Assembly: GCF_000151665.1 (NCBI RefSeq)
Contig: NW_013171828.1
Location: 98,817-162,816, forward strand
Reading direction: 5' to 3'
DNA length: 64,000 nt
Origin: Blastocystis hominis
Taxonomy: Eukaryota > Sar > Bigyra > Opalinata > Blastocystidae
The position numbers and the translations under genes were made by a program. Shown here one piece after another: positions 1 through 64,000 of this stretch. The notes under the pieces were generated by a model. It saw only the letters and a program-made list of their open reading frames with translations. It was not told where the DNA came from and searched no databases. Position 1 is the first letter of the stretch; every line of letters starts with the position of its first letter.

Positions 1-228
1 ACGCAGACCCGCACCTCCAGCACCGACAACCACGCAGTCGTACTCGTGGTCCACTACAAGCTAACTTGGCTACCCACAGTGCAAACCAATAGGATAAGCA
101 GTGCCCAGATCCTTCGTGACCTTAGCATCTGCAGTATTACCAACTACAGCGGAACGGCAGGCAGTAGCTCGGAATGCTCTTGTCAGAGCCGGAGCAGTCT
201 TTCCCAAAATTCTGCAAGAAGGAAGCAT
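1..228 (-). CDS. SDHA: Succinate dehydrogenase flavoprotein subunit, N-terminal part (cut by window edge)
   Basis: Complex II flavoprotein, which oxidises succinate to fumarate in mitochondria or mitochondrion-related organelles. Reading from ATG 228 on the minus strand gives an N-terminus rich in Arg, Ala and Ser and free of acidic residues, a plausible organellar targeting peptide. After removal of a 33-nt GT..AG intron (54-86) it runs into [20 protein letters not shown], the FAD-binding Rossmann start typical of SDHA. The intron carries an in-frame stop, so splicing is required. Only about 65 residues are inside the window; the catalytic part lies beyond position 1. The fumarate reductase/SDHA superfamily shares the GAGGAG motif, but [18 protein letters not shown] is characteristic of SDHA. 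Confidence 0.85.
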
Positions 229-326
229 GTCCTCTACGAATAAGGCAATTTCACAAGCGAATACAAATTGAAATGGGAGAATTGGGGAGATTTCACTCCA
301 GAATCTCGTCTGGGGTAAACTGGAAT

Positions 327-803
327 TTATACTAGGATTTTGTATGGACCTCGTTGCTCTGTTTCAGAAGGGACCATTCGCTCATACGCCTTAACAAGGG
401 TATTTGGGTCCTCGTGGAAGGTACAGCTGAGTGATTCTAGGTAATCTTTTTCTAGGAGAGCGAATAGAGGAAACTGATTGAAATTGGTACCGAGAGTGAC
501 ACATTGTGTCCGGGTTTTATTACTACGATGTTCCACCCTTGGATTAGAATCCATATTGAAAAGATTATGTCTGGTTGTATTCGTTTCAGAGATGTTTTTG
601 AATAGCGTGGCAAACTGGGAGATCCATATATAAGGAATCACAAAATGCAGTTTGGCCAATTCTGACAATGGTCTGATGGTTGCAAAAATGTCAATGCTTT
701 CTAAGAATATCGTCTCAAAACTGTATTAATCGATATATTTATACTGAGAAGTACAACCAGCAATGGCCTTGTGTCTATGAGGTATTTGGCCAATCATTTT
801 CAT
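327..803 (-). CDS. Unknown protein of about 150 aa, probably two exons
   Basis: No family recognised. The main exon is an open frame of more than 110 codons ending at 327. It has no ATG of its own, but removing a 24-nt GT..AG segment at about 723-746 joins it in frame to a short exon starting at ATG 803, giving 150 codons. At 24 nt this would be the shortest intron in the window, so the 5' end is the weak part of the model. The protein is mixed in character, with a hydrophobic stretch (HFVIPYIWISQFATLF), and shows no signal peptide or clear domain. It sits about 100 bp upstream of the SDHA start on the same strand and is divergent from the small zinc-binding gene at 936. Confidence 0.4.
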
Positions 804-935
804 GGTCTTTTTCAAGGAGCAATATCATTCTTTTTATTTGTTTCCCGTTTTTTACCTTAATCATATGTATTTGATTGGGATTAGTAAGCTGATTCATAGC
901 CCGCTTTCCTTATCGTACCTGTAACCATCTGAAGA

Positions 936-1121
936 ATGGAAAAAACTAAACGTTGTTCATCGTGTAAGTTGAATAGGAGGATTGAGCTCTTTCAAAAGCC
1001 AATGTCAACTTTGCTTTTTAATACCTGTGAGAATTGCCGCCTTAAGAAAAAGAATAACTATCATCGTATGTGGTATGAACTGCGGCTAAGGTCTAGGACA
1101 AAAACTGAAACGTACTTCTAA
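936..1121 (+). CDS. Small Cys4 zinc-binding protein, about 61 aa
   Basis: A short ATG-to-stop frame rich in Lys and Arg, with two CxxC pairs (KRCSSCKL and NTCENCRLKK) about 26 residues apart and a Phe between them. This is the layout of small zinc-ribbon/zinc-cluster proteins common in protists and fungi. The spacing C-x2-C-x(n)-F-x(n)-C-x2-C-R suggests one bound zinc. The function cannot be told from the sequence; nucleic-acid binding is likely from its charge. No intron is needed. An extra 3' exon cannot be ruled out. Confidence 0.45.
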   Translation: MEKTKRCSSCKLNRRIELFQKPMSTLLFNTCENCRLKKKNNYHRMWYELRLRSRTKTETYF

Positions 1122-1626
1122 AGATCTACGCACCCTTCCTTCAGAGCTCGCAAATTTGCCCTCCCGCGCAGTGGCGAGTTCCACCCCTATGAGTGTTGGA
1201 CTAGCACCATTTTCTGTGATTCGCTATGAAAATAATTGGCCATCGTGCAGAAAGAATAGCGGTTTTTCCCAAGCCTCTCCAACATCTACTCTAAAAGCTG
1301 GTGCCCAATTTTTGGGTTTTCCATCTTCGCAGTGGATTGATGCTCCGTCTTCTGCCGACTCTGTGTGTCCTATTTTTGTAGCTAAAGCACTCTTCCATTA
1401 CACTTTATGTAATGTGAACCTTTGATAACCTTGCTGTTGGTCCTAAATGACTTATTATTGTTTCCCAAGGTCCCTGATGGTCCTGAATGGCTCTTAATGA
1501 TTTCTTAAGGTCCCCGATCGTCTAACGACTTTTAAGGGTTCCCGTAAGGTCTTGTTTGTTAGAAACGGAATGGAGTATGGTGAGGAGGGGGAGAGCGAGA
1601 GAAATAGGGATGTGAGTGTGTGTGTG

Positions 1627-1746
1627 TTGTAGCTACTTGTTCGTGGTGTGTTGTAGCTACTTGTTCGTGGTGTGTTGTAGCTACTTGTTCGTGGTGTGTT
1701 GCAGCTACTTGTTCGTGGTGTGATGTAGCTACTTGCTCGTGGTGTG
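1627..1746. repeat. 24-bp minisatellite, five copies
   Basis: Five consecutive 24-bp units with consensus TTGTAGCTACTTGTTCGTGG plus TGTG start at 1627, 1651, 1675, 1699 and 1723. The first three are identical; the last two carry 1-2 substitutions. Because 24 is divisible by three, the array yields open frames of repeated 8-residue units in several frames. Confidence 0.9.
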
Positions 1747-1873
1747 CTGTGTGTAGTGAACCTGTAGCCACTTCCACTTACTCCTCGCCACTGACACGGC
1801 TGTGCCCTTCTCTCATCCCTCATCCTCACCATTCACAATCTTCCCCTCTTGCCTCCCCACTTCATGATTCATC

Positions 1874-1881
1874 AACAAACA
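1874..1881 (-). terminator. 3'-end element TGTTTGTT of GRWD1
   Basis: TGTTTGTT on the minus strand, 26 nt beyond the GRWD1 stop. It matches the element found 3' of many other genes in this window and resembles the known Blastocystis post-cleavage signal. Confidence 0.6.
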
Positions 1882-1906
1882 CCCCAAAAGACACTCCCTT
1901 CTCCTC

Positions 1907-3517
1907 TTACTCTTCCTCCATCCCATCGCCCACCGTAATATCCGGAATGAAGCAATTAAACCCGTCCTGAGCTGTCGACACCACCAAATCCGGAATCTGG
2001 TTATGGAAGTGCAATTCCTTAATCGCCGTTTGTCCCTACTTCGCATCTCTCCCCCTCCCGTACCGCATGAACGAACAGCAACTGCGACGGAACGCCCGGG
2101 ATCTGATCCGCCTCGTCCGCCTCCAGCGAGAGATCCCACAACGTGAGCTGGTCGTCCGAAGACACGCCGAGCACCGACGAATCGTGCGGCGACCACTCCA
2201 CAGACGTGATCGGCGCCTGCAGATAGTCGAAGCTGCCCACGAAGCCTCCCCTATTTCTCAGCTCTTTGTCTCTTCCACGACTTCAGATTGCGAATATCCC
2301 ACACGCGGAACGAGCAGTCGTCCGATCCCGTGACCATCAGATACCCCACCTGCCTATCGCTCAGCCCCACGCTGCGTTCTCACTTGTTCCAGTTCAGCAC
2401 GTTCACATCGCTGTCGTGCGCCTGCACCGTCAGCATGCTCCGCCGCGAGGGATTGCGCGTGTCCCAGATCCGCACCGTGCGATCCACCGAGCACGACGCG
2501 AACACCGTGCTCTCCGAAGGACTCCACTGAAGATCCTCCACCGAGTCCGCGTGGTCCTGGAAGGGCGTCGCGTCGGTCGTCCAGCCGCCTTCGAGCGGCG
2601 AGGTGATGTGGATCAGTCCGGCGCAATCGCCCGTGGCGAGCAGTCCCTTCTCGCAGAGCGACCAGTCCAGCGCGTAGCCCTCCGCGCGGTGGCCTTTGAA
2701 CTGATAGACAGGGTCGGTGGGCAGCGAGGGCAGCGAGAGAGGCGTCGAGGCGGTGGAGCCCGAGGCAGGAGTCGACGCCTTTTCGACTTGGGAGAGCTGC
2801 GAAGCGATGTTGTAGATGCTGACGACGCCCGTTTCGGACCAAACGCCCACGACTTGCGATCGGTTCGGAAGACACTGAGGAGGAGAGGGAGGAGAGGGAG
2901 ACATACGCGGATGCGGTTCACGGCGCCGCGGTGAGGGATGGTGGACACGGAGATGACGGGGTCCGATTCATCGTCCGGCTCCTCGGTCGGATCATCGTCG
3001 TACTTGGTCTCGCAGAGACTCGAGATCTTGGACACCACGATCTGGTTGTCCGAACCGCTCTCCGCCTGGGTGCCAGAGACCAGATACAGCGTGTGCGGGT
3101 ACTATTGTGAAGAGAAACATGAGGGAGTACGCGACGACGAATAGCACCGAGATTATCGTGAATAACGTCGAAGCTCAAGCACGGCCATTCCACATTGAGG
3201 CGGTGATACATTCTATACGCACTGTTATCGTAATCCATCTTTTCGCCCTGGTCTATCTTGTCCTTACCAATACGGAAGACCTAAAAGTGAGTTCTGGCAA
3301 GAAATCGACTCACTCCATGCACTTCTCTCTCTTCATCGATTCCTTCCAGCTCTCTTTTCTCAAGTTCTTCTTCTTCCTTCGGGTCGACAATATCTTCTTC
3401 TTCAAATGTGTCAACATAGGGGTCTTCATATAGAAAGTTTTCCTGGTCCTCTGCCTGGTCCTTTCCCTGTGCGTTCGTTCTCTTCTGCGATGAATTGCCG
3501 TTAGTTCCTCGTTTCAT
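1907..3517 (-). CDS. GRWD1: Glutamate-rich WD-repeat ribosome biogenesis protein (GRWD1/Rrb1)
   Basis: Histone-binding-like WD40 chaperone of the Rrb1/GRWD1 family, which binds ribosomal protein uL3 and acts in 60S assembly in the nucleus. Start ATG 3517 is followed by an acidic N-terminus (DTFEEEDIVDPKEEEELEKR), then the family block LNVEWPCLSFD, LYLVSGTQAE, an acidic loop, NRIR, and WD repeats ending in WDTRNPS, WDIRNLKS, SVEWSPHD and WDLSLEADE. The C-terminus AIKELHFHNQIPDLVVSTA matches the family end. Six introns of 28-33 nt (for example 30 nt after VLNWNK, 28 nt after LLFVHA) restore one frame of 476 codons plus TAA. The internal G+C is high. The exons place it beside the divergent ELOF1 gene, about 105 bp apart. 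Confidence 0.93.
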
Positions 3518-3622
3518 TCCCTCTAGACTGGCAGAATGGCTTTTTAAAGACTTGGCTGAAAATGACTGGCCTCCTTTTGGAATTCCAAAATTCGATCCCT
3601 CTCTACGATTACGAAAAAGCAA

Positions 3623-4030
3623 ATGGGAAGAAGAAAGAAATCACAGAGGAAAGTCGTCAAGAAGGAGGCAGCGAAGCTCGCCATCGTTTTCAACTGCCCC
3701 AAGTGTAGTTATCCCAAATGTTGCAAGTGTACTTTGTAATAGACTGATTGCGCCTCATCAACAGAGATAAAGTGAACGAGAGAGGAAAAATCGAATGTTC
3801 TATATGCAAAGCCAAATATGAAATGACAATCGGAAGTAGGACCATTCTCTGAACGCTATTTCTATAGAGCTCACATCCCCCGTCGACATGTACGCCAAGT
3901 GGATCGACGAGCTAGAAAAAGCGAATACAGCGCCCAATTATGATGACGAAAACGAGCACTACTCTGCAGATGACAACCTGGACCAAGACCAGGACCAGGA
4001 CCAGGACCGCGATGAAGACCTTGATGACTA
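3623..4030 (+). CDS. ELOF1: Transcription elongation factor ELOF1/Elf1; stop apparently made by polyadenylation
   Basis: Small zinc-ribbon factor that rides on RNA polymerase II. From ATG 3623 the protein begins MGRRKKSQRK (basic tail), followed by FNCPKCSYPKC and IECSICKAKYEM, the four zinc cysteines, then PVDMYAKWIDELEKAN, the conserved Elf1 C-terminal helix. Two introns (38 nt after YPKCC, 32 nt after YEMTIG) are required. An acidic Asp/Gln-repeat tail (DQDQDQDQDRDEDLDD) follows, and the frame then stays open for over 140 codons antisense to the SR gene. After codon GAC at 4026-4028 come TA and then, 6 nt later, TGTTTGTT (4037-4044). Cleavage there plus poly(A) would give UAA after about 112 codons. 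The acidic tail is an addition relative to the usual 83-aa family, though acidic tails occur in yeast Elf1. Confidence 0.88.
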
Positions 4031-4036
4031 TTCGGT

Positions 4037-4052
4037 TGTTTGTTCAACAAAC
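4037..4052. terminator. Palindromic 3'-end signal between convergent ELOF1 and SR genes
   Basis: TGTTTGTTCAACAAAC reads as the 3' element on the plus strand, and as GTTTGTTGAACAAACA on the minus strand, where the SR gene ends at 4126. The inverted repeat GTTTGTT/AACAAAC has a one-base centre. Confidence 0.55.
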
Positions 4053-4125
4053 GTGCCAAAGAAAACATTTGCCTTCTTATCAAGTACTAACTGCTGCGCG
4101 CCTCCAAGAGAAATACACAGGCACC

Positions 4126-4720
4126 TTATTCAGCAGGTTTATCAACAGAGGCCGATGGAGACCGATCACGATGAGAACGGTATCTATCCGAGCGAGAACG
4201 GGAACGAGTACGCGAGCGAGTGTGGGAGCGAGACGAACGGCCGCGAGAGTAAGACCTGTGTCTTCGGGAGTGAGAACGCGAAGAAGAGCGGGAGTTGTAA
4301 CGACGACTTCTTCGAGATCGCGATCGCGAGCGGGAACGGGAGCGAGAGCCATGGTGACGATGATGGCGACGACTGTAACTGCGAGAGCGGCTCGAGGAAC
4401 GGCTTCGGTAGCGGCGGCTGCTGCTTCTCTAAACATGAAGGAAGACGGGCTTCTCCTACGCGAGGATGAGCGAGCTCCACGCTAACACGGTCGTCACGAA
4501 TTTCCATATTGTTTCCCTCACGAATGGCCTTCTCGGCTTCTTCAGGGGTAGAGAAGGTTACGAACGCAAAGCCAGGAGGATTCCGGGCAATCCAGACATT
4601 TGTAACAGTTCCAAACTGCTCGAAGGCCTGTCTCAAGTCTTCCTTCTCGAGCCTTGCAGTATTGCCAATGTGTACTCTAGACATCATCTCCGCATCGTTC
4701 CACGACTTTGTCCCTTCCAT
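4126..4720 (-). CDS. SR-type splicing factor (one RRM plus RS domain)
   Basis: Nuclear pre-mRNA splicing regulator of the SRSF3/SRSF7 type. The RRM occupies residues about 13-87: RNP2 SRVHIGNTA near the start and RNP1-like GFAFVTFSTPEEAEKAIRE, then RVSVELAHPR. A 31-nt GT..AG intron directly after AHPR switches to the frame that encodes a long RS domain (SRSRSRSRSRR, SRSHTRSRTRSRSRSDRY), ending ...SVDKPAE and TAA at 4126. Total 187 codons. Without splicing the frame would lose the RS domain, so the intron is well supported. The start could be ATG 4720 or the internal MM just before SRVHIGN. Confidence 0.9.
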
Positions 4721-4948
4721 ATTGGATTATTGAACAAATTGAGTGGTATTCAAATGGACGAAAATACGGCCGATTTTTGGAATTTGAAAGATATGTCTGG
4801 TATTTGAAATGCGAACATATTTTAATTTGAATCGAATCACCTCGAGAGAAAACCAGTGATCTCCTGAATCACCGATACTTTTCACGCCACCTCCGAAATC
4901 ATTGTTTTTTAAATTATATATTTTATTTTTATTTGTGCAGATCAGTAA

Positions 4949-7900
4949 ACCACATTCAAGATTCATTTTTCGGAATTCCCGCGGTTATTCGAAAATTGTC
5001 TCATCTTTTCTCATTTTGGTGTATTCATGGGATGGAGCATGTAATTGTCTTTTCTTCAAAAGTCAAGCGTTTGCTGGAGTCTGTCTCAAGCCAATACGAA
5101 TATTCGGACCACTGGCTTGATGAGATGGAAGAGTTTCTCCCTTATCTCTCCGAGTCGTTTTTTTGTACACTGTGTATGTTGCACATTGATCCGTAGCGTA
5201 TAAGACCGTTGAGTCACTTAGTGTTGCACAGCATTGTTTTATTGAATTGGGGAATCATATGGTTAATATGATGGGAAGAGTAAGAGAAAATGCTCTCACT
5301 TTACGGGATAGGGACAATCCAGAGTACAGCAGTCGATTTTTAAATATCTATCGCTTTTGATTATGAGAAAAGAGTTTTTTCTTGTATTGTCGTATTGGAT
5401 TCGTTTCACCTAGACATTTAATGGTTTTGATGATATGGTTCCTGATCCAGAGTCCGAATTGTTTAGCATATTAGTAGACTTCCTGAGGCTATTAAAGCGG
5501 CTGCTTCTTTTGGTTCCAAAGGCGCTTGATTTGAACACGGCCACAAGTCGTGAATTTGCTTGTCGAACATTGATTCTCGCCAGTTACCGATTCCCCTCAT
5601 TCCGTGTCACGCTGCTCACTACAATAGGGTCGATTATCCCTTCTCGCTACCATCTGGACGTCAATTTAGTGGACTTGATCAGCTTTAATTATCCCGCAAA
5701 GTCTGTGTGTGATAAATACGAAGAGTACATTAGCCAAGTGGTGGACGACGACGAGTTGACGCAGCAGGAGATTTTTGGAACCACCGAATACACATCGACT
5801 ACCAATTTGCCGCCGTTTCTATCCGAAAGTCAGCATCGGCTCTGTAGATGAATAATCAAAACTCTGATTGTAGTGACGATCCACGACCGAATCGCCACGC
5901 GATCGAAAAGCCGAGACGATCTACACATGTTGGCAGCGGAATCCGTGCCTCCTCCCTACATCATGAAGCCACTCTCGGAGTTCTTAAACGTGGATGAAGG
6001 AGATGCCATCGAAAAGAACGAGCTCTCCGTGAAGCAGGCGTTCAAAAAGAGAATGAATCACCACCATCACGATGTGAATGAGACCGTTGAGAACGACAAT
6101 CCCTTCTCAACCTCGACCATCAACTCGCTGATTCATCTCAACTCATTTCGAGGAGGCAAAGAAGAAGAGCTGCCCAATGATTCCGACATTCGGTACCCTT
6201 CTCTTTGCATTGTTCCGTTCTTCGAATTGGCGCGCGTGATTCGGTCCAAAACTGCGCATAAATTCTACAAACTCTTTCAAAAATCGAACCCCGACTTCTT
6301 TAATTGGGGCGATATTTCCAGTGTCTTGGGGGAAAATTTCTTGAGCGACATTCCGGATGATTGGTTCTCCAAGTTGCTTGCATCATGCTTCATTGAAGGA
6401 TAGGTTTTGCGAGCGTAGCTATCTCATGTACCAATATCTGAGCCTCTTCATTGAGATGTGCGAGGACTTTGTTTACATCACCGGAATGAAACGTTTGAAT
6501 GCTCGCTCTTTCTCTCTATGTGTGTAGACGTGTTTTGGGAAGGCGTTCCGGGAATGTTCATGTATCTCCAAGTGTTTTTAACTCTCTATCAATACTCGAT
6601 CATCCAGAAGTCTTCGCAGTTTATCCTCCTGCGCAATGGCGAAGCCGATATTGCCTTCGAATGCTATATGAACAGCTGCGTGTAGGGAGGGATCGGGGTT
6701 GGGCAATAATGCAAAGCCAGGACTATCTGCTGAATGGTCGACTGGTGAATAATATGGTCAAAATGCTTTTCACGCGCTGCAAAGTTCATATTCTGTACGA
6801 TATCATCCAAGGTACGATTGTCTATCGGCGTTCACTGCAGCGCTCTTTCAACTCAATCAAATCTTCGCGTCCATTCGGCTTCGATTCAACAACCCTGAAT
6901 ACGAAAACTACCCGCTCGAATTCTACAAGAAGGTCTATCAGGTACTCGTGTCGTTCAGCGATTCCCCTTAGTCAGAAGAGATCAAATGTCTGTTCGAGCT
7001 CCAGCGAGCCAATAGCGAAAGCGGAAGGAAAGTGGACATCTACCCGCACATTTCGCACCGCGTGATCGATCCATTTCTCCCCCGCAAAGATCGACTCAAG
7101 ATCAAAAACATGCTGCTCGATATGCATACTGATTACAATGAGCCCAATTCGTTCCCCAGTGTCGAGAGCGAAGAGGATCTCCGAGAACCGATCGTGTACA
7201 GCGATAACGACAGTCTGGGCATGTCGATCGACGACGATCACGATGGAGAAGATCCCAACGATCCCGAATACAAGGAAGGCCGTTTCAGTGACGAGGAAGA
7301 TGACCGTTTTTCAGGTCAATTTAAACTGCGTCGACAGTCGTCTTCGATGATTTTCGATCCGAACGATATCGAAAACGTGATCGAGCAGCAGAGCAATGTG
7401 ACGGTGGAGAGCGAGCAGGGAGTACTGCTCACGCTGCATTCGGAAGAGCCATCGCCGCAGTTCTCTGGAGTTCCGGTCTATCGGATTGACAACATCGTGG
7501 AGCTGTCGAGATCCGCCAATTCGTCAAGTTCGCAGTTGAGGAAAGTCAACTCGGTGTCCAGCACGTCGTCCAGTCATTCCGTCTCGTCGAAGCGAAGCAC
7601 GATGCATGGGAGAGCGGGATATGAGAATGCCTCGAAGAACCGAATCGAGATCGTATCACTGCATTGCAATACTTTATTTTCGCACGATCTCTGCTTTACG
7701 CATTTCCAGGCCGTGGAATATTGGATTCAGCGAAGTGGTTCTCTTTGACTCGTTTGAGTTGCAGACATCACCAAGTCTCGAGGCGAAGGAGCGAACTTGA
7801 TGCAGCGTCTGATCGGGCTTCGCATTGTGCAGCATTGTTGGCTTCCATGGATTGGAGGTGAGACGTGTAGATTCGTTCAATCGCCGATTTCGAGTGACAA

Positions 7901-9041
7901 CGCTCCGAATCAAGCCGCTCGAAGAGATTTATGTGTGGGAAGAGCCCGAGTTTTGTCCCTACCAACATCAATTCTTCGCGGCGCAGATAGACTATTGCTT
8001 TATGTTCTCGCTATTCTCGCTATTGCTCGATTACGAGCACGTCTCAGTAGGCTTTGTTTTTGGTTTCGAGCGCAGATTCTCCAAAAGACGCTCTATGTAA
8101 TCTACGCAAACATGGACTTCTTCACTGGAGAGACCCGAATTCGAGTTCGCTTTAGTATAACTCTCCCTCATCGGCTAGCTCTTCCTTGAAGTCATCTATT
8201 CGCACGCGCCTCGCCTGTTTACTCACTGGTCCCCCACCGTCCGCCAGCTCTTCTATCGGATCTTAGTGTACAAATCGTACCACGCTCGCAGAAGCTACCT
8301 TCCCACAGGAAACAGCTGCGAGTGGCTTGCAGTGATGTACGGACTGATAAAAGAGCATTATGTAAACAAAGAGAAGGCGAGACAGAAGACGAAGAGCGAA
8401 AAGGATTTGTTCCGAGTGGATATTGAAAGTGAGTCTGATGAAAGATTCTTATGTGGTAGCTCAGAATCAGATTCTGGACGGGTTTGACAGTTTGGATGAG
8501 ACTGCGTTCAATCAGCGAACGAATCTAAATATGCGAAAGAAGCGGATCATGCAGTGCTGCTCGGTTAGCAAACGTCGAGAGTCGGAAGCCATCGACCTCA
8601 TTCTTAGCAAGGTGGAGATGGACTTCCTTTTGAATCTGATCAAGCTGTCAGACCCAGAACCAAGGCTTTACACGCTTGATTCTTGCATTGAGGTGTTTAA
8701 TGAGAACTTTGTGAAAGACTGTCCATATTATATCCAGATGCAAATGAACAAAAAGGTCCGATATGCCAAAGGATGTCAACAAATCCTTCCTGAGAACCAA
8801 CGAGTAGGGTTTGGAATGGATGAGTCATGTGTAGCCATATTATTGGACTTCGATTATGGAGTATTTGGCTGTCTTGGGAACGTATGAAATGGAAATGGAG
8901 GGGACTCGGAAGAAGAGCAGCTTGTTTTCTAGGCTCTTTGGAAGGACTACTTATGAAGAATTGCTCAATAAAATGGAAGCTCCTGTGGAGGATAAGAACC
9001 CTGATTTGTCTGCTATTATTTCGCCATCATATTACATGTAA
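4949..9041 (+). CDS. Large cytosolic protein of unknown function, about 1,200 aa, at least 16 exons
   Basis: Not recognised. One transcript can be followed from about 4949 to TAA 9041 by removing roughly 15 introns of 29-37 nt, each joining frames precisely (for example at 5165, 5290, 6370, 6787, 6931, 7734, 8049, 8430 and 8830). Visible blocks: VIRKLSHLFSFWCIHG, LVDFLRLLKRLLLLVPKALD, an Arg/Ser and acidic middle region (about 7130-7600) likely disordered, then a conserved-looking C-terminal half with PLEEIYVWEEPEF, YQHQFFAAQIDYCFMFSLFS, LYVIYANMDFFTGETRIR and RLFTHWSPTVRQLFYRI. The alternation of hydrophobic helices suggests an all-helical (HEAT/ARM-like) fold; no membrane anchor or catalytic motif is seen. 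The 5' end is unresolved: ATG 4755 (MDENTADFWNLKDMS) may be the first exon. Confidence 0.6.
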
Positions 9042-9419
9042 TAGTTGTACTTGCTATTTGTGTTTGTTTGGCGATAATATGGGAAGGGTAATACGGTTGG
9101 TTGCGAGTAAAAGACAAGGAAACAAGGTGTGATAGAGGAGAGATGGTTGTAAATAGTGAGTGAGTGGTACTACATAGTAGTAAGTTGTAATCAGTGTGTG
9201 ATGATTGATTCCTTACAATGAAATTGAATGAATAATGGATAAAATAGAAGTACACTTGTTAGTACAATCAAAAGAAATGGAAAAAGCTATCTATGTAAAT
9301 GGAAAGGAACTTAAAGAAACAAAGTACATATTTTGAGTACAAGAAAATATCTTAAAGAAGTACTACACATGTTTAATAACAAATAATAAGTAATGATACA
9401 ACAGCATTCTTATAAGAAT
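9042..9419. other. Intergenic, convergent 3' ends
   Basis: AT-rich stretch between the convergent unknown gene and the giant AAA/VWA gene. It contains purine-rich and GTAGTA-type sequence but no supported gene and no exact TGTTTGTT; GTTTGTTTGG near 9061 and TATTTGTTATT on the minus strand near 9375 are the nearest matches. Confidence 0.5.
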
Positions 9420-12400
9420 TTAGGATATACCAATGAATCGCTTATACTCTGTTATTGCAGTCTGTGTTACCACTTCTATAAAATTAGTTTCTGTTGTTAC
9501 TTCAGCACTATCTACTATTTCTGATCCTAGTTCTGACTGCATTCTTTTCATTGTGTTAACTATCTCTCCACAACTTACAGGCATGAACATAATTCTTATT
9601 TTTGGAATTGAACGAATTTCCTCATATATTGTATTCCATTTGTCTTTTATTTGTTCAACCTCATCTGTTAAAGCGACTCCACAATCAGTAAGATCAAGGT
9701 GATTAGGATAATCACCAACTATTAATATCAAATGATAGTATTCTAAATACTCCGATAGTTTGATCTGTTTTAAGGCTCTTATCAATCCTCCTTGAATATC
9801 TTCACACCAACAAAATTTCCTTGCTCCAGATGATCCTCCATCAGCATCAAATGTAGATAACTTTGATTTCAATTTTTCAAAATCATTAGTGATATATTCT
9901 TCCTTTTCGCCCGTGTAAACATCTCGATAATCTTTGTATTGAACCACTTGCCCAACAATTCCACCATCTATAATATTATATTCATTCTCTACTTGCTTTA
10001 TTTTATCCAATATTAGAACGATATTGTCTCTTGTAGCATTAATATATTCTTCCATCGACCCTGTTGTATCCATCACAATACTAATGCAGAAATTAACCTG
10101 ATTTAATTTGAACTGTTGTATTTCATAAGGTTCTTGCCGCTTCTCCATGTTCTTCCGATCAGGCAACATTACTCCATCCATCTTGATTCCAGTTGTCAGG
10201 CTAGTATTTTTAGCTCGTTCTTCTTCGAATTCTTCCGTGTTACACAACCAAACTGCAGCGTTGCTTATCCATCTCGCTGTTCCTTCTTCTGTGAACTCTA
10301 AAAATAGCTTGGATGCAGCTGTATCAATAATCATTCTGCCTTCTTTACTTCCTTCTTGCTTCTCTCTCACCAAAATTGTGGCATTTCCTTCACTTTCTCT
10401 AGCAAATATGCGGAAACCATTGTCTACAAAACTCTTCTCATTTAACGTACAAAGTGTTCTTCCCTCAAAAATACTTACTATTCCCAAATCCAAACGAGTT
10501 ATATTTTCAAAATTAGTTGCTTTGCCTCCAATAGTGATAAATTGGCCTGATTTCGGTGTTTCACTGATCACTCTTTCCATCACATTACCTCCCTGGATGT
10601 TTTTGTCTTTGTCTCCCACTGCTTCAAATCCATAGAATTTCTCAAAATACAGATCAGCTTCATAAGTGAATGGATAGTTTTCTAAAAACCAGAATACTCC
10701 ACCTCCTCTCTTGTTGAATTCATAAACACAACTCACAAAGGCATCTGCATATTGATCCACATCATCATCACTTTTTTTTGCCATGATTCCATCTCCAGGA
10801 GAGCAAGTAATGTATGTCATTCGATATTTTCCACTCATCAACTCTCTAATTGCAGTTTTGTAATCAAAGGCATAATGAATTTCGAATCCTTTCCCAATAG
10901 GTATTCCATTTACTACTTTATCTCCAAGCTTTATTGCAGGTGAGAATCTTTTCCCATTTATAACTTTCCCATTGATTAATACATCCTCAGTAATATACTC
11001 ATCAATCACCAAACCATTTTCATCCTTTATTCCTCGACACAAATAAAGAATAATGAACAGGATCGAATAATCCTTAAATGCTCCATCGATTCCTAAATCA
11101 TATATGCTATTAGTAATATCACCAATCTTTTTCATTGCATGAATACCATCTGTTTTGTCAACGAATCTGACATTGCTTAAAGTCATTTCATGCATACTTA
11201 GAATATCACAAATACGACTTAACAAATCTTTATGTGATCTTTTAAATGTTTTACTCAATATCATTTCGTCGATTTTCTTCGCTGGCACTGCGTTCTGATT
11301 TCCATTTATTGAGGCAATCGTTAGATTCATCATTGTTTCAGACAATTGGTTTGGATTTGAATTCCAAATCATTGTTGGGAACAAATCTTCAAATCCACAC
11401 AAATACAAGCCAAGTCCTATTCCAAGATAAGTCATTTCGATTCCACTCACAATTGATATTATTTCTTCTCTGGATTCATTACATAGAACACCATTTGTTA
11501 GAACCATCATAATAGATGGGTATGACCGAGCATTACACGTACAACAAGCATAGCGAATACAATCAGGTAAACAAGTGTTCTGACAGGGAGATAACAAGTA
11601 TTCATATAAAGCAGCAACAATATTACTTTCCCACAAATCCATCGATAATATACCTGTTGCAATACGAATGATTTGAGAAGAAGCCACCCACAAATCAATA
11701 CAAGGCAGTTGCATATTACTCAGATTCCGAAGGATTGTAAAGATTGTATATAATGAATGAACTCGGTTCGTTTCGCTGAAGGCAATTGAAGAACAATCAA
11801 TCACAATGCTCGCATTGTAACTTCGTATCTTTTCGCCTCCAAGCTTCTTGAAGAACTTGCCATCTCCAGTTTTGCTAGCCACATACTTGATGTAGTTTGC
11901 CATATGAATCGAAGTTCCTGAAGTGGATGCAACAAAGGCTGCCGATTTATTAGGAATGAACAGAGACGTGTTCATTGCATCAAATAGATTCTCACCTTGG
12001 ATGAACTTGCTAATCGCGTTTATAACAGTACTATTAGGGTTTTTCTTTGGATTCGTCAATAATTGGTCTTCTGATAGATCCACCATTCTGACGGGCTTTA
12101 TACTTGATAATGTGTTGATTGCAACCAATGACTGGTTAACTTCAAATGCCATTCGTAGATCATCTGTGAATACATCTGCCCATTTTGTTGATTGACAAGC
12201 ATCTGCCACAGCATTCATTTTTATTTTTCCTGAATCAAATAATATATCCTCAATGATTTTTATACCATTATTATAAATATCATTGATCCTTTCTATTATT
12301 ATTATCATGTTCTTATTGAAATTGGCTCTCAATGATCTTTCTAGTAAAGATTGATTTAATGCACTAAGGGTTTCATTATTATTTCCTTTCACACATAGCA

Positions 12401-15400
12401 AAAACAACTTTCTATACCGCTTAAATACTGTCCTCACTTCATCATTTTGCGACATTAACTGTTCACTAAATCCATCACTTACAATCACGACTGGATCCTT
12501 TTCATTGAAATGGCCTGAAACGGTCAATAAGTCCAATGGAGTCGAAGGCATTTTCACCACTTCTTCAATATCAAACAAAAACGATATAATTTCCCGAATA
12601 GATCGATTATCCATAGAAACAAACGCACCTTTGTATCTTCCACAAAAAACATACAGATTGAATGAAATGCCAAGTTCCTTCATGACAATTACTAAAATGC
12701 ATGAAATAATAGTTCGCATTCGAAGCTTATTCTTTCTCAGACTACAATTTGTATCGATAATAATATTAATTGTTGAATGAGGTTTGCGATTCATACACTT
12801 CTGTTGTTTCAGTAATGCTATTACACCAGTAGATTGACTTACAACAGCCTCAATAACTGAAACATCAATCAAATTTCTAATTGGCTTCATTTCCTCATGT
12901 TTCAGGGTTTCATTGTTACTAAACGGAATAACATACTTAAGAATTGTTCGACGTTGGTATATAGATTCAAATAAATCATCCATTTTCAATGATTTCATTG
13001 TTTCTAGATATTCTTTATAATTTGAGGATTTATATTCCCGTATCTCCGTTTTATTCATATTGTTTTGTGGTTTGTTTTTCTCAGATATAGCAGAACTGTC
13101 TTCAAGGTTTTCCATTTGTTTTATCAGTTGGACCTGCCTATGTATATCATCAATAACGACCCTATCTAGTTTATGATATCGAGCTGGTCTTTTCAAGGCC
13201 TGACTGTTATTCTTGATTTCGTCGTCTTTCATTTCTTCATACAGTTCTACAGTTTTTGAGTTACCCTTATATCGTTTCGATTGCTTTTGCTTTGATTGTT
13301 GCTTTTTCTTATTTAAAGAACTCCACGATAAAATAGAATGATGACTGATAACCATATTCATAATGCGTTCAGCTTCTATTTTTATTGAAGGGAGAATTAT
13401 ACTTATTCGACATCCATTTAAAATTGATATCATCATTTGTTTTTCTTTCTCGTTTGCATATAGGAGAGCAATGGGTAAAGAAAGTAATGAATCATAGAAA
13501 GTACTAAAAATGCTTGACTGGAGATTTTGGATAACTGATTGAGCATTGAAATGACCTTTATGATCAATTTGAATTTGGTTTATTCGTATTTCTTCGTTTT
13601 TCAAAACCTTTATCTCGTTCTCATTCCATATGAAATGAGTTCCTAATGGATAACTAGACTTTTTCATTTCAGAACACGAAACATCAACACATGGCATTGA
13701 TGAGATAGTTATCCATTTACTATTGGTTGCAGTATATTGCTTACATTTACCATTTCTATATACTACAATATTAATTGGTAATATTGTTGGATAAAGAATA
13801 TTATTACTATTGGAGTTGGCAGCAGTATGTAGATAACATGGAGCAGATGTTACAATACGATTTGGCAATGACTTCCTCTCATAACACAAATAAAATTCTT
13901 CAGTTGCTAGTTTCTCATTATCTGACATTCGATATACTGTAGCAATTAAACTAACTCTCTTCTGTCCAATATCGTTATCCTTCATGACAAATACGAATCT
14001 GTTAGAACTCTCACTGATATCACAATCATTACTTCTTACTACCAATTTTATTTCACTGCTTGTCGAATAGTATGGTATAGATATTTCATTTCCATTTTCT
14101 TCGACGTAACTAACTGGTAGATAGTAAGTTTTATTTTCAGGAAGACAAATTGATGCTTTACTGTTTTCATATATGGTAATAATTGAATCTGATAATGTAA
14201 CCTCACTTTGTATTGTTGAATCCATTTCCGATTTACTAGGGAAAAACATAAATCGAATTGATTCCATTTCCTTTTGCTCTTTTTCATATTCTTTTCTTTT
14301 TTCTTGAATATCATCTCTCAAATAATCCAGTTCCTTTTCATATTCATTACATTTTTCCACTAGATTCTTAAAGTTGCTCACATCATCTCTTGATTCAACA
14401 GCTACACTCTCAACAGAGCCAAAATCGTTTCCAATGTAAAGATAATCATCAAGTGACCAAGAAGATTTTGTTAGTTCCAAGCTTATTTGATTCTGTGGTA
14501 ATACATCATTGAAAGAATTGATTTCATTACAATCAACCTTGAAATTACAGTTACAAATAATGGTATTCTTAAATAAACTACAATTGTATGGTTTGTTATT
14601 ATTGAAGTAAAAGCTGGAAGAATGATACTTTCCAGAAATTGAATAGTGATTTTTATTATATGCATATAACTTTTCTTGAGATAATAAATTGGCGTATTTT
14701 AGGTTGAAATAATCTCTGATAAATACCATGCATTTTAGAAGGCAAAGCAAAAAATATATACGAGCATTTGATTCTGCACTATTATCGTAACTACTGTTAA
14801 CCAATTTACCCTGTTCATTTGTGTAATATACTAGTGATATTTCACGCTTTTTTAATTCAGTTTTTTTAGCATTTATCTTAATACTAACATTCCATTTGAA
14901 TGGCGCCAATGGAAGCACTAGCAAATAACCATCAGGAATATGAATACCAAAACTGGTTATTTTATCACCCTTTATCAAAATAGTACTTGATTGTAAATAT
15001 TCACTCAATCCATCTGGAGCAGATATTATAACTGAAAGTTGTTGATTACATGTAAGCACTTTGTGCTTTTTTGGGACAAAAATCATTTGAAAATCAAAAG
15101 GGTGATATTCATAACAAGGTTTATACTTTAAATCATACTTTTCCTGAGGAGCTTGTACTAGAAACTTAGAATAATCATCTTCACTTAGGTTGTTCACAGC
15201 ATGCATATAGCCAAGCATCTTGATGGTATTCCCATTACGCCTTTCGTATTCCTTCTTGTTACCATTCATCTTGGTTTTTTCACTTGCTAGCCTTGTGTAT
15301 TTATCAATTAATTGTTGTCTCATCTGTTTGGCCTCTGTCTGCTTCTCTTCATATATTTTATCCATAGCACTTTTCTTTGTTTCCAAATCTTCCAATTCCT

Positions 15401-18400
15401 GTTTCATTTTGGCCAACTCTTTCTTGCTATTTTCTTCAGCAGTGTCAATAACTCTGGATACAAGTTCATCAATATTTGTTACTTCCATAATAATTTGAGT
15501 TAATGCTTTGTTTAGAAATGGCTTTTCTAATATATCCAATACCACTTTTCCTTCCATCGTTCGTTTGCGTGGACATATAATAGCCAGTTTGTCTTCAATA
15601 GTCAATGGACAGTTATCTCCCCACATTAATTCCAGTAAAGGATAATCTGGATCGTAAGGAATAAGTAGAGACCGTTCCATTTTTAACGTCTCGCTCGGGA
15701 TTGTAGTTCCTGGTTCAATAAGAGTAGGAAGATCACATTTCCACCAAACATCAACCTGAGATACTTCCAGATAATCGTATCCTTTTAATTCGGATTCAAT
15801 ACAGTTATCAACAGCATCCAATAATAATGGGACTTTTAATTTAATTTCTATTGTTGAATAAGCGGAATAACATTTGTTCACCAATTCTTCTTTCAAACTC
15901 GAATATGCTTCAGAACGGTCTTTAGCTTTATCTTTTACCTTATTCCAGTATGATTTATACCAATCTTTCTCAAACAGCGCTTTAATAGCTGCTTCAAAAT
16001 CTCCTTGAGTCACTTCAACAGGAGTAATGAATGGATATTCGCTGTAATCCTCTAATAATCTTTCCCAATCCAAGTTTTCCATTTCCTTCTTCAGCAGCAC
16101 ATTCAGCATTTTCAATAAATAAGGAAGGAGAATTGATGAACTACTGAATTCTTTTAGAATATCAGCCACATTCAATTCCAATCGATTCAATACATCTGCA
16201 TATTCACTCAATATAGTTGGATAATTTTCGAATGATTTCAGTTTATAAATCAAATGAGATGTTTTTACAATGTATTCATTTGCTCTTGATTTGTATTCAT
16301 ACTTTGTATACTTTGACTCATTTACATTGAAATTCATTGATTTGTATGTTTTACTATCAATCATTCCATCTTCAAATGCCTGTTTCAAGTAATTTCTCAA
16401 TTCTTCATCCTTACCACAATAATATTCTGCTTCAGAGTATTTGAACTTCATTCCTTGTTCATCATCATCCTCTATCCCTCCATAATTTATCACATTCATT
16501 TTTGCAGAACTTTCAATTGATTCAAGAGTGTATATTATATCTTTAGCATTATCAGATTCCTTTATCTCAGAGGGGAAACTCTCAATTGATATCTTTACTG
16601 ACTTGATTTCATTGCGAAGACTTATACAATCAACAGCTTTAGCCTTCTCTCTTAAATGTCTTTCTCTTTTTTTCACATCCAAAAAGATATCACGAATATT
16701 AATTATTTCTTTTAGCATATCTTCTGTCAAGTCACTCCGACTACTCGTATTTAACAATGAAAATACTTCAAGCACCAAGTCATTCAATACAGTTTCTCCC
16801 ATAAACCGATATAATTCATCTCTTCTATCACAAATAAACAGCAATTCCAAATATATTTTTTGCTTTTTTGAAGGAATATCGAATAGTTGTTTAAGAGTGA
16901 GTTCTTGGTTAAACATCCAATCTGACATTCTGTATTTGCCTTTCATTTTCGGATCAATCGATGAAATCAAATACCAACGACGAAGAACACCTGCATTTTC
17001 TCCTCTTTGTTTCGCTATTATGCAATTCTGAAGATCTTTCATATCCAGTACTTTGATTGCACAATCCATTACATAGTAGATAAAATGGTATTCAAAATAC
17101 TTTACGCAGCTTTGTAGTAGCTCGATAGTGTCTTCAATCACAAATGCACTCTTTGTACTTGTGCAAATCTTTTCCATTATAGCAATCATTCGAGTCATTC
17201 TATCAGTTTCTGACAAACTCTTCACATTGTCCAAAAATTCAAACAATTCAAAATCAATAGATTTGGGGATATAGATATTCGACACCACTCTGTTACTCTT
17301 CGGATAATATCCAAATTCATACAAGAATGCATCTCTTTCTTTACTGTTTATCACTCGAATACATCGTCGGAATGTTTTCGATTCTTTGCTTCCAAAGTTA
17401 CAAGGTTTTTGTGTTGATACAGAGGTTTGGCAGATTTCTTGAACATTTGCTTGAGTCGATATTGGATCACAATACACAATCACACAACGACTCAAGAATG
17501 GTCCAGTGAAGTGTTTCAATGTATTGTCCGATATTGTAAAGAAGATTCGGAATGCTTCGTCAATTTTCCTTTCGCCTTCTTTCGGTTGCATTGAATACGT
17601 TATTTCTTCATTTCCTGCTAATACCTTCAGTGTTGGATTTTCTTCACACAGAGAATTCAGCGATTCCATCACATCATTGTTTGCCAAATGAATATCTTCG
17701 ATCACAATCCAATCTCCACTCTCCATTGCTTTCAACAGCGGACCTTCTCGGAATTTGATACATTCATTCCCATTTTCATCAATTCCAAGAGTACTTCGAC
17801 CGATGAACACATCTGGAGAACTTTCATGATTCAAAAACACCGAAGTGCATCGTTTATCCCACATCAATGCCAGATTCGAAATACAATACGATTTGCCAGA
17901 GGGAGAAGAACCATAAACCAAAATGGCTCGTTTGGATTGTAAAGCAAGACTCAACTTGAATATCGTCACTTTCTCTGTTGAAGTGAAACAATACTCTTTG
18001 AAAGATCCTGAATACATTTGTCGAGTTTCAATGTCCCAATAACCACGAACAACGCATTGGTCGTCTTGTTTGATAATATCAACTCTTAATCTATCTTCCA
18101 GCTTCAATATCTTCTCGATTTCTTTTCTCTCCGATTCTTCATAACGGCAAGCAAACACCAACCATAAAGCAGTTTCCAATGATAGGTTATTTCCATTATT
18201 CACAATCTGATCCACTTTCAATACATCTCGAAGCGAGAATGGAATCGATGTCTTTTGATAGGAGTTGTAGGAATATTCAAACAAATCAAGAATCTGATTC
18301 TCTGTTGATTCTTCTTCCGATTCCATTACATTACTCAAGATTTGACGAGCTGTGACGAACAATTCATTCAATGTGAATTTCAAATCACGATGATAAATAC

Positions 18401-21400
18401 AATACTTGTAGAATTGACGAGGCAATGTGCTGCGATTTGCTGACATGGATGCTGGATTCATACAGCAAATGATCAGCATGTTCGATGGAATATTGATCAA
18501 ATCGCCTCCTGGAACTTGGAATGGATCGTGATTCACATAACAACGAATCAGAGTGAGTAATACTTCAAGCACATCTGATGGAGCCAAATTCACTTCATCT
18601 AATAACAATGCTATTCGTTGATCTGAGTGATCTCCTCTTTTCAATAGTTCTGTAATACTTCCATCTCTGAATTGTAATGATCCATTCACAATCGTATAAC
18701 ATCCAAACAAACTATCAATCGTTATGGTATTCGAAAAATTGATTCGCTTATAAACAAGACTCTCCTTTACGAAATAATTCTCAGCGGAAACAGTTTTGCC
18801 TACTCCAGGATCTCCTTCTAGAATCAGAGGAAGATGACTTCGATTTGCCAATACGATGGATGCCAATAGCTGAATTGTGGTCTTTGTAGGAAGTAATGGA
18901 TGCTTGGATTGAAGACTGGATTCCATATCATCAATTACATCATTTGTAAATAGGAATGATAGAGTTTGCTTCAAATCTTCTATCATTGCATCATCCTTGT
19001 TGCTTGATTGAAGGAATTCACTTACTTCCTCCAAATCCTCATTCATCATTCCTATTTGAATCAGATTCTCTCGAGATGCCAAATCAGATTGAAGGAATCG
19101 AAAATAGAATGGAATCACTTTCTCAGCATTCACAAATTCATTCCTCAACATATCTGATTTTCGTAGAATGTGCAAAGGATAGTCATCTCGATTTTCAAAC
19201 TCATATTTCGCCCTTTCTAATCCAGAATAGGGTTGACAAAACACTTGAATGAATTGGTCTTTCTTTGCAACTCTTCCATAATCTGGATCTTCGCATGTTA
19301 CAATCGCATTCACAGATTTACCAAGAATCTCTGTTTGAATTTGGGAATAATCTTCAAATAGACTAAACTCTTGCGAATCTAAACTAAACAACAATGAATA
19401 TAATCGAGGAAGCAATCGATCATTCAATAGATTGATATTGTTCAACACGATCGAATTGTTACTCATTATCGAACGGAGAATCGGACCAGGACGCATCATG
19501 AGCAATGATTCATTATCTACCATGCCATACAATAACCTCTTCAGGTATTCTTGATATGTTTCCATTGGAGTTCCATCAACATTTTGGATCGATGTTTGTC
19601 TCAGAATGTATTGAATATCTTCTTTACGACAAACAGAAATCTCACCAAATGTGTGAGACATTTCCATTGAACGAGACATTTCCATATGAGCAGCACTGGG
19701 AAACAGCAAATGAGTGATTTCAGAAGCAATATCTGAATCACCAACCAATAACACAGGAAGGTGAGTTTGCTTGAAATTGGAAATAGAAAGAGTAAATAAT
19801 GCAGTTAATACAGAAGAATCCAAATCCTTGAGTTTTGAATATTCGATTGGCACTGTTGTTTCGAGAGGACCACGTTGAAGCAATGAACTCGATTCATTCG
19901 CTGGGAGTATTATTGCTGTTACTGTTGGAGTTGACAAAACCACACTTGCCATTTCCAATTCTTGTTTCATTTCTGCGTCAGCTGTCTTTTTCCATTCCTC
20001 TATCACTCTCTCAAGTAATTCTTTGCGATCCATTCGATCGGCAAACAATGCTGCTACAATCCAAATTGGATGAGAAGTATTGAAACAAATCTTATCCAGA
20101 GTGAATACTTCATTCAATGGAATCTCATTACTATCAATATGATCACATAATCGTTTGCAGATTTCACTATTCATCAATTCTTTCGCTTCATCACTCTGGA
20201 TTGGACTCATTTCACAAATATCGAAATAAGCAGGAAGAGAAGGCAACGAATTCACTCGACGTGTTGTGAATACGAACAAAGCTCGGAATGAAGGATGAAT
20301 TGAATGATTGAGAGAAGCTGGATAAGTGAACTCATCAGTGAAAGGATCACAAACAGTATCAAGCATTTCCAGTAATTCTGCTGACATGTTTTCAGCATTT
20401 TCGAATATCACTAATCCTCCACTTTCTACAGCTTGGAGCAATCTTCCAGCTCGGAAATCGCCATTCATATCCATACTTCCCATCAAAGTGGAAAACTCGG
20501 TTTCTCCAGATACACTGAACACTTGATAGTTTCTGATATAGAGCTTATTGATGATTTCGCGAATTGCATAGGACTTTCCACTGCCTCTAGGTCCACACAA
20601 TGCCACAGCCTTGTTCCTACAAATACAATAGAACAATCTTGAAGCTTCAGTCCAATGGCTTCGAAGGGATTGCAGTTCAGGAATTGGTGGTTGTCTAGCG
20701 AGCATTTCAATCAGATATTCATCCAATTTGTATTCACACACTTCTCTTGCAAAACAGGCCATTCGATGGAGTTCTTTCTGCTGAAACCAGTCGATTGTTT
20801 GAGAATAATCATGAATCAAATCACCAATATCATCTCTTGTAAACTTGCCCAGTTTGGGAGAGTTTTCAAATCGCTTTGCATCTTCGTGACTCACAAATAC
20901 TTCCAAAAATCGATTTCTCAAGGCAGGAGAAAATGCCAGCAAACCTTTCTCAGACGTTGTTGCGATTACACGGAATTCGGGACTCATTTCGAATTCGGGT
21001 CTTTCTCGACGTTCATCAAATCGAACTACATGATGATGGCCATCTGCAGGTGATAATTCCAACACAGAATTCAATCGCTCGATCACATTCGATTTCATCA
21101 AATGCATCGATTGAAGAACACAAATACCTCCATTTTCAATCGCTTTAAGCAATGGAGAAGGACAGAAACGAGGAACTGGTTTGCCCTCAGTATCTTTTTC
21201 GAGTGAATAGCTTCCAATCACACTTTCTGTTGAAGAAGTCGAACTGCAATGAATCACTTCACAGGATGTTCCTTCACTCTGCATTATCTCCATTATTGCT
21301 CGACAATACTTTCGAGATACATATTCCGTTTCTCCAATCAATAGAACATGACATCCAGATTCCAGTCCTAGACGAACTCGATCATACACATCCTTCCAGC

Positions 21401-24400
21401 ATTCCTTGTCTAATGCAGCTTCGCTGAAAGTAATATCCGCTTTGAATACTGGATTTGTTTTCAAATCTTCATTATATGCGATTTGTAAAGCCCGATCCAA
21501 TGCATTACTTTCACCGATTTTCTCTTTATCCATCAGTGTTTCCATCATCCATTTTGCACGACTACAATCTCGAAGTGTGTAATCCTTCCCTTTATCAATC
21601 TCTTTTCCAGACACATTCTTTCGATTATCAGCTCGATCATGAATCTCACACACTCTTCTTCCGATTTTTGTGTCTTTTCCAAACATCGCCGTTATGATAT
21701 CCAATCTTTCCTCTTTACCAATCATTGGGAAGTATTTCGGTCTCGTTGAATCGTGAGTGATAAAGCGGAAACAATCGCGAATTGCAGAAGACAGATTGTT
21801 TCGCTTGTATGAACTTCCAGCAGGATTCTGAGTGGCAATAATGCGGAAATCTCGATGCATTACACGTTCTTCACTTCCATCCTTGCCTTCATGAAGAATC
21901 TTCTTGCCAAACAAATACGATAACACACTCTGAACCACAGAAGGAGGAGCCAGAGACATTTCATCCATCAATAGCAGTTTGCCATGGATGAATGCATCCG
22001 TGAAAGCTCCGTCCTGGAATTTGATCTTTTCTGTATCATCGTTCGTAATCACCATATCTCCAAGCAATTCCTCAGTTGTGGACGAAGGACTGAAGTTGTA
22101 TCTCACAAAGGGAACGAGAGAACGTCGACAGTATTGCTCCACTGTGAATGTTTTGCCTGACGAAGTCACTCCCTCAATCACCACTGGAATGTTGTATTGA
22201 ATCACATCTTCCACGATTTGGTTTCGAATTTTGGTTTGATTTGTTTCTCTGATAAAGGGAGGATCTTCTTTTATTGTTTTCACATATCGATAGGCTTTCG
22301 ATTCGATATACTTCCAATCCTCTCTGTCAGAGCGTATTGCCATGATTAATTGAACGTATTCCTCTGTGGAATGGAAAATGAGCACATTGGATCTGCATAA
22401 TACAGTGATAATATTATCCTCATCAAGAGGAGACAAAATGCCAATCGTAGCATTCTTCACTCCAGAAATGCAGTGGAAATAGATTGTTTCAGGAATGATA
22501 TTATGAGTTTGAGCTTCATTATGATTGATAAGTGGAAGAATAAATGTTGTTTCTTCTTTCTGCAAGTGAGGTCTTCCACTGAAACTAAGCGTATCTCCCA
22601 CATGAACAAAATCACATCCATCAGTCAAAGCAGATTGAAGAGAATAAAAACTCTTGGCAATAGGTTGGTCATAATTCACTTTCAAGGAATCGAAAATCTC
22701 AGAAACACATTGATTTGTTCCATGTTCATATATCAAAATCGATTCATCATTTCCATAACTTCGCTGGTTATTCTCTACCATTTCAAAGTCGTGTCCTTCA
22801 AAATCAATCGGCTCTATTTCTTATAATGGTAATCGAAAAATACCAATTGATACGAATCTGTTCCTTTTATATTCTGGTTCTGTTGATTGTTCCTCAGTTT
22901 CCATCACATTTCTATTGTTTACAATTATGTCAAATTTAGCAATTCCTTGGTTCTTTGCCACTCGACATTTGTTAGAAACAGTATCTACATGCTTTTCGTT
23001 TTCTTTTTTGTCTAATAATAATGATACAAACAATATATCATACTTAATACAATCCTGAACTCTATGATTGGAATGAGGTTATTCTTGCCTAAATATCCCA
23101 CCATTTCATTTATTCCTTTTAAGGAAACAGTTTTGACTATTCATTAATATCAATAACTATTAATACATGGAAAACAAATACTGGTAAATGCTATGGATGA
23201 CCGATCTTTTCCATACTTGATTTCGATTTCCACATTATTCACTTGGTCTATGAGTTACACATAATAAAAGATATTACCCGATACAATCACATTCTTTATG
23301 GATTGGCAACGTGGATCCGATAGAATTGTTTTGAATTGTGTTATATTATAGCGCGGCATGTACCCTACAGAAAAGTAATGAAAACTCCAATACAAGTTCC
23401 TCGATATGTCGTACTAGGAATCGAATTACTTGTATATATAAACTCTTTAGAAAAAGGATTTGTGGCTTCAATAGATTTGAACTCGAGAAATTTAACATCC
23501 ATTAAACTATTCTACAAATAAGTTAAATATGTCTAATGAACAGGGATAATAAACACTGAAACACTTGACTCAGTGGTTTGAGCCACAATTTCTGGAGTTG
23601 TCATTTTGCCATCTTGATTCAACATTATCCATTTCCCTTTTTTTGATGGCAACTTCATTGTTTTCTATTCGTTCATATACAAAAACAACAGAAACATCAA
23701 TGAAATTGCTGATTAATTCTGTTCGGACTTTTACTGAAACGGAGTCAATTCTTTTGGATGATCGGTTATTCGTATTACAGAAGCATTGAATAACCTGTAA
23801 TTCAATAGTTTTAGAAATAGGGTCAGAAGCTGTGACTATTCTTTTTGGTTGCTCGGTAGGTTTGGGTGTTTCTAAAGAATCGGCTTTGGGTTGTTTTGGT
23901 GGTTCTGTTTGTTTGGGTTTGTTAATTGGAGGTCTTGCAAGACTACCTACGGTTTTCCATGTTACTAAGTTTTATCTAACTTAATTATTCACACTCTCCA
24001 ATTCTATTGTATCAGCAACATTTAAAGATGATATCGTTGTATCCATGGTTACTTGTTTCTTGTCCTTAGTATTTGTAATAATCAGATTTCTCTCAATAAC
24101 GTGATTCCATTTTTTCTTCTCGTGTTTCTACATTATTAATAATCCACGAAAAATACAATCCAATATTCTGACAGATAGTCTCTGACCGTTTTCGACTCAT
24201 CCAGTTCATACTTCTCTATGATACTCTTTCTTTTATCATTCAACACTACCCATTTTTGTTTAGTGTTTGAACTACTCTTAACTGCAATATAATTCAAATC
24301 AATCAAATTGATTACATATCAGGTTATCTTCATTCACAACTCCCTGAGACCACACAGATTCGTCCAAATTCAATGTATCTCCATTCTCTTTGCAGAGCAA

Positions 24401-25508
24401 CACGTCGTCTCTGTTGTATCCAAACAGCTCGATTATTTCTGATCCTCTCACATCTAGAAGAAACTCCATAGAGCAAGGGGAGTTAGAGGAAGGTTTGGCA
24501 AAGTTGTCAGTAATACTCAGCATAATCGTTGGATTATCTGAGTGCATATACACTATTGCTGGATAATAACCTATATTGCCTACTTGTTACATCTATGGAT
24601 GTTGTAATTTCACCCTCAAGAACAAAAGAGCTTCCTTTCTTTGTTACAAATATATTGTCATTTTCGGATCCTATCATTTCAATTATGAGTTGACTCACTG
24701 TAATCGAGTCTGCAAAAGATACGACATCCTCTTCCTCTTCACTGCCTTCACAAAACACTCGAATATGATGTTTCTGATCTTCATTTTCACTATTGAATAG
24801 TTCCAAATCAATCATCGATTACGAATCAATTGCTTCCTTCCCACTCGATTGCCTTGTATCGAAGTTTCCAGTTATTTCATTCTCCTTGTCTTTTAATTCG
24901 GTAGGCAAGTCATTTTCTTCTTCGTCATCACATGTGTTTCCTATATTACTCAATCGAACTACATTTCTATACCGATATGTACATCTAGAATCGATGATTG
25001 GCATTCATTCCCTACAACTTTACTTCTCACCCTTAAACATCTACCTTGTATCTCAATAACCTCAATTTCATCAGAAACTCCTCTAAATGGGATTAAGTCC
25101 TCCAGAGAGATTGTATGACCTCTTGCTTTCAATTTATATTTTTCCCAGTCGCTTTTAGGAATTGAATATGTCTCGCATATAATATTTCGCAGAGTGTAAA
25201 AAGAGAGATTTGTGTTGCACCTCACTTTCTGTCGAATTTTCTTCCATTTGATAGTGAATAAAAATACTCGGCTGATGTAAATAATATCTCCGTTGTTTAT
25301 CTGAGAGTCGAGAGATTTCGACTTGTCCAACATTTTGTCATTATTTACGAAGCTTAGATTCCCAAAATCTTCATGAAAGTCTCTCTAGTATCAAATGCGT
25401 TCACACAATCATTACCACTATACTTGTTTTTAAGACACTCATTGTGTTTCCTGGTTGGATTTTGTACCAAATAGCAGGACTACCATTTGATATTCCTATC
25501 TTCATCAT
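9420..25508 (-). CDS. Giant protein (about 5,218 aa): Ubl-like repeats, six AAA+ modules, coiled coil, VWA domains
   Basis: Dynein/midasin-like AAA+ ATPase fused to VWA domains. Start ATG 25508; 14 introns of 29-34 nt in 22814-25415, then one 13.4-kb exon to TAA. Residues about 1-765: beta-grasp-looking blocks joined by a Pro/Lys linker. AAA1 Walker A GVTSSGKT (about 970), Walker B LLLMDEMSLAPP; AAA2 degenerate (GETEYVSRK, about 1247); AAA3 GPRGSGKS (about 1495); AAA4 degenerate (GDSDIASE, about 1780); AAA5 GDPGVGKT (about 2088), Walker B LLLDEVNLAPSD; AAA6 GSSPSGKS (about 2390). Coiled coil about 3205-3275. VWA-like folds about 4110 (IIIDTNCS), 4430 (IVIDCSS) and 5000 (VMDTTGSM, good MIDAS). 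This resembles midasin, but lacks its long acidic linker and adds the N-terminal region. Role unknown; substrate remodelling by MIDAS capture is inference. Very AT-rich. Confidence 0.85.
22814..25415 (-). other. Cluster of 14 ultra-short introns at the 5' end of the giant gene
   Basis: Introns in order of transcription: 25385-25415, 24941-24972, 24790-24822, 24553-24583, 24282-24315, 24128-24156, 23965-23994, 23665-23695, 23512-23541, 23365-23393, 23248-23277, 23137-23166, 23012-23043 and 22814-22843. All start with GT (mostly GTA) and end with AG. Their sum (432 nt) subtracted from the 2,727 nt upstream of the long frame leaves exactly 765 codons with no internal stop. The unspliced sequence has frameshifts and stops at nearly every junction, so it would be mistaken for a pseudogene. 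Confidence 0.85.
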
Positions 25509-26451
25509 ATTTTTTATGCAAGTCAGTTAAAACAGTGTTATTTTTCTACAATATCTATATGCTCTTCTATGTTATCCTACACATAGAAATGATAGCAGTG
25601 TTTTAATATTGCACAAATGCCTCTTATTTATGGTGATTCCTTATGTATCGTCCATTTCTTCTATTTCCTTTATTTCTCCTATTTCCTCTGTTTCTTTCTT
25701 TTACGTAAATGTGACCATAGTTTTGCAGAGTGATCTGCCATCATTTCCTTGTCTATATTTTTTGGTTATATTTATAGATAGTCTTGCTATTTCCACTTCT
25801 TTCTTGCATAGTATTAACAATTCGTACATTTTCTTCAGGTGTTACATTTCTATCGTTTTTTCACATACATATTATATATATATATATATCACTAATTCAT
25901 TCCACTCTTTCATCTTTTCCCACACAGGTCTATAATTCCCACAAACGGAACTGTTATTTTCAACATTATTCTACTATTCCTGTACTTGATTCTCTTCTAC
26001 TTACATACTTTCGCAGTCTCTTTCTCCCTTGAAAAAGCAATCCTGATCCTTACCTTTCAACTCCCTAGTAACAATCATCGTATACCAATGTATTACTCAT
26101 TTCTGCTTCATTATCAACAATGACAAGACCCATAATCACCCTATCTCGTTCTCACCCATCTTCCTTACCTGACTGTCATTTCCATCACATTCACTTCACC
26201 ACTCTATCCCAATACTACCTACAGTTCCCCACCATGCATAAAAAGTATTGGTTTCTTCTATTCGCTATTGTATCCTTATGAACGAATTAAAATCAAACCT
26301 ATCCATCGTATACACACGGTTATCTTTCGTCTCCTTCACTTTCGAAAGTAATTGTTTGTTCTTCATCAACTACTCGAACCACTGTACATTTAGTATTAAA
26401 GTTAATTCCTTTTTTTCAATAATAATTATATAATTCTATTCATTATTTCAT
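25509..26451. other. Divergent promoter region, no gene
   Basis: About 940 bp of T- and A-rich sequence between the start of the giant gene (-) and the small proline-rich gene (+). It contains a TA dinucleotide run at about 25871-25888 and pyrimidine-rich tracts (TTTCTTCTATTTCC-like). The open frames on the plus strand are low-complexity Phe/Ile/Ser and are not credible genes. Confidence 0.5.
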
Positions 26452-26917
26452 ATGAATCCTGAAAATAGCTCTCAACCTCCCAAACCTAATCTAGTAACTG
26501 CAGTTCCTACTCAACTTTTTCCAGGGAATCCTTCTTCTGCAATTCCGGTAGCTGTCGACGTTCAGCCTGTTGCTGTCTATCCAGTTTCAGAAGTTCCCTA
26601 TCCCCAGCAAGCGTATTACCCTTCGCAAGCCCGTCCTGCGATTCCTACTGCTGCTTATGTCAGTCCGCAGTCTATACCTGCTTCTGCAGGTGCTCCAGTG
26701 CGCGCAACAGTGATCTCTACAAATTATGGTGTTGTTAACCCGCGTCCCAGTACGGTTACTCCAGAGTATTCTCTACTTGTTGCTTATATTATGCAGAATT
26801 AACGATGATTTGAGGCGGTTGTATGCGTTTTACCCATTGTTGATAGCTGTTGTAGTTTGTGATGTATTCCCTTGTGATCATTTTTATTTGATAGTGGATA
26901 TTATTGTTATTATTTAA
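26452..26917 (+). CDS. Small proline-rich protein with hydrophobic C-terminus, 144 aa
   Basis: Unknown. ATG 26452 opens a Pro/Ala/Tyr/Gln-rich N-terminus of about 100 residues (motifs PYPQQAYYPSQARP and VAVYPVSEVPYP) reminiscent of disordered tails of LITAF-like or Rab-associated membrane proteins. A 31-nt GT..AG intron (26766-26796) joins it in frame to an exon that ends in a hydrophobic segment (LLIAVVVCDVF, FYLIVDIIVII) and TAA, 145 codons in all. The tail may be a membrane anchor; the two Cys pairs of a true LITAF domain are not seen. Without splicing the frame ends a few codons later after an unrelated peptide. Confidence 0.5.
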
Positions 26918-27387
26918 TGTCAGTTATTTCCTTGTTCTGCTATTATCAAGTCTATATCTCTGTACGTATACCATCGTTTTCATAGTGGTGGTTTGGTTTT
27001 TAACCTTTTTCGATTAACGGTAGTACGATCTGTACAAGGCTGTTTGGGTGTACTTGAGCATCACGAGCATGATTAGCTATTCTGGAATCATCTATGTTAG
27101 TTTATTTATCTTCCACGTAGAGCAGCTGTTGCTGTCTCATCTGTAGTTCCTCACTGCGCTGTTTGTGCTCTACTTCTCTTCGATGGCGTTTGTGGTGAAC
27201 AGGAAATACAACTCGCAACAGATCCGATTGCTCAAAGGCTTGACCAAGTCAAGGAACAACAACCGCAATTAACTGTGCGACGTGTTCTTTCTCTCCCTGC
27301 ATCCCCCTTTTTGTAACACAGAATCAAACCCATGTAGCTGTTTTCTGCCACAAACAACCCAAAACTAATACACACATCCACTCCTCC
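26918..27387. other. Intergenic, no gene seen
   Basis: About 470 bp between the proline-rich gene (+) and the end of the cysteine-rich secreted protein gene (-). No conserved frame. A TTGTTTGTGG sequence on the minus strand (about 27347-27356), roughly 30 nt beyond the TAA, may be the 3' signal of the minus-strand gene. Confidence 0.45.
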
Positions 27388-30300
27388 TTAGAACGCCTTC
27401 AAGATTGCGGTGCTTCCACAGTTGCACTGGCAGTGCGATCCCGTGTTGATACAGTTGCAGTTCGAGTTCCATCCCTCCGTCACGAACTCCATGTTACACA
27501 GCGCTTCCGCCGTGGTGAAACTCGGGTAGCGCGCCGTGGGCTGGTAGAAGGAGTTCTCCCACTTCGCCTCGAACGTCGTCGCGTCCAACTCCATGTAGTA
27601 CGTCCGGCCGGCCTCCCATCGATTCGGGTTCTCGATCACGCAGGTCTGCTGCTCGCAGAGCGCCGGGAGCGACACGATGGTCAGCGCGCAGTCCGGGCAG
27701 CGGAACCGAACCGCCTTGTTCGCCTTCGCGTCCTGGTTGAACTCCAGCTTCACCGCCGCGTTGATCGGGACGAACTGCGCGCCGTCCGCAGGGAAGAGAC
27801 TCTGGAGAACGAGCGGCACCGCTAGTCATATGAGGGGTCACAACCTGTTCCTACGTTCACTCTGCGCGGCCTGCACGACGAACTCGTAGACGCAGCGATC
27901 CTCGGAGAGCTGGCACTGCACGGCGTTGCCGAAGCGATCCGTGACCGCGTCGGCGGGGAAGAACAGCTGGCAGGTGTGCATGTGAGGCAGCAAGCCCGCG
28001 TAGAGCAGCACGTCCATGTAGCCCTCCTTCGCGTCGCGGCCGCTGCGGACCTCCAGCGGATGGGCGGCGGTGTGGAAGGTGCGGTGCACGGAGGGCTGGC
28101 CGTCCTTCAGACAGGACACCTCGTACTCGAAGGAGTGGTCCAGAAGCGCCTCGCTGGTCGTGGCGAACAGCATCGCGCTCTCCGACATCTTGACGATGGC
28201 CAGGGTGTGCAGCGCCGGACGGATGGAGTCTGTGCTCACGGAGAAGGCGAAGGAAGCGGCGTTGTTGGGGAACGGCGTCTCGCTGAGCAGACCCGTCTCT
28301 TGGCGATAGAAGGAGGCACGACGCACAGCGGCGAGCGACGAGAAGAAGAGGACGCAGGAAGGAGAGGCGGGGAGATCGGCGAACGACACGACCGCGATGT
28401 TCTGCTTGGGAGCGGTCTCGTCGATGGAGAGCGGCGCGTCGAGCGTCAGTCCGCCGCACATCGCGGACGCCGCAGCGGCCTCGCCGAGCATGATGTGGTC
28501 ATCGAAGGTGAGACGGAAGGTAGGCTTGTGAGAGAGCGGGTAGACCGACTCCACCTCCACGACGTGCAGAGGCGACACGGTCGCAGGCGTGGTGAACAGA
28601 TTGATCGCCTGCTTCACCGTGTGCGAGGAGCGAGCCACGCAAGAGACGTGGTAGGCCGTGCTCGGCTGCAGATCGGCCAGAATGATCAGGTGCTCCAGCA
28701 CGGGCTCTCCTGCAGGCTCGTAGCGACCATCGAAAAGTCCGGCTTGAGCCTGCGCCTGGATGGACTCGGGACTCAGCGACGTGGTGTGGGCGAGGCAGTA
28801 GACAGATTCCGGGATGTCGGTCACCACCTTCAGGACCGCCACGGAGGAGGACAGCAGCGAGCTCTCCACGGAGATGTCCATCGAGGCAGCGATCGCGGTC
28901 GTGGTGCTCACCGACGCGGCGAACTTCAGAGCCTTCGCAGGCACCATCACGGTCACATCGTAGAAGGTGTTGGCCTCCAGTCCATAGAACGTGGTCGTGA
29001 TGGCGTCGCCCGTGCACTGCATGGTCTGCGACACCGTCGTGGAGCCGTGGCTCACCGTGGCCGTCGCGCCCACGCAGTAGGAGCTCGACAGCCGCACCAG
29101 CAGCGCCACGCCCTGCACCTCCACCGACATGCTCATCGCCGTGGGGAAGGTGTGCAGCTCCTGGATGGTCACCTCGCCCCACTCGCCCAGCTGCATGCTC
29201 TCCTGCGCGATGGCAGCCACGCGGCACAGCACCGGTCCCGCGTTGAAGTTGGCCACGGAGAAGAGGGCTTCTTCCGCGGTCACGTTGAACGCGATGGGAT
29301 AGACGCTCGGGTCCACGTCGTTCGCAAGACGGCACTCAACGCGATAGCCCTCGATCGGGGACGTCGTGTAGCTCACGGGCTGCTGCCACTCCAAGCGGAG
29401 CACCTGCGCCTCGACCTCTTCCGCCTGCACGGCCACCGCCGCGTACGGCGCGTCGGGCATCTCGCTGTTGCTGGAGAACACGCCGTTCTCGCCGACCTGT
29501 CCGCCCAGCGTGAAGTAGCACAGAATGCTGTAGTCCTCGCCGGCCATCACGGACGTCGAGAACTCCACGGGCTCCGCCGAGGTGAAGTCCGGAGCGCGCT
29601 GCGAAGCGCAGGTGACCTCCAGGTAGCGGACGTAGTCGTGCAGCTCCACAGGCGCCGCGACCGCGACGGTCACATTGACGGTGTTGGTCTGGCTCTTAAC
29701 CTGGCGACGCAGCGAGATGATGGGCGCCGGGAGAGGGATCTGCAGCGTGCCTGTCGTGTCCACGAGGATGTCGTCGAAGCTGTACGGCACCTCCACGTCG
29801 GGCGAGCTCAGTCCGTAAGCGTTCTCCGCACGAAGCAGAAGCGTCACCTGGCCCGCGAAGTAGGGGAACGGGCCGAAGGAGTGGTGCGAAGCGTCCACGT
29901 AGATCTCGGGACGGATTGGGGGCTGGAAAGCGAGGTAGTAGCCAGTGACCGGGTACGCCTCGTCCACGTAGAGCGGAGCCTCGAACGTGACGTAGAAGCT
30001 GCTGGCCTCGGTGCGGAGCGTGATGTTGACGGGCGCGCTGGGCGGGACGGGCGCCGTGTGGAAGGTCACTTCCAGGTCCGACTCGGGGATCGGCGCGCCG
30101 TTGAGAGCCTCCCAGCAGGAATAGAAGATCACCTTGTATTCGCCGTAGCCCAGATACTTCTCCGGATCGTACAGGTCGTTCTCCGAGAGCACGAAGTCCG
30201 CGAACACACCGCCGTTGCGGTAGCGACCCACCATGGCGGTCTTGGTGCGGTTCACCTCCAGCATGTAGACCTCTTCGGGCTTGGTGGTCGACTGGATCGA

Positions 30301-33300
30301 CACCGTGCAGGACGCGTTGGCGTTGCGGATCGCCAGCGAGGAGAACAGAGCCGCCGAAGGCGTGCGAGACACGTGTTTCATGCCTTCGTAGGGCATCGTC
30401 TTGATCGCAGGCGGAATGGGGACGCAGCTGTCCGGAATGACGTAGGGCTCCCACTCGCCGTTGGCCAGGCACTGGCGCGTCCAGGTTCCCGTGTAGTCTG
30501 AAGGGCAGTTGATGGTGGAGTTCGACAGCGCCTCGGTCTCGGGCCAGCCGTCCTCGGCGGGGCAGATGTTCTTGGTGCAGTCCATGATGATCGTCGTATT
30601 CCAGTTGCCGTTCAGATCGCAGTACAGCTTGCGGTTGCCGCTGTAGCCCTCCGGACACTCCGCCTTCGCGTACATTCCCGCCAGCGTCATGTTGAACATG
30701 AAGCCGTCCACGGTGATCGCGGGGCAGATCAGCGCCTCGCAGCCGCTCATATCGTAGTCGGACCACTCGCCCTCGGTCTGGCACACACGCGTGCGGTTGC
30801 CGCGGAAGCCTTCAGGGCAGGGACGCGACTCGGTCTCTCCAGCATCCACGTAGAAGGGCGGAAGATCGGTGGGGCAGTTCAGACGCACGCAGGTGCTGTT
30901 CACCAACACCAGCACTGATTCCTTGGTCGCCTCGTCGTACTGGCAGCGGTAGGTTTCCGATCCCGCCAGGTTCACGTAGCAGTCGAACTCGTGCGTCTCG
31001 CCCACAGGGATGTACACGATCTCGCCCGTTCCCGCGTCGTACTGGCACTCGCTCAGACACGTGGAGTCGTCCACCAGGCCCCAGTGGTTTCCATGGCACT
31101 GGCGGCGCGCCATGCCCGTCGCGTGGCCACTGCAGGCAGCGAGCGCGTACTCGCCCACGCCCGTCTCGGCCCAGTCGCCTTCCTCGGTGCAGCGGCAGAC
31201 CGAGGCGTCCAGATCGTCCCAGTGGCCGGTCGTGGCGTTGCAGGTTCGCGTGATGGTCACTCCGTTCATGCAGTTCATCGGCGTCGACTCGCCTCCAGCA
31301 GGCAGGCGGTTCCAGATGATCTCGTACTCCTCGCGGGACGCGCAGAAGCAGGTGTCCTTGATCGGCTCGCTGAAGTGACCGTCCAGACCGCAGCGGTATT
31401 CAATCACGCCTTCCTCGCAGGGCACCGTGGCCGAGGAACCGAACGCCGCTTCCAGTCCGTTCCAGCTGCACTTGCAGGTGTCCTGCTCGGGCTCTTCCCA
31501 CTCTCCCCACTCCGAGCAGACGCGGCTGCGATAGCCGATATCGCAGAGGATCGAGACGGTCGTGTTCACGTTGGCCTGTCTCCACACGTCCGAGCCCTTG
31601 CAGAAGCAGCGCGTGTTGTCCACCTCTTCCCACTGGCCGTTCAGACTGCAGATACGCGTGGCCGTTCCTTCCGAGCAGGCCACCGAAGCCAGGTTTCCGG
31701 CGGCGGTGGTGGCGAATCGCCCGTCCGTTCCGCACTTGCAGTTCGACAGATCCACCGGGTCGAAGTAGCCCGAGTCCTCGTTACACTTGTACGTTCGCTC
31801 TCCCAGCGAGCAAGGCAGCGCGTAGCTGTCTCCGGGAGTGAGCAGGCGCTCGATTTCGTCCTCCAGCGAGTACACGCAGTTGCAGTTCGACGTGTCCACC
31901 GGACCCCACTCGCCGTTCACGTTGCACACACGATAGCGCTCGCCGCTCATGCAGCCCATCACCACCTTCGTGGGCCGATTGCCCACGGGCACCTTGTACC
32001 AGCTCGGCTCCGACGGGCACCACTTCACCGGGCACTGGCTCTGATCCACCTCGCCCCACTCGCCGTTCGGTCCGCAGAAGCGCGTCTGCGTGTACACCTC
32101 GTCCGGCACGCCGTCCATATCGAAGCACGTCGTGTTCGCATACGTGTTCACCGGCGTGTCCTCGAAGCCGTCCATCGCCTTGCAGCGGCAGTTGCTGTAG
32201 TCGATGTCGCTCCACACGCCAAATTCGCCGCACATGCGCGTCTGGTAGCCGCTCGGGCACGCCTTCATCGCCTCGTTGCCCGTCAGGGTGAGTTGCCAGC
32301 CTTCCTGCGGCGCGCAATCTACACGTCACTCCCCTCGCTCATGCCGACAGCACGAAGACGTATCGATCTCCTCGGTCCACTGGCCGTCCTCGCCGCAGTA
32401 GCGCTGAATAAAGCCGTTCGAGCAGCCCATGCGAGCGTACTCGCCAGCGGGCGTCTCGCTCCACATTCCGTCAGCAGGGCACTCTATCGCTCACACGCCG
32501 CCACGACGCCTACTGCACGCGAAGTCCTGCTCCTCCTCCCAGAATCCGTCGGTTCCGCAGGTTCGTCGCTTGCGGCCCATTCCGCAGACCACTTCGTGCG
32601 TGGTGCCCAGCTCCGCCTGCTCCCAGATGCCTTCCTGCGCGCACGCGCAGTCGTTCACCACGAGCTCCCAGTGTCCCACGCTGTTGCAAACCACCTCCAC
32701 GCGGCCATACGAGCAAACATGGGAGAGATCATCCCCCACCAAACCTTCCTGCCAGCCGGGTTCGGCCAGGCATTCTACGCTTCAGAAGGGCCAGACGACG
32801 CCTACTGCACAGTCCATCGTAGCTGATCGCGCCCCAGACGCCTTCGCTGGAGCACGTGCGACTCACCACAACGCCGTTGTCGCAGCGGTTCTCGGTATTC
32901 GTTTCGTTGTAGGCGGTGGAATGGAAGTAGCCATCGTCCTCACAGTCTATTCGTTCAACACCCTCGGCCAGCACGCACAGCAATTCGAAGAATCCGTTTC
33001 GCCCCAGACACCGCCAAACGAGCATTGACGGTACTCGATGTTTGAACCGCAGAAACGTTCTTGGACAGTATCCTCTAAAGCAGTTTCCCAGCCATCCTGG
33101 GCAGGGCAGTCTGTGTTGGAGACGAAGAGAGAAACGCTTACAACACTCTCCAGCAATGTAAACCCACTTGCCGGAGTAATCGCACATGACTTGGCGTGTA
33201 CCCACTCCGTCGCACATATTGATCGTATCTCCACGAGGGGTATCCGGATACTTATCAAAACCTTTACACTCTATCACGTGAACAAAAGTCGGAGTCTTTA

Positions 33301-33714
33301 CTAGAAGCGAGAGAACCGTCGTAGTTCCCCCACCCAGAGGCCTTGCAGAAACGCTTCAGCGTACCTGTCGAGGTCTCAATCACTTCAGTCTTATTCACCT
33401 TTACACCCCACCATCGGAATCCTAAATCATCGACTTCATAACGGCATCCTATGCATCAGACACCTATCTCGAATCGAACGGCATTCTTCATTAAGGTTCC
33501 AACGCCCGCCGTAACAAGTATAGAAAATCTTGCCATAAAGATTGTCCTTGCAGTCAAGAACGACTTGGGTCATGAAACCAGCTTCAGGAAGTGGAGGGTC
33601 GTCCACCTGGGGACAGATTCCACCCCATTCCTGAGCAGTTACCAGACTGACTATGAATAGCTAATATGTTACGCCAAGTTACCAATTGCATACAAATACG
33701 AAATATTTCATCAT
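27388..33714 (-). CDS. Giant secreted protein (2,014 aa): about 20 Cys-rich modules, FN3-like domains, C-terminal Ig-like domain
   Basis: Extracellular or vacuolar multidomain protein. Start ATG 33714 gives a signal peptide MMKYFVFLFIVSLVTAQ, restored by a 33-nt intron inside it. Residues about 18-830 form a chain of cysteine-rich modules of 40-55 residues, most ending in a W-G-x-V-D-x-S-x-C pattern (GEWGEVDQSQCPVKW, GQWEEVDNTRC), similar to CCP/sushi modules though shorter. Next come FN3-like beta domains (PPSAPVNITLR, VLRLEWQQPVSY) to about residue 1850, then a domain starting LFPADGAQFVPINAAVKLEF, typical of SbsA/Big_5 Ig-like domains, and a Cys-rich tail (CNCINTGSHCQCNCG). Nine introns of 30-33 nt, eight of them in the first 1.5 kb. 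Strong GC bias. No transmembrane segment. Adhesion, matrix or host-interaction roles are guesses. Confidence 0.8.
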
Positions 33715-33820
33715 TCTAAACAGGAAATAGCTTAACGACATAAATGGAAAAAGAACAATTCAAATAATCGCCAAATCCACCCCATCCCCGCGGAACAGTT
33801 TAAGTCACGCAAATGATTAA

Positions 33821-33828
33821 AACAAACA
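33821..33828 (-). terminator. 3'-end element TGTTTGTT of the RBM22-like gene
   Basis: TGTTTGTT on the minus strand 15 nt after the TAA of the RBM22-like gene, within the 128 bp that separate it from the start of the next gene on the same strand. Confidence 0.6.
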
Positions 33829-33842
33829 ACAAAGTATACAAT

Positions 33843-34671
33843 TTAATCCGAATCATCGTCGGACCCAAGGTCGCTACTTGACTCTTCCTCCTCCTATCCT
33901 TTAATCAAATAGCGGGAAATTACCTCCTTTCTCTCGCGCTCTTCGTCCTTTTCTTGCTGCTTTATTCGTTCCAGAATCTTCTGAGCCACTGGATCATTTT
34001 TGCCGTCAAACCGATCTTTCACGTTTTGTTTGTTCAGGGGGTCGTTCGGATCGTGGGGAAGCTCATGTCTACAGAGAATGCCGCCATGCGAAGAATACCT
34101 GTAAGGACAGCTCTTTCCTCGTGTGCAGCAGCCGCGTGCATAAAAAGAACACAATTGAGGAAGGTTTCGCTGGTAGAAAGGCTTCTTTCGCGCCAGTCGT
34201 AGCAATGTAGCGTTGACTTCAGTCTTTGCATAGGGAAGGTCGCCGACAGAGGCCTACGAATAATGTCCGATAAGGGGGCAGTACCTTCTTTTCCATTTCC
34301 TGCATATATACTGCACGATTTGCCTTCTCAATGGGCATCGTCAAAACTTGCTGCCGGGCAAGGAATGTATCTCGCACCTGTGTGGGCAAGCCAAATGTCA
34401 AATCCAGAACGCAGCACTGGCAAACATTTTTCGTTTTTGCACACATTTGGCAAACTTGCGTAGATTTATATCGTGCGTCCGTCCCTGCCTTCCATCGGAA
34501 ATTCGTAAAGGGTCTGCCACAACTCTTACACCCCTTTCCATAAGGAACGCGAATCATTCGGACGTAGGGGTTGTTTCCCAGACAAGTTTCACACAAGATT
34601 GGAAACTCGTCATTTTCCACGTCTTGGATGTTCGCATCTCTCTTCACTGGCATTCCGCGGTCTGTCGACAT
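33843..34671 (-). CDS. RBM22/Slt11/Cwc2-like spliceosome protein without RRM, 245 aa
   Basis: Spliceosome (NTC-related) protein that contacts U6 snRNA near the catalytic centre. From ATG 34671: FPILCETCLGNNPYVRM, CKSCGRPFTNFRW and VCQMCAKTKNVCQ form the Torus zinc-binding domain of RBM22; then ATLLRLARKKPFYQRN and the CCCH finger CSFYARGCCTRGKSCPYRHE, followed by DPNDPLNKQNVKDRFDGKND, also family-typical. Three introns (31, 30, 30 nt) are needed; the last joins the end to an acidic/Ser tail (EEESSSDLGSDDDSD) and TAA. Human RBM22 continues into an RRM after this point; here the protein stops, about 175 residues short of the family length. The RRM may be lost or encoded elsewhere. Confidence 0.88.
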
Positions 34672-35155
34672 GATGATAGACTAAGTAACTAGATTTCATT
34701 CATTCGTACAAAATACGCACAGAAAGAAATTGTATTGTTCAAAGGAGTGAATGGAAGTGATCGGGTTTTGGTGTTTCTTTCAAAGCCAATGGAAGTTCCT
34801 TCTAGAGTTGTGGAATAGAGAGTCTGCCTGTTCAGAAATGGTTCTCAAATGAAGGAGAATCGGAAGCTGGGAGGCATTTCAACAATCAAAAAAGATTCTG
34901 CATCTAGCAAATAGAAATATCACTTACATATGATTTCTACTCTCAACAGTCGGTAGACCAAACTCTTTAACCTTCCTTTCAGCACTTTCATACAATCAAA
35001 TGATAACGTTTGTGATAATCATTTCGGACCATTTTTAATTTCAAATAGGCTCGAGTTGCAGAGAAAACCCTGGCCAATCCAATATTGGTGCATCCAATCA
35101 ATTCGCAGTTTGATGTTCTACATCAAACTCGTCCTTTCGTGATTCGTTGGAAGCA
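34672..35155. other. Divergent promoter region between RBM22-like and ABCE1
   Basis: About 480 bp, AT-rich, no supported gene. Direct and inverted short repeats such as GATGTTCTACATC are visible near 35110-35125. Presumed shared promoter. Confidence 0.5.
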
Positions 35156-37144
35156 ATGTCGGAAGCAAGCACTCGTATCGCTATTGTGGATGGTGAAAAG
35201 GTGGGTGCGGAGGGTTTGAGGTGATTGCTAGTGTAAACCTAGCCGTTGCAATTTGGAATGTAAGAGATACTGTCCCCTTGTGAAGATGGGGAAGCTGTGT
35301 GTAGAAGTCAAGTCTACCTCCAAGATCAGTTTCATCTCGGAAGAGCTGTGCATTGGATGTGGTATTTGTGTGAAGAAATGCCCCTACAAGGCAATCAGCA
35401 TTATCAATCTTCCTAAAGTAGGTCAGTGTTGTGAAATCGACCTCTAGAGTCTTGAGAACGAAACGACACACCGATTCGGACCGAACTCTTTCAAGCTGCA
35501 CAGGTAGGAATACGATCGAATGGTCCAACACTAGACTTCCCACTCCTCGTCCGAATCAAGTGTTAGGTTTGGTCGGAACGAACGGTATCGGTAAGTCGAC
35601 AGCCCTGAAGATCCTTGCGGGCAAGCTGAAGCCGAACCTGGGTAGCTTCAACAACCCTCCGGATTGGGAAGACATTTTGAAGTATTACCGCGGCAGTGAG
35701 TTGCAGAACTACTTAAAGCGAATTCTGTTGGACGATCTGACGGCGGTGACGAAGATCCAGTACGTGGACATCATTCCGAAGCATCTCCGCGGGCAAGTGG
35801 AGAAGCTGATCAACGCGCGCGACAAGCGTGGGATCCGCGACTCGATCTGCTCTGTGCTGGAGCTGAACCACCTCATGAGTCGTGACATCGACCAGCTCTC
35901 TGGCGGTGAGCTTCAGCGCTTCGCGATCGCGATCACCGCCATGGCGAAGTCGGACGTGTACATGTTCGACGAGCCGTCGTCCTACCTGGACGTCAAGCAG
36001 CGTCTGCGCGCCGCCGAAGTGATCCGCTCGGTGCTGGAGGCGAAGGACGGCGTGTACGTGATCGTCGTGGAGCACGACCTCGCCGTGCTGGACTATCTCT
36101 CCGACTTCGTCTGCGTGCTGTACGGCCGTCCCGGCGCGTACGGCGTGGTCACGATGCCGTTCAACGTGCGCGATGGCATCAACGTGTTCCTCGCGGGCTT
36201 CGTCCCCACCGAGAACCTCCGCTTCCGCGAGCTGGAGCTGACCTTCAAGGTGGCGCAGACGGCGGACGACGTGAAGAAGGGCAAGCGCGACAGTCTGTAC
36301 GAGTACGAGGCGATGACGAAGACGCTGCAGGGGAAGGGACACAAGTTCGTTCTGCACGTGGAGAAGGGCAACTTCAGCGAGTCGGAGATCATCGTGATGC
36401 TCGGAGAGAACGGAACCGGCAAGACCACCTTCATCCGCATGCTCGCCGGACTCATGAAGAGCGACGAGGAGGAGGCTGGCCGCGCCCCGTCCATCCCCGC
36501 GCTCTCCGTGTCGTACAAGCCGCAGACGATCTCTCCGAAGTTCCAGGGCTCCGTGGAGGACCTCTTCCAGACGAAGATCCGCGCCGCGTACATCCACCCG
36601 CAGTTCCAAACCGACGTGCTGAAGCCGATGAATCTCGACGGAATCATGGACCAGCCGCTGTCCGTGCTGTCGGGAGGCGAGCTGCAGCGCGTGGCGCTGG
36701 TGCTGGCGCTCGGCAAGCCCGCGAATATCTATCTGATCGATGAGCCGTCGGCGTATTTGGACTCCGAGCAGCGTATTGTGTGCGCGCGAGTGGGCGAGGA
36801 GAGCGGCGGTGAGGCGTAGATTATCAAGCGATTCATTCTGCACGCGAAGCGCACAGCGTTCATCGTAGAGCACGATTTTATTATGGTAGGACGAAGAGAC
36901 CGCATCATGACTGTAGGCGACCTATCTGGCCGATCGCGTGGTGGTGTACGAGGGACAGCCGGGCGTGGAGTGCACGGCGAAGTCGCCGGAGAGCTTGCTG
37001 ACGGGAATGAACCGATTCTTGAAGCATCTGTCGATCACGTTCCGACGCGACCCGAATAACTACAGACCGAGAATTAACAAGATGGACTCGCAGAAGGATA
37101 AGGAGCAGAAGGCGAGCGGAAACTATTTCTTCATGCAGGATTAA
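35156..37144 (+). CDS. ABCE1: ABCE1 / Rli1 ribosome-recycling ATPase
   Basis: Fe-S cluster ABC protein that splits 80S ribosomes after termination and takes part in initiation. From ATG 35156: [15 protein letters not shown] and [15 protein letters not shown] are the two [4Fe-4S] cluster motifs; first ABC domain has Walker [10 protein letters not shown] and signature LSGGELQR; second has GENGTGKTT and [10 protein letters not shown]; the C-terminus [10 protein letters not shown] and [11 protein letters not shown] is the universal Rli1 end. Five introns of 30-31 nt (35201-35231, 35418-35447, 35504-35534, 36790-36819, 36886-36916) give exactly 611 codons, the usual family length. GC-rich coding. 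The TGTTTGTT element follows 28 nt after TAA. Confidence 0.97.
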
Positions 37145-37171
37145 GGGAAGGGACAGAGAGTTTTGGGGGAG

Positions 37172-37179
37172 TGTTTGTT
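37172..37179 (+). terminator. 3'-end element TGTTTGTT of ABCE1
   Basis: Exact TGTTTGTT 28 nt downstream of the ABCE1 TAA, in G-rich sequence (GGGGGAGTGTTTGTTGGAG). Confidence 0.65.
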
Positions 37180-37518
37180 GGAGAAGTGTTGTGATTTGTT
37201 GTGTTTGTGTGTTTGTGTGTGGGATGGGGATAAAGAGAGGATGATGGTTAGGGAGGATAAAGAGAGAATGATTGTTAGGAAGAATGAATAGAAGTTGATT
37301 GCTTGAAGAAGTGAAGGAAACAATCGAACATCAGTCGAATCGATTGAGAGAATGGAATACACGACTCATTCAACCGATCGATCAATTCATCAATCTCGCT
37401 TCGAATCTCACCACCCCTCTCACCCATTCCATCCCCAGCAACGACATCCACACATCGCCTCTTTCAAACAAACAATCGCACAGCGATCGAAGCCATTCGC
37501 AATTACTACTATACAATT
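37180..37518. other. Convergent intergenic region
   Basis: About 340 bp between the ABCE1 end and the end of the minus-strand unknown gene. GTTTGTGTGTTTGTGTGTG microsatellite-like sequence lies at about 37200-37220. TGTTTGTT on the minus strand at 37467-37474 lies 45 nt beyond the stop of the minus-strand gene and is its probable 3' signal. No gene seen. Confidence 0.5.
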
Positions 37519-39819
37519 CTACACCTTCTTCTCCATTTTCTCCAACGCCTCGTCTCCCAACTTCTTGAAAATCTGCGCATGCTCCTCATTCTCGAACACA
37601 AACGTGTATTTCGTCTCCTCCTTCATCAGCACATGCACCTACTCTCTCACCCCCTTTCTCCATCCCTACAGCACTCAATCCATTTCGACCCACTTTCCCC
37701 AGCAGCACACTTGTGATCGAATCCACCGCGATCATATGTCTACCGCTCACCCTCCCTCTTTTTTCACTCACATCAACTCATTCAATCGCGAATACACCGC
37801 GATTTTCCCTGCATCCAACGCGGCTTTCGGCAACATCCACTTCAATTTGCATGGATACACGCCTCGAATCGTGATCTACACTTCACTACACCGCCTAGTT
37901 CGACTTCTGCTGCAAGCCAAGTGACATATCCCTTCTTCTGATCGTGCCGATACTCGTAAAGCAATTCATTTCGAATCCGCGATTCGTGGTACATTCGTTT
38001 ATAATTGCAAAACAATCGAACAAAGTGTTGTCTGTCCGCCACAGACTCAAAAAACACACAAAGCGGCTTCATCACGCGATACTTCACCGAATCATATCTA
38101 CATTCATCGCGTTCTCCGCACTCTCTACATCGACAAGCGATCCGGAATTCGAAAGAAGATCATCACTCCGCGACACGTCGACCGATCTCCGTTGCACACA
38201 TGTCCATGCTCGTCCACCACGCAAACCCCCGCGATCTCATCGAACGTTTTGTTTTCCCGCCTCTACTCCTCACTTTCCCTTCCAACCCGAACATTTCCGA
38301 TGAACGAGACCATGGTTCCCGTGACTTGCAGCAAATCAAAATGCACACTGCATCGCACTCATCGCTCCACGCCTACAACAACGACGGCTTCGCTTTGATG
38401 TGATACTCTCCCGTCGCTTCATAATTCTTCTTCTCCACCAATCCGCTCGTGTAATCTGCATTCATCACCTCTTTCTCTTCCATTCTCTACCATCAATCAC
38501 CGGCCTCAGCGTCAGCGGCACTTCTTCGCCTTCTACTCCTCACCCGCCCTTTTTTTCCTCACCTTCAAACAGCATTTCCTTCAGCTCCGCCAAATACCCG
38601 CTCGACGACGCCACCGTGAACAGCTGTCCCAGCCCCGCCTTATAAAACGACTGGTTCTGCCGCCGATCCAGCGCGCCGACATGCAACGTCGACGTCAGAC
38701 GCGTCAGCATCGGCCGTTCTTCGTGCGTCGTCGCGCCGCCACGCCCCGCTCCCGCGCGATCTTCGCGGGAAAGCGAGCTATTTCGCTTCATCTCCGGCGG
38801 CACGAACTCCATCGCCTCGCGCGGCTCGCTTTCCCGCGACTCCACGGACTGATGCAGACTCGACGCGTTGCTGTCGCGCCGCCCCACCGACCGCGTCCAG
38901 TTCCCCGTTTCCCCGTCGCTCTGCCGCCGCCCCGAGACGAAGGAGGGCGCGCCGCTGAGCGTGCTGCGCCGCCGGAAGAGCTTCTGCGACTCGGCGACGA
39001 CGCGGCAGCTGGAGATCAAGTGGTTGGCGCGGCAGATGCGGTCGAGCGAGTCGAAGGAAAGGTCGGAGGCCGGGAAATCCGGAGCGAGCGGCTCGCCTTC
39101 GGTGGTGACGTAGCCGTCGGGGAGGAGGCGAGAGATCACGCCGGTGCTGCCTTGGTAGTAGACGGTCTCGCCGGAGGCTGTGGGGAAGAGAGAGAGGAAG
39201 AAAGTATATACGGTTCTGAAGGAAGTACCAGTCGTCGTGGCTGCTGATGGAGGCTTCGGGGTGAAGCTTGTTCATCAGATCGGCGGCTTTCGCTTTGGAG
39301 TCTTTTTTGACAGCGTCGTCTTTGTTGAGGGCGGCGTTTACGGTGACTTGGGTATCTTCTTTGAGGGTTTGGTAGATTTGGTTGACGGTCTTCTTGGTAC
39401 GAGGATGGCTAGTTGAAACAGAACCGGAAGATGGGTTGATTGGATGGGTTTGTGAATAGGAATCGCTGCGATTTGAAAAGGAAGCATTGATTCGCGCCTT
39501 CACCGATTCTGATATTCCCGCACCTGCATGATCCGAATAGGAACGGCTCTCTCGGCTATTCACCGAATTAGGCACATGAGGAACCAAAATCTAATGTTCA
39601 CCTCGTGATAGGATGCCTACCAAGTGGCCATGTGATATTACATAATAGTCCTTAATATCGGCACAACGATATCCATGCAGACTATTATCCGAATTTCGAC
39701 TTTCCTCCCATAAATACGGACTTAGCTCTTTGTTGCAATTTTCGGGAAGCTCCGCGTATTCCTTTCCAGACAGAACATGAACATAGTACCTATATTCGCA
39801 CCAAAATAGATCACCAACA
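37519..39819 (-). CDS. Unknown intron-rich protein, about 600 aa, 5' end unresolved
   Basis: Not recognised. The C-terminal 300 residues can be assembled through about ten introns of 29-37 nt into one frame ending at 37519: LTLRPVIDDYTSGLVEKKNY, VHFDLLQVTGTMVSF, KTFDEIAGVCVVDEHG, VMIFFRIPDRL, KPLCVFFESVADRQHFVRLF, IAVDSITSVLLGKV and KYTFVFENEEHAQIFKKL. The beta-rich pattern with a closing FENEEHAQIFKKL helix looks like PH/GRAM-type domains (inference). Upstream lies a Ser/Arg-rich linker (38,690-39,000) and two short W/Y segments (DLFWCEYRYYVHVLSGKEY and DDWYFLQNPSGETVYYQG) that resemble WW-like or GYF-like repeats of each other. The first exon was not found; coding is supported up to about 39819, and ATG 39873 is a candidate. 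Confidence 0.55.
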
Positions 39820-40031
39820 CTGAATTATCTCGGATATTTTTCACTTTTATCCAAGAATATGCACTGTCAGGCATGACGGTAAAAAAATGAATCGGTTCGT
39901 AACTATCGATTGCTGTGTGTTTTTTTAAAATAATGTGAAATACCTCTTGAAGAATGACACGGAATAACAAAAAACAAAAAAACCCATCACACCCTTCGTT
40001 TTGCTATAATCATTGGTAGTGAAACAGCAGA

Positions 40032-41493
40032 ATGCAGGCATTTCAATATCTCAAGAATCGTGGACTCATTTACCAGACTTCTCAACTGGCGGAAGAAGCT
40101 CTCAAATCGATACTTCCTAACCAGTCGATTTATTTGGGAGTCGATCCAACCGCAAAGGGGCTTCATATCGGACATCTTATGGCCTGTCGCATCTTAAAGC
40201 GATTCCATGATGCGGGAACAAAGTGCATTGCTCTGGTATCCCATTCTGACAGAAAAGAATGATATTTAGGTGGGTGGAGCGACAGCATTGATCGGAGATC
40301 CGAGCTTTAAGGTGAAAGAAAGAGATATTTTAAGCGCAGACGATGTGCAGGAAAATGTGAAAGAGATCCAGAACGATTTGAAGCGAGTTCTAAACAGCAA
40401 TGGCGATGACAACCTTCTGTTCGTGAACAACTATGATTGGTACAAAAACATGGGAGTGATCGACTTTTTGCGAGACGTCGGAAAGTAGCCTTTCCCGACT
40501 TGATTTGAAAGACGATAGAAATATGCGCGTGCAGAGCATGCTAGCCAAGGACAGCGTGAGCAAGCGCATTAATTCCCCGAACAGTCTGAGTTTTGCTGAG
40601 TTTGCCTATCAATGCTTGCAGGCCAACGACTTCCTGCACCTCCACACGCAGTACGGCTGTGTGTGCCAAATTGGCGGGAGCGATCAGTGGGGAAACATCA
40701 CTTCCGGCATCGATTTCGTCAAACGGAAGACAGGAGACGTAAGCCTTTTTGCTTTCGGCGAATCAAACGCAGGTGGTTCACGGGATTACGGTTCCGCTGC
40801 TGACGAACAGCAAAGGCCAAAAGTTTGGCAAGTCGGAGGGAAACGCGATCTGGATCAACAAATCGAGGACCTCAAACGTACGCGCAATAATAATGCTCTT
40901 CTTTGGTAGCACGACTTCTATCAGTTCTTTCTGCGAACGGAAGACGCGGACCTTCCCATTCTGTTCCGATTGCTCACGGACCTGCCTTTGGATCAGATTG
41001 ATGCGCTGCTAGCGGAGCATCAAAAATGCCCGGAGAAGCGGGAAGCGCAAGGAGTTCTCGCTGGTACGACAAAGAGCAAGGGGATAATCAGCAGAAGAAA
41101 TGATGCGTTCGGTTCGTTCAGAGCTGGATTTGCAAAAGGCGAAAAAGTGCGCAGAGCTCCTTTATGGAAAGAGCAAGCGCGTTGATCGATCGTCTCTTTT
41201 CGATGTTTTGGACGAATTGCCCATTTCGGAGTTCCGCGAAGCGGAGTTAGCCGGAAAATCGATGGCTGACTTAATCGTCTTGTTGGGGTTAGCGCCTAGC
41301 AAAAGTTGATTATGCTTGTTGTTTGGATCGATATGTAGAAGCTGCAAAGCGACTTATTTTAGGGAAGGGAGTATATGTTAATGACCAAGTACTCGACAGG
41401 GATCGGCCCCTTTGCCACGATGACTTAACCCATGAATCAGTTTTGATATTAAGCGTCGGAAAGAGAGATCGTAAATTTCTTACAGTAATTTGA
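40032..41493 (+). CDS. Tyrosyl-tRNA synthetase, bacterial/organellar type
   Basis: Charges tRNA-Tyr; this is the bacterial-like class found in organelles. ATG 40032; catalytic core with [16 protein letters not shown] (HIGH motif), [11 protein letters not shown], then [14 protein letters not shown] and the KMSKS-type loop [10 protein letters not shown]-terminal S4 RNA-binding domain [16 protein letters not shown]. Six introns of 31-34 nt join seven exons into exactly 420 codons and TGA at 41491-41493, the normal family length. An obvious targeting peptide is missing: the protein starts [15 protein letters not shown], directly at the catalytic domain, so an unrecognised 5' exon or an internal signal is possible. 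In an organism with an organelle genome it would serve organellar translation. Confidence 0.95.
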
Positions 41494-41507
41494 CATTTTT
41501 TTTTTAA

Positions 41508-41723
41508 ATGAGTAATCTTGTACCGTTTAACAAAGAAGATGAAAGAATCAAGCAGGGATATAACGTTTTCGACAACTCCTGCCATTATTCAAATATACCA
41601 GAGGCAAATCGCCATAGAGTGTTTGTGGCTAATGAGATTAAGGAAAGCCTCTCATCAACATCGAGAGAAATGGATGATACCCTACCAAAAAGCTCCTATG
41701 GGTTGTTCTGCATTTTCTATTAA
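41508..41723 (+). CDS. Small unknown protein, possibly with a hydrophobic C-terminus
   Basis: ATG 41508 lies only 14 nt after the TyrRS stop on the same strand. The direct frame is 71 codons (MSNLVPFNKEDERIKQGYN..., then NEIKESLSSTSREMDD). A 37-nt GT..AG segment at about 41566-41602 would instead lead into a frame with several hydrophobic stretches (GLLYMLINSFSTCLG, CLSFFLFVEYI) ending about 41874. I cannot decide between them. The SNARE-like look of the first version is weak. The region may also simply be the 3' untranslated part of TyrRS. Confidence 0.25.
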   Translation: MSNLVPFNKEDERIKQGYNVFDNSCHYSNIPEANRHRVFVANEIKESLSSTSREMDDTLPKSSYGLFCIFY

Positions 41724-41879
41724 TTCCTGTTTTGGATTGCTTTACATGCTTATCAATTCCTTCTCTACATGTTTGGGACCATTTCAGGCGTGTATCCTTC
41801 GGGAAATGTGTCTCTCTACCGGCTGTCTTCACTCTTGCCTTTCTTTTTTCCTTTTTGTTGAATACATAAGTTTGTAAGA

Positions 41880-42070
41880 TAAGGGGGCTTCTACTCAGGT
41901 CGTTCAGTTGATGCCAAAGAACCTATCATCAATCTCTTATGAATTAATAAATGTTTGGAATGAAGAATTATAGACAAATCCACACCGACTCACTAATCCG
42001 AAAACCGTGTACCAACTGGATCGCAAAGAACCGTATCACTTGTCGTTATGTTCTTCGTTATGACGGGTTT
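41880..42070. other. Short convergent spacer
   Basis: About 190 bp before the PFAS stop, AT-rich, no exact TGTTTGTT on the PFAS strand. Nothing else seen. Confidence 0.4.
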
Positions 42071-45000
42071 TTAACAAAGAGAATAATGAGATTCGCACCA
42101 CTCGCGCGCGTTCTGGAACATCTTGAGCCACGGGGACACAGGGTTGGTCCACTTCTCGGGCCAATAGGGCCACTGGAACTTCATGAACACTCTCTCGGGA
42201 TGCGGCATCATGCAGAGATGGCGTCCGTCGGGAGAAGTGAGTCCCACCACCGAATACTCCGACCCGTTAGGGTTCATCGGATACTCCATGGTGGGTTGGC
42301 CATCGTCATCCACATACCGCAGAGCGACGCAGTTCTGCTCGAAGGCGGCCTTGCGGACCTCCTCGTCGGGCCAGAAGCAGCGGCCCTCGCCGTGGCACAC
42401 CCACACGCCCAGCGTGCTGCCCTCCATGCCCTGCAGCATCACCGCGTTGCTCTTCTCCACGCGCACGTTCACGAACCGCGACTCGAACCGGCCCGACTTG
42501 TTCTGCAGGAACCGCGGCTGCTTCGTCTCCTCGATGCCGCGCCACGGCACGAAGTTCAGCTGCGCCATCAGCTGGCAGCCGTTGCAGATGCCCAGCGAGA
42601 ACGTGTCCGGCCGCGCGTAGAACCGGTCGAACTGCTCCTTCAGCTCCTTGTTGAACAGGATCGTCGCCGCCCATCCGCGCGCGCTCTCCAGCACGTCCGC
42701 GTAGCTGAACCCGCCCACGAACACCACGCCGCGGAACTGGTCCAGCGTCACCGCGCCGCTCAGCAGGTCGCGCACGTGCACGTCCCACGGCTCGAAGCCC
42801 GCGGCGAACATCGCGGCGGCCATCTCGCGATCGCCGTTGGAGCCCTCCTCGCGGATGATCGCCACCTTGTACTTGCTCGCCTCCGCCTTCCACTCCGCAG
42901 GCGTCTCGCGCGGCGTGTAGGTGAGCTCCCAGCGCGGCGCGTGGCGCTTCTTCAGGCCCGCCTGCTCCTGCGCTACGCACTCGGGGTTGCACTGCAGCTT
43001 CTCCAGCTCGAAGGACGTGGCCTCCCACAGGTCGCGCAGCGCCGTCATCGCGTCGTCCAGCACCACCTCGCCGTTGAACCGCACCGTCACGCGGTCGCCC
43101 GCCACCGAGCGGCCGATCTGCTGCACGGGCACCTGCGCCTCGCGGTACACCTCCAGCACGCGCGGCAGGTTGGCCTCCGCCACCTCCACCACCAGGCCCA
43201 GCTCCTCGCAGAAGAGCACGTTCAGCAGCGAGTCGGTCTCGCTCTTCAGCTCCACCTCGATTCCGCAGTTGCCGCCGAACGCCATCTCCAGCAGCGTGGT
43301 GATCAGACCGCCGTCCGAGCGGTCGTGGCCGGCCAGCAGCGCGCGCTCGCGGAGCAGACGCTGCGTGGCGCGGAAGCCGCGGTCCAGCAGCGCGGTGTCG
43401 CAGTCGGGGCAGTCGTCGCCGACCTGCTTGAAGGTCTGCGCGAGCGCGGAGCCGCCGAGACGGCAGTGGCCCGCAGACAGGTCGACGAAGAGCAGCACGG
43501 ACTCGCCCGGGTGCTTGAGATCGGGCGTCACGGTGAGCGACACGTCGGGACAGGCGGCGTAGACGGACACGACGAGCGTGCCGGGAGCCTTGACCAGCTC
43601 ATCGCCGACCTTCGCGGCCATGGAGAGCGAGTCCTTGCCTCCGTCCACGGCGATGCCCAGCTCCAGCATGGCCTTGCCCATCGCCTCGCAGCAGTCGTAC
43701 ATGGCGGCGCCCTCGCCCTCCAGCTTGCTCGCCCACATCCAGTTGCCCGAGCACTTCACGTCCGCCAGGTCCGTGATCGCCGCCCACACCAGGTTGGTGC
43801 AGGCCTCGCCCACCGTCAGACGGCCCATCGCCGCGGGGTTCACCAGACCCTTCACCGGCTGCTCGCCGATGGCCGTCGCGCAGCCCGTCGTGGAGAAGTG
43901 GCTCTGGCAGAACACGGCCACGTCGCTCAGCGGGAGATGCAGCGGGCCGCAGCACTGCTGGCGAGCGATCAGGCCCGTCACGGAACGGTCCACTTTGGTG
44001 GTCAGGAAGCGCTTGCTGCCCACGGAGAGCAGGCGCAGCACGCGGTCCAGAGCGCCGCTCACGGTGAGGTCCGCGGGCAGCGTCAGCGGCTGCAGCTGCA
44101 TGGGCACGTGGTGGTCGACGAAGGTCTTCTTAGGCATATCGCCGAGCACCAGGTCCAGGTCCAGATCGACGGCGGTCTCGCCGGTCTTGCTGTCCTTGAC
44201 GACCATGTGGCCGGTGTCGGTGATCTCGCCCAGGATCATCACGGGCACGTTCTCGCGACGGCCCACCTCCTCGATGAACTCACGGTCCTCGGGGCGGATC
44301 AGGATCGCGTCGTTCTCCTGGAACTCCGCGCCCCACAGCTCGCGCACGGACATCGTGGGGTCGCCCACCACCACCTTGCGGATGTCCAGCTCCGCTCCGT
44401 TCGGCGCCGAAATCTCCTTCAGCACGTTACCGTTGCCTCCGGCGCCCTGGTCGTGGATCGACACGATCGGGTTCGCGTCGCGGCACTCGATCGCCGCGCG
44501 GATCACGCGGTTCATCTTGTTCTCCATCTCCGCATCACCTCGCTGCACCGCGTCGAAGTCCAGCGCGGCCTGCGCGGCGTCCTGCACACGCGAAGAGGCC
44601 GCACCGCCGCCCAGACCGATGCGATAGGCGGGTCCGCCGACCTTCACCACCAGCATGCCCTTCTCGGGCTGGCCCTTGTGCAGATGGCGGTCGTCCAGCT
44701 GGCCCACGCCGCCCGAGAACATGATGGGCTTGATGTACTCGCGGCGCTCGCCGTTGGGGAGGCGCAGACCGAACGAGCGCGTGAATCCGGTGATCACCGG
44801 CTCGCCGAACTTGTTGCCGTAGTCCGAAGCGCCGTTGGACGCCTCGATCTCGATGGTGAGCGGCTTCGCGAGGTTGCCTAGGCGTGACAAAAAAGGCAAC
44901 GCGCTTACTGGGATACTCCCACTTCTCCTCCCAGGGCAGATCATAGCCGGGAATGTTCAGCGAGCCCACCGCGTAGGCCGCCGTACCCGCAGTCACGTTG

Positions 45001-46182
45001 GCGCCGGTGCCGGTCGCCTGCACATCGCGGATTCGGCCTCCCGTGCCGGTTCTACACGTCACCGCCTTGAACCACAGCCGACTCGGCGCCGGGGAAGGGA
45101 GCCACGCCCGAGGGGAAGTTGTGCGTCTCGGCACTGAGCAGAATGTGCGACATGAACTTCTGCTGCACGAACTTGGAGGGCTTGCCGGGGGTCTCGGGCT
45201 GGATGGTGGAGATCTCGAATCCGCGAATGGCGGAGGAGTTGTCGTTGAAGGCGATCACGCTGTTGGATCGGCGCTCCTCGGTGAGCGTGTCCTTCACAAT
45301 GCGGAACAGCGAGCGGTCCTTCTTCTCCCCGTCGATCACCATGTTGCCACCGAAGAACCAGTGACGCGAGTGCTCGCTGTTGGACTGGGCGATATCGAAC
45401 AGCTCCACGTCCGTGGGGTCACGCTTCAGAATATCGCAGAACAGGTGCGTGTAGTACGCCAGATCCTGCTCATCGAACGACAGACCGAACTCGGCGTCGA
45501 GCTACGTGTGAAGAATCGCTGCCGCCACACACCTCTTTCAGCTCTTCCTTGCCGCGAGCCAGCACGGGGTAGGTCTTGATCGGAGCGGGCTCGATGCCCA
45601 GCTTAAAGGACGTCAAACGGGTCAGGTAGGGCTGCTCGGTCATGCGATCATGCACCGATTCTAGCGGTCACGCGGTCCAGAAGCACTCACTGGTGAACGC
45701 GTCCTTCTCCTCGGCAGTGAGGGGCTCGCTGCAGTGCAGAAGGTAGCGACGAGAGCACTCCGCACGGGGAATGTTGTCCAGACCGCAGGCATGGAAAATG
45801 CTGATCGCGTTCGTAGACCAGGCAGTAGAGAAGTTCAGACGAGGACCCACCTCGGTCAGATAGTCCTTCTCATCGTTCTCCTTCAGGAAAGGCTCGCTTC
45901 CGAAACCCTTCGGGTTGTAGCTCTCGCTGAGCAACCAGGTAAGCACCTAGCGATTAGATACGCGCACACGAGCCCAACGATCTTCTGCTCAGGAGTGAAC
46001 TCGGACGAAATCTGGATGTTGTAGCAAAACTCCGTTTCGATCTTCACAATCTTCTCAGAAACATTCTTTCTCGACTTTCTCAAAAGGTTGTCGGTGGCTG
46101 CCTCAGTGAGACCGGGAGTACGAAAGTAGTGGACAACAACTTCTCTATTGGCTCAAAACGCTTTGCATCGGCCCTACTCCAT
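42071..46182 (-). CDS. PFAS: Phosphoribosylformylglycinamidine (FGAM) synthase
   Basis: Fourth step of de novo purine synthesis: FGAR + Gln + ATP to FGAM, in one large eukaryotic/proteobacterial-type chain. N-terminal PurS-like part EEVVVHYFRTPG...; GPRLNFSTAWSTN; synthetase motifs NSEHSRHWFFGG, AETHNFPSG, TGTGGRIRD and HDQGAGGNGN; C-terminal glutaminase with GGFSYADVLESARG, the nucleophile Cys in SLGICNGCQLMA, and MPHPERV. Six introns of 30-33 nt leave exactly 1,307 codons, near the usual 1,300-1,340. The first coding exon is only 5 nt (ATGGA, 46178-46182), followed by a 33-nt intron. Very GC-rich, which creates several long false antisense frames. Head-to-head with the dehydratase at 46658. 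Confidence 0.96.
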
Positions 46183-46657
46183 AATATAAGAAAAGGGATA
46201 TCAAACGAAGTTCGAATATGAATGTGAGAAAGGAGAAGGGTGGCTACAAAATCGCGGGGATCCAAAAAACTTTCACCACCGAAAAACGAAAGATTTTCCT
46301 CTTTTTTTTGTTGTAGGGGGAGTAAGTAGGTGACTTTTATTGCTACAATTCTACTGACTTTTGTGTCTTCGACGCACTCTTCGATTTCACAAAAGTTCCA
46401 AGAGTCTGAAACATCGCTCTTGATGGTAGATAGAGAGCTGCAGATAGATGCAACTACGCTGCTTGGTGGCATCGTAGTCCTGAAATGGCATATACTTATC
46501 TTGTTTAGTGATTTGGCTGTGTTTTCTCTTGTTTGTTGAGTCCATATCAATATATCTTTACATAACAAACCAAAAAATCTCATTTTCTTGCAGCTCTGTT
46601 TAGAATTGACAGGTTTGTCAAATTGGGACAGAAAATAGTCGTTGTTTGTAATACTTT
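46183..46657. other. Divergent promoter region PFAS / dTDP-glucose dehydratase
   Basis: 475 bp between two ATGs. Open frames exist on both strands but show no conserved features and no link to the flanking exons. The sequence is AT-rich in contrast to PFAS. Confidence 0.5.
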
Positions 46658-47880
<1,223 letters not shown>

Positions 47881-47892
47881 TGATATGTCTGT

Positions 47893-47972
47893 GATTTTGT
47901 TTGACCAATCAAATACGAGCGCACAGAATTATAGGGCAATCGAAATCTGGTCGGATTTTGTTAGACCAATCA
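47893..47972. promoter_or_regulatory. Two 19-bp repeats carrying CCAAT boxes upstream of H2A.Z
   Basis: GATTTTGTTTGACCAATCA (47893-47911) and GATTTTGTTAGACCAATCA (47954-47972) differ at one base, are 61 bp apart, and lie 144 and 83 bp upstream (start to start) of the H2A.Z ATG. GACCAATCA fits the NF-Y CCAAT-box consensus found in histone promoters of many eukaryotes. They also sit just beyond the dehydratase stop, so a 3'-end role of TTTTGTTTGA for that gene is possible. Confidence 0.5.
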
Positions 47973-48036
47973 TTTCCATTTCGAATTTATCTTTGAGTTG
48001 TCATTATTGCATTCAGTTTTCAATTACTATTCGCAA

Positions 48037-48541
48037 ATGGTAGGTGTGGTGTAAAGATCGTGACGAATGGCGAAGATTTTGAGAGGATAGCGGCTCATTC
48101 CTTGTGTAGGCTGGAAAAGGTGGAAAAGGAGGAAAGGGAGGAAAGGCCCCCTCGACAAAGAAGCAGGTGACGACCCGTTCGACAAAGGCAGGACTTCAGT
48201 TCCCTGTCGGTCGTATTCACAGATTCCTGAAGGGTCGTGTATCTTCTAGACAGCGTGTGGGAGCCACTGCTGCCGTGTATATTGCTGCCATTTTGGAATA
48301 TCTGAGCGCCGAAGTGCTGGAGTTGGCTGGAAATGCTTCCAAGGACCTGAAGGTGAAGCGTATCACTCCCCGCCATCTGCAGCTCGCTATTCGCGGAGAC
48401 GAAGAGTTGGATACTCTTGTCAAGGCTACGATTGCTGGAGGAGGTGTCGTTCCGTACATTCAGCCCACTCTTATCGGAAAGGACGGAATTGAGGAGGATG
48501 AGAAGGAGTTGGAGATGGAAGAGGTGGATGATGCTGAGTAA
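48037..48541 (+). CDS. Histone variant H2A.Z
   Basis: Nucleosome variant at promoters. Core [19 protein letters not shown]-type sequence (here [19 protein letters not shown]), [36 protein letters not shown] and the H2A.Z-specific [20 protein letters not shown]-x-GGGVVPYI, rather than NDEELNKLL of canonical H2A. The N-terminus [18 protein letters not shown] is acetylatable. Only the ATG lies in exon 1: a 70-nt intron (48040-48109) directly follows it, twice the usual length here. Total 144 codons with an acidic tail ([14 protein letters not shown]) longer than in animals. The stop TAA is encoded; the palindromic 3' element begins 55 nt later. Confidence 0.95.
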
Positions 48542-48595
48542 GTTTTGTGTATCTGGATATATCTATGTTATGTAAAATAACAAATATTAGCGTTC

Positions 48596-48610
48596 TGTTT
48601 GTTACAAACA
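48596..48610. terminator. Palindromic 3'-end signal shared by convergent H2A.Z and PHD genes
   Basis: TGTTTGTTACAAACA is an inverted repeat (TGTTTGT / ACAAACA). The plus strand reads TGTTTGTT for H2A.Z; the minus strand reads TGTTTGTA for the PHD gene, whose last codon lies 4-5 nt before it. Confidence 0.6.
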
Positions 48611-48615
48611 CCCAA

Positions 48616-49803
48616 ATTAAGGTTGTTTCTGTCTTGAATGAGTTGTTCTTCGGTTCTTCGCGTCGCTTGCTGCTGCTGGATCGTCTCCTCGCGAATCTTC
48701 TTCAGCAGCGTCCCTCTCTCTTTGATTCGTTTCTCTGTCAACTACCCCTCACCGCTTCGATCCACACCTACCTCGATGCCTGCTTTCCGCACTTCGTACC
48801 ATCGGCTCAGCAGCGATTCGATCATCTTCTGGTCGTTGTCCTGCTGCACACGGTCCATGTTCGTCATCTTCGGACGCTTCGGCTCCACGACTGGCATCGG
48901 CATCGGCGGTCGGCGGTAGCCCGCCTGCATCGGAGGCCTCGCGCCGGGCATCATGCCTTGCATCGACTGCAGCGGACGGGGCATCACTCCCTGCATGGGG
49001 CTCGGCATCATGCCTTGCATTGGCTGCATTGACTGCATCGACTGCATCGACTGCATCGGATTCGGATATATCGGCTGCATCGGACCTTGCATTAAACCTT
49101 GCATCGGACTTTGCATCGGTGGCTGTGTCATCGGGGAGTAATTGAGCGGAGAAGGCATTTGCTTCGGATTCCGCGCCATGTTGGCTTGGGCTGGAGGCAT
49201 TCGCGGATCCTCCTAGAAAGTCAGGAGTTTTGCAACAAAAAGCAAACAGAACGATGTGAAAGGCACAGAAAGTACTTGCTGTCCAAGCTCTGTACCGAGG
49301 GGGGTAAACAGGAATAATGGTAACACTTTGTGCAGCGGAAACATTTGAGTAAAGGATTATTCATATCGCTGGGACCGTGGCAGGCATAGCAGCGGTGAGA
49401 AGGGCACACAAAATCGAGAGTAGACAAAGACCGTGGGTTGCAGCGGCAACACGCTTCTCGTTTGTGGAAGTACCGTCTGCAATCCGGATAGGAGCACTGA
49501 ACAAGCTCAGAATCTAATTCGCGCTGTTTACACTCGAAGCATTCGTGCTATTCATTATGAACGGCAGTCGCCAATACAGATCGTTTCACACAATCGTTGC
49601 ACTTCCAGCTTCGATCAGGAACAGAAGTGAGTCTTAAACTATCAATCAACTCATAGAATGGCTCACCGTACCATTGTATGTGAAATGATCTCAAGCATCC
49701 CCCTGAACAGCGGACTGGACAATTAGGGCGTTCACAAATAGCGCATATGTTATCGCTAAACTACATGTAAAAAGAATAGATGTATCAATTGTACCGAAGA
49801 CAT
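48616..49803 (-). CDS. Tandem PHD-finger protein (NSD-like) with PMQ repeats; no encoded stop
   Basis: Chromatin-reader-type protein. Exon 1 is ATGTCTTCG (ATG 49803), then five introns of 30-35 nt. Residues about 5-150 hold two or three Cys/His zinc modules: ICERPNCPVRCSGGCLRSFH, WKCNDCVKRSHECFECKQ, CSYPDCRRYFHKREACCRC, then CYACHGPSD, LLKCFRCTKCYHYSCL and LCLSH, the arrangement of paired PHD fingers in NSD/ASH1-type proteins; no SET domain follows. Next a Met/Pro/Gln repeat region (PMQSMQSMQSMQPMQG), then a basic coiled coil (LLKKIREETIQQQQATRRTE). The frame passes LIQDRNNLN without a stop; a T then follows, and TGGG precedes TGTTTGTA, so poly(A) addition would create UAA after 342 codons. 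Confidence 0.8.
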
Positions 49804-49886
49804 AAATTCACCCCAGATTAATATTACCAAATCGAATTGAAAGTGAATGTTTTTCACAAATATCGAAATAGAGAGGGACAAACAGA

Positions 49887-49959
49887 GCCCACATAGCTCA
49901 GTCGGTAGAGCGTTAGGCTTTTAACTTAACGGTCTGGGGTTCGAGCCCCCATGTGGGCG
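49887..49959 (+). tRNA. tRNA-Lys (anticodon TTT)
   Basis: 73 nt: acceptor GCCCACA pairs with TGTGGGC; D arm GCTC...GAGC; anticodon stem TTAGG/CTTAA with loop CTTTTAA, giving anticodon TTT; T arm with GTTCGAG loop; discriminator G. A-box-like TAGCTCAGTCGGTAG and B-box GGTTCGAGCCCC are intact. No intron. It lies in the promoter gap between the PHD gene (-) and the RBM26-like gene (+). Confidence 0.95.
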
Positions 49960-50007
49960 ATTTCTTTTTGAATTTTTGTTTGTTTTTTCACACACTTTCT
50001 CTGGAAA

Positions 50008-52235
50008 ATGTATATCACCAAAGACCCTGAGAGAAGAAAGGCTATGAAGAATAGCATTCAGAAAGTACTGGAAGGACGAACGTAGGGTCGCTGTAGCCGA
50101 TGCTGAGTCACAGAGATAATAAGATCCTTTTAAAGACTGCTCAGTTCGCATTTGATAAGCTGCTTGTGGAGAAAGGGGACGACAACACGATTCGGCAAGC
50201 GTTGCGAGAAGAGTTAAATCAAATCGTCACGAAGGGTAGTGCGTTGTGTGCTGAATCGATTCATATAGATCTCGACATCGTTGTTGATAGTCTGCTGGAT
50301 TTAGCTCATCGCTACTCTGTTCACGTTGTGGAATATATTGATGGTTTAGGAATCGAGCGATAAGCCAAGAGGCTCGAGAGATAGTCGTTCTTACAGTCAT
50401 TCTGCTTCTCCTCAATCGGGTCGCTCTCGCAGTCGCTCTCGCAGCCACTCTCGTAGTCACACTCGGAGCCGATCGCGTAGCCGATCGCGTTCCTACTCTC
50501 GGTCGCATTCTCGAAGTCGCTCGTATGGACGCCGTCGCTCTGGAAGTCGCAACGACCGTCGCCGCTATTCGCGCTCTCGCAGTCGATCAAACGAAAATCG
50601 TCGAGAACAATATCGAAATCGCTATCGTACTTATGACAACCAAGTAATGATTATGCGTGTTTTAACTAATGAGTAGAAAGGAGGACAGTGTAATTGGGGT
50701 GTTTCGTGCGATGACATGTGTAGATGGCAATCGAGTCGATTCGGGTCCCCGTGGTCGTGGTCCGATGAACAACAGCTACATGATCAAAGAAATGATGCAA
50801 CAACTGATCCATCTGGTATCGAAGCCTTCGGATCAGAAGCAAGGTACTCCCTTTTCCTCTCTTCTTTTAATCTCTTGCAGACCAGGCCTCGTTCTCGCAG
50901 CTCGAAACCGAGCCCGCCGAGCCCAGTACTCTCTTTCCTTTCTCGCTCTCCCTCAGAAGAGAACCTCGAGAACTGCATCAAAGTGGACCATCTCGTCGGC
51001 AAAAACCGCGACGTTTCCCCTTTTTCTTTCCCTCCCCGCTAGGTCCTCACGCTCAGCAACTACTTCAAGCAGTTCGGCACCATCTGCGGCGTCCGCGTAG
51101 CTGCCTCCTTTCTCTCTCTCTCCTCTAGATCGTCGACTCTCAGTCCGCCATCGTGCAGTTCTCCTCGCCCTCCGAGGCTCGCCAGGCTCTCCAATCCAAC
51201 GTTCCCGTCTTCAACGACCGCCTCATCGAGGTCCACGCCTGCTCCAGCGACCTTCTCCACGCCCCCACCGCCTCTCTCCCCGCCGACGCGGACTCTACCG
51301 CGGGGAAGGCCGCGGGAAACCGCGGGAAACAGGACGAAATGGACAAGAAACTGAGTCTGATCCACCAGCGGCAGATGCAGAAGATCAAAGAGCTGACGTT
51401 CTATCGCACGCAGGTCGCCAAGCTGCTCAAGCTGCTGCCGCTCTACGTGTCGCTGTGGGAGCGATCGTCCGACGAATCGCGCGCCGCGCAGGAGGACCGA
51501 ATCCGCGATGTCGCCATGAAGATCTTCGGGTTTTCTCGCGATCTGTACGGACTCATCAAGTGCGGCATCGACAAACTCGAAGAGAAGGAGAAAGAGAAGG
51601 AGAAACGGGGAAACGGGGAAACGGAGAAACCCTTGGAAGAGAGTGGAGAGGCTCCCAATCCATCGAATTCATCGAACATGTCGAACGCGTCGAACTCGAT
51701 GGAGGCCGGGGAATCCTCGGAGAGCTCGGAAATGCCGGACAATGGCGAGCGAGCGCAGACGCAGCTGTTCGCTCTGCTGGACCAGGTGCGTGATGCGGTG
51801 CGGTCGACGGCGATCTTCGAAGAAATCAACGCGAAAGCGAACGATCTCGCGAAGCAAGTGCTCGACCAGACTGCGCAGGAGATCCAGATCCAGCAGAACG
51901 CCATGCGGACCACCTCGCGTGGACGCGGACGGGGCGGGTACCGTGGACGCGGAGGAGGCTATCGAGGTCGTGGAGGGCGCGGAGCGTTCCGTCCGCGCGT
52001 GGATGTGTCGAAATATCAGCTGGATTTCCGGCCGAACGTAGTGTATCTCAAAGGACTGGACGGGGCGAGCGAGGAGGATGTGCGGAGCGCGCTGAAGAAT
52101 TATGTGGGGGTGAGGAGCGTGGCGGTGACGAATAACGAGGCCACGGTGGTGTTCGAACAACATTGGCAGACGAAGAAGCCAATCCAGGATGGATTGAATA
52201 TTCGTGGGAAGGTAGGCCTGGGGAAGATGTTCTAG
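50008..52235 (+). CDS. RBM26/RBM27-like protein: PWI-like helix bundle, RS domain, RRM, coiled coil, second RRM-like end
   Basis: RNA-processing factor of the RBM26/27 group (nuclear exosome targeting/splicing-linked). ATG 50008; N-terminal helices KILLKTAQFAFDKLLVEKG and DIVVDSLLDLAHRYSVHVV form a PWI-like domain; RS stretch (RSRSRSRSHSRSHTRSRS); then RRM VLTLSNYFKQFGTICGVRIV with SAIVQFSSPSEARQAL; coiled coil LIHQRQMQKIKELTFYRTQ; Glu/Lys linker; RGRGGYRGRGGGYRGRGG; and a final RRM-like DFRPNVVYLKGLDGASEEDV. Nine introns of 28-37 nt leave exactly 645 codons, stop TAG. The CCCH finger present between the PWI and RRM parts in animal homologues is not seen. TGTTTGTT lies at 52344, 108 nt after the stop. 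Confidence 0.85.
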
Positions 52236-52587
52236 GTAGATGATAACTCCGGAATTGAGCAACGATCTATATGTGCCTCCCCAGCCAGAACAGAGCGCTA
52301 CCGAGACGAACTAGGCTGATATTATTGAATTTGCTTTCGACTGTTTGTTGTATACCTGTGTGTTGAAGGTGTGTGTTTACGAAACGTTGTGTCCCATATT
52401 TGGACGATTTACGTGGTTTGTCCTTCCTAGAAGGCGTAGAGCACTTTTCTATGCGTTTATCGAAAACACCAATTACTTCGTAGAGAGAATAATTACCGCG
52501 GTAAAATCTCCAAAAGTTCGCCACGAAATCACCCCCATAAATACACAAACCTCATGATTTATTTAAGGATTCTTCATTCGAACTTTA
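52236..52587. other. Intergenic: 3' end of RBM26-like gene and promoter of next gene
   Basis: About 350 bp; holds TGTTTGTT at 52344-52351, then AT-rich sequence up to the next ATG (52588). The small open frames on both strands show no conserved features. Confidence 0.5.
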
Positions 52588-55500
52588 ATGAAGGTAGTTT
52601 CCGTTCTATTATTGCTGCTTGCATGTAACAAACCCATGGGAATGGTCATATGTAGTTTCGTTTGCCATTGAATGCGAGACCGGAATGGTCCCGATCTACA
52701 TCAATCGCATATATAAGTCAAATGCGTTTGAGGAAACCTTCCAGATTTGGGAGGGAGAGCCCAAAACGGGTACTCTGATGTACGAGAAGAATGGCCTCGA
52801 CTTGGCAAATACTCAACAAAATTATGAGGTTTGCTTGAATAAGGCTCTTCATACTTTGGTTCTTTTGGATGCGTACGAAACACGACTCGTGATTAATGTC
52901 TAGTGGCGAAAACTATTGGACCCGTGACTCCTACATGACCATCTCGCAGGAAGGTGGTATCATGATTGGCCGCTACACCCTTGATAAGTATTCACGCCGC
53001 GAGTTCAAGTTCCAGCCCCATTCGGTTATGGAGAAGGGTTCATCCTGGAAGTACTCGAGCACCTATGCTGAGAATTGGAACACGCAAGACTTTGATGATG
53101 CTGGTTGGTCCTCGGGTTCCTACTTCCCTGTCGCCAACACGGACGTTATCACTCGCTACTACCGCAAGACCGTTTCATTCGGTGATTTGGCAGGCTTTGC
53201 TTCCTTCGAGCTGGCTGTGAACACAAACTACGGTATCGCCATGTACGTGAATGGACAAGAAATCTATCGCCACAACCTGCTTGCTGACGCTTCGGCCACC
53301 ACTCCCGTGGAAGCAGAGGAGGAGGAGGCGTACTATCATCGTGCTTTTGCGAATCGCCACTTGCTCGACGGATCGGCTGTGCTGGCTGTGGAGATTCATT
53401 TCCCTGCTGATCACGCGCCCATCGTGGATCCGTTCAACGCGTTCGTGAATCTGGTGTACGGCAACTCGCACCGTACCTTCGATGGATCGGTGTCGGGAGA
53501 TCATCTGGAGGATTATTGGGATGAATTGGGTGCGAATCTGTGGGACAACCAGCTGTGCAACAAGTGGTACAACAAGGGCTTCCCCGCGCAGAACATCTAC
53601 ACGTTCAACAGCAATCGCGCGGAGTACGTGAACTACTACACCATCACCACCGGTAACCAGGATGTGGAGCGTCGCCCCACGCAGTGGAAGCTGGAGGGAA
53701 GCAATGACGGAGAGAACTGGGATTTGCTGGACGCGCACATCGGCTATTCGTGGGATGGCTACGGTAACACTGAGCATTTCCCCATTCCCCAGGTGGCCAA
53801 GGGATACAGAATGTTCAAGTTCACGCTGCAGGCTTCGGGAATGAACGAGGCCGAGACTTCGGATGTCTCGCTCTACGCGATGGATCTGGAGATCGCTCCC
53901 AAGGAGATCTCCTACGGCAAGAACTTCGTGTTCTACCCTGGACAGCCCGTGAATGTATTCCCTGTCGCAAGGGGATTCTCCGACTGGAGCATCACCCCCG
54001 CTCTTCCTAACGGCATGTCGATCAACCCCAATTCCGGTCTCATTGCGGGAACCGTGCCTTCGGGTGTGGAGGTGGGTCAGAAGACTTACACCGTGTCGGC
54101 TACGCTGGCGGGTGCGGAGGAACCTGTGACCGGTGTGGTCTCTATCAACTTCCATACCTGCTTGGGCAATGGATATCGTCGTGTGAAGATCGATGCGATC
54201 AAGGGAAATCGCCGTGCTCGCCAGAGCTACGATATCGTGTCCAATGGAGAAGTCGTGGAGTCGGTCAATCTGATCGAAGTGTACAATTCTTATACTGGAA
54301 CTGACACATCGTCGTCCTCCCAGACCGACTATTTCTGTCTGCCTGAAGGAAGCTATGAGATGGTCTTCCACACGGAGAATGGATTTGAGAAATGGGTGGA
54401 CGGATCGTCCATCACGCTGAACACCTACACGCACACTGCGGCGAGCTACTTCATTGGAGTGTACTCTGGAATGAGAAATGGCGATCGCATCACGTTCTCG
54501 AACAAGTTCTTGATGAGCGGAGAGATGGACAAGTGGACCTATCTGGCTGACGGAACGGTGCCTGAGGGATGGAACACTGTGGAGTTCGGCGGTTCGTGGA
54601 CGACTCTGACCGAAGGCAACACGGTGTCGCAGTCTGTGTGGCTGTTCCGCTCGACTGTGGAGATGGACACCATCCAGGGCTACAACAGCTACGAGCTGAA
54701 CATGAACTGCCGTGCAGGTGTGGTTGTGTATCTGAACGGTGTTGAAGTGTACCGTGTGGGCGTGGAAGGAGAGGTGACTTCTGGAAGCACCTCCACGATC
54801 AATAGCGACAGCTTGAATCCTCATGTGCTCGTCGGATTGGTGGGTGCCAACTACCTGAAGGAGGGAAGCAACGTGTTCGCTATTGCTGTTGTGAACAGAG
54901 ATGCCACGGAGCGAGCCATTGACTTCACTGCCACTCTGAATCTGCGTGCGGCGACTGCCGATCTCGCCCATGGAACCCAGATCTCTTCCTCTGCCTCTGG
55001 CGGTACTGCTGGAAACGCTTTCAACGGAAACATCGCGAACAAGTGGAGCGCGGAGCTGAGCGGTGCCTTCCTCCAGTTCCAGTGGACGGATACGCAGTAT
55101 CGTCGCCAGCAAGTGAACAAGTTCTGCCTGGTGTCCGCTGCCAACGCTCCGGGTAACGAGCCTTCTGCGTTCACTGTGTCCACTCTGAACGGAGAGAACT
55201 GGACCCCTGTGGGAACCTACACGGGTGTGTACTGGACCGAGCGTACTCAGCGCCAGTGCTTCTACCTCTCCAACCCTGTAGCCATCCAGGGCATGAAGCT
55301 CGAGTTCACCGCTGTGGCTGCGCCCGAGAGCACCACCGTGGAGCTGGCTCTGTTCGATTTCCTGGAGGAGAACACGGACAAGGTTCTTCCCGATCTCTCC
55401 TTCTCTCCTGCTGCCATCAGTGGAATCGTCAACGTCCCGATCGAGCCCATCGTTCCTGCCAATCCCTACTACGAGGAGTTCTCTTCGAGCCCCGCTCTGC

Positions 55501-58500
55501 CCGCTGGTCTGGAATTCGGAAGCAACGGAGCGATCTACGGAACTCCCACCGAGACCGCTTCGGGTGTGTACACGATCACCGGTATCTCGATCAACGGCGA
55601 GGCCTTCAACACCACTGTGGCCATTGATATCAAGCAGTGCACTGGAGATGAGTCCCTTGTGTATGTCCACATCACCGACACTGACTCGCGTGGTTATTAC
55701 ATGGGATACGAATTGGTGGATCCTGTTTCGGGCACTGTGGTGGGTAGCCGCAGCGAGTTCGACAACAACGCTTTGTACATGTATCATCCCTATTGCCTGG
55801 GTCTGCGCAACTACCAGATCACTATGAAGGATTACTCGCGTGTCGCTTGGCCGGGTAGCCTTGAGATTCTGACGGCCTCCAAGAAGCTTTTGACCTCGTT
55901 CACTGTGGGTGGAAGCGTGACTCCCAAGACGGAATCGTTCTTCCCTCGAGAGGGCTACAGCGATGATTTGGATTGGCGCTATCTGATGGACAACACCGAT
56001 CCTGTTTCCAACTGGTACACGAGTTCGTTCAATGGCGAGTGGCAGACCAGCAAGCTCGCCGATATGCCTGCTCCTCAGTACACTGCTGCCTACTACTGCA
56101 CCACGTTCAATCTGTACTCGGCTCTGCCCTATGCCACCATGGATGTGACTGTGCACACGCGTGGAGGTTTCATTCTGTACATCGATGACGAGGAGAACGC
56201 TCGCTACAACCTGCCTCAGGGAGCCACGAACCATCTGACGCAGCCTGTGACCGAGGCGGAGGCCGCTACGGGCATTCGCATCTCGATCGATATGAGCCAC
56301 ATCTCCAACCAGAATAACGTGCTGTGCGTGGAAACCCACACGATCAGCATCCCTGAAGAGAACGAGTTCAACGTGGAAGTGGAGTTCGTGTACACTTCGA
56401 CCGATCTGGTGGTGGATGGAACGATGAGCGCTTCGGATTTCGGTTACGATGATGATCAGTGGCATGAGACCAACGCCAACATTTTCGATAAGAACATCAA
56501 TACCAAGTTCAACGTCATGAACGAGGATGCGATGATCGGAACGTACCACGTGTGGGCTGCCTGGACCTACAACAACAACCGCCGTGTGATCATCAACTAC
56601 CTTCGCTTCTATGCTGGAAGTGAGGCTCCTCGTCGTCCCAAGCATCTGGATCTGTACGGATCGAACGATAATGGTGCGACCTGGCAATTGTTGATGGCGC
56701 AGCAGCCTACCTGGGAGTCTGCTGGAGGCTATGGCTACAACCGAGAGTACTCGTTCACGAACACGGTAGCTTACAACATGTACAAGCTGGAGGCCTACAA
56801 GTCCAATCTGCAGGGTATCGAAATGGCCGAGGTCTACTTCGGAAACACCAAGGCTGCTGAGATTTGCGCCTCGCAGGACAACTATTCGAGCGCGTACGTG
56901 GGCAGCAAGGCGTTCATTTCCTGCCCCACTGGATACACTGGCTTCATCTATCGTACCTGCGTGTCGACGCCGACGGGCAACCAGCTGGAGGAGGAAGAGG
57001 ACAACCAGTGCACGCTGCTGCCTCCCATCGCTGTGATCTACGGCATTAACAACCAAGTGACCATCATCTACCAGAAGCAACAGTCCTTCGAGCCCACGGT
57101 CAGCGGATCGGTCGAGTCCTACAGCGTGGCTCCCGAGCTGCCTGCCGATCTGACGCTCGATCCCACCACTGGAGTGATTTCCGGAGCTTTGCAGAGCACG
57201 CAGACTGGAAACAAGTACACCATCACAGCGACCAACTCGGCTGGATCGCTGCAGACCGAGATTTCTCTCACCTCGATCGTTGTGAACTGCGAGGCCACGG
57301 CTGAGTATCTGGCCACGAACCACGGCGAGTACTCGGTGGCTGTGTGTCCTGAGTACTACACGGGTTACGCGATGGCTCGCTGCATGGGAGGCGAGTTCGA
57401 GGAGCCCAATCTGGAGCACTGCACGCCGCGTCTGAGCGGTTTCTTCACCTACGGAGTGAACTCGATCGTGCTGAAGACGAACCAGGAACTGACCCCGATC
57501 TCTCTGCTGACGGACGGAGCGTTCCCTTCGATCTCATGCAACAAGGATCTGCCGGAGGGTCTGGTGCTGGGTGAGGACGGAACCATCTCGGGTACGCCCA
57601 CTGTGGCTTCGCCTGCTGCCGAGTACGAGATTACCGGAACCAACAGCGCGGAATCCAAGTCGGTGACGATCAGCATCACGGTGGAAGATAATGGCTGCGA
57701 GGCTCTGGACGAGTTCCCTGCTGTGATGAACGGAGCGACCTCGGAGGCTGCTGTGTGTCCTGAAGGTTATTCGGGCATGGCGACGCGTGAGTGTGTCAAT
57801 GGCGTGTTTCAGCCCATCAACTATGAGGGATGCACGCTGCTGGCTCCTTCCAGCTTCTCCTATTCGCCCGCTTCGATGAGCCGCGACTCGCTGGAAGCGA
57901 TCCGCATCGAGCCCTCTGTGTCGAACAAGGTGGACGTGTTCTCGTGTCCCTCGCTCCCCAGTGGTCTGCAGCTGCTGGACAACGGAGTGATCGCCGGATC
58001 GATCAAGGAGGCGGACACCTACACCTTCACTGTGACTGCGAGCAACGACGCGGGCTCCGCCCAGGCGACCGTGACCATCACGGTCACGCCGATTGGTTGC
58101 TCGGGAGTGGAGGGAATCTCGCTGGCTGACGGAGAGCGCTACGAAGAGCCCTGCCCCGAGAACTACCACGGTGTGGCGTATCGTACTTGCAGCAATGGCG
58201 AACTGTCGATTCTGAAGATGGACGAGTGCGTGCTGGACTTGCCGACCAATCTGGATTACAAGGAGAAGGAGATTGTGGTTACCACCAACGTGAACTACGA
58301 GGGATTGAGCGCTATGTACAACGGAACGGTGGAGTCGTTCATGATCTCGCCGGAATTGCCCGAGGGAATGGGCATTGCCTCGGATTCGGGTGCTATCTAT
58401 GGAACCTCGGCGACGGCTTTGGATCGCACAGAGTTCGTGGTGACTGCGAGCAACTCTGCTGGCAGCACCAACGTGACGATCTTCCTCACTGTGGAGGTGC

Positions 58501-59039
58501 CTCACTGCCCGGCGATGGCCGATTTCCCGCGAACCGCCGCGAACGAGAGTTATTCGTTCGATTGCACGCAGATCTCTGGCTACAAGGGAGTGAGCGAGCG
58601 AACGTGCGTGTTGAACGAGGACAAGGCTACGGCTTCGTGGGCGATTCCGACTTCGTATTGTGTGGAGGATAAGCTGGATCTGTACTTCTTGATCGGAATT
58701 GTTCTGATCATCATCGGTGTTGTTCTGCTGGTTCTCGGCATTCTCTTCATGGTCAAGAGAGACAGAAAGACCCTGCCTAAGAAGCCTGCTTCCAAGACTG
58801 CTCCTCCTTCACCGATTCCGATGGCTCCTTCCCCTGTGCCGGCTATGCCTTCTCCAGTGCCCGCTATGCCTTCCCCTGTACCGGCTGCTCCTTCTCCAGT
58901 GCCGGTCGCTCCTGCACCCGCCCCTGCCCCTGCCCCAGCTCCAGCCCCCGCTCCGGCTCCTGCTCCGGCACCTGCTCCGGCTCCTGCTCCGGCTCCTGCA
59001 CCAGCACCAGCACCAGCTCCTAAGACTGTTACATTGTAA
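52588..59039 (+). CDS. Giant type I membrane protein (2,129 aa): discoidin-like, Ig-like and Cys-rich repeats, PA-rich tail
   Basis: Surface protein. Two 31-nt introns (52625-52655, 52874-52904) restore signal peptide MKVVSVLLLLLAFSFA, giving exactly 2,130 codons with TAA. The ectodomain repeats a unit: a beta-sandwich containing MYVNGQEIYR / VVYLNGVEVYR / ILYIDDEENARYN, then an F5/8-type (discoidin-like) segment (NKWSAELSGAFLQFQW; LEGSNDGENW), then Ig-like He_PIG domains (PALPNGMSINPNSGLIAGTV; LPAGLEFGSNGAIYGTP; LPADLTLDPTTGVISG) alternating with short Cys-rich modules (CPEYYTGYAMARC, CPEGYSGMATREC). One transmembrane helix near residue 1,990 (YFLIGIVLIIIGVVLLVLGI), basic KRDRKTLPKK, then a cytoplasmic Pro/Ala repeat tail (APAPAPAP). 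Extracellular binding is inferred; ligand unknown. Confidence 0.88.
58801..59036 (+). repeat. Pro/Ala-coding low-complexity repeats
   Basis: Two nested arrays within the cytoplasmic tail: (AMPSPVP)-like heptads at about 58815-58910 and CCTGCTCCGGCT-type Pro-Ala codon pairs from about 58911 to 59025. Synonymous third-base variation between units argues for selection on the peptide, not just replication slippage. Confidence 0.8.
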
Positions 59040-59042
59040 ATG

Positions 59043-59050
59043 TGTTTGTT
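59043..59050 (+). terminator. 3'-end element TGTTTGTT
   Basis: Begins 4 nt after the TAA of the giant membrane protein and ends 15 nt before the opposite-strand stop of the MATE gene, leaving almost no 3' UTR for either gene. Confidence 0.6.
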
Positions 59051-59065
59051 AAGAAACAAGAAGAA

Positions 59066-60607
59066 TTATTCCTTCTTTCCATAGAAGACCTTTTTGTAGA
59101 GGAAGAAAGCTCCCAGAGAGATGAAGGCTCCGCAGATCTCAGCCAAGGGATAGGCATACATGTTACCCCACCAGTCATGCAACGTCATACAGAAAATCTG
59201 TGCGAACGCCAGCAGGAAGACCAGCTGCTTGAAGAATAGAATGAGCGCAGAGGGAATACCACGTCCCGTAGCCTGAAGAGGGGGGAAGATGGTCATAGTG
59301 AAAGCGTTAAAGACAAGTCCGCTAGTAACATAGCGCAGAGCCTCCGCAAAAATGTTCTTAAAGAAGATTGAAGAGGAGAACATCCGCGCTAGATACTGAC
59401 CACACGTGGCTCCGAGGACCGTCAGCGCGCCACCCAGCAGGATTTCGCTGATGAAATGGATCTTGATCGTATTGATGAATCGAGTGAAGTTCTTCGCTCC
59501 ATAGCAGTACGAATAGATGGGCAGGCAGCCATGAGAAAGAGAAAGCATGGGCATAAAGCAGAAAAAGGAGAATTTACCGCACGCACCCACGACTGCCAAG
59601 ATCTCGGTAACCTGTAACGAGTTGTAGTTGTATGAAGCGTATTTCAAAAGCAAGTTGTTCATAATGATCGACACGATACTACTCGAGGCGGTCGAGATCA
59701 GACCGGACACACCAATGTTCAAAATGGTAAACATAATCTTGATATCGGGCTTGAAATCTTTCAACTCCAACACCACAGCGCCCTTCCGACCGAAGAAATA
59801 GCACATTCCCATAATCGATGTTAGGCAATTACCGAACATGGTGGCGTAAGCAGCTCCCTTGACCGAATTGCCAGTAGCACGAATCATAATAGGATCCATA
59901 ATGATATTCAGAATACCTCCAAGAAGCATGCAGGTAGCAGAGAACACCGAGTTACCCTCTCCACGAATTGAGTTGTTATGGCAGCAGGCCAAGCACATTA
60001 AAATCATACCAAACATAAGAGGAAGGAAGTATTCCCGAGCCAGCTTCAGTGTTCCATCAGCTTCACTCGCTCCAGCCAGCATGAGAACATCATCGACAAA
60101 CCAATACATAATAAGAGGATAGCAAACCCCAATAATAATACACATAATGTACATGTTTCCGATGATCTTCTTCGCTGTCTTAAAGTCCTTACGACCCAGA
60201 TTCTGACCATAGCATGCACTTGTACCCACACCAACTAAAAGACCTAATGCAATATGAAATAACTGATCGACAGGCATGGCCAATGTACAAGCTGCTAACG
60301 AGAGAGACTTTTCCTGTTGATTATTTCCAGCCATGTTACCGATATAGATAGCATCAATCATCACATAAAGTGCCTGAACAACTTTACCGATGAAATCAGG
60401 CCATGTCAACTTCCAAATAGTCTTCCCTAAATGACCTTCACCCAAAAAAGCAGCCTTCTTGGCGGCCTCCTCGTCGTCTTTACTTTTACTAATTGTGGGA
60501 TTCGGGACTTCAACATAAGACATGGAAGCTTTGGAGGCTCCACTGCTTGCCATAATAATTCCTTCGGGGTCTACTACCTGTGGATTCTTGGTTGGCTTTT
60601 CTGTCAT
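59066..60607 (-). CDS. MATE-family multidrug/solute antiporter, 513 aa
   Basis: Polytopic membrane transporter that exports organic cations or metabolites in exchange for H+ or Na+. ATG 60607 opens a hydrophilic tail of about 70 residues, then about 12 hydrophobic helices. Family features: WPDFIGKVVQALYVMIDAIYIG in the first half (the usual P-x-x-x-x-x-x-x-x-x-D start), GVGTSACYGQNLG (GxxxSxxxGQ-like) and the second-half equivalent GCLPIYSYCYGAKN. The C-terminus is short and ends KKVFYGKKE. No intron is needed, unusual for this window. An upstream in-frame extension lacks features. It is related to prokaryotic NorM/DinF-type MATE proteins, so acquisition by transfer is possible but not shown. 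Confidence 0.9.
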   Translation of the reverse strand: MTEKPTKNPQVVDPEGIIMASSGASKASMSYVEVPNPTISKSKDDEEAAKKAAFLGEGHLGKTIWKLTWPDFIGKVVQALYVMIDAIYIGNMAGNNQQEKSLSLAACTLAMPVDQLFHIALGLLVGVGTSACYGQNLGRKDFKTAKKIIGNMYIMCIIIGVCYPLIMYWFVDDVLMLAGASEADGTLKLAREYFLPLMFGMILMCLACCHNNSIRGEGNSVFSATCMLLGGILNIIMDPIMIRATGNSVKGAAYATMFGNCLTSIMGMCYFFGRKGAVVLELKDFKPDIKIMFTILNIGVSGLISTASSSIVSIIMNNLLLKYASYNYNSLQVTEILAVVGACGKFSFFCFMPMLSLSHGCLPIYSYCYGAKNFTRFINTIKIHFISEILLGGALTVLGATCGQYLARMFSSSIFFKNIFAEALRYVTSGLVFNAFTMTIFPPLQATGRGIPSALILFFKQLVFLLAFAQIFCMTLHDWWGNMYAYPLAEICGAFISLGAFFLYKKVFYGKKE

Positions 60608-61144
60608 TTTATTTTGAAATGGAGAAACTGGAGTTAATTGACAGTTGTGTTTCTGTTGTTTCTCCAATCTGCATAATACAAAAATCTTTCCAATGAGTAT
60701 TATATGTGTTTTAGTGAGTGATAATGGCCTTAAACTGGTCATTACCATTCCCTATGTATAATATCCCTATGAATGGCATTTTCCGCATTTGTTTAATAAG
60801 AAAAGGTGTATAATATAATCAAAACAATAGAAAAAACACACATTACAATAAAAACAATAATATAAATAAAATTACAGTAATTTTATTTCACCCCTACACT
60901 CCTATTTTCAATAATAATTTCATCCAACACGAAACCAATTGGCATGTCTCCTATTGTCAGAACCACAATATTATACAAATGGTAAAGAAATCAATACTCT
61001 TGAATGGGAATTATCCAAATCTGAAACCATAGTGTAATAATAGTATCATATTCATGATGTGAATACTGTGATATTAAGAAATAATCACATTCCATATTCT
61101 TCAACAAAAAACTACTACAAACTTATTTTAAAACATTTCCTATC
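60608..61144. other. Divergent promoter region MATE / eIF4E
   Basis: About 540 bp, strongly AT-rich with A-runs and (ACA)n-like stretches near 60830-60870. No gene seen. Confidence 0.5.
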
Positions 61145-61890
61145 ATGGCTGATACTGCAGAAGAACTCCATTTGTTACAGAATACATGGGTTATATCTGA
61201 ACAATATCAACAGGAAGAGAAAGCTGATAAAGCTCGCGATTATGAGAGTTCGTTTGAGAAGATCTGTTCATTCAACACGATCGAAGATTTTTGGGGTTAT
61301 TGGAACAAGCTTCCGCGCATTTCGTATTCTTGTCGTATTCGCATTTGATGTATCTAGGGATGTATTCTTTGACGGTAATGAAAAGATTGTAATCCGAAAT
61401 GACGAAAGAAATCCTGGCGAAGGAAGTCGAAAGTACAAAGTAGTTTTGAATGGTAATGGATAATGAATATTAGATCCAGAGCCAGTGTCTATTCAAGGAA
61501 GGAGTTGAGCCAAAGTACGAAGACGCTCAGAACCGTCGAGGAGGTAATATGCGTGTATTATTTGGAAGTATGATAGTTGTTGGTAATGATAATAGTAATT
61601 GTGTAGAAGAGGATCACGCGAAGTTGTCGGATGTTTGGGAAACAGTGGTTCTGAGTCTGATCGGTGAAAGTCTTGACGATGGGGATAACATAACGGGCGC
61701 TCGTGTGGTTGACAAATCGGTTCCGTATAAGAAACAAATCAACCACCGAATTGAGATTTGGTTCCGTGAGTGGAACGACGAAGGTTTCCGCAATGTATTG
61801 AAAGAGCGAGTGGAGGGAATATTGCGCGATAATGGACTGGAAGGGCGAGAAATCTCGTTCTATCAAAACGATTATTCGAAATGGAAGTGA
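61145..61890 (+). CDS. eIF4E-family cap-binding protein, 212 aa
   Basis: Binds the mRNA 5' cap for translation control. ATG 61145; LHLLQNTWVISEQYQQEEKA (first cap-site region), SFEKICSFNTIEDFWGYWNKLP (eIF4G-contact helix and W73-type site), CLFKEGVEPKYEDAQNRRGG, VWETVVLSLIGESLDDGDNI and INHRIEIWFREWNDEGF. Three introns (34, 34, 39 nt) give exactly 213 codons. The Trp of the canonical P-x-WED motif is Tyr here (EPKYED), and the Trp usually following RRGG is Met (RRGGNMRV); the last intron boundary could be drawn differently, which would alter this second site. It may therefore be a divergent class (4EHP- or type-III-like) rather than the main eIF4E. TGTTTGTT follows 18 nt after the stop. Confidence 0.85.
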
Positions 61891-62232
61891 TGGAAGCGAT
61901 TGTTGGATTGTTTGTTGGATTCTTGGATCGATTGTAATTGAATGAATGAATAGAATAGAATAGAATAGAAGGGACTCAAATGAGAATATCTTCTTTGTTT
62001 CCCGCTCCGATACTTTCAATTTCTTTAAAAATCTCAATCGTTCCATCTCTAAACTATATTTACAAAACAAACAATTTACTATACAATTATCCTTTACCTT
62101 TTCTTTTTCTTTGTTTGTTTTCTTTCTTTGTTTTGTTTGTTTATCTTTAGTCGGAATTAGTTACTCATTCATTCATTCATTCATTCATTCATTCATTCGA
62201 ACTCCAGTTATTATCATCATCACTCATTCTTT
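61891..62232. other. Convergent intergenic region with tetranucleotide repeat
   Basis: Contains TGTTTGTT (61909-61916, eIF4E end), GAATA-type repeats at 61939-61970, a TTTG/TTTC-rich tract at 62095-62150, an ATTC tetranucleotide array at about 62165-62198, and AACAAACA (62066-62073), which could be the 3' element of PCNA on the minus strand although it is 160 nt away. No gene. Confidence 0.6.
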
Positions 62233-63039
62233 CTAATTGTCTCCATCCATTTTAGGAGCCAAATAGAAACAGAGATTACCTAAACCTTCGATCGTGTATT
62301 CCACTTTCAATGGCATTTCGTTTGTTAATGTAAGCTTCACACGCTCAGATAACGAACTCGCTTTCGTAAACATTATCAAATAACGAAGAGCAAACTTTTG
62401 TTCGATTGCTTCTTTCATGTCGATCGAAACACCGTTCTTACCTTCCATACTTTCACCTTGACGAAGCGTCACACTTCCTTTACCAATATCACCATCAACA
62501 CTGAAACGAACTCCTTCTTTCGTTACACTGATACAACAAGAATCTCCAAGTGTACCCAAATCGCGACACAAACGTTGGAATTCACTCGAATTCATACTTA
62601 TCACAGATTGACTTTCTTCTTCAGGAATATCCAAATGCTCTGCGTCCAAATCGATCAATTTCAATTCAAAATTGCTTATACGATCAGCATTCTCGTTCTC
62701 AAATTCCAAAATCAAAGTGTCACCTTCATCTTCAGCTTTCAGTGATATCATATCCCCTCCGTCAGCACACTTCAATATTTTAGCTATTGAGCTCATTCGA
62801 AGTCCCATTGTTAGTGTTTGGTCACAACGATAATGAGTGAAGCCCTCCTTACGTAGACAAAGCGTTATCAGCGATACATGAGACGAATCCATTGCCTATT
62901 CATCGTTTCATTAAAACAACACTACTTGAACAGCTATCTCGTTATCCGAACATTCAAAGTTCGCATCCGATACTAAATCCTTCATTGCATCGATTATTAG
63001 CTTCAAAATGTTTCCTTGGGCAAGTCTTGCTTCGAACAT
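62233..63039 (-). CDS. PCNA: PCNA sliding clamp
   Basis: Homotrimeric DNA clamp for replication and repair. ATG 63039: MFEARLAQGNILKLIIDAMK, then VQ / AMDSSHVSLITLCLR joined across a 30-nt intron (62896-62925), TLTMGLRMSSIAKILKCA, KLIDLDAEHLDIPEEE (interdomain connecting loop), ITV-type KEGVRFSVDGDIGKG, FALRYLIMFTKA, and the C-terminal LCFYLAPKMDGDN. 258 codons, family length 258-265. All conserved loops are present. AT-rich relative to most housekeeping genes here. Confidence 0.97.
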
Positions 63040-63457
63040 TCTTTCTATACTATTGTGAGTATATTTCAATATAGAATCAATAAATAGTTACATTGATAAA
63101 TAGATAAGTTGGAATGGAATAGAATAGAAATGTTGTGAATGGATGAAATGAATTTGGCGGTTGTTTTGCCGCGTATTTGATTCTATCGATTTTTGGAATT
63201 GTAAAAATAGGGTGATTGGAATATGAAAAGTGAAAGAATGAAAGAATGAATGAAAGAATGAAAGAATGAAAGAATGAATGAACGAATGAACAAACGAACG
63301 AATAAACAAACGAACAAGTAATCCCGAATAGAATGAATATGGATATAATATAGATATGAATATAGAATATAATAATAATAATGATTGAAACAAACTAATA
63401 ATGTGTTGAAATCGAAAACACAAATTGGAAAACAAACAATTTTGATAGTAAAAGAAT
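63040..63457. other. Divergent promoter region with GAATGAAA-type repeats
   Basis: Between PCNA (-) and the terminal gene (+). Degenerate GAATGAAA/GAACGAAC tetranucleotide-type repeats at about 63225-63315 and (AATA)n-like runs near 63340-63385. No gene. Confidence 0.55.
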
Positions 63458-64000
63458 ATGAGTGAAAATCGAGGAGTTGTAATAGTGGAGGCATCGAGTC
63501 CAAGAAGTATTGGAGAGAGTGTTGAAGTGTTGAATGGAATTGTAGTGTACGAAGCTCTAAATATGCAAATGATAATATAGAGAAAGTAATGGTAATAATG
63601 GAAATATAAATTCGAATGGATTCATCGAAGCAGTCGAAGTGTAGTATATCGAAATGAAAGCATAATAAATAGAAATAATGGAATGAATGTCGACGAAATG
63701 AACGATCTAGCAGTGGAAGGAGAAGTGTTAAAGAGTGAAAATGGTGCTGTGGTTGAAGGTGTAATAATTCCTCCGGATAAAGATGGAGATAATATGGAGA
63801 GTTTTGAAATCGAAGCAGGACTTGTCGATTTTGACCCGTAAGTAAAGTAGTGTAATAATGAAATAGGATTCTTCAATTAGAGCTAGTGAGTCTAATATCA
63901 ATAACAAGAACATGTCGACTCTTGTTGTATTTGAACTTGTTATGTTGTATATCGCTTTTGGTATTATTATGTATTGACAAATCGTATTTGTATTTGATAT
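63458..64000 (+). CDS. Start of an unknown, probably membrane-anchored acidic protein (cut by window edge)
   Basis: ATG 63458; three introns (34, 32 and 29 nt) join exons encoding RGVVIVEASSPRSIGESVE, ESNGNNGNINSNGFIEAVE, MNVDEMNDLAVEGEVLK and GVIIPPDKDGDNMESFEIE. The fourth exon opens with LQLELVSLISIT and a hydrophobic LLLYLNLLCCISLLVLL segment before the window ends. The family is not recognised. Acidic disordered N-terminus followed by a membrane helix is the visible layout; the frame of exon 4 rests on one splice call, so the hydrophobic part is less certain. Confidence 0.4.

Follow-up and report, generated by a model that had tools for sequence, protein, structure and literature searches.

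Midasin (MDN1/Rea1) is a giant chain with six AAA modules, a long tail and a single C-terminal VWA domain of the MIDAS type, and it is expected to be encoded by a single gene. The dynein heavy chain likewise holds six AAA modules in one chain, together with a coiled-coil pair that encloses a domain, and the dynein coils lie after AAA4. One report describes wide pairing of MoxR-clade AAA+ proteins with vWA co-chaperones, midasin included (PMC7159879), and another describes how the MIDAS of midasin/Rea1 binds Rsa4 and Ytm1 through their Ubl domains, in each case sharing a metal ion with its partner (PMC6624252). We analysed a 64-kb stretch of Blastocystis DNA, hereafter the window, that encodes a giant protein whose AAA modules belong to the same clade as those of the bacterial MoxR AAA+/VWA pairs (NorQ-NorD, CbbQ-CbbO, CobS-CobT and the MoxR-vWA ternary systems). 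Those pairs are small, separate proteins that assemble into rings, whereas the window protein is one eukaryotic chain.

Gene structure

The gene was predicted originally as a string of apparently broken upstream fragments that mini-introns join to a frame of 4,453 codons. A splice search that started at ATG 25508 and sought the highest-scoring series of exons joined by short GT-AG introns gave the following model.

9420..25508, minus strand: whole gene; 15 introns give 5,207 aa, 14 introns give 5,218 aa
22814..25508, minus strand: intron-rich 5' part, from the splice search and a random control
9420..22781, minus strand: ORF of 4,453 codons (P0001), almost entirely the single last exon (22813-9420)
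25415-25385, 25044-25012 (optional), 24972-24941, 24822-24790, 24583-24553, minus strand: GT-AG introns 1-5, splice search
24315-24282, 24156-24128, 23994-23965, 23695-23665, 23541-23512, minus strand: GT-AG introns 6-10, splice search
23393-23365, 23277-23248, 23166-23137, 23043-23012, 22843-22814, minus strand: GT-AG introns 11-15, splice search

The 15 predicted introns are 29-34 nt each, in agreement with the intron lengths given in reports on Blastocystis, including a mode of ~30 nt in subtype 7 (PMC3129679, PMC5608401, PMC4159000). One of them, 25044-25012, is 33 nt long, in frame and optional; when it is retained, the 14 introns and 5,218 residues of the original prediction are reproduced, and when it is spliced the protein has 5,207 residues. 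Markov-random upstream sequences with like dinucleotide statistics never yielded an open path (0/300), whereas real segments of the window did so in 21 of 80 cases, with the eight best listed all inside the same gene. The random test thus demonstrates coding character and not exact splice sites.

A different possibility is that the upstream exons and the large exon are two genes, with the giant protein starting near 22781. The optional intron would fit such an arrangement, as would the start codon, which the splice search does not fix: when the start is left free, ATG 25004 comes out one unit ahead of ATG 25508 (scores 81.6 vs 80.6). We nevertheless regard two genes as quite improbable, given the absence of open paths in the random sequences and the behaviour of the N-terminal exon among the copies of the gene described below. 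The open sequence at 24962-25384, from exon 2 on, precedes each of the 14 copies, that of the window among them, and occurs nowhere else in the genome contigs at E<=0.1, which suggests that it belongs to the gene. Its counterparts in the other 13 copies are 21-57% identical (weakest E 0.003; one has an internal TGA). The same splice search applied to copy C38 places the first intron at the identical position within the first ubiquitin-like domain. Furthermore, the relatives P0035-P0037 are each annotated as one protein (5,255-5,773 aa), and P0035 has ubiquitin matches at its start. P0003 and P0004, from other genomes, are homologous over the whole 4,453-codon frame at 41% identity. The joining of the upstream fragments to the large frame is therefore retained, on the strength of the random control and of the N-terminal exon in 14/14 copies.

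Domain architecture

The protein has a ubiquitin-like (Ubl) front, six AAA modules and a tail with coils, VWA domains and a GATase-like domain.

25262..25508, minus strand: Ubl1, interrupted by intron 25415-25385; five-copy profile and relative P0035
25046..25261, minus strand: probable second beta-grasp-like domain, aligned in five copies
21567..22277, minus strand: AAA1, Walker A GKT, Walker B DE; boundaries taken from the midasin match
20862..21398, minus strand: AAA2, Walker A and B degenerate; limits approximate
20082..20684, minus strand: AAA3, Walker A GKS, Walker B degenerate; limits approximate
19137..19829, minus strand: AAA4, Walker A and B degenerate; limits approximate
18312..18914, minus strand: AAA5, Walker A GKT, Walker B DE; limits approximate
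17382..17999, minus strand: AAA6, Walker A GKS, Walker B ED; limits approximate
15264..15518, minus strand: coil 1, behind the ring; 85 residues (2422-2506 of P0001) free of P and G
14418..15263, minus strand: variable domain flanked by the two coils, possibly a stalk tip; mean identity 29-44% across 11 copies in its six segments
14241..14417, minus strand: coil 2 (residues 2789-2847), 59 residues without P or G
12237..12770, minus strand: VWA-a, MIDAS-like DTNCS..T..SDG; AF2 strand order and conserved motif
11349..11828, minus strand: VWA-b, degenerate MIDAS DCSSI..T..TNG
10242..11090, minus strand: GATase-like domain (ThuA/IFT52/OST48 type), usual nucleophile cysteine not seen here
9426..10106, minus strand: VWA-c, MIDAS DTTGSM

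Beta-grasp-like repeats had been proposed for the front of the protein. A Ubl1 profile built from five copies matches Ubl domains in the PDB, the best being that of ubiquilin-3 (E=0.001), and the full-length relative P0035 has a Pfam ubiquitin match above the cut-off. The window's own Ubl1 alone is sub-threshold in Pfam, so that the ubiquitin assignment stands at the level of the family. Both starting domains of P0035 align to linear polyubiquitin; the second beta-grasp-like domain had no match on its own. Further candidates were dropped: three from the window, one from C38 and one from P0035 had no ubiquitin match, and one C34 piece matched Rad60-SLD at 0.022, with PDB E values of 0.07 for a collagen adhesin and 0.82 for a small ubiquitin protein. 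The N-terminus therefore carries one well-supported Ubl domain and probably a second, and the additional repeats of the proposal were not supported.

Six AAA modules are identified by motif, with AAA_5 matches in five stretches of P0001 (Pfam), and the nearest solved structure in a PDB search is midasin (151 bits). These results bear out the expected dynein/midasin-like plan, including the degenerate Walker A of AAA2 and AAA4, which is present in 11/11 copies compared. The Walker motifs as a whole are kept in the same 11 copies, save for small changes in AAA1, AAA2 and AAA4.

Behind the ring, coil 1 contains the segment with the highest heptad score among 31 segments (0.55, residues 2450-2499), and coil 2 contains the one with the second highest (0.50, residues 2800-2849). 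Midasin has a D/E-rich tail region ahead of its MIDAS domain; no long acidic run was seen by eye in residues 1800-3349 of P0001. The order that follows is VWA-VWA-GATase-like-VWA, with one VWA assigned only by motif and topology. Three VWA-like folds had been suggested here: VWA-b and VWA-c were both recovered by the fold test, and VWA-a fits by AF2 strand order and by a motif one position off the MIDAS consensus; the suggestion had missed the GATase-like domain. VWA-a gave no VWA match by sequence in Pfam and no PDB match at E<=10, and it is absent from the fold-comparison list, a list that other domains can fill. The C-terminal MIDAS agrees with the original prediction, reading DTTGS in nine of the 11 copies (window included), DATGS in one and a gap in one; VWA-c is missing from the open frame of one of the 11. 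The GATase-like domain was assigned in the fold test to the class I GATase / ThuA-like flavodoxin-like fold. By eye, a cysteine after the strand GGGVFWFLENYPF, which we take to be where the GATase nucleophile is expected, is missing in 6/7 aligned sequences, and P0038 has one (LFCENEP). The AF2 models are of moderate quality (mean pLDDT 61.0 and 69.7). The whole C-terminal profile had no PDB match at E<=1, and among the 50 of 525 matches listed from a viral structure library there were many VWFA proteins and nothing more specific.

Relatives with the same order

No described family had been known to share this full order. The order does occur elsewhere: P0035 from Blastocystis sp. Blastoise (5,255 residues) has the identical order, with Ubl, AAA and the whole tail block (E 5e-246), and two metagenomic proteins, P0038 and P0073 (5,860 and 5,973 residues), have the AAA ring and most of the tail block. 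The tail-block profile matches the latter two at E 1e-42 and 8e-22, respectively, in hmmsearch with filters off; default filters missed both. Like the window protein, P0038 and P0073 run from AAA modules into most of the tail block and lack PF17867, the midasin lid, in a precomputed Pfam list; unlike it, their tails are only 23-26% identical to its own and P0038 begins directly at the ring. The shared ring and tail indicate that this part of the plan is wider than Blastocystis, and the Ubl front was found in Blastocystis proteins (the window family and P0035). A C-terminal profile gave 27 matches, 24 of which entered alignment A3, and all four named ones are from Blastocystis. Among the matches listed, the annotated Blastocystis relatives bear no better name than 'hypothetical protein'.

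Comparison with midasin and other AAA+ systems

The window protein could be a fast-evolving Blastocystis midasin acting in 60S ribosome assembly. Midasin is its best PDB match, and many of the named matches among the 120 of 687 listed in a profile search are called midasin. However, PF17867 was absent from P0001 at E<=1 (Pfam) and was reported in none of the 14 copies in a loose first-pass genome search, which placed it instead at C13:1314787-1319775 (three matches) and on C18 (one match). The tail-block profile, which matches P0038 and P0073, gave E 0.007 for P0039 and nothing at E<=10 for P0040 and P0006, all three midasin-type proteins, and there are 14 genes where one would be expected. 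The case for an ordinary midasin, named at the outset as an outcome that would overturn the original prediction, thus fails: the loose search placed the lid at a distinct midasin-like locus on C13 and in none of the copies, and the tail block has no convincing match among the three midasin-type proteins. A midasin under rapid change is accordingly an extremely improbable identity for this protein.

The two proteins nevertheless share the giant chain, the six AAA modules and the long tail, and the window protein has a C-terminal VWA with a MIDAS-like motif. The window protein differs in having no PF17867 match, a Ubl in the same chain, and three VWAs plus a GATase-like domain in place of midasin's one VWA; its family has 14 copies beside a separate midasin-like locus. 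The midasin MIDAS consensus is DxSxS...T...(S/T)DG, compared with DTNCS..T..SDG in VWA-a and DTTGS in VWA-c of the window protein. A Blastocystis SNP table includes a 'Midasin-like protein', which may or may not belong to this family.

In comparison with dynein, the coils follow AAA6, the C-terminus carries VWAs, and no dynein-specific domain is seen beyond P-loop models: the dynein models in the Pfam list (E<=1) are AAA_7 and Dynein_heavy D6, the latter below its cut-off. No RNF213-type RING E3 domain appears in the P0001 Pfam list at E<=1. The PDB search also matched CbbQ, CobS and NorQ, and CobS in NCBIfam was far below its cut-off.

Fourteen copies with mosaic divergence

Searching 18.7 Mb in 40 contigs, we found 14 near-full-length copies on 13 contigs, the window's included, and, on C13, a more distant relative that is ~30% identical. 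No description of this family was found among the matches listed from open-access papers. Identity to the window's copy is 86-93% in the AAA core and 46-69% in the rest, and the same mosaic is seen at fourfold sites.

17382..22244, minus strand: homogenised block over the AAA ring, from fourfold-site divergence

Across 11 copies, fourfold-site divergence is 0.053-0.116 in the AAA block vs 0.091-0.615 in residues 1950-4453, and the block is the less diverged part in all 55 pairs; its borders fall around residues 180-210 and 1790-1820. Similarly, pS is 0.08-0.22 over the ring vs 0.45-0.75 from residue 2100 on. The AAA tree is star-like, with a mean ingroup distance of 0.105 vs 0.908 to the outgroup; for the C-terminal block the corresponding values are 0.487 and 1.202. 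Even divergence would be expected at the neutral sites of one gene, so that gene conversion limited to the AAA ring, with front and middle left to diverge, would be the simplest account.

Codon analyses used the longest frame of each of 11 of the 14 copies, including the short C23 and C6 and leaving out C24 and C5 (split frames), C20 (which runs into Ns) and the divergent C13 relative. dN/dS was computed for three pairs. Alignment A2 covered nine of the 14 copies, and alignment A4, used for the N-terminal domains, covered five.

The family is under purifying selection: of the 30 blocks in the three close pairs, 29 have a dN/dS below 1 and the thirtieth is saturated. This bears on an alternative in which the copies form a diversified recognition family of the innate-defence or conflict type, with a shared NTPase motor and variable sensing ends. 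Multiple copies, a homogenised motor and divergent ends all fit such a family, and bacterial MoxR-vWA pairs are described as forming conflict systems (PMC7159879). Yet dN/dS is below 1 in every computable block, variable ones included, and the Pfam scan returned no effector domain. The variable parts gave no sign of positive selection by block in the three close pairs, and we consider diversified recognition unlikely. We know of no innate-defence or conflict role of such a kind in Blastocystis.

A selfish element or a decaying repeat family would likewise leave dispersed copies, some of them damaged; here C24 and C5 have split frames, C23 has a stop in the tail, and C23 and C6 are short. C14 and C6 also have ~1.5 kb in common at the upstream end, N-terminal region included. 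However, in the downstream flanks of 13 copies similarity stops at the stop codon, except in the duplicated pairs C15/C24 and C34/C38, and purifying selection and the whole-frame homologues at 41% in other genomes argue further against such an origin, which we hold to be scarcely credible.

Proposed mechanism and significance

We think it fairly probable that these proteins are giant midasin-like AAA+ remodelling machines, distinct from midasin, with one motor serving several targets. For the window protein itself, we infer ring formation, hydrolysis sites, docking and targets as follows. The six AAA modules of one chain would form the predicted ring. Judging from the Walker motifs, ATP hydrolysis would be expected at AAA1 and AAA5, the sole modules with both Walker A and B intact, while AAA3 and AAA6 may only bind ATP. 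Beyond the AAA modules lies the coiled-coil pair around its variable domain, followed by the three VWAs and the GATase-like domain. By analogy with midasin, a MIDAS-bearing VWA could dock on the ring and, with a metal ion shared between them, grip a ligand during pulling by the ring. The same analogy would allow docking of Ubl on MIDAS within one chain; the front Ubl may serve as a cis latch that occupies the MIDAS, or may tie the protein to a Ubl-binding partner. Gene conversion would hold the motor constant across copies as front and middle diverge, and from this combination it seems most likely that the copies turn one shared motor on different targets. A more specific version, 'one engine, many hands', in which 14 versions with motor-confined conversion pick their targets by fronts and stalk-like tips and use MIDAS-Ubl as an internal latch, we regard as rather doubtful.

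Giants with six AAA modules are rare, and the window family is multi-copy, with Ubl and MIDAS-type domains in one chain. Under the 'one engine, many hands' version, these proteins would, if the same ring and tail are present in other eukaryotes, be a fourth class of such giants beside dynein, midasin and RNF213. Motor-limited gene conversion would amount to a natural experiment that separates the common machine part from the part that sets the target. Its Ubl and VWA domains are of a size that lends itself to direct expression and binding tests.

A motif in the window

The motif TGTTTGTT, given as occurring once per 2,792 bp in a report on Blastocystis ST7 (PMC5608401), occurs 20 times in the window; control words of like composition occur 2 to 16 times, the 16 belonging to the overlapping word TTGTTTGT. 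Of the 13 copies checked, six have the exact motif no more than ~30 nt beyond the stop codon; the window's copy does not have it there.

Intron distribution and damaged copies

Splice prediction placed every intron of the giant midasin-like gene (9420-25508) in its first 2.7 kb, leaving the other 13.4 kb as a single exon, whereas the median exon length given for Blastocystis subtype 7 is 150 bp (PMC3129679). This 5' bias is the pattern that would be expected had the gene been replaced by a spliced cDNA copy.

Four of the 14 near-full-length family copies in this genome are broken or short, each named here by its contig.

Broken or short family copies
C24:773997-789664, frame split
C5:24587-39750, frame split
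C23:18838-33837, frame shorter, with a stop within the tail match
C6:423093-437678, lacking part of the middle

Further relatives in the genome

An isolated 195-aa frame (C9:314482-315060, minus strand) shares 55% identity with the last 194 residues of the giant midasin-like protein, its C-terminal VWA domain (VWA-c), and lies close to the family copy on that contig, on the opposite strand. A fifteenth, divergent relative (C13:703740-714352; identity 29-33%) is possibly an older, single-copy form. An AAA_5 match accompanied by a weak match to lid_7, the midasin AAA lid, was observed at C18:125723-127585 within a 3,622-aa open frame; this locus is distinct from both the midasin-like locus on C13 and the 14-copy family.

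Other genes in the window

Two other large frames were noted among ordinary neighbours.

Large frames
52896-59039, plus strand, 2,047 aa, six He_PIG Ig-like stretches and one F5/8 type C match
27838-32268, minus strand, 1,476 aa, matches to hormone-receptor (HRM) and one to fn3

Ordinary neighbours
42071-44944, minus strand, purine enzyme FGAR-AT
49887-49959, plus strand, tRNA-Lys
59066-60748, minus strand, MATE transporter
62233-62892, minus strand, PCNA

The 2,047-aa frame likely encodes a surface or secreted protein. The HRM and fn3 matches in the 1,476-aa frame are unusual in a protist.
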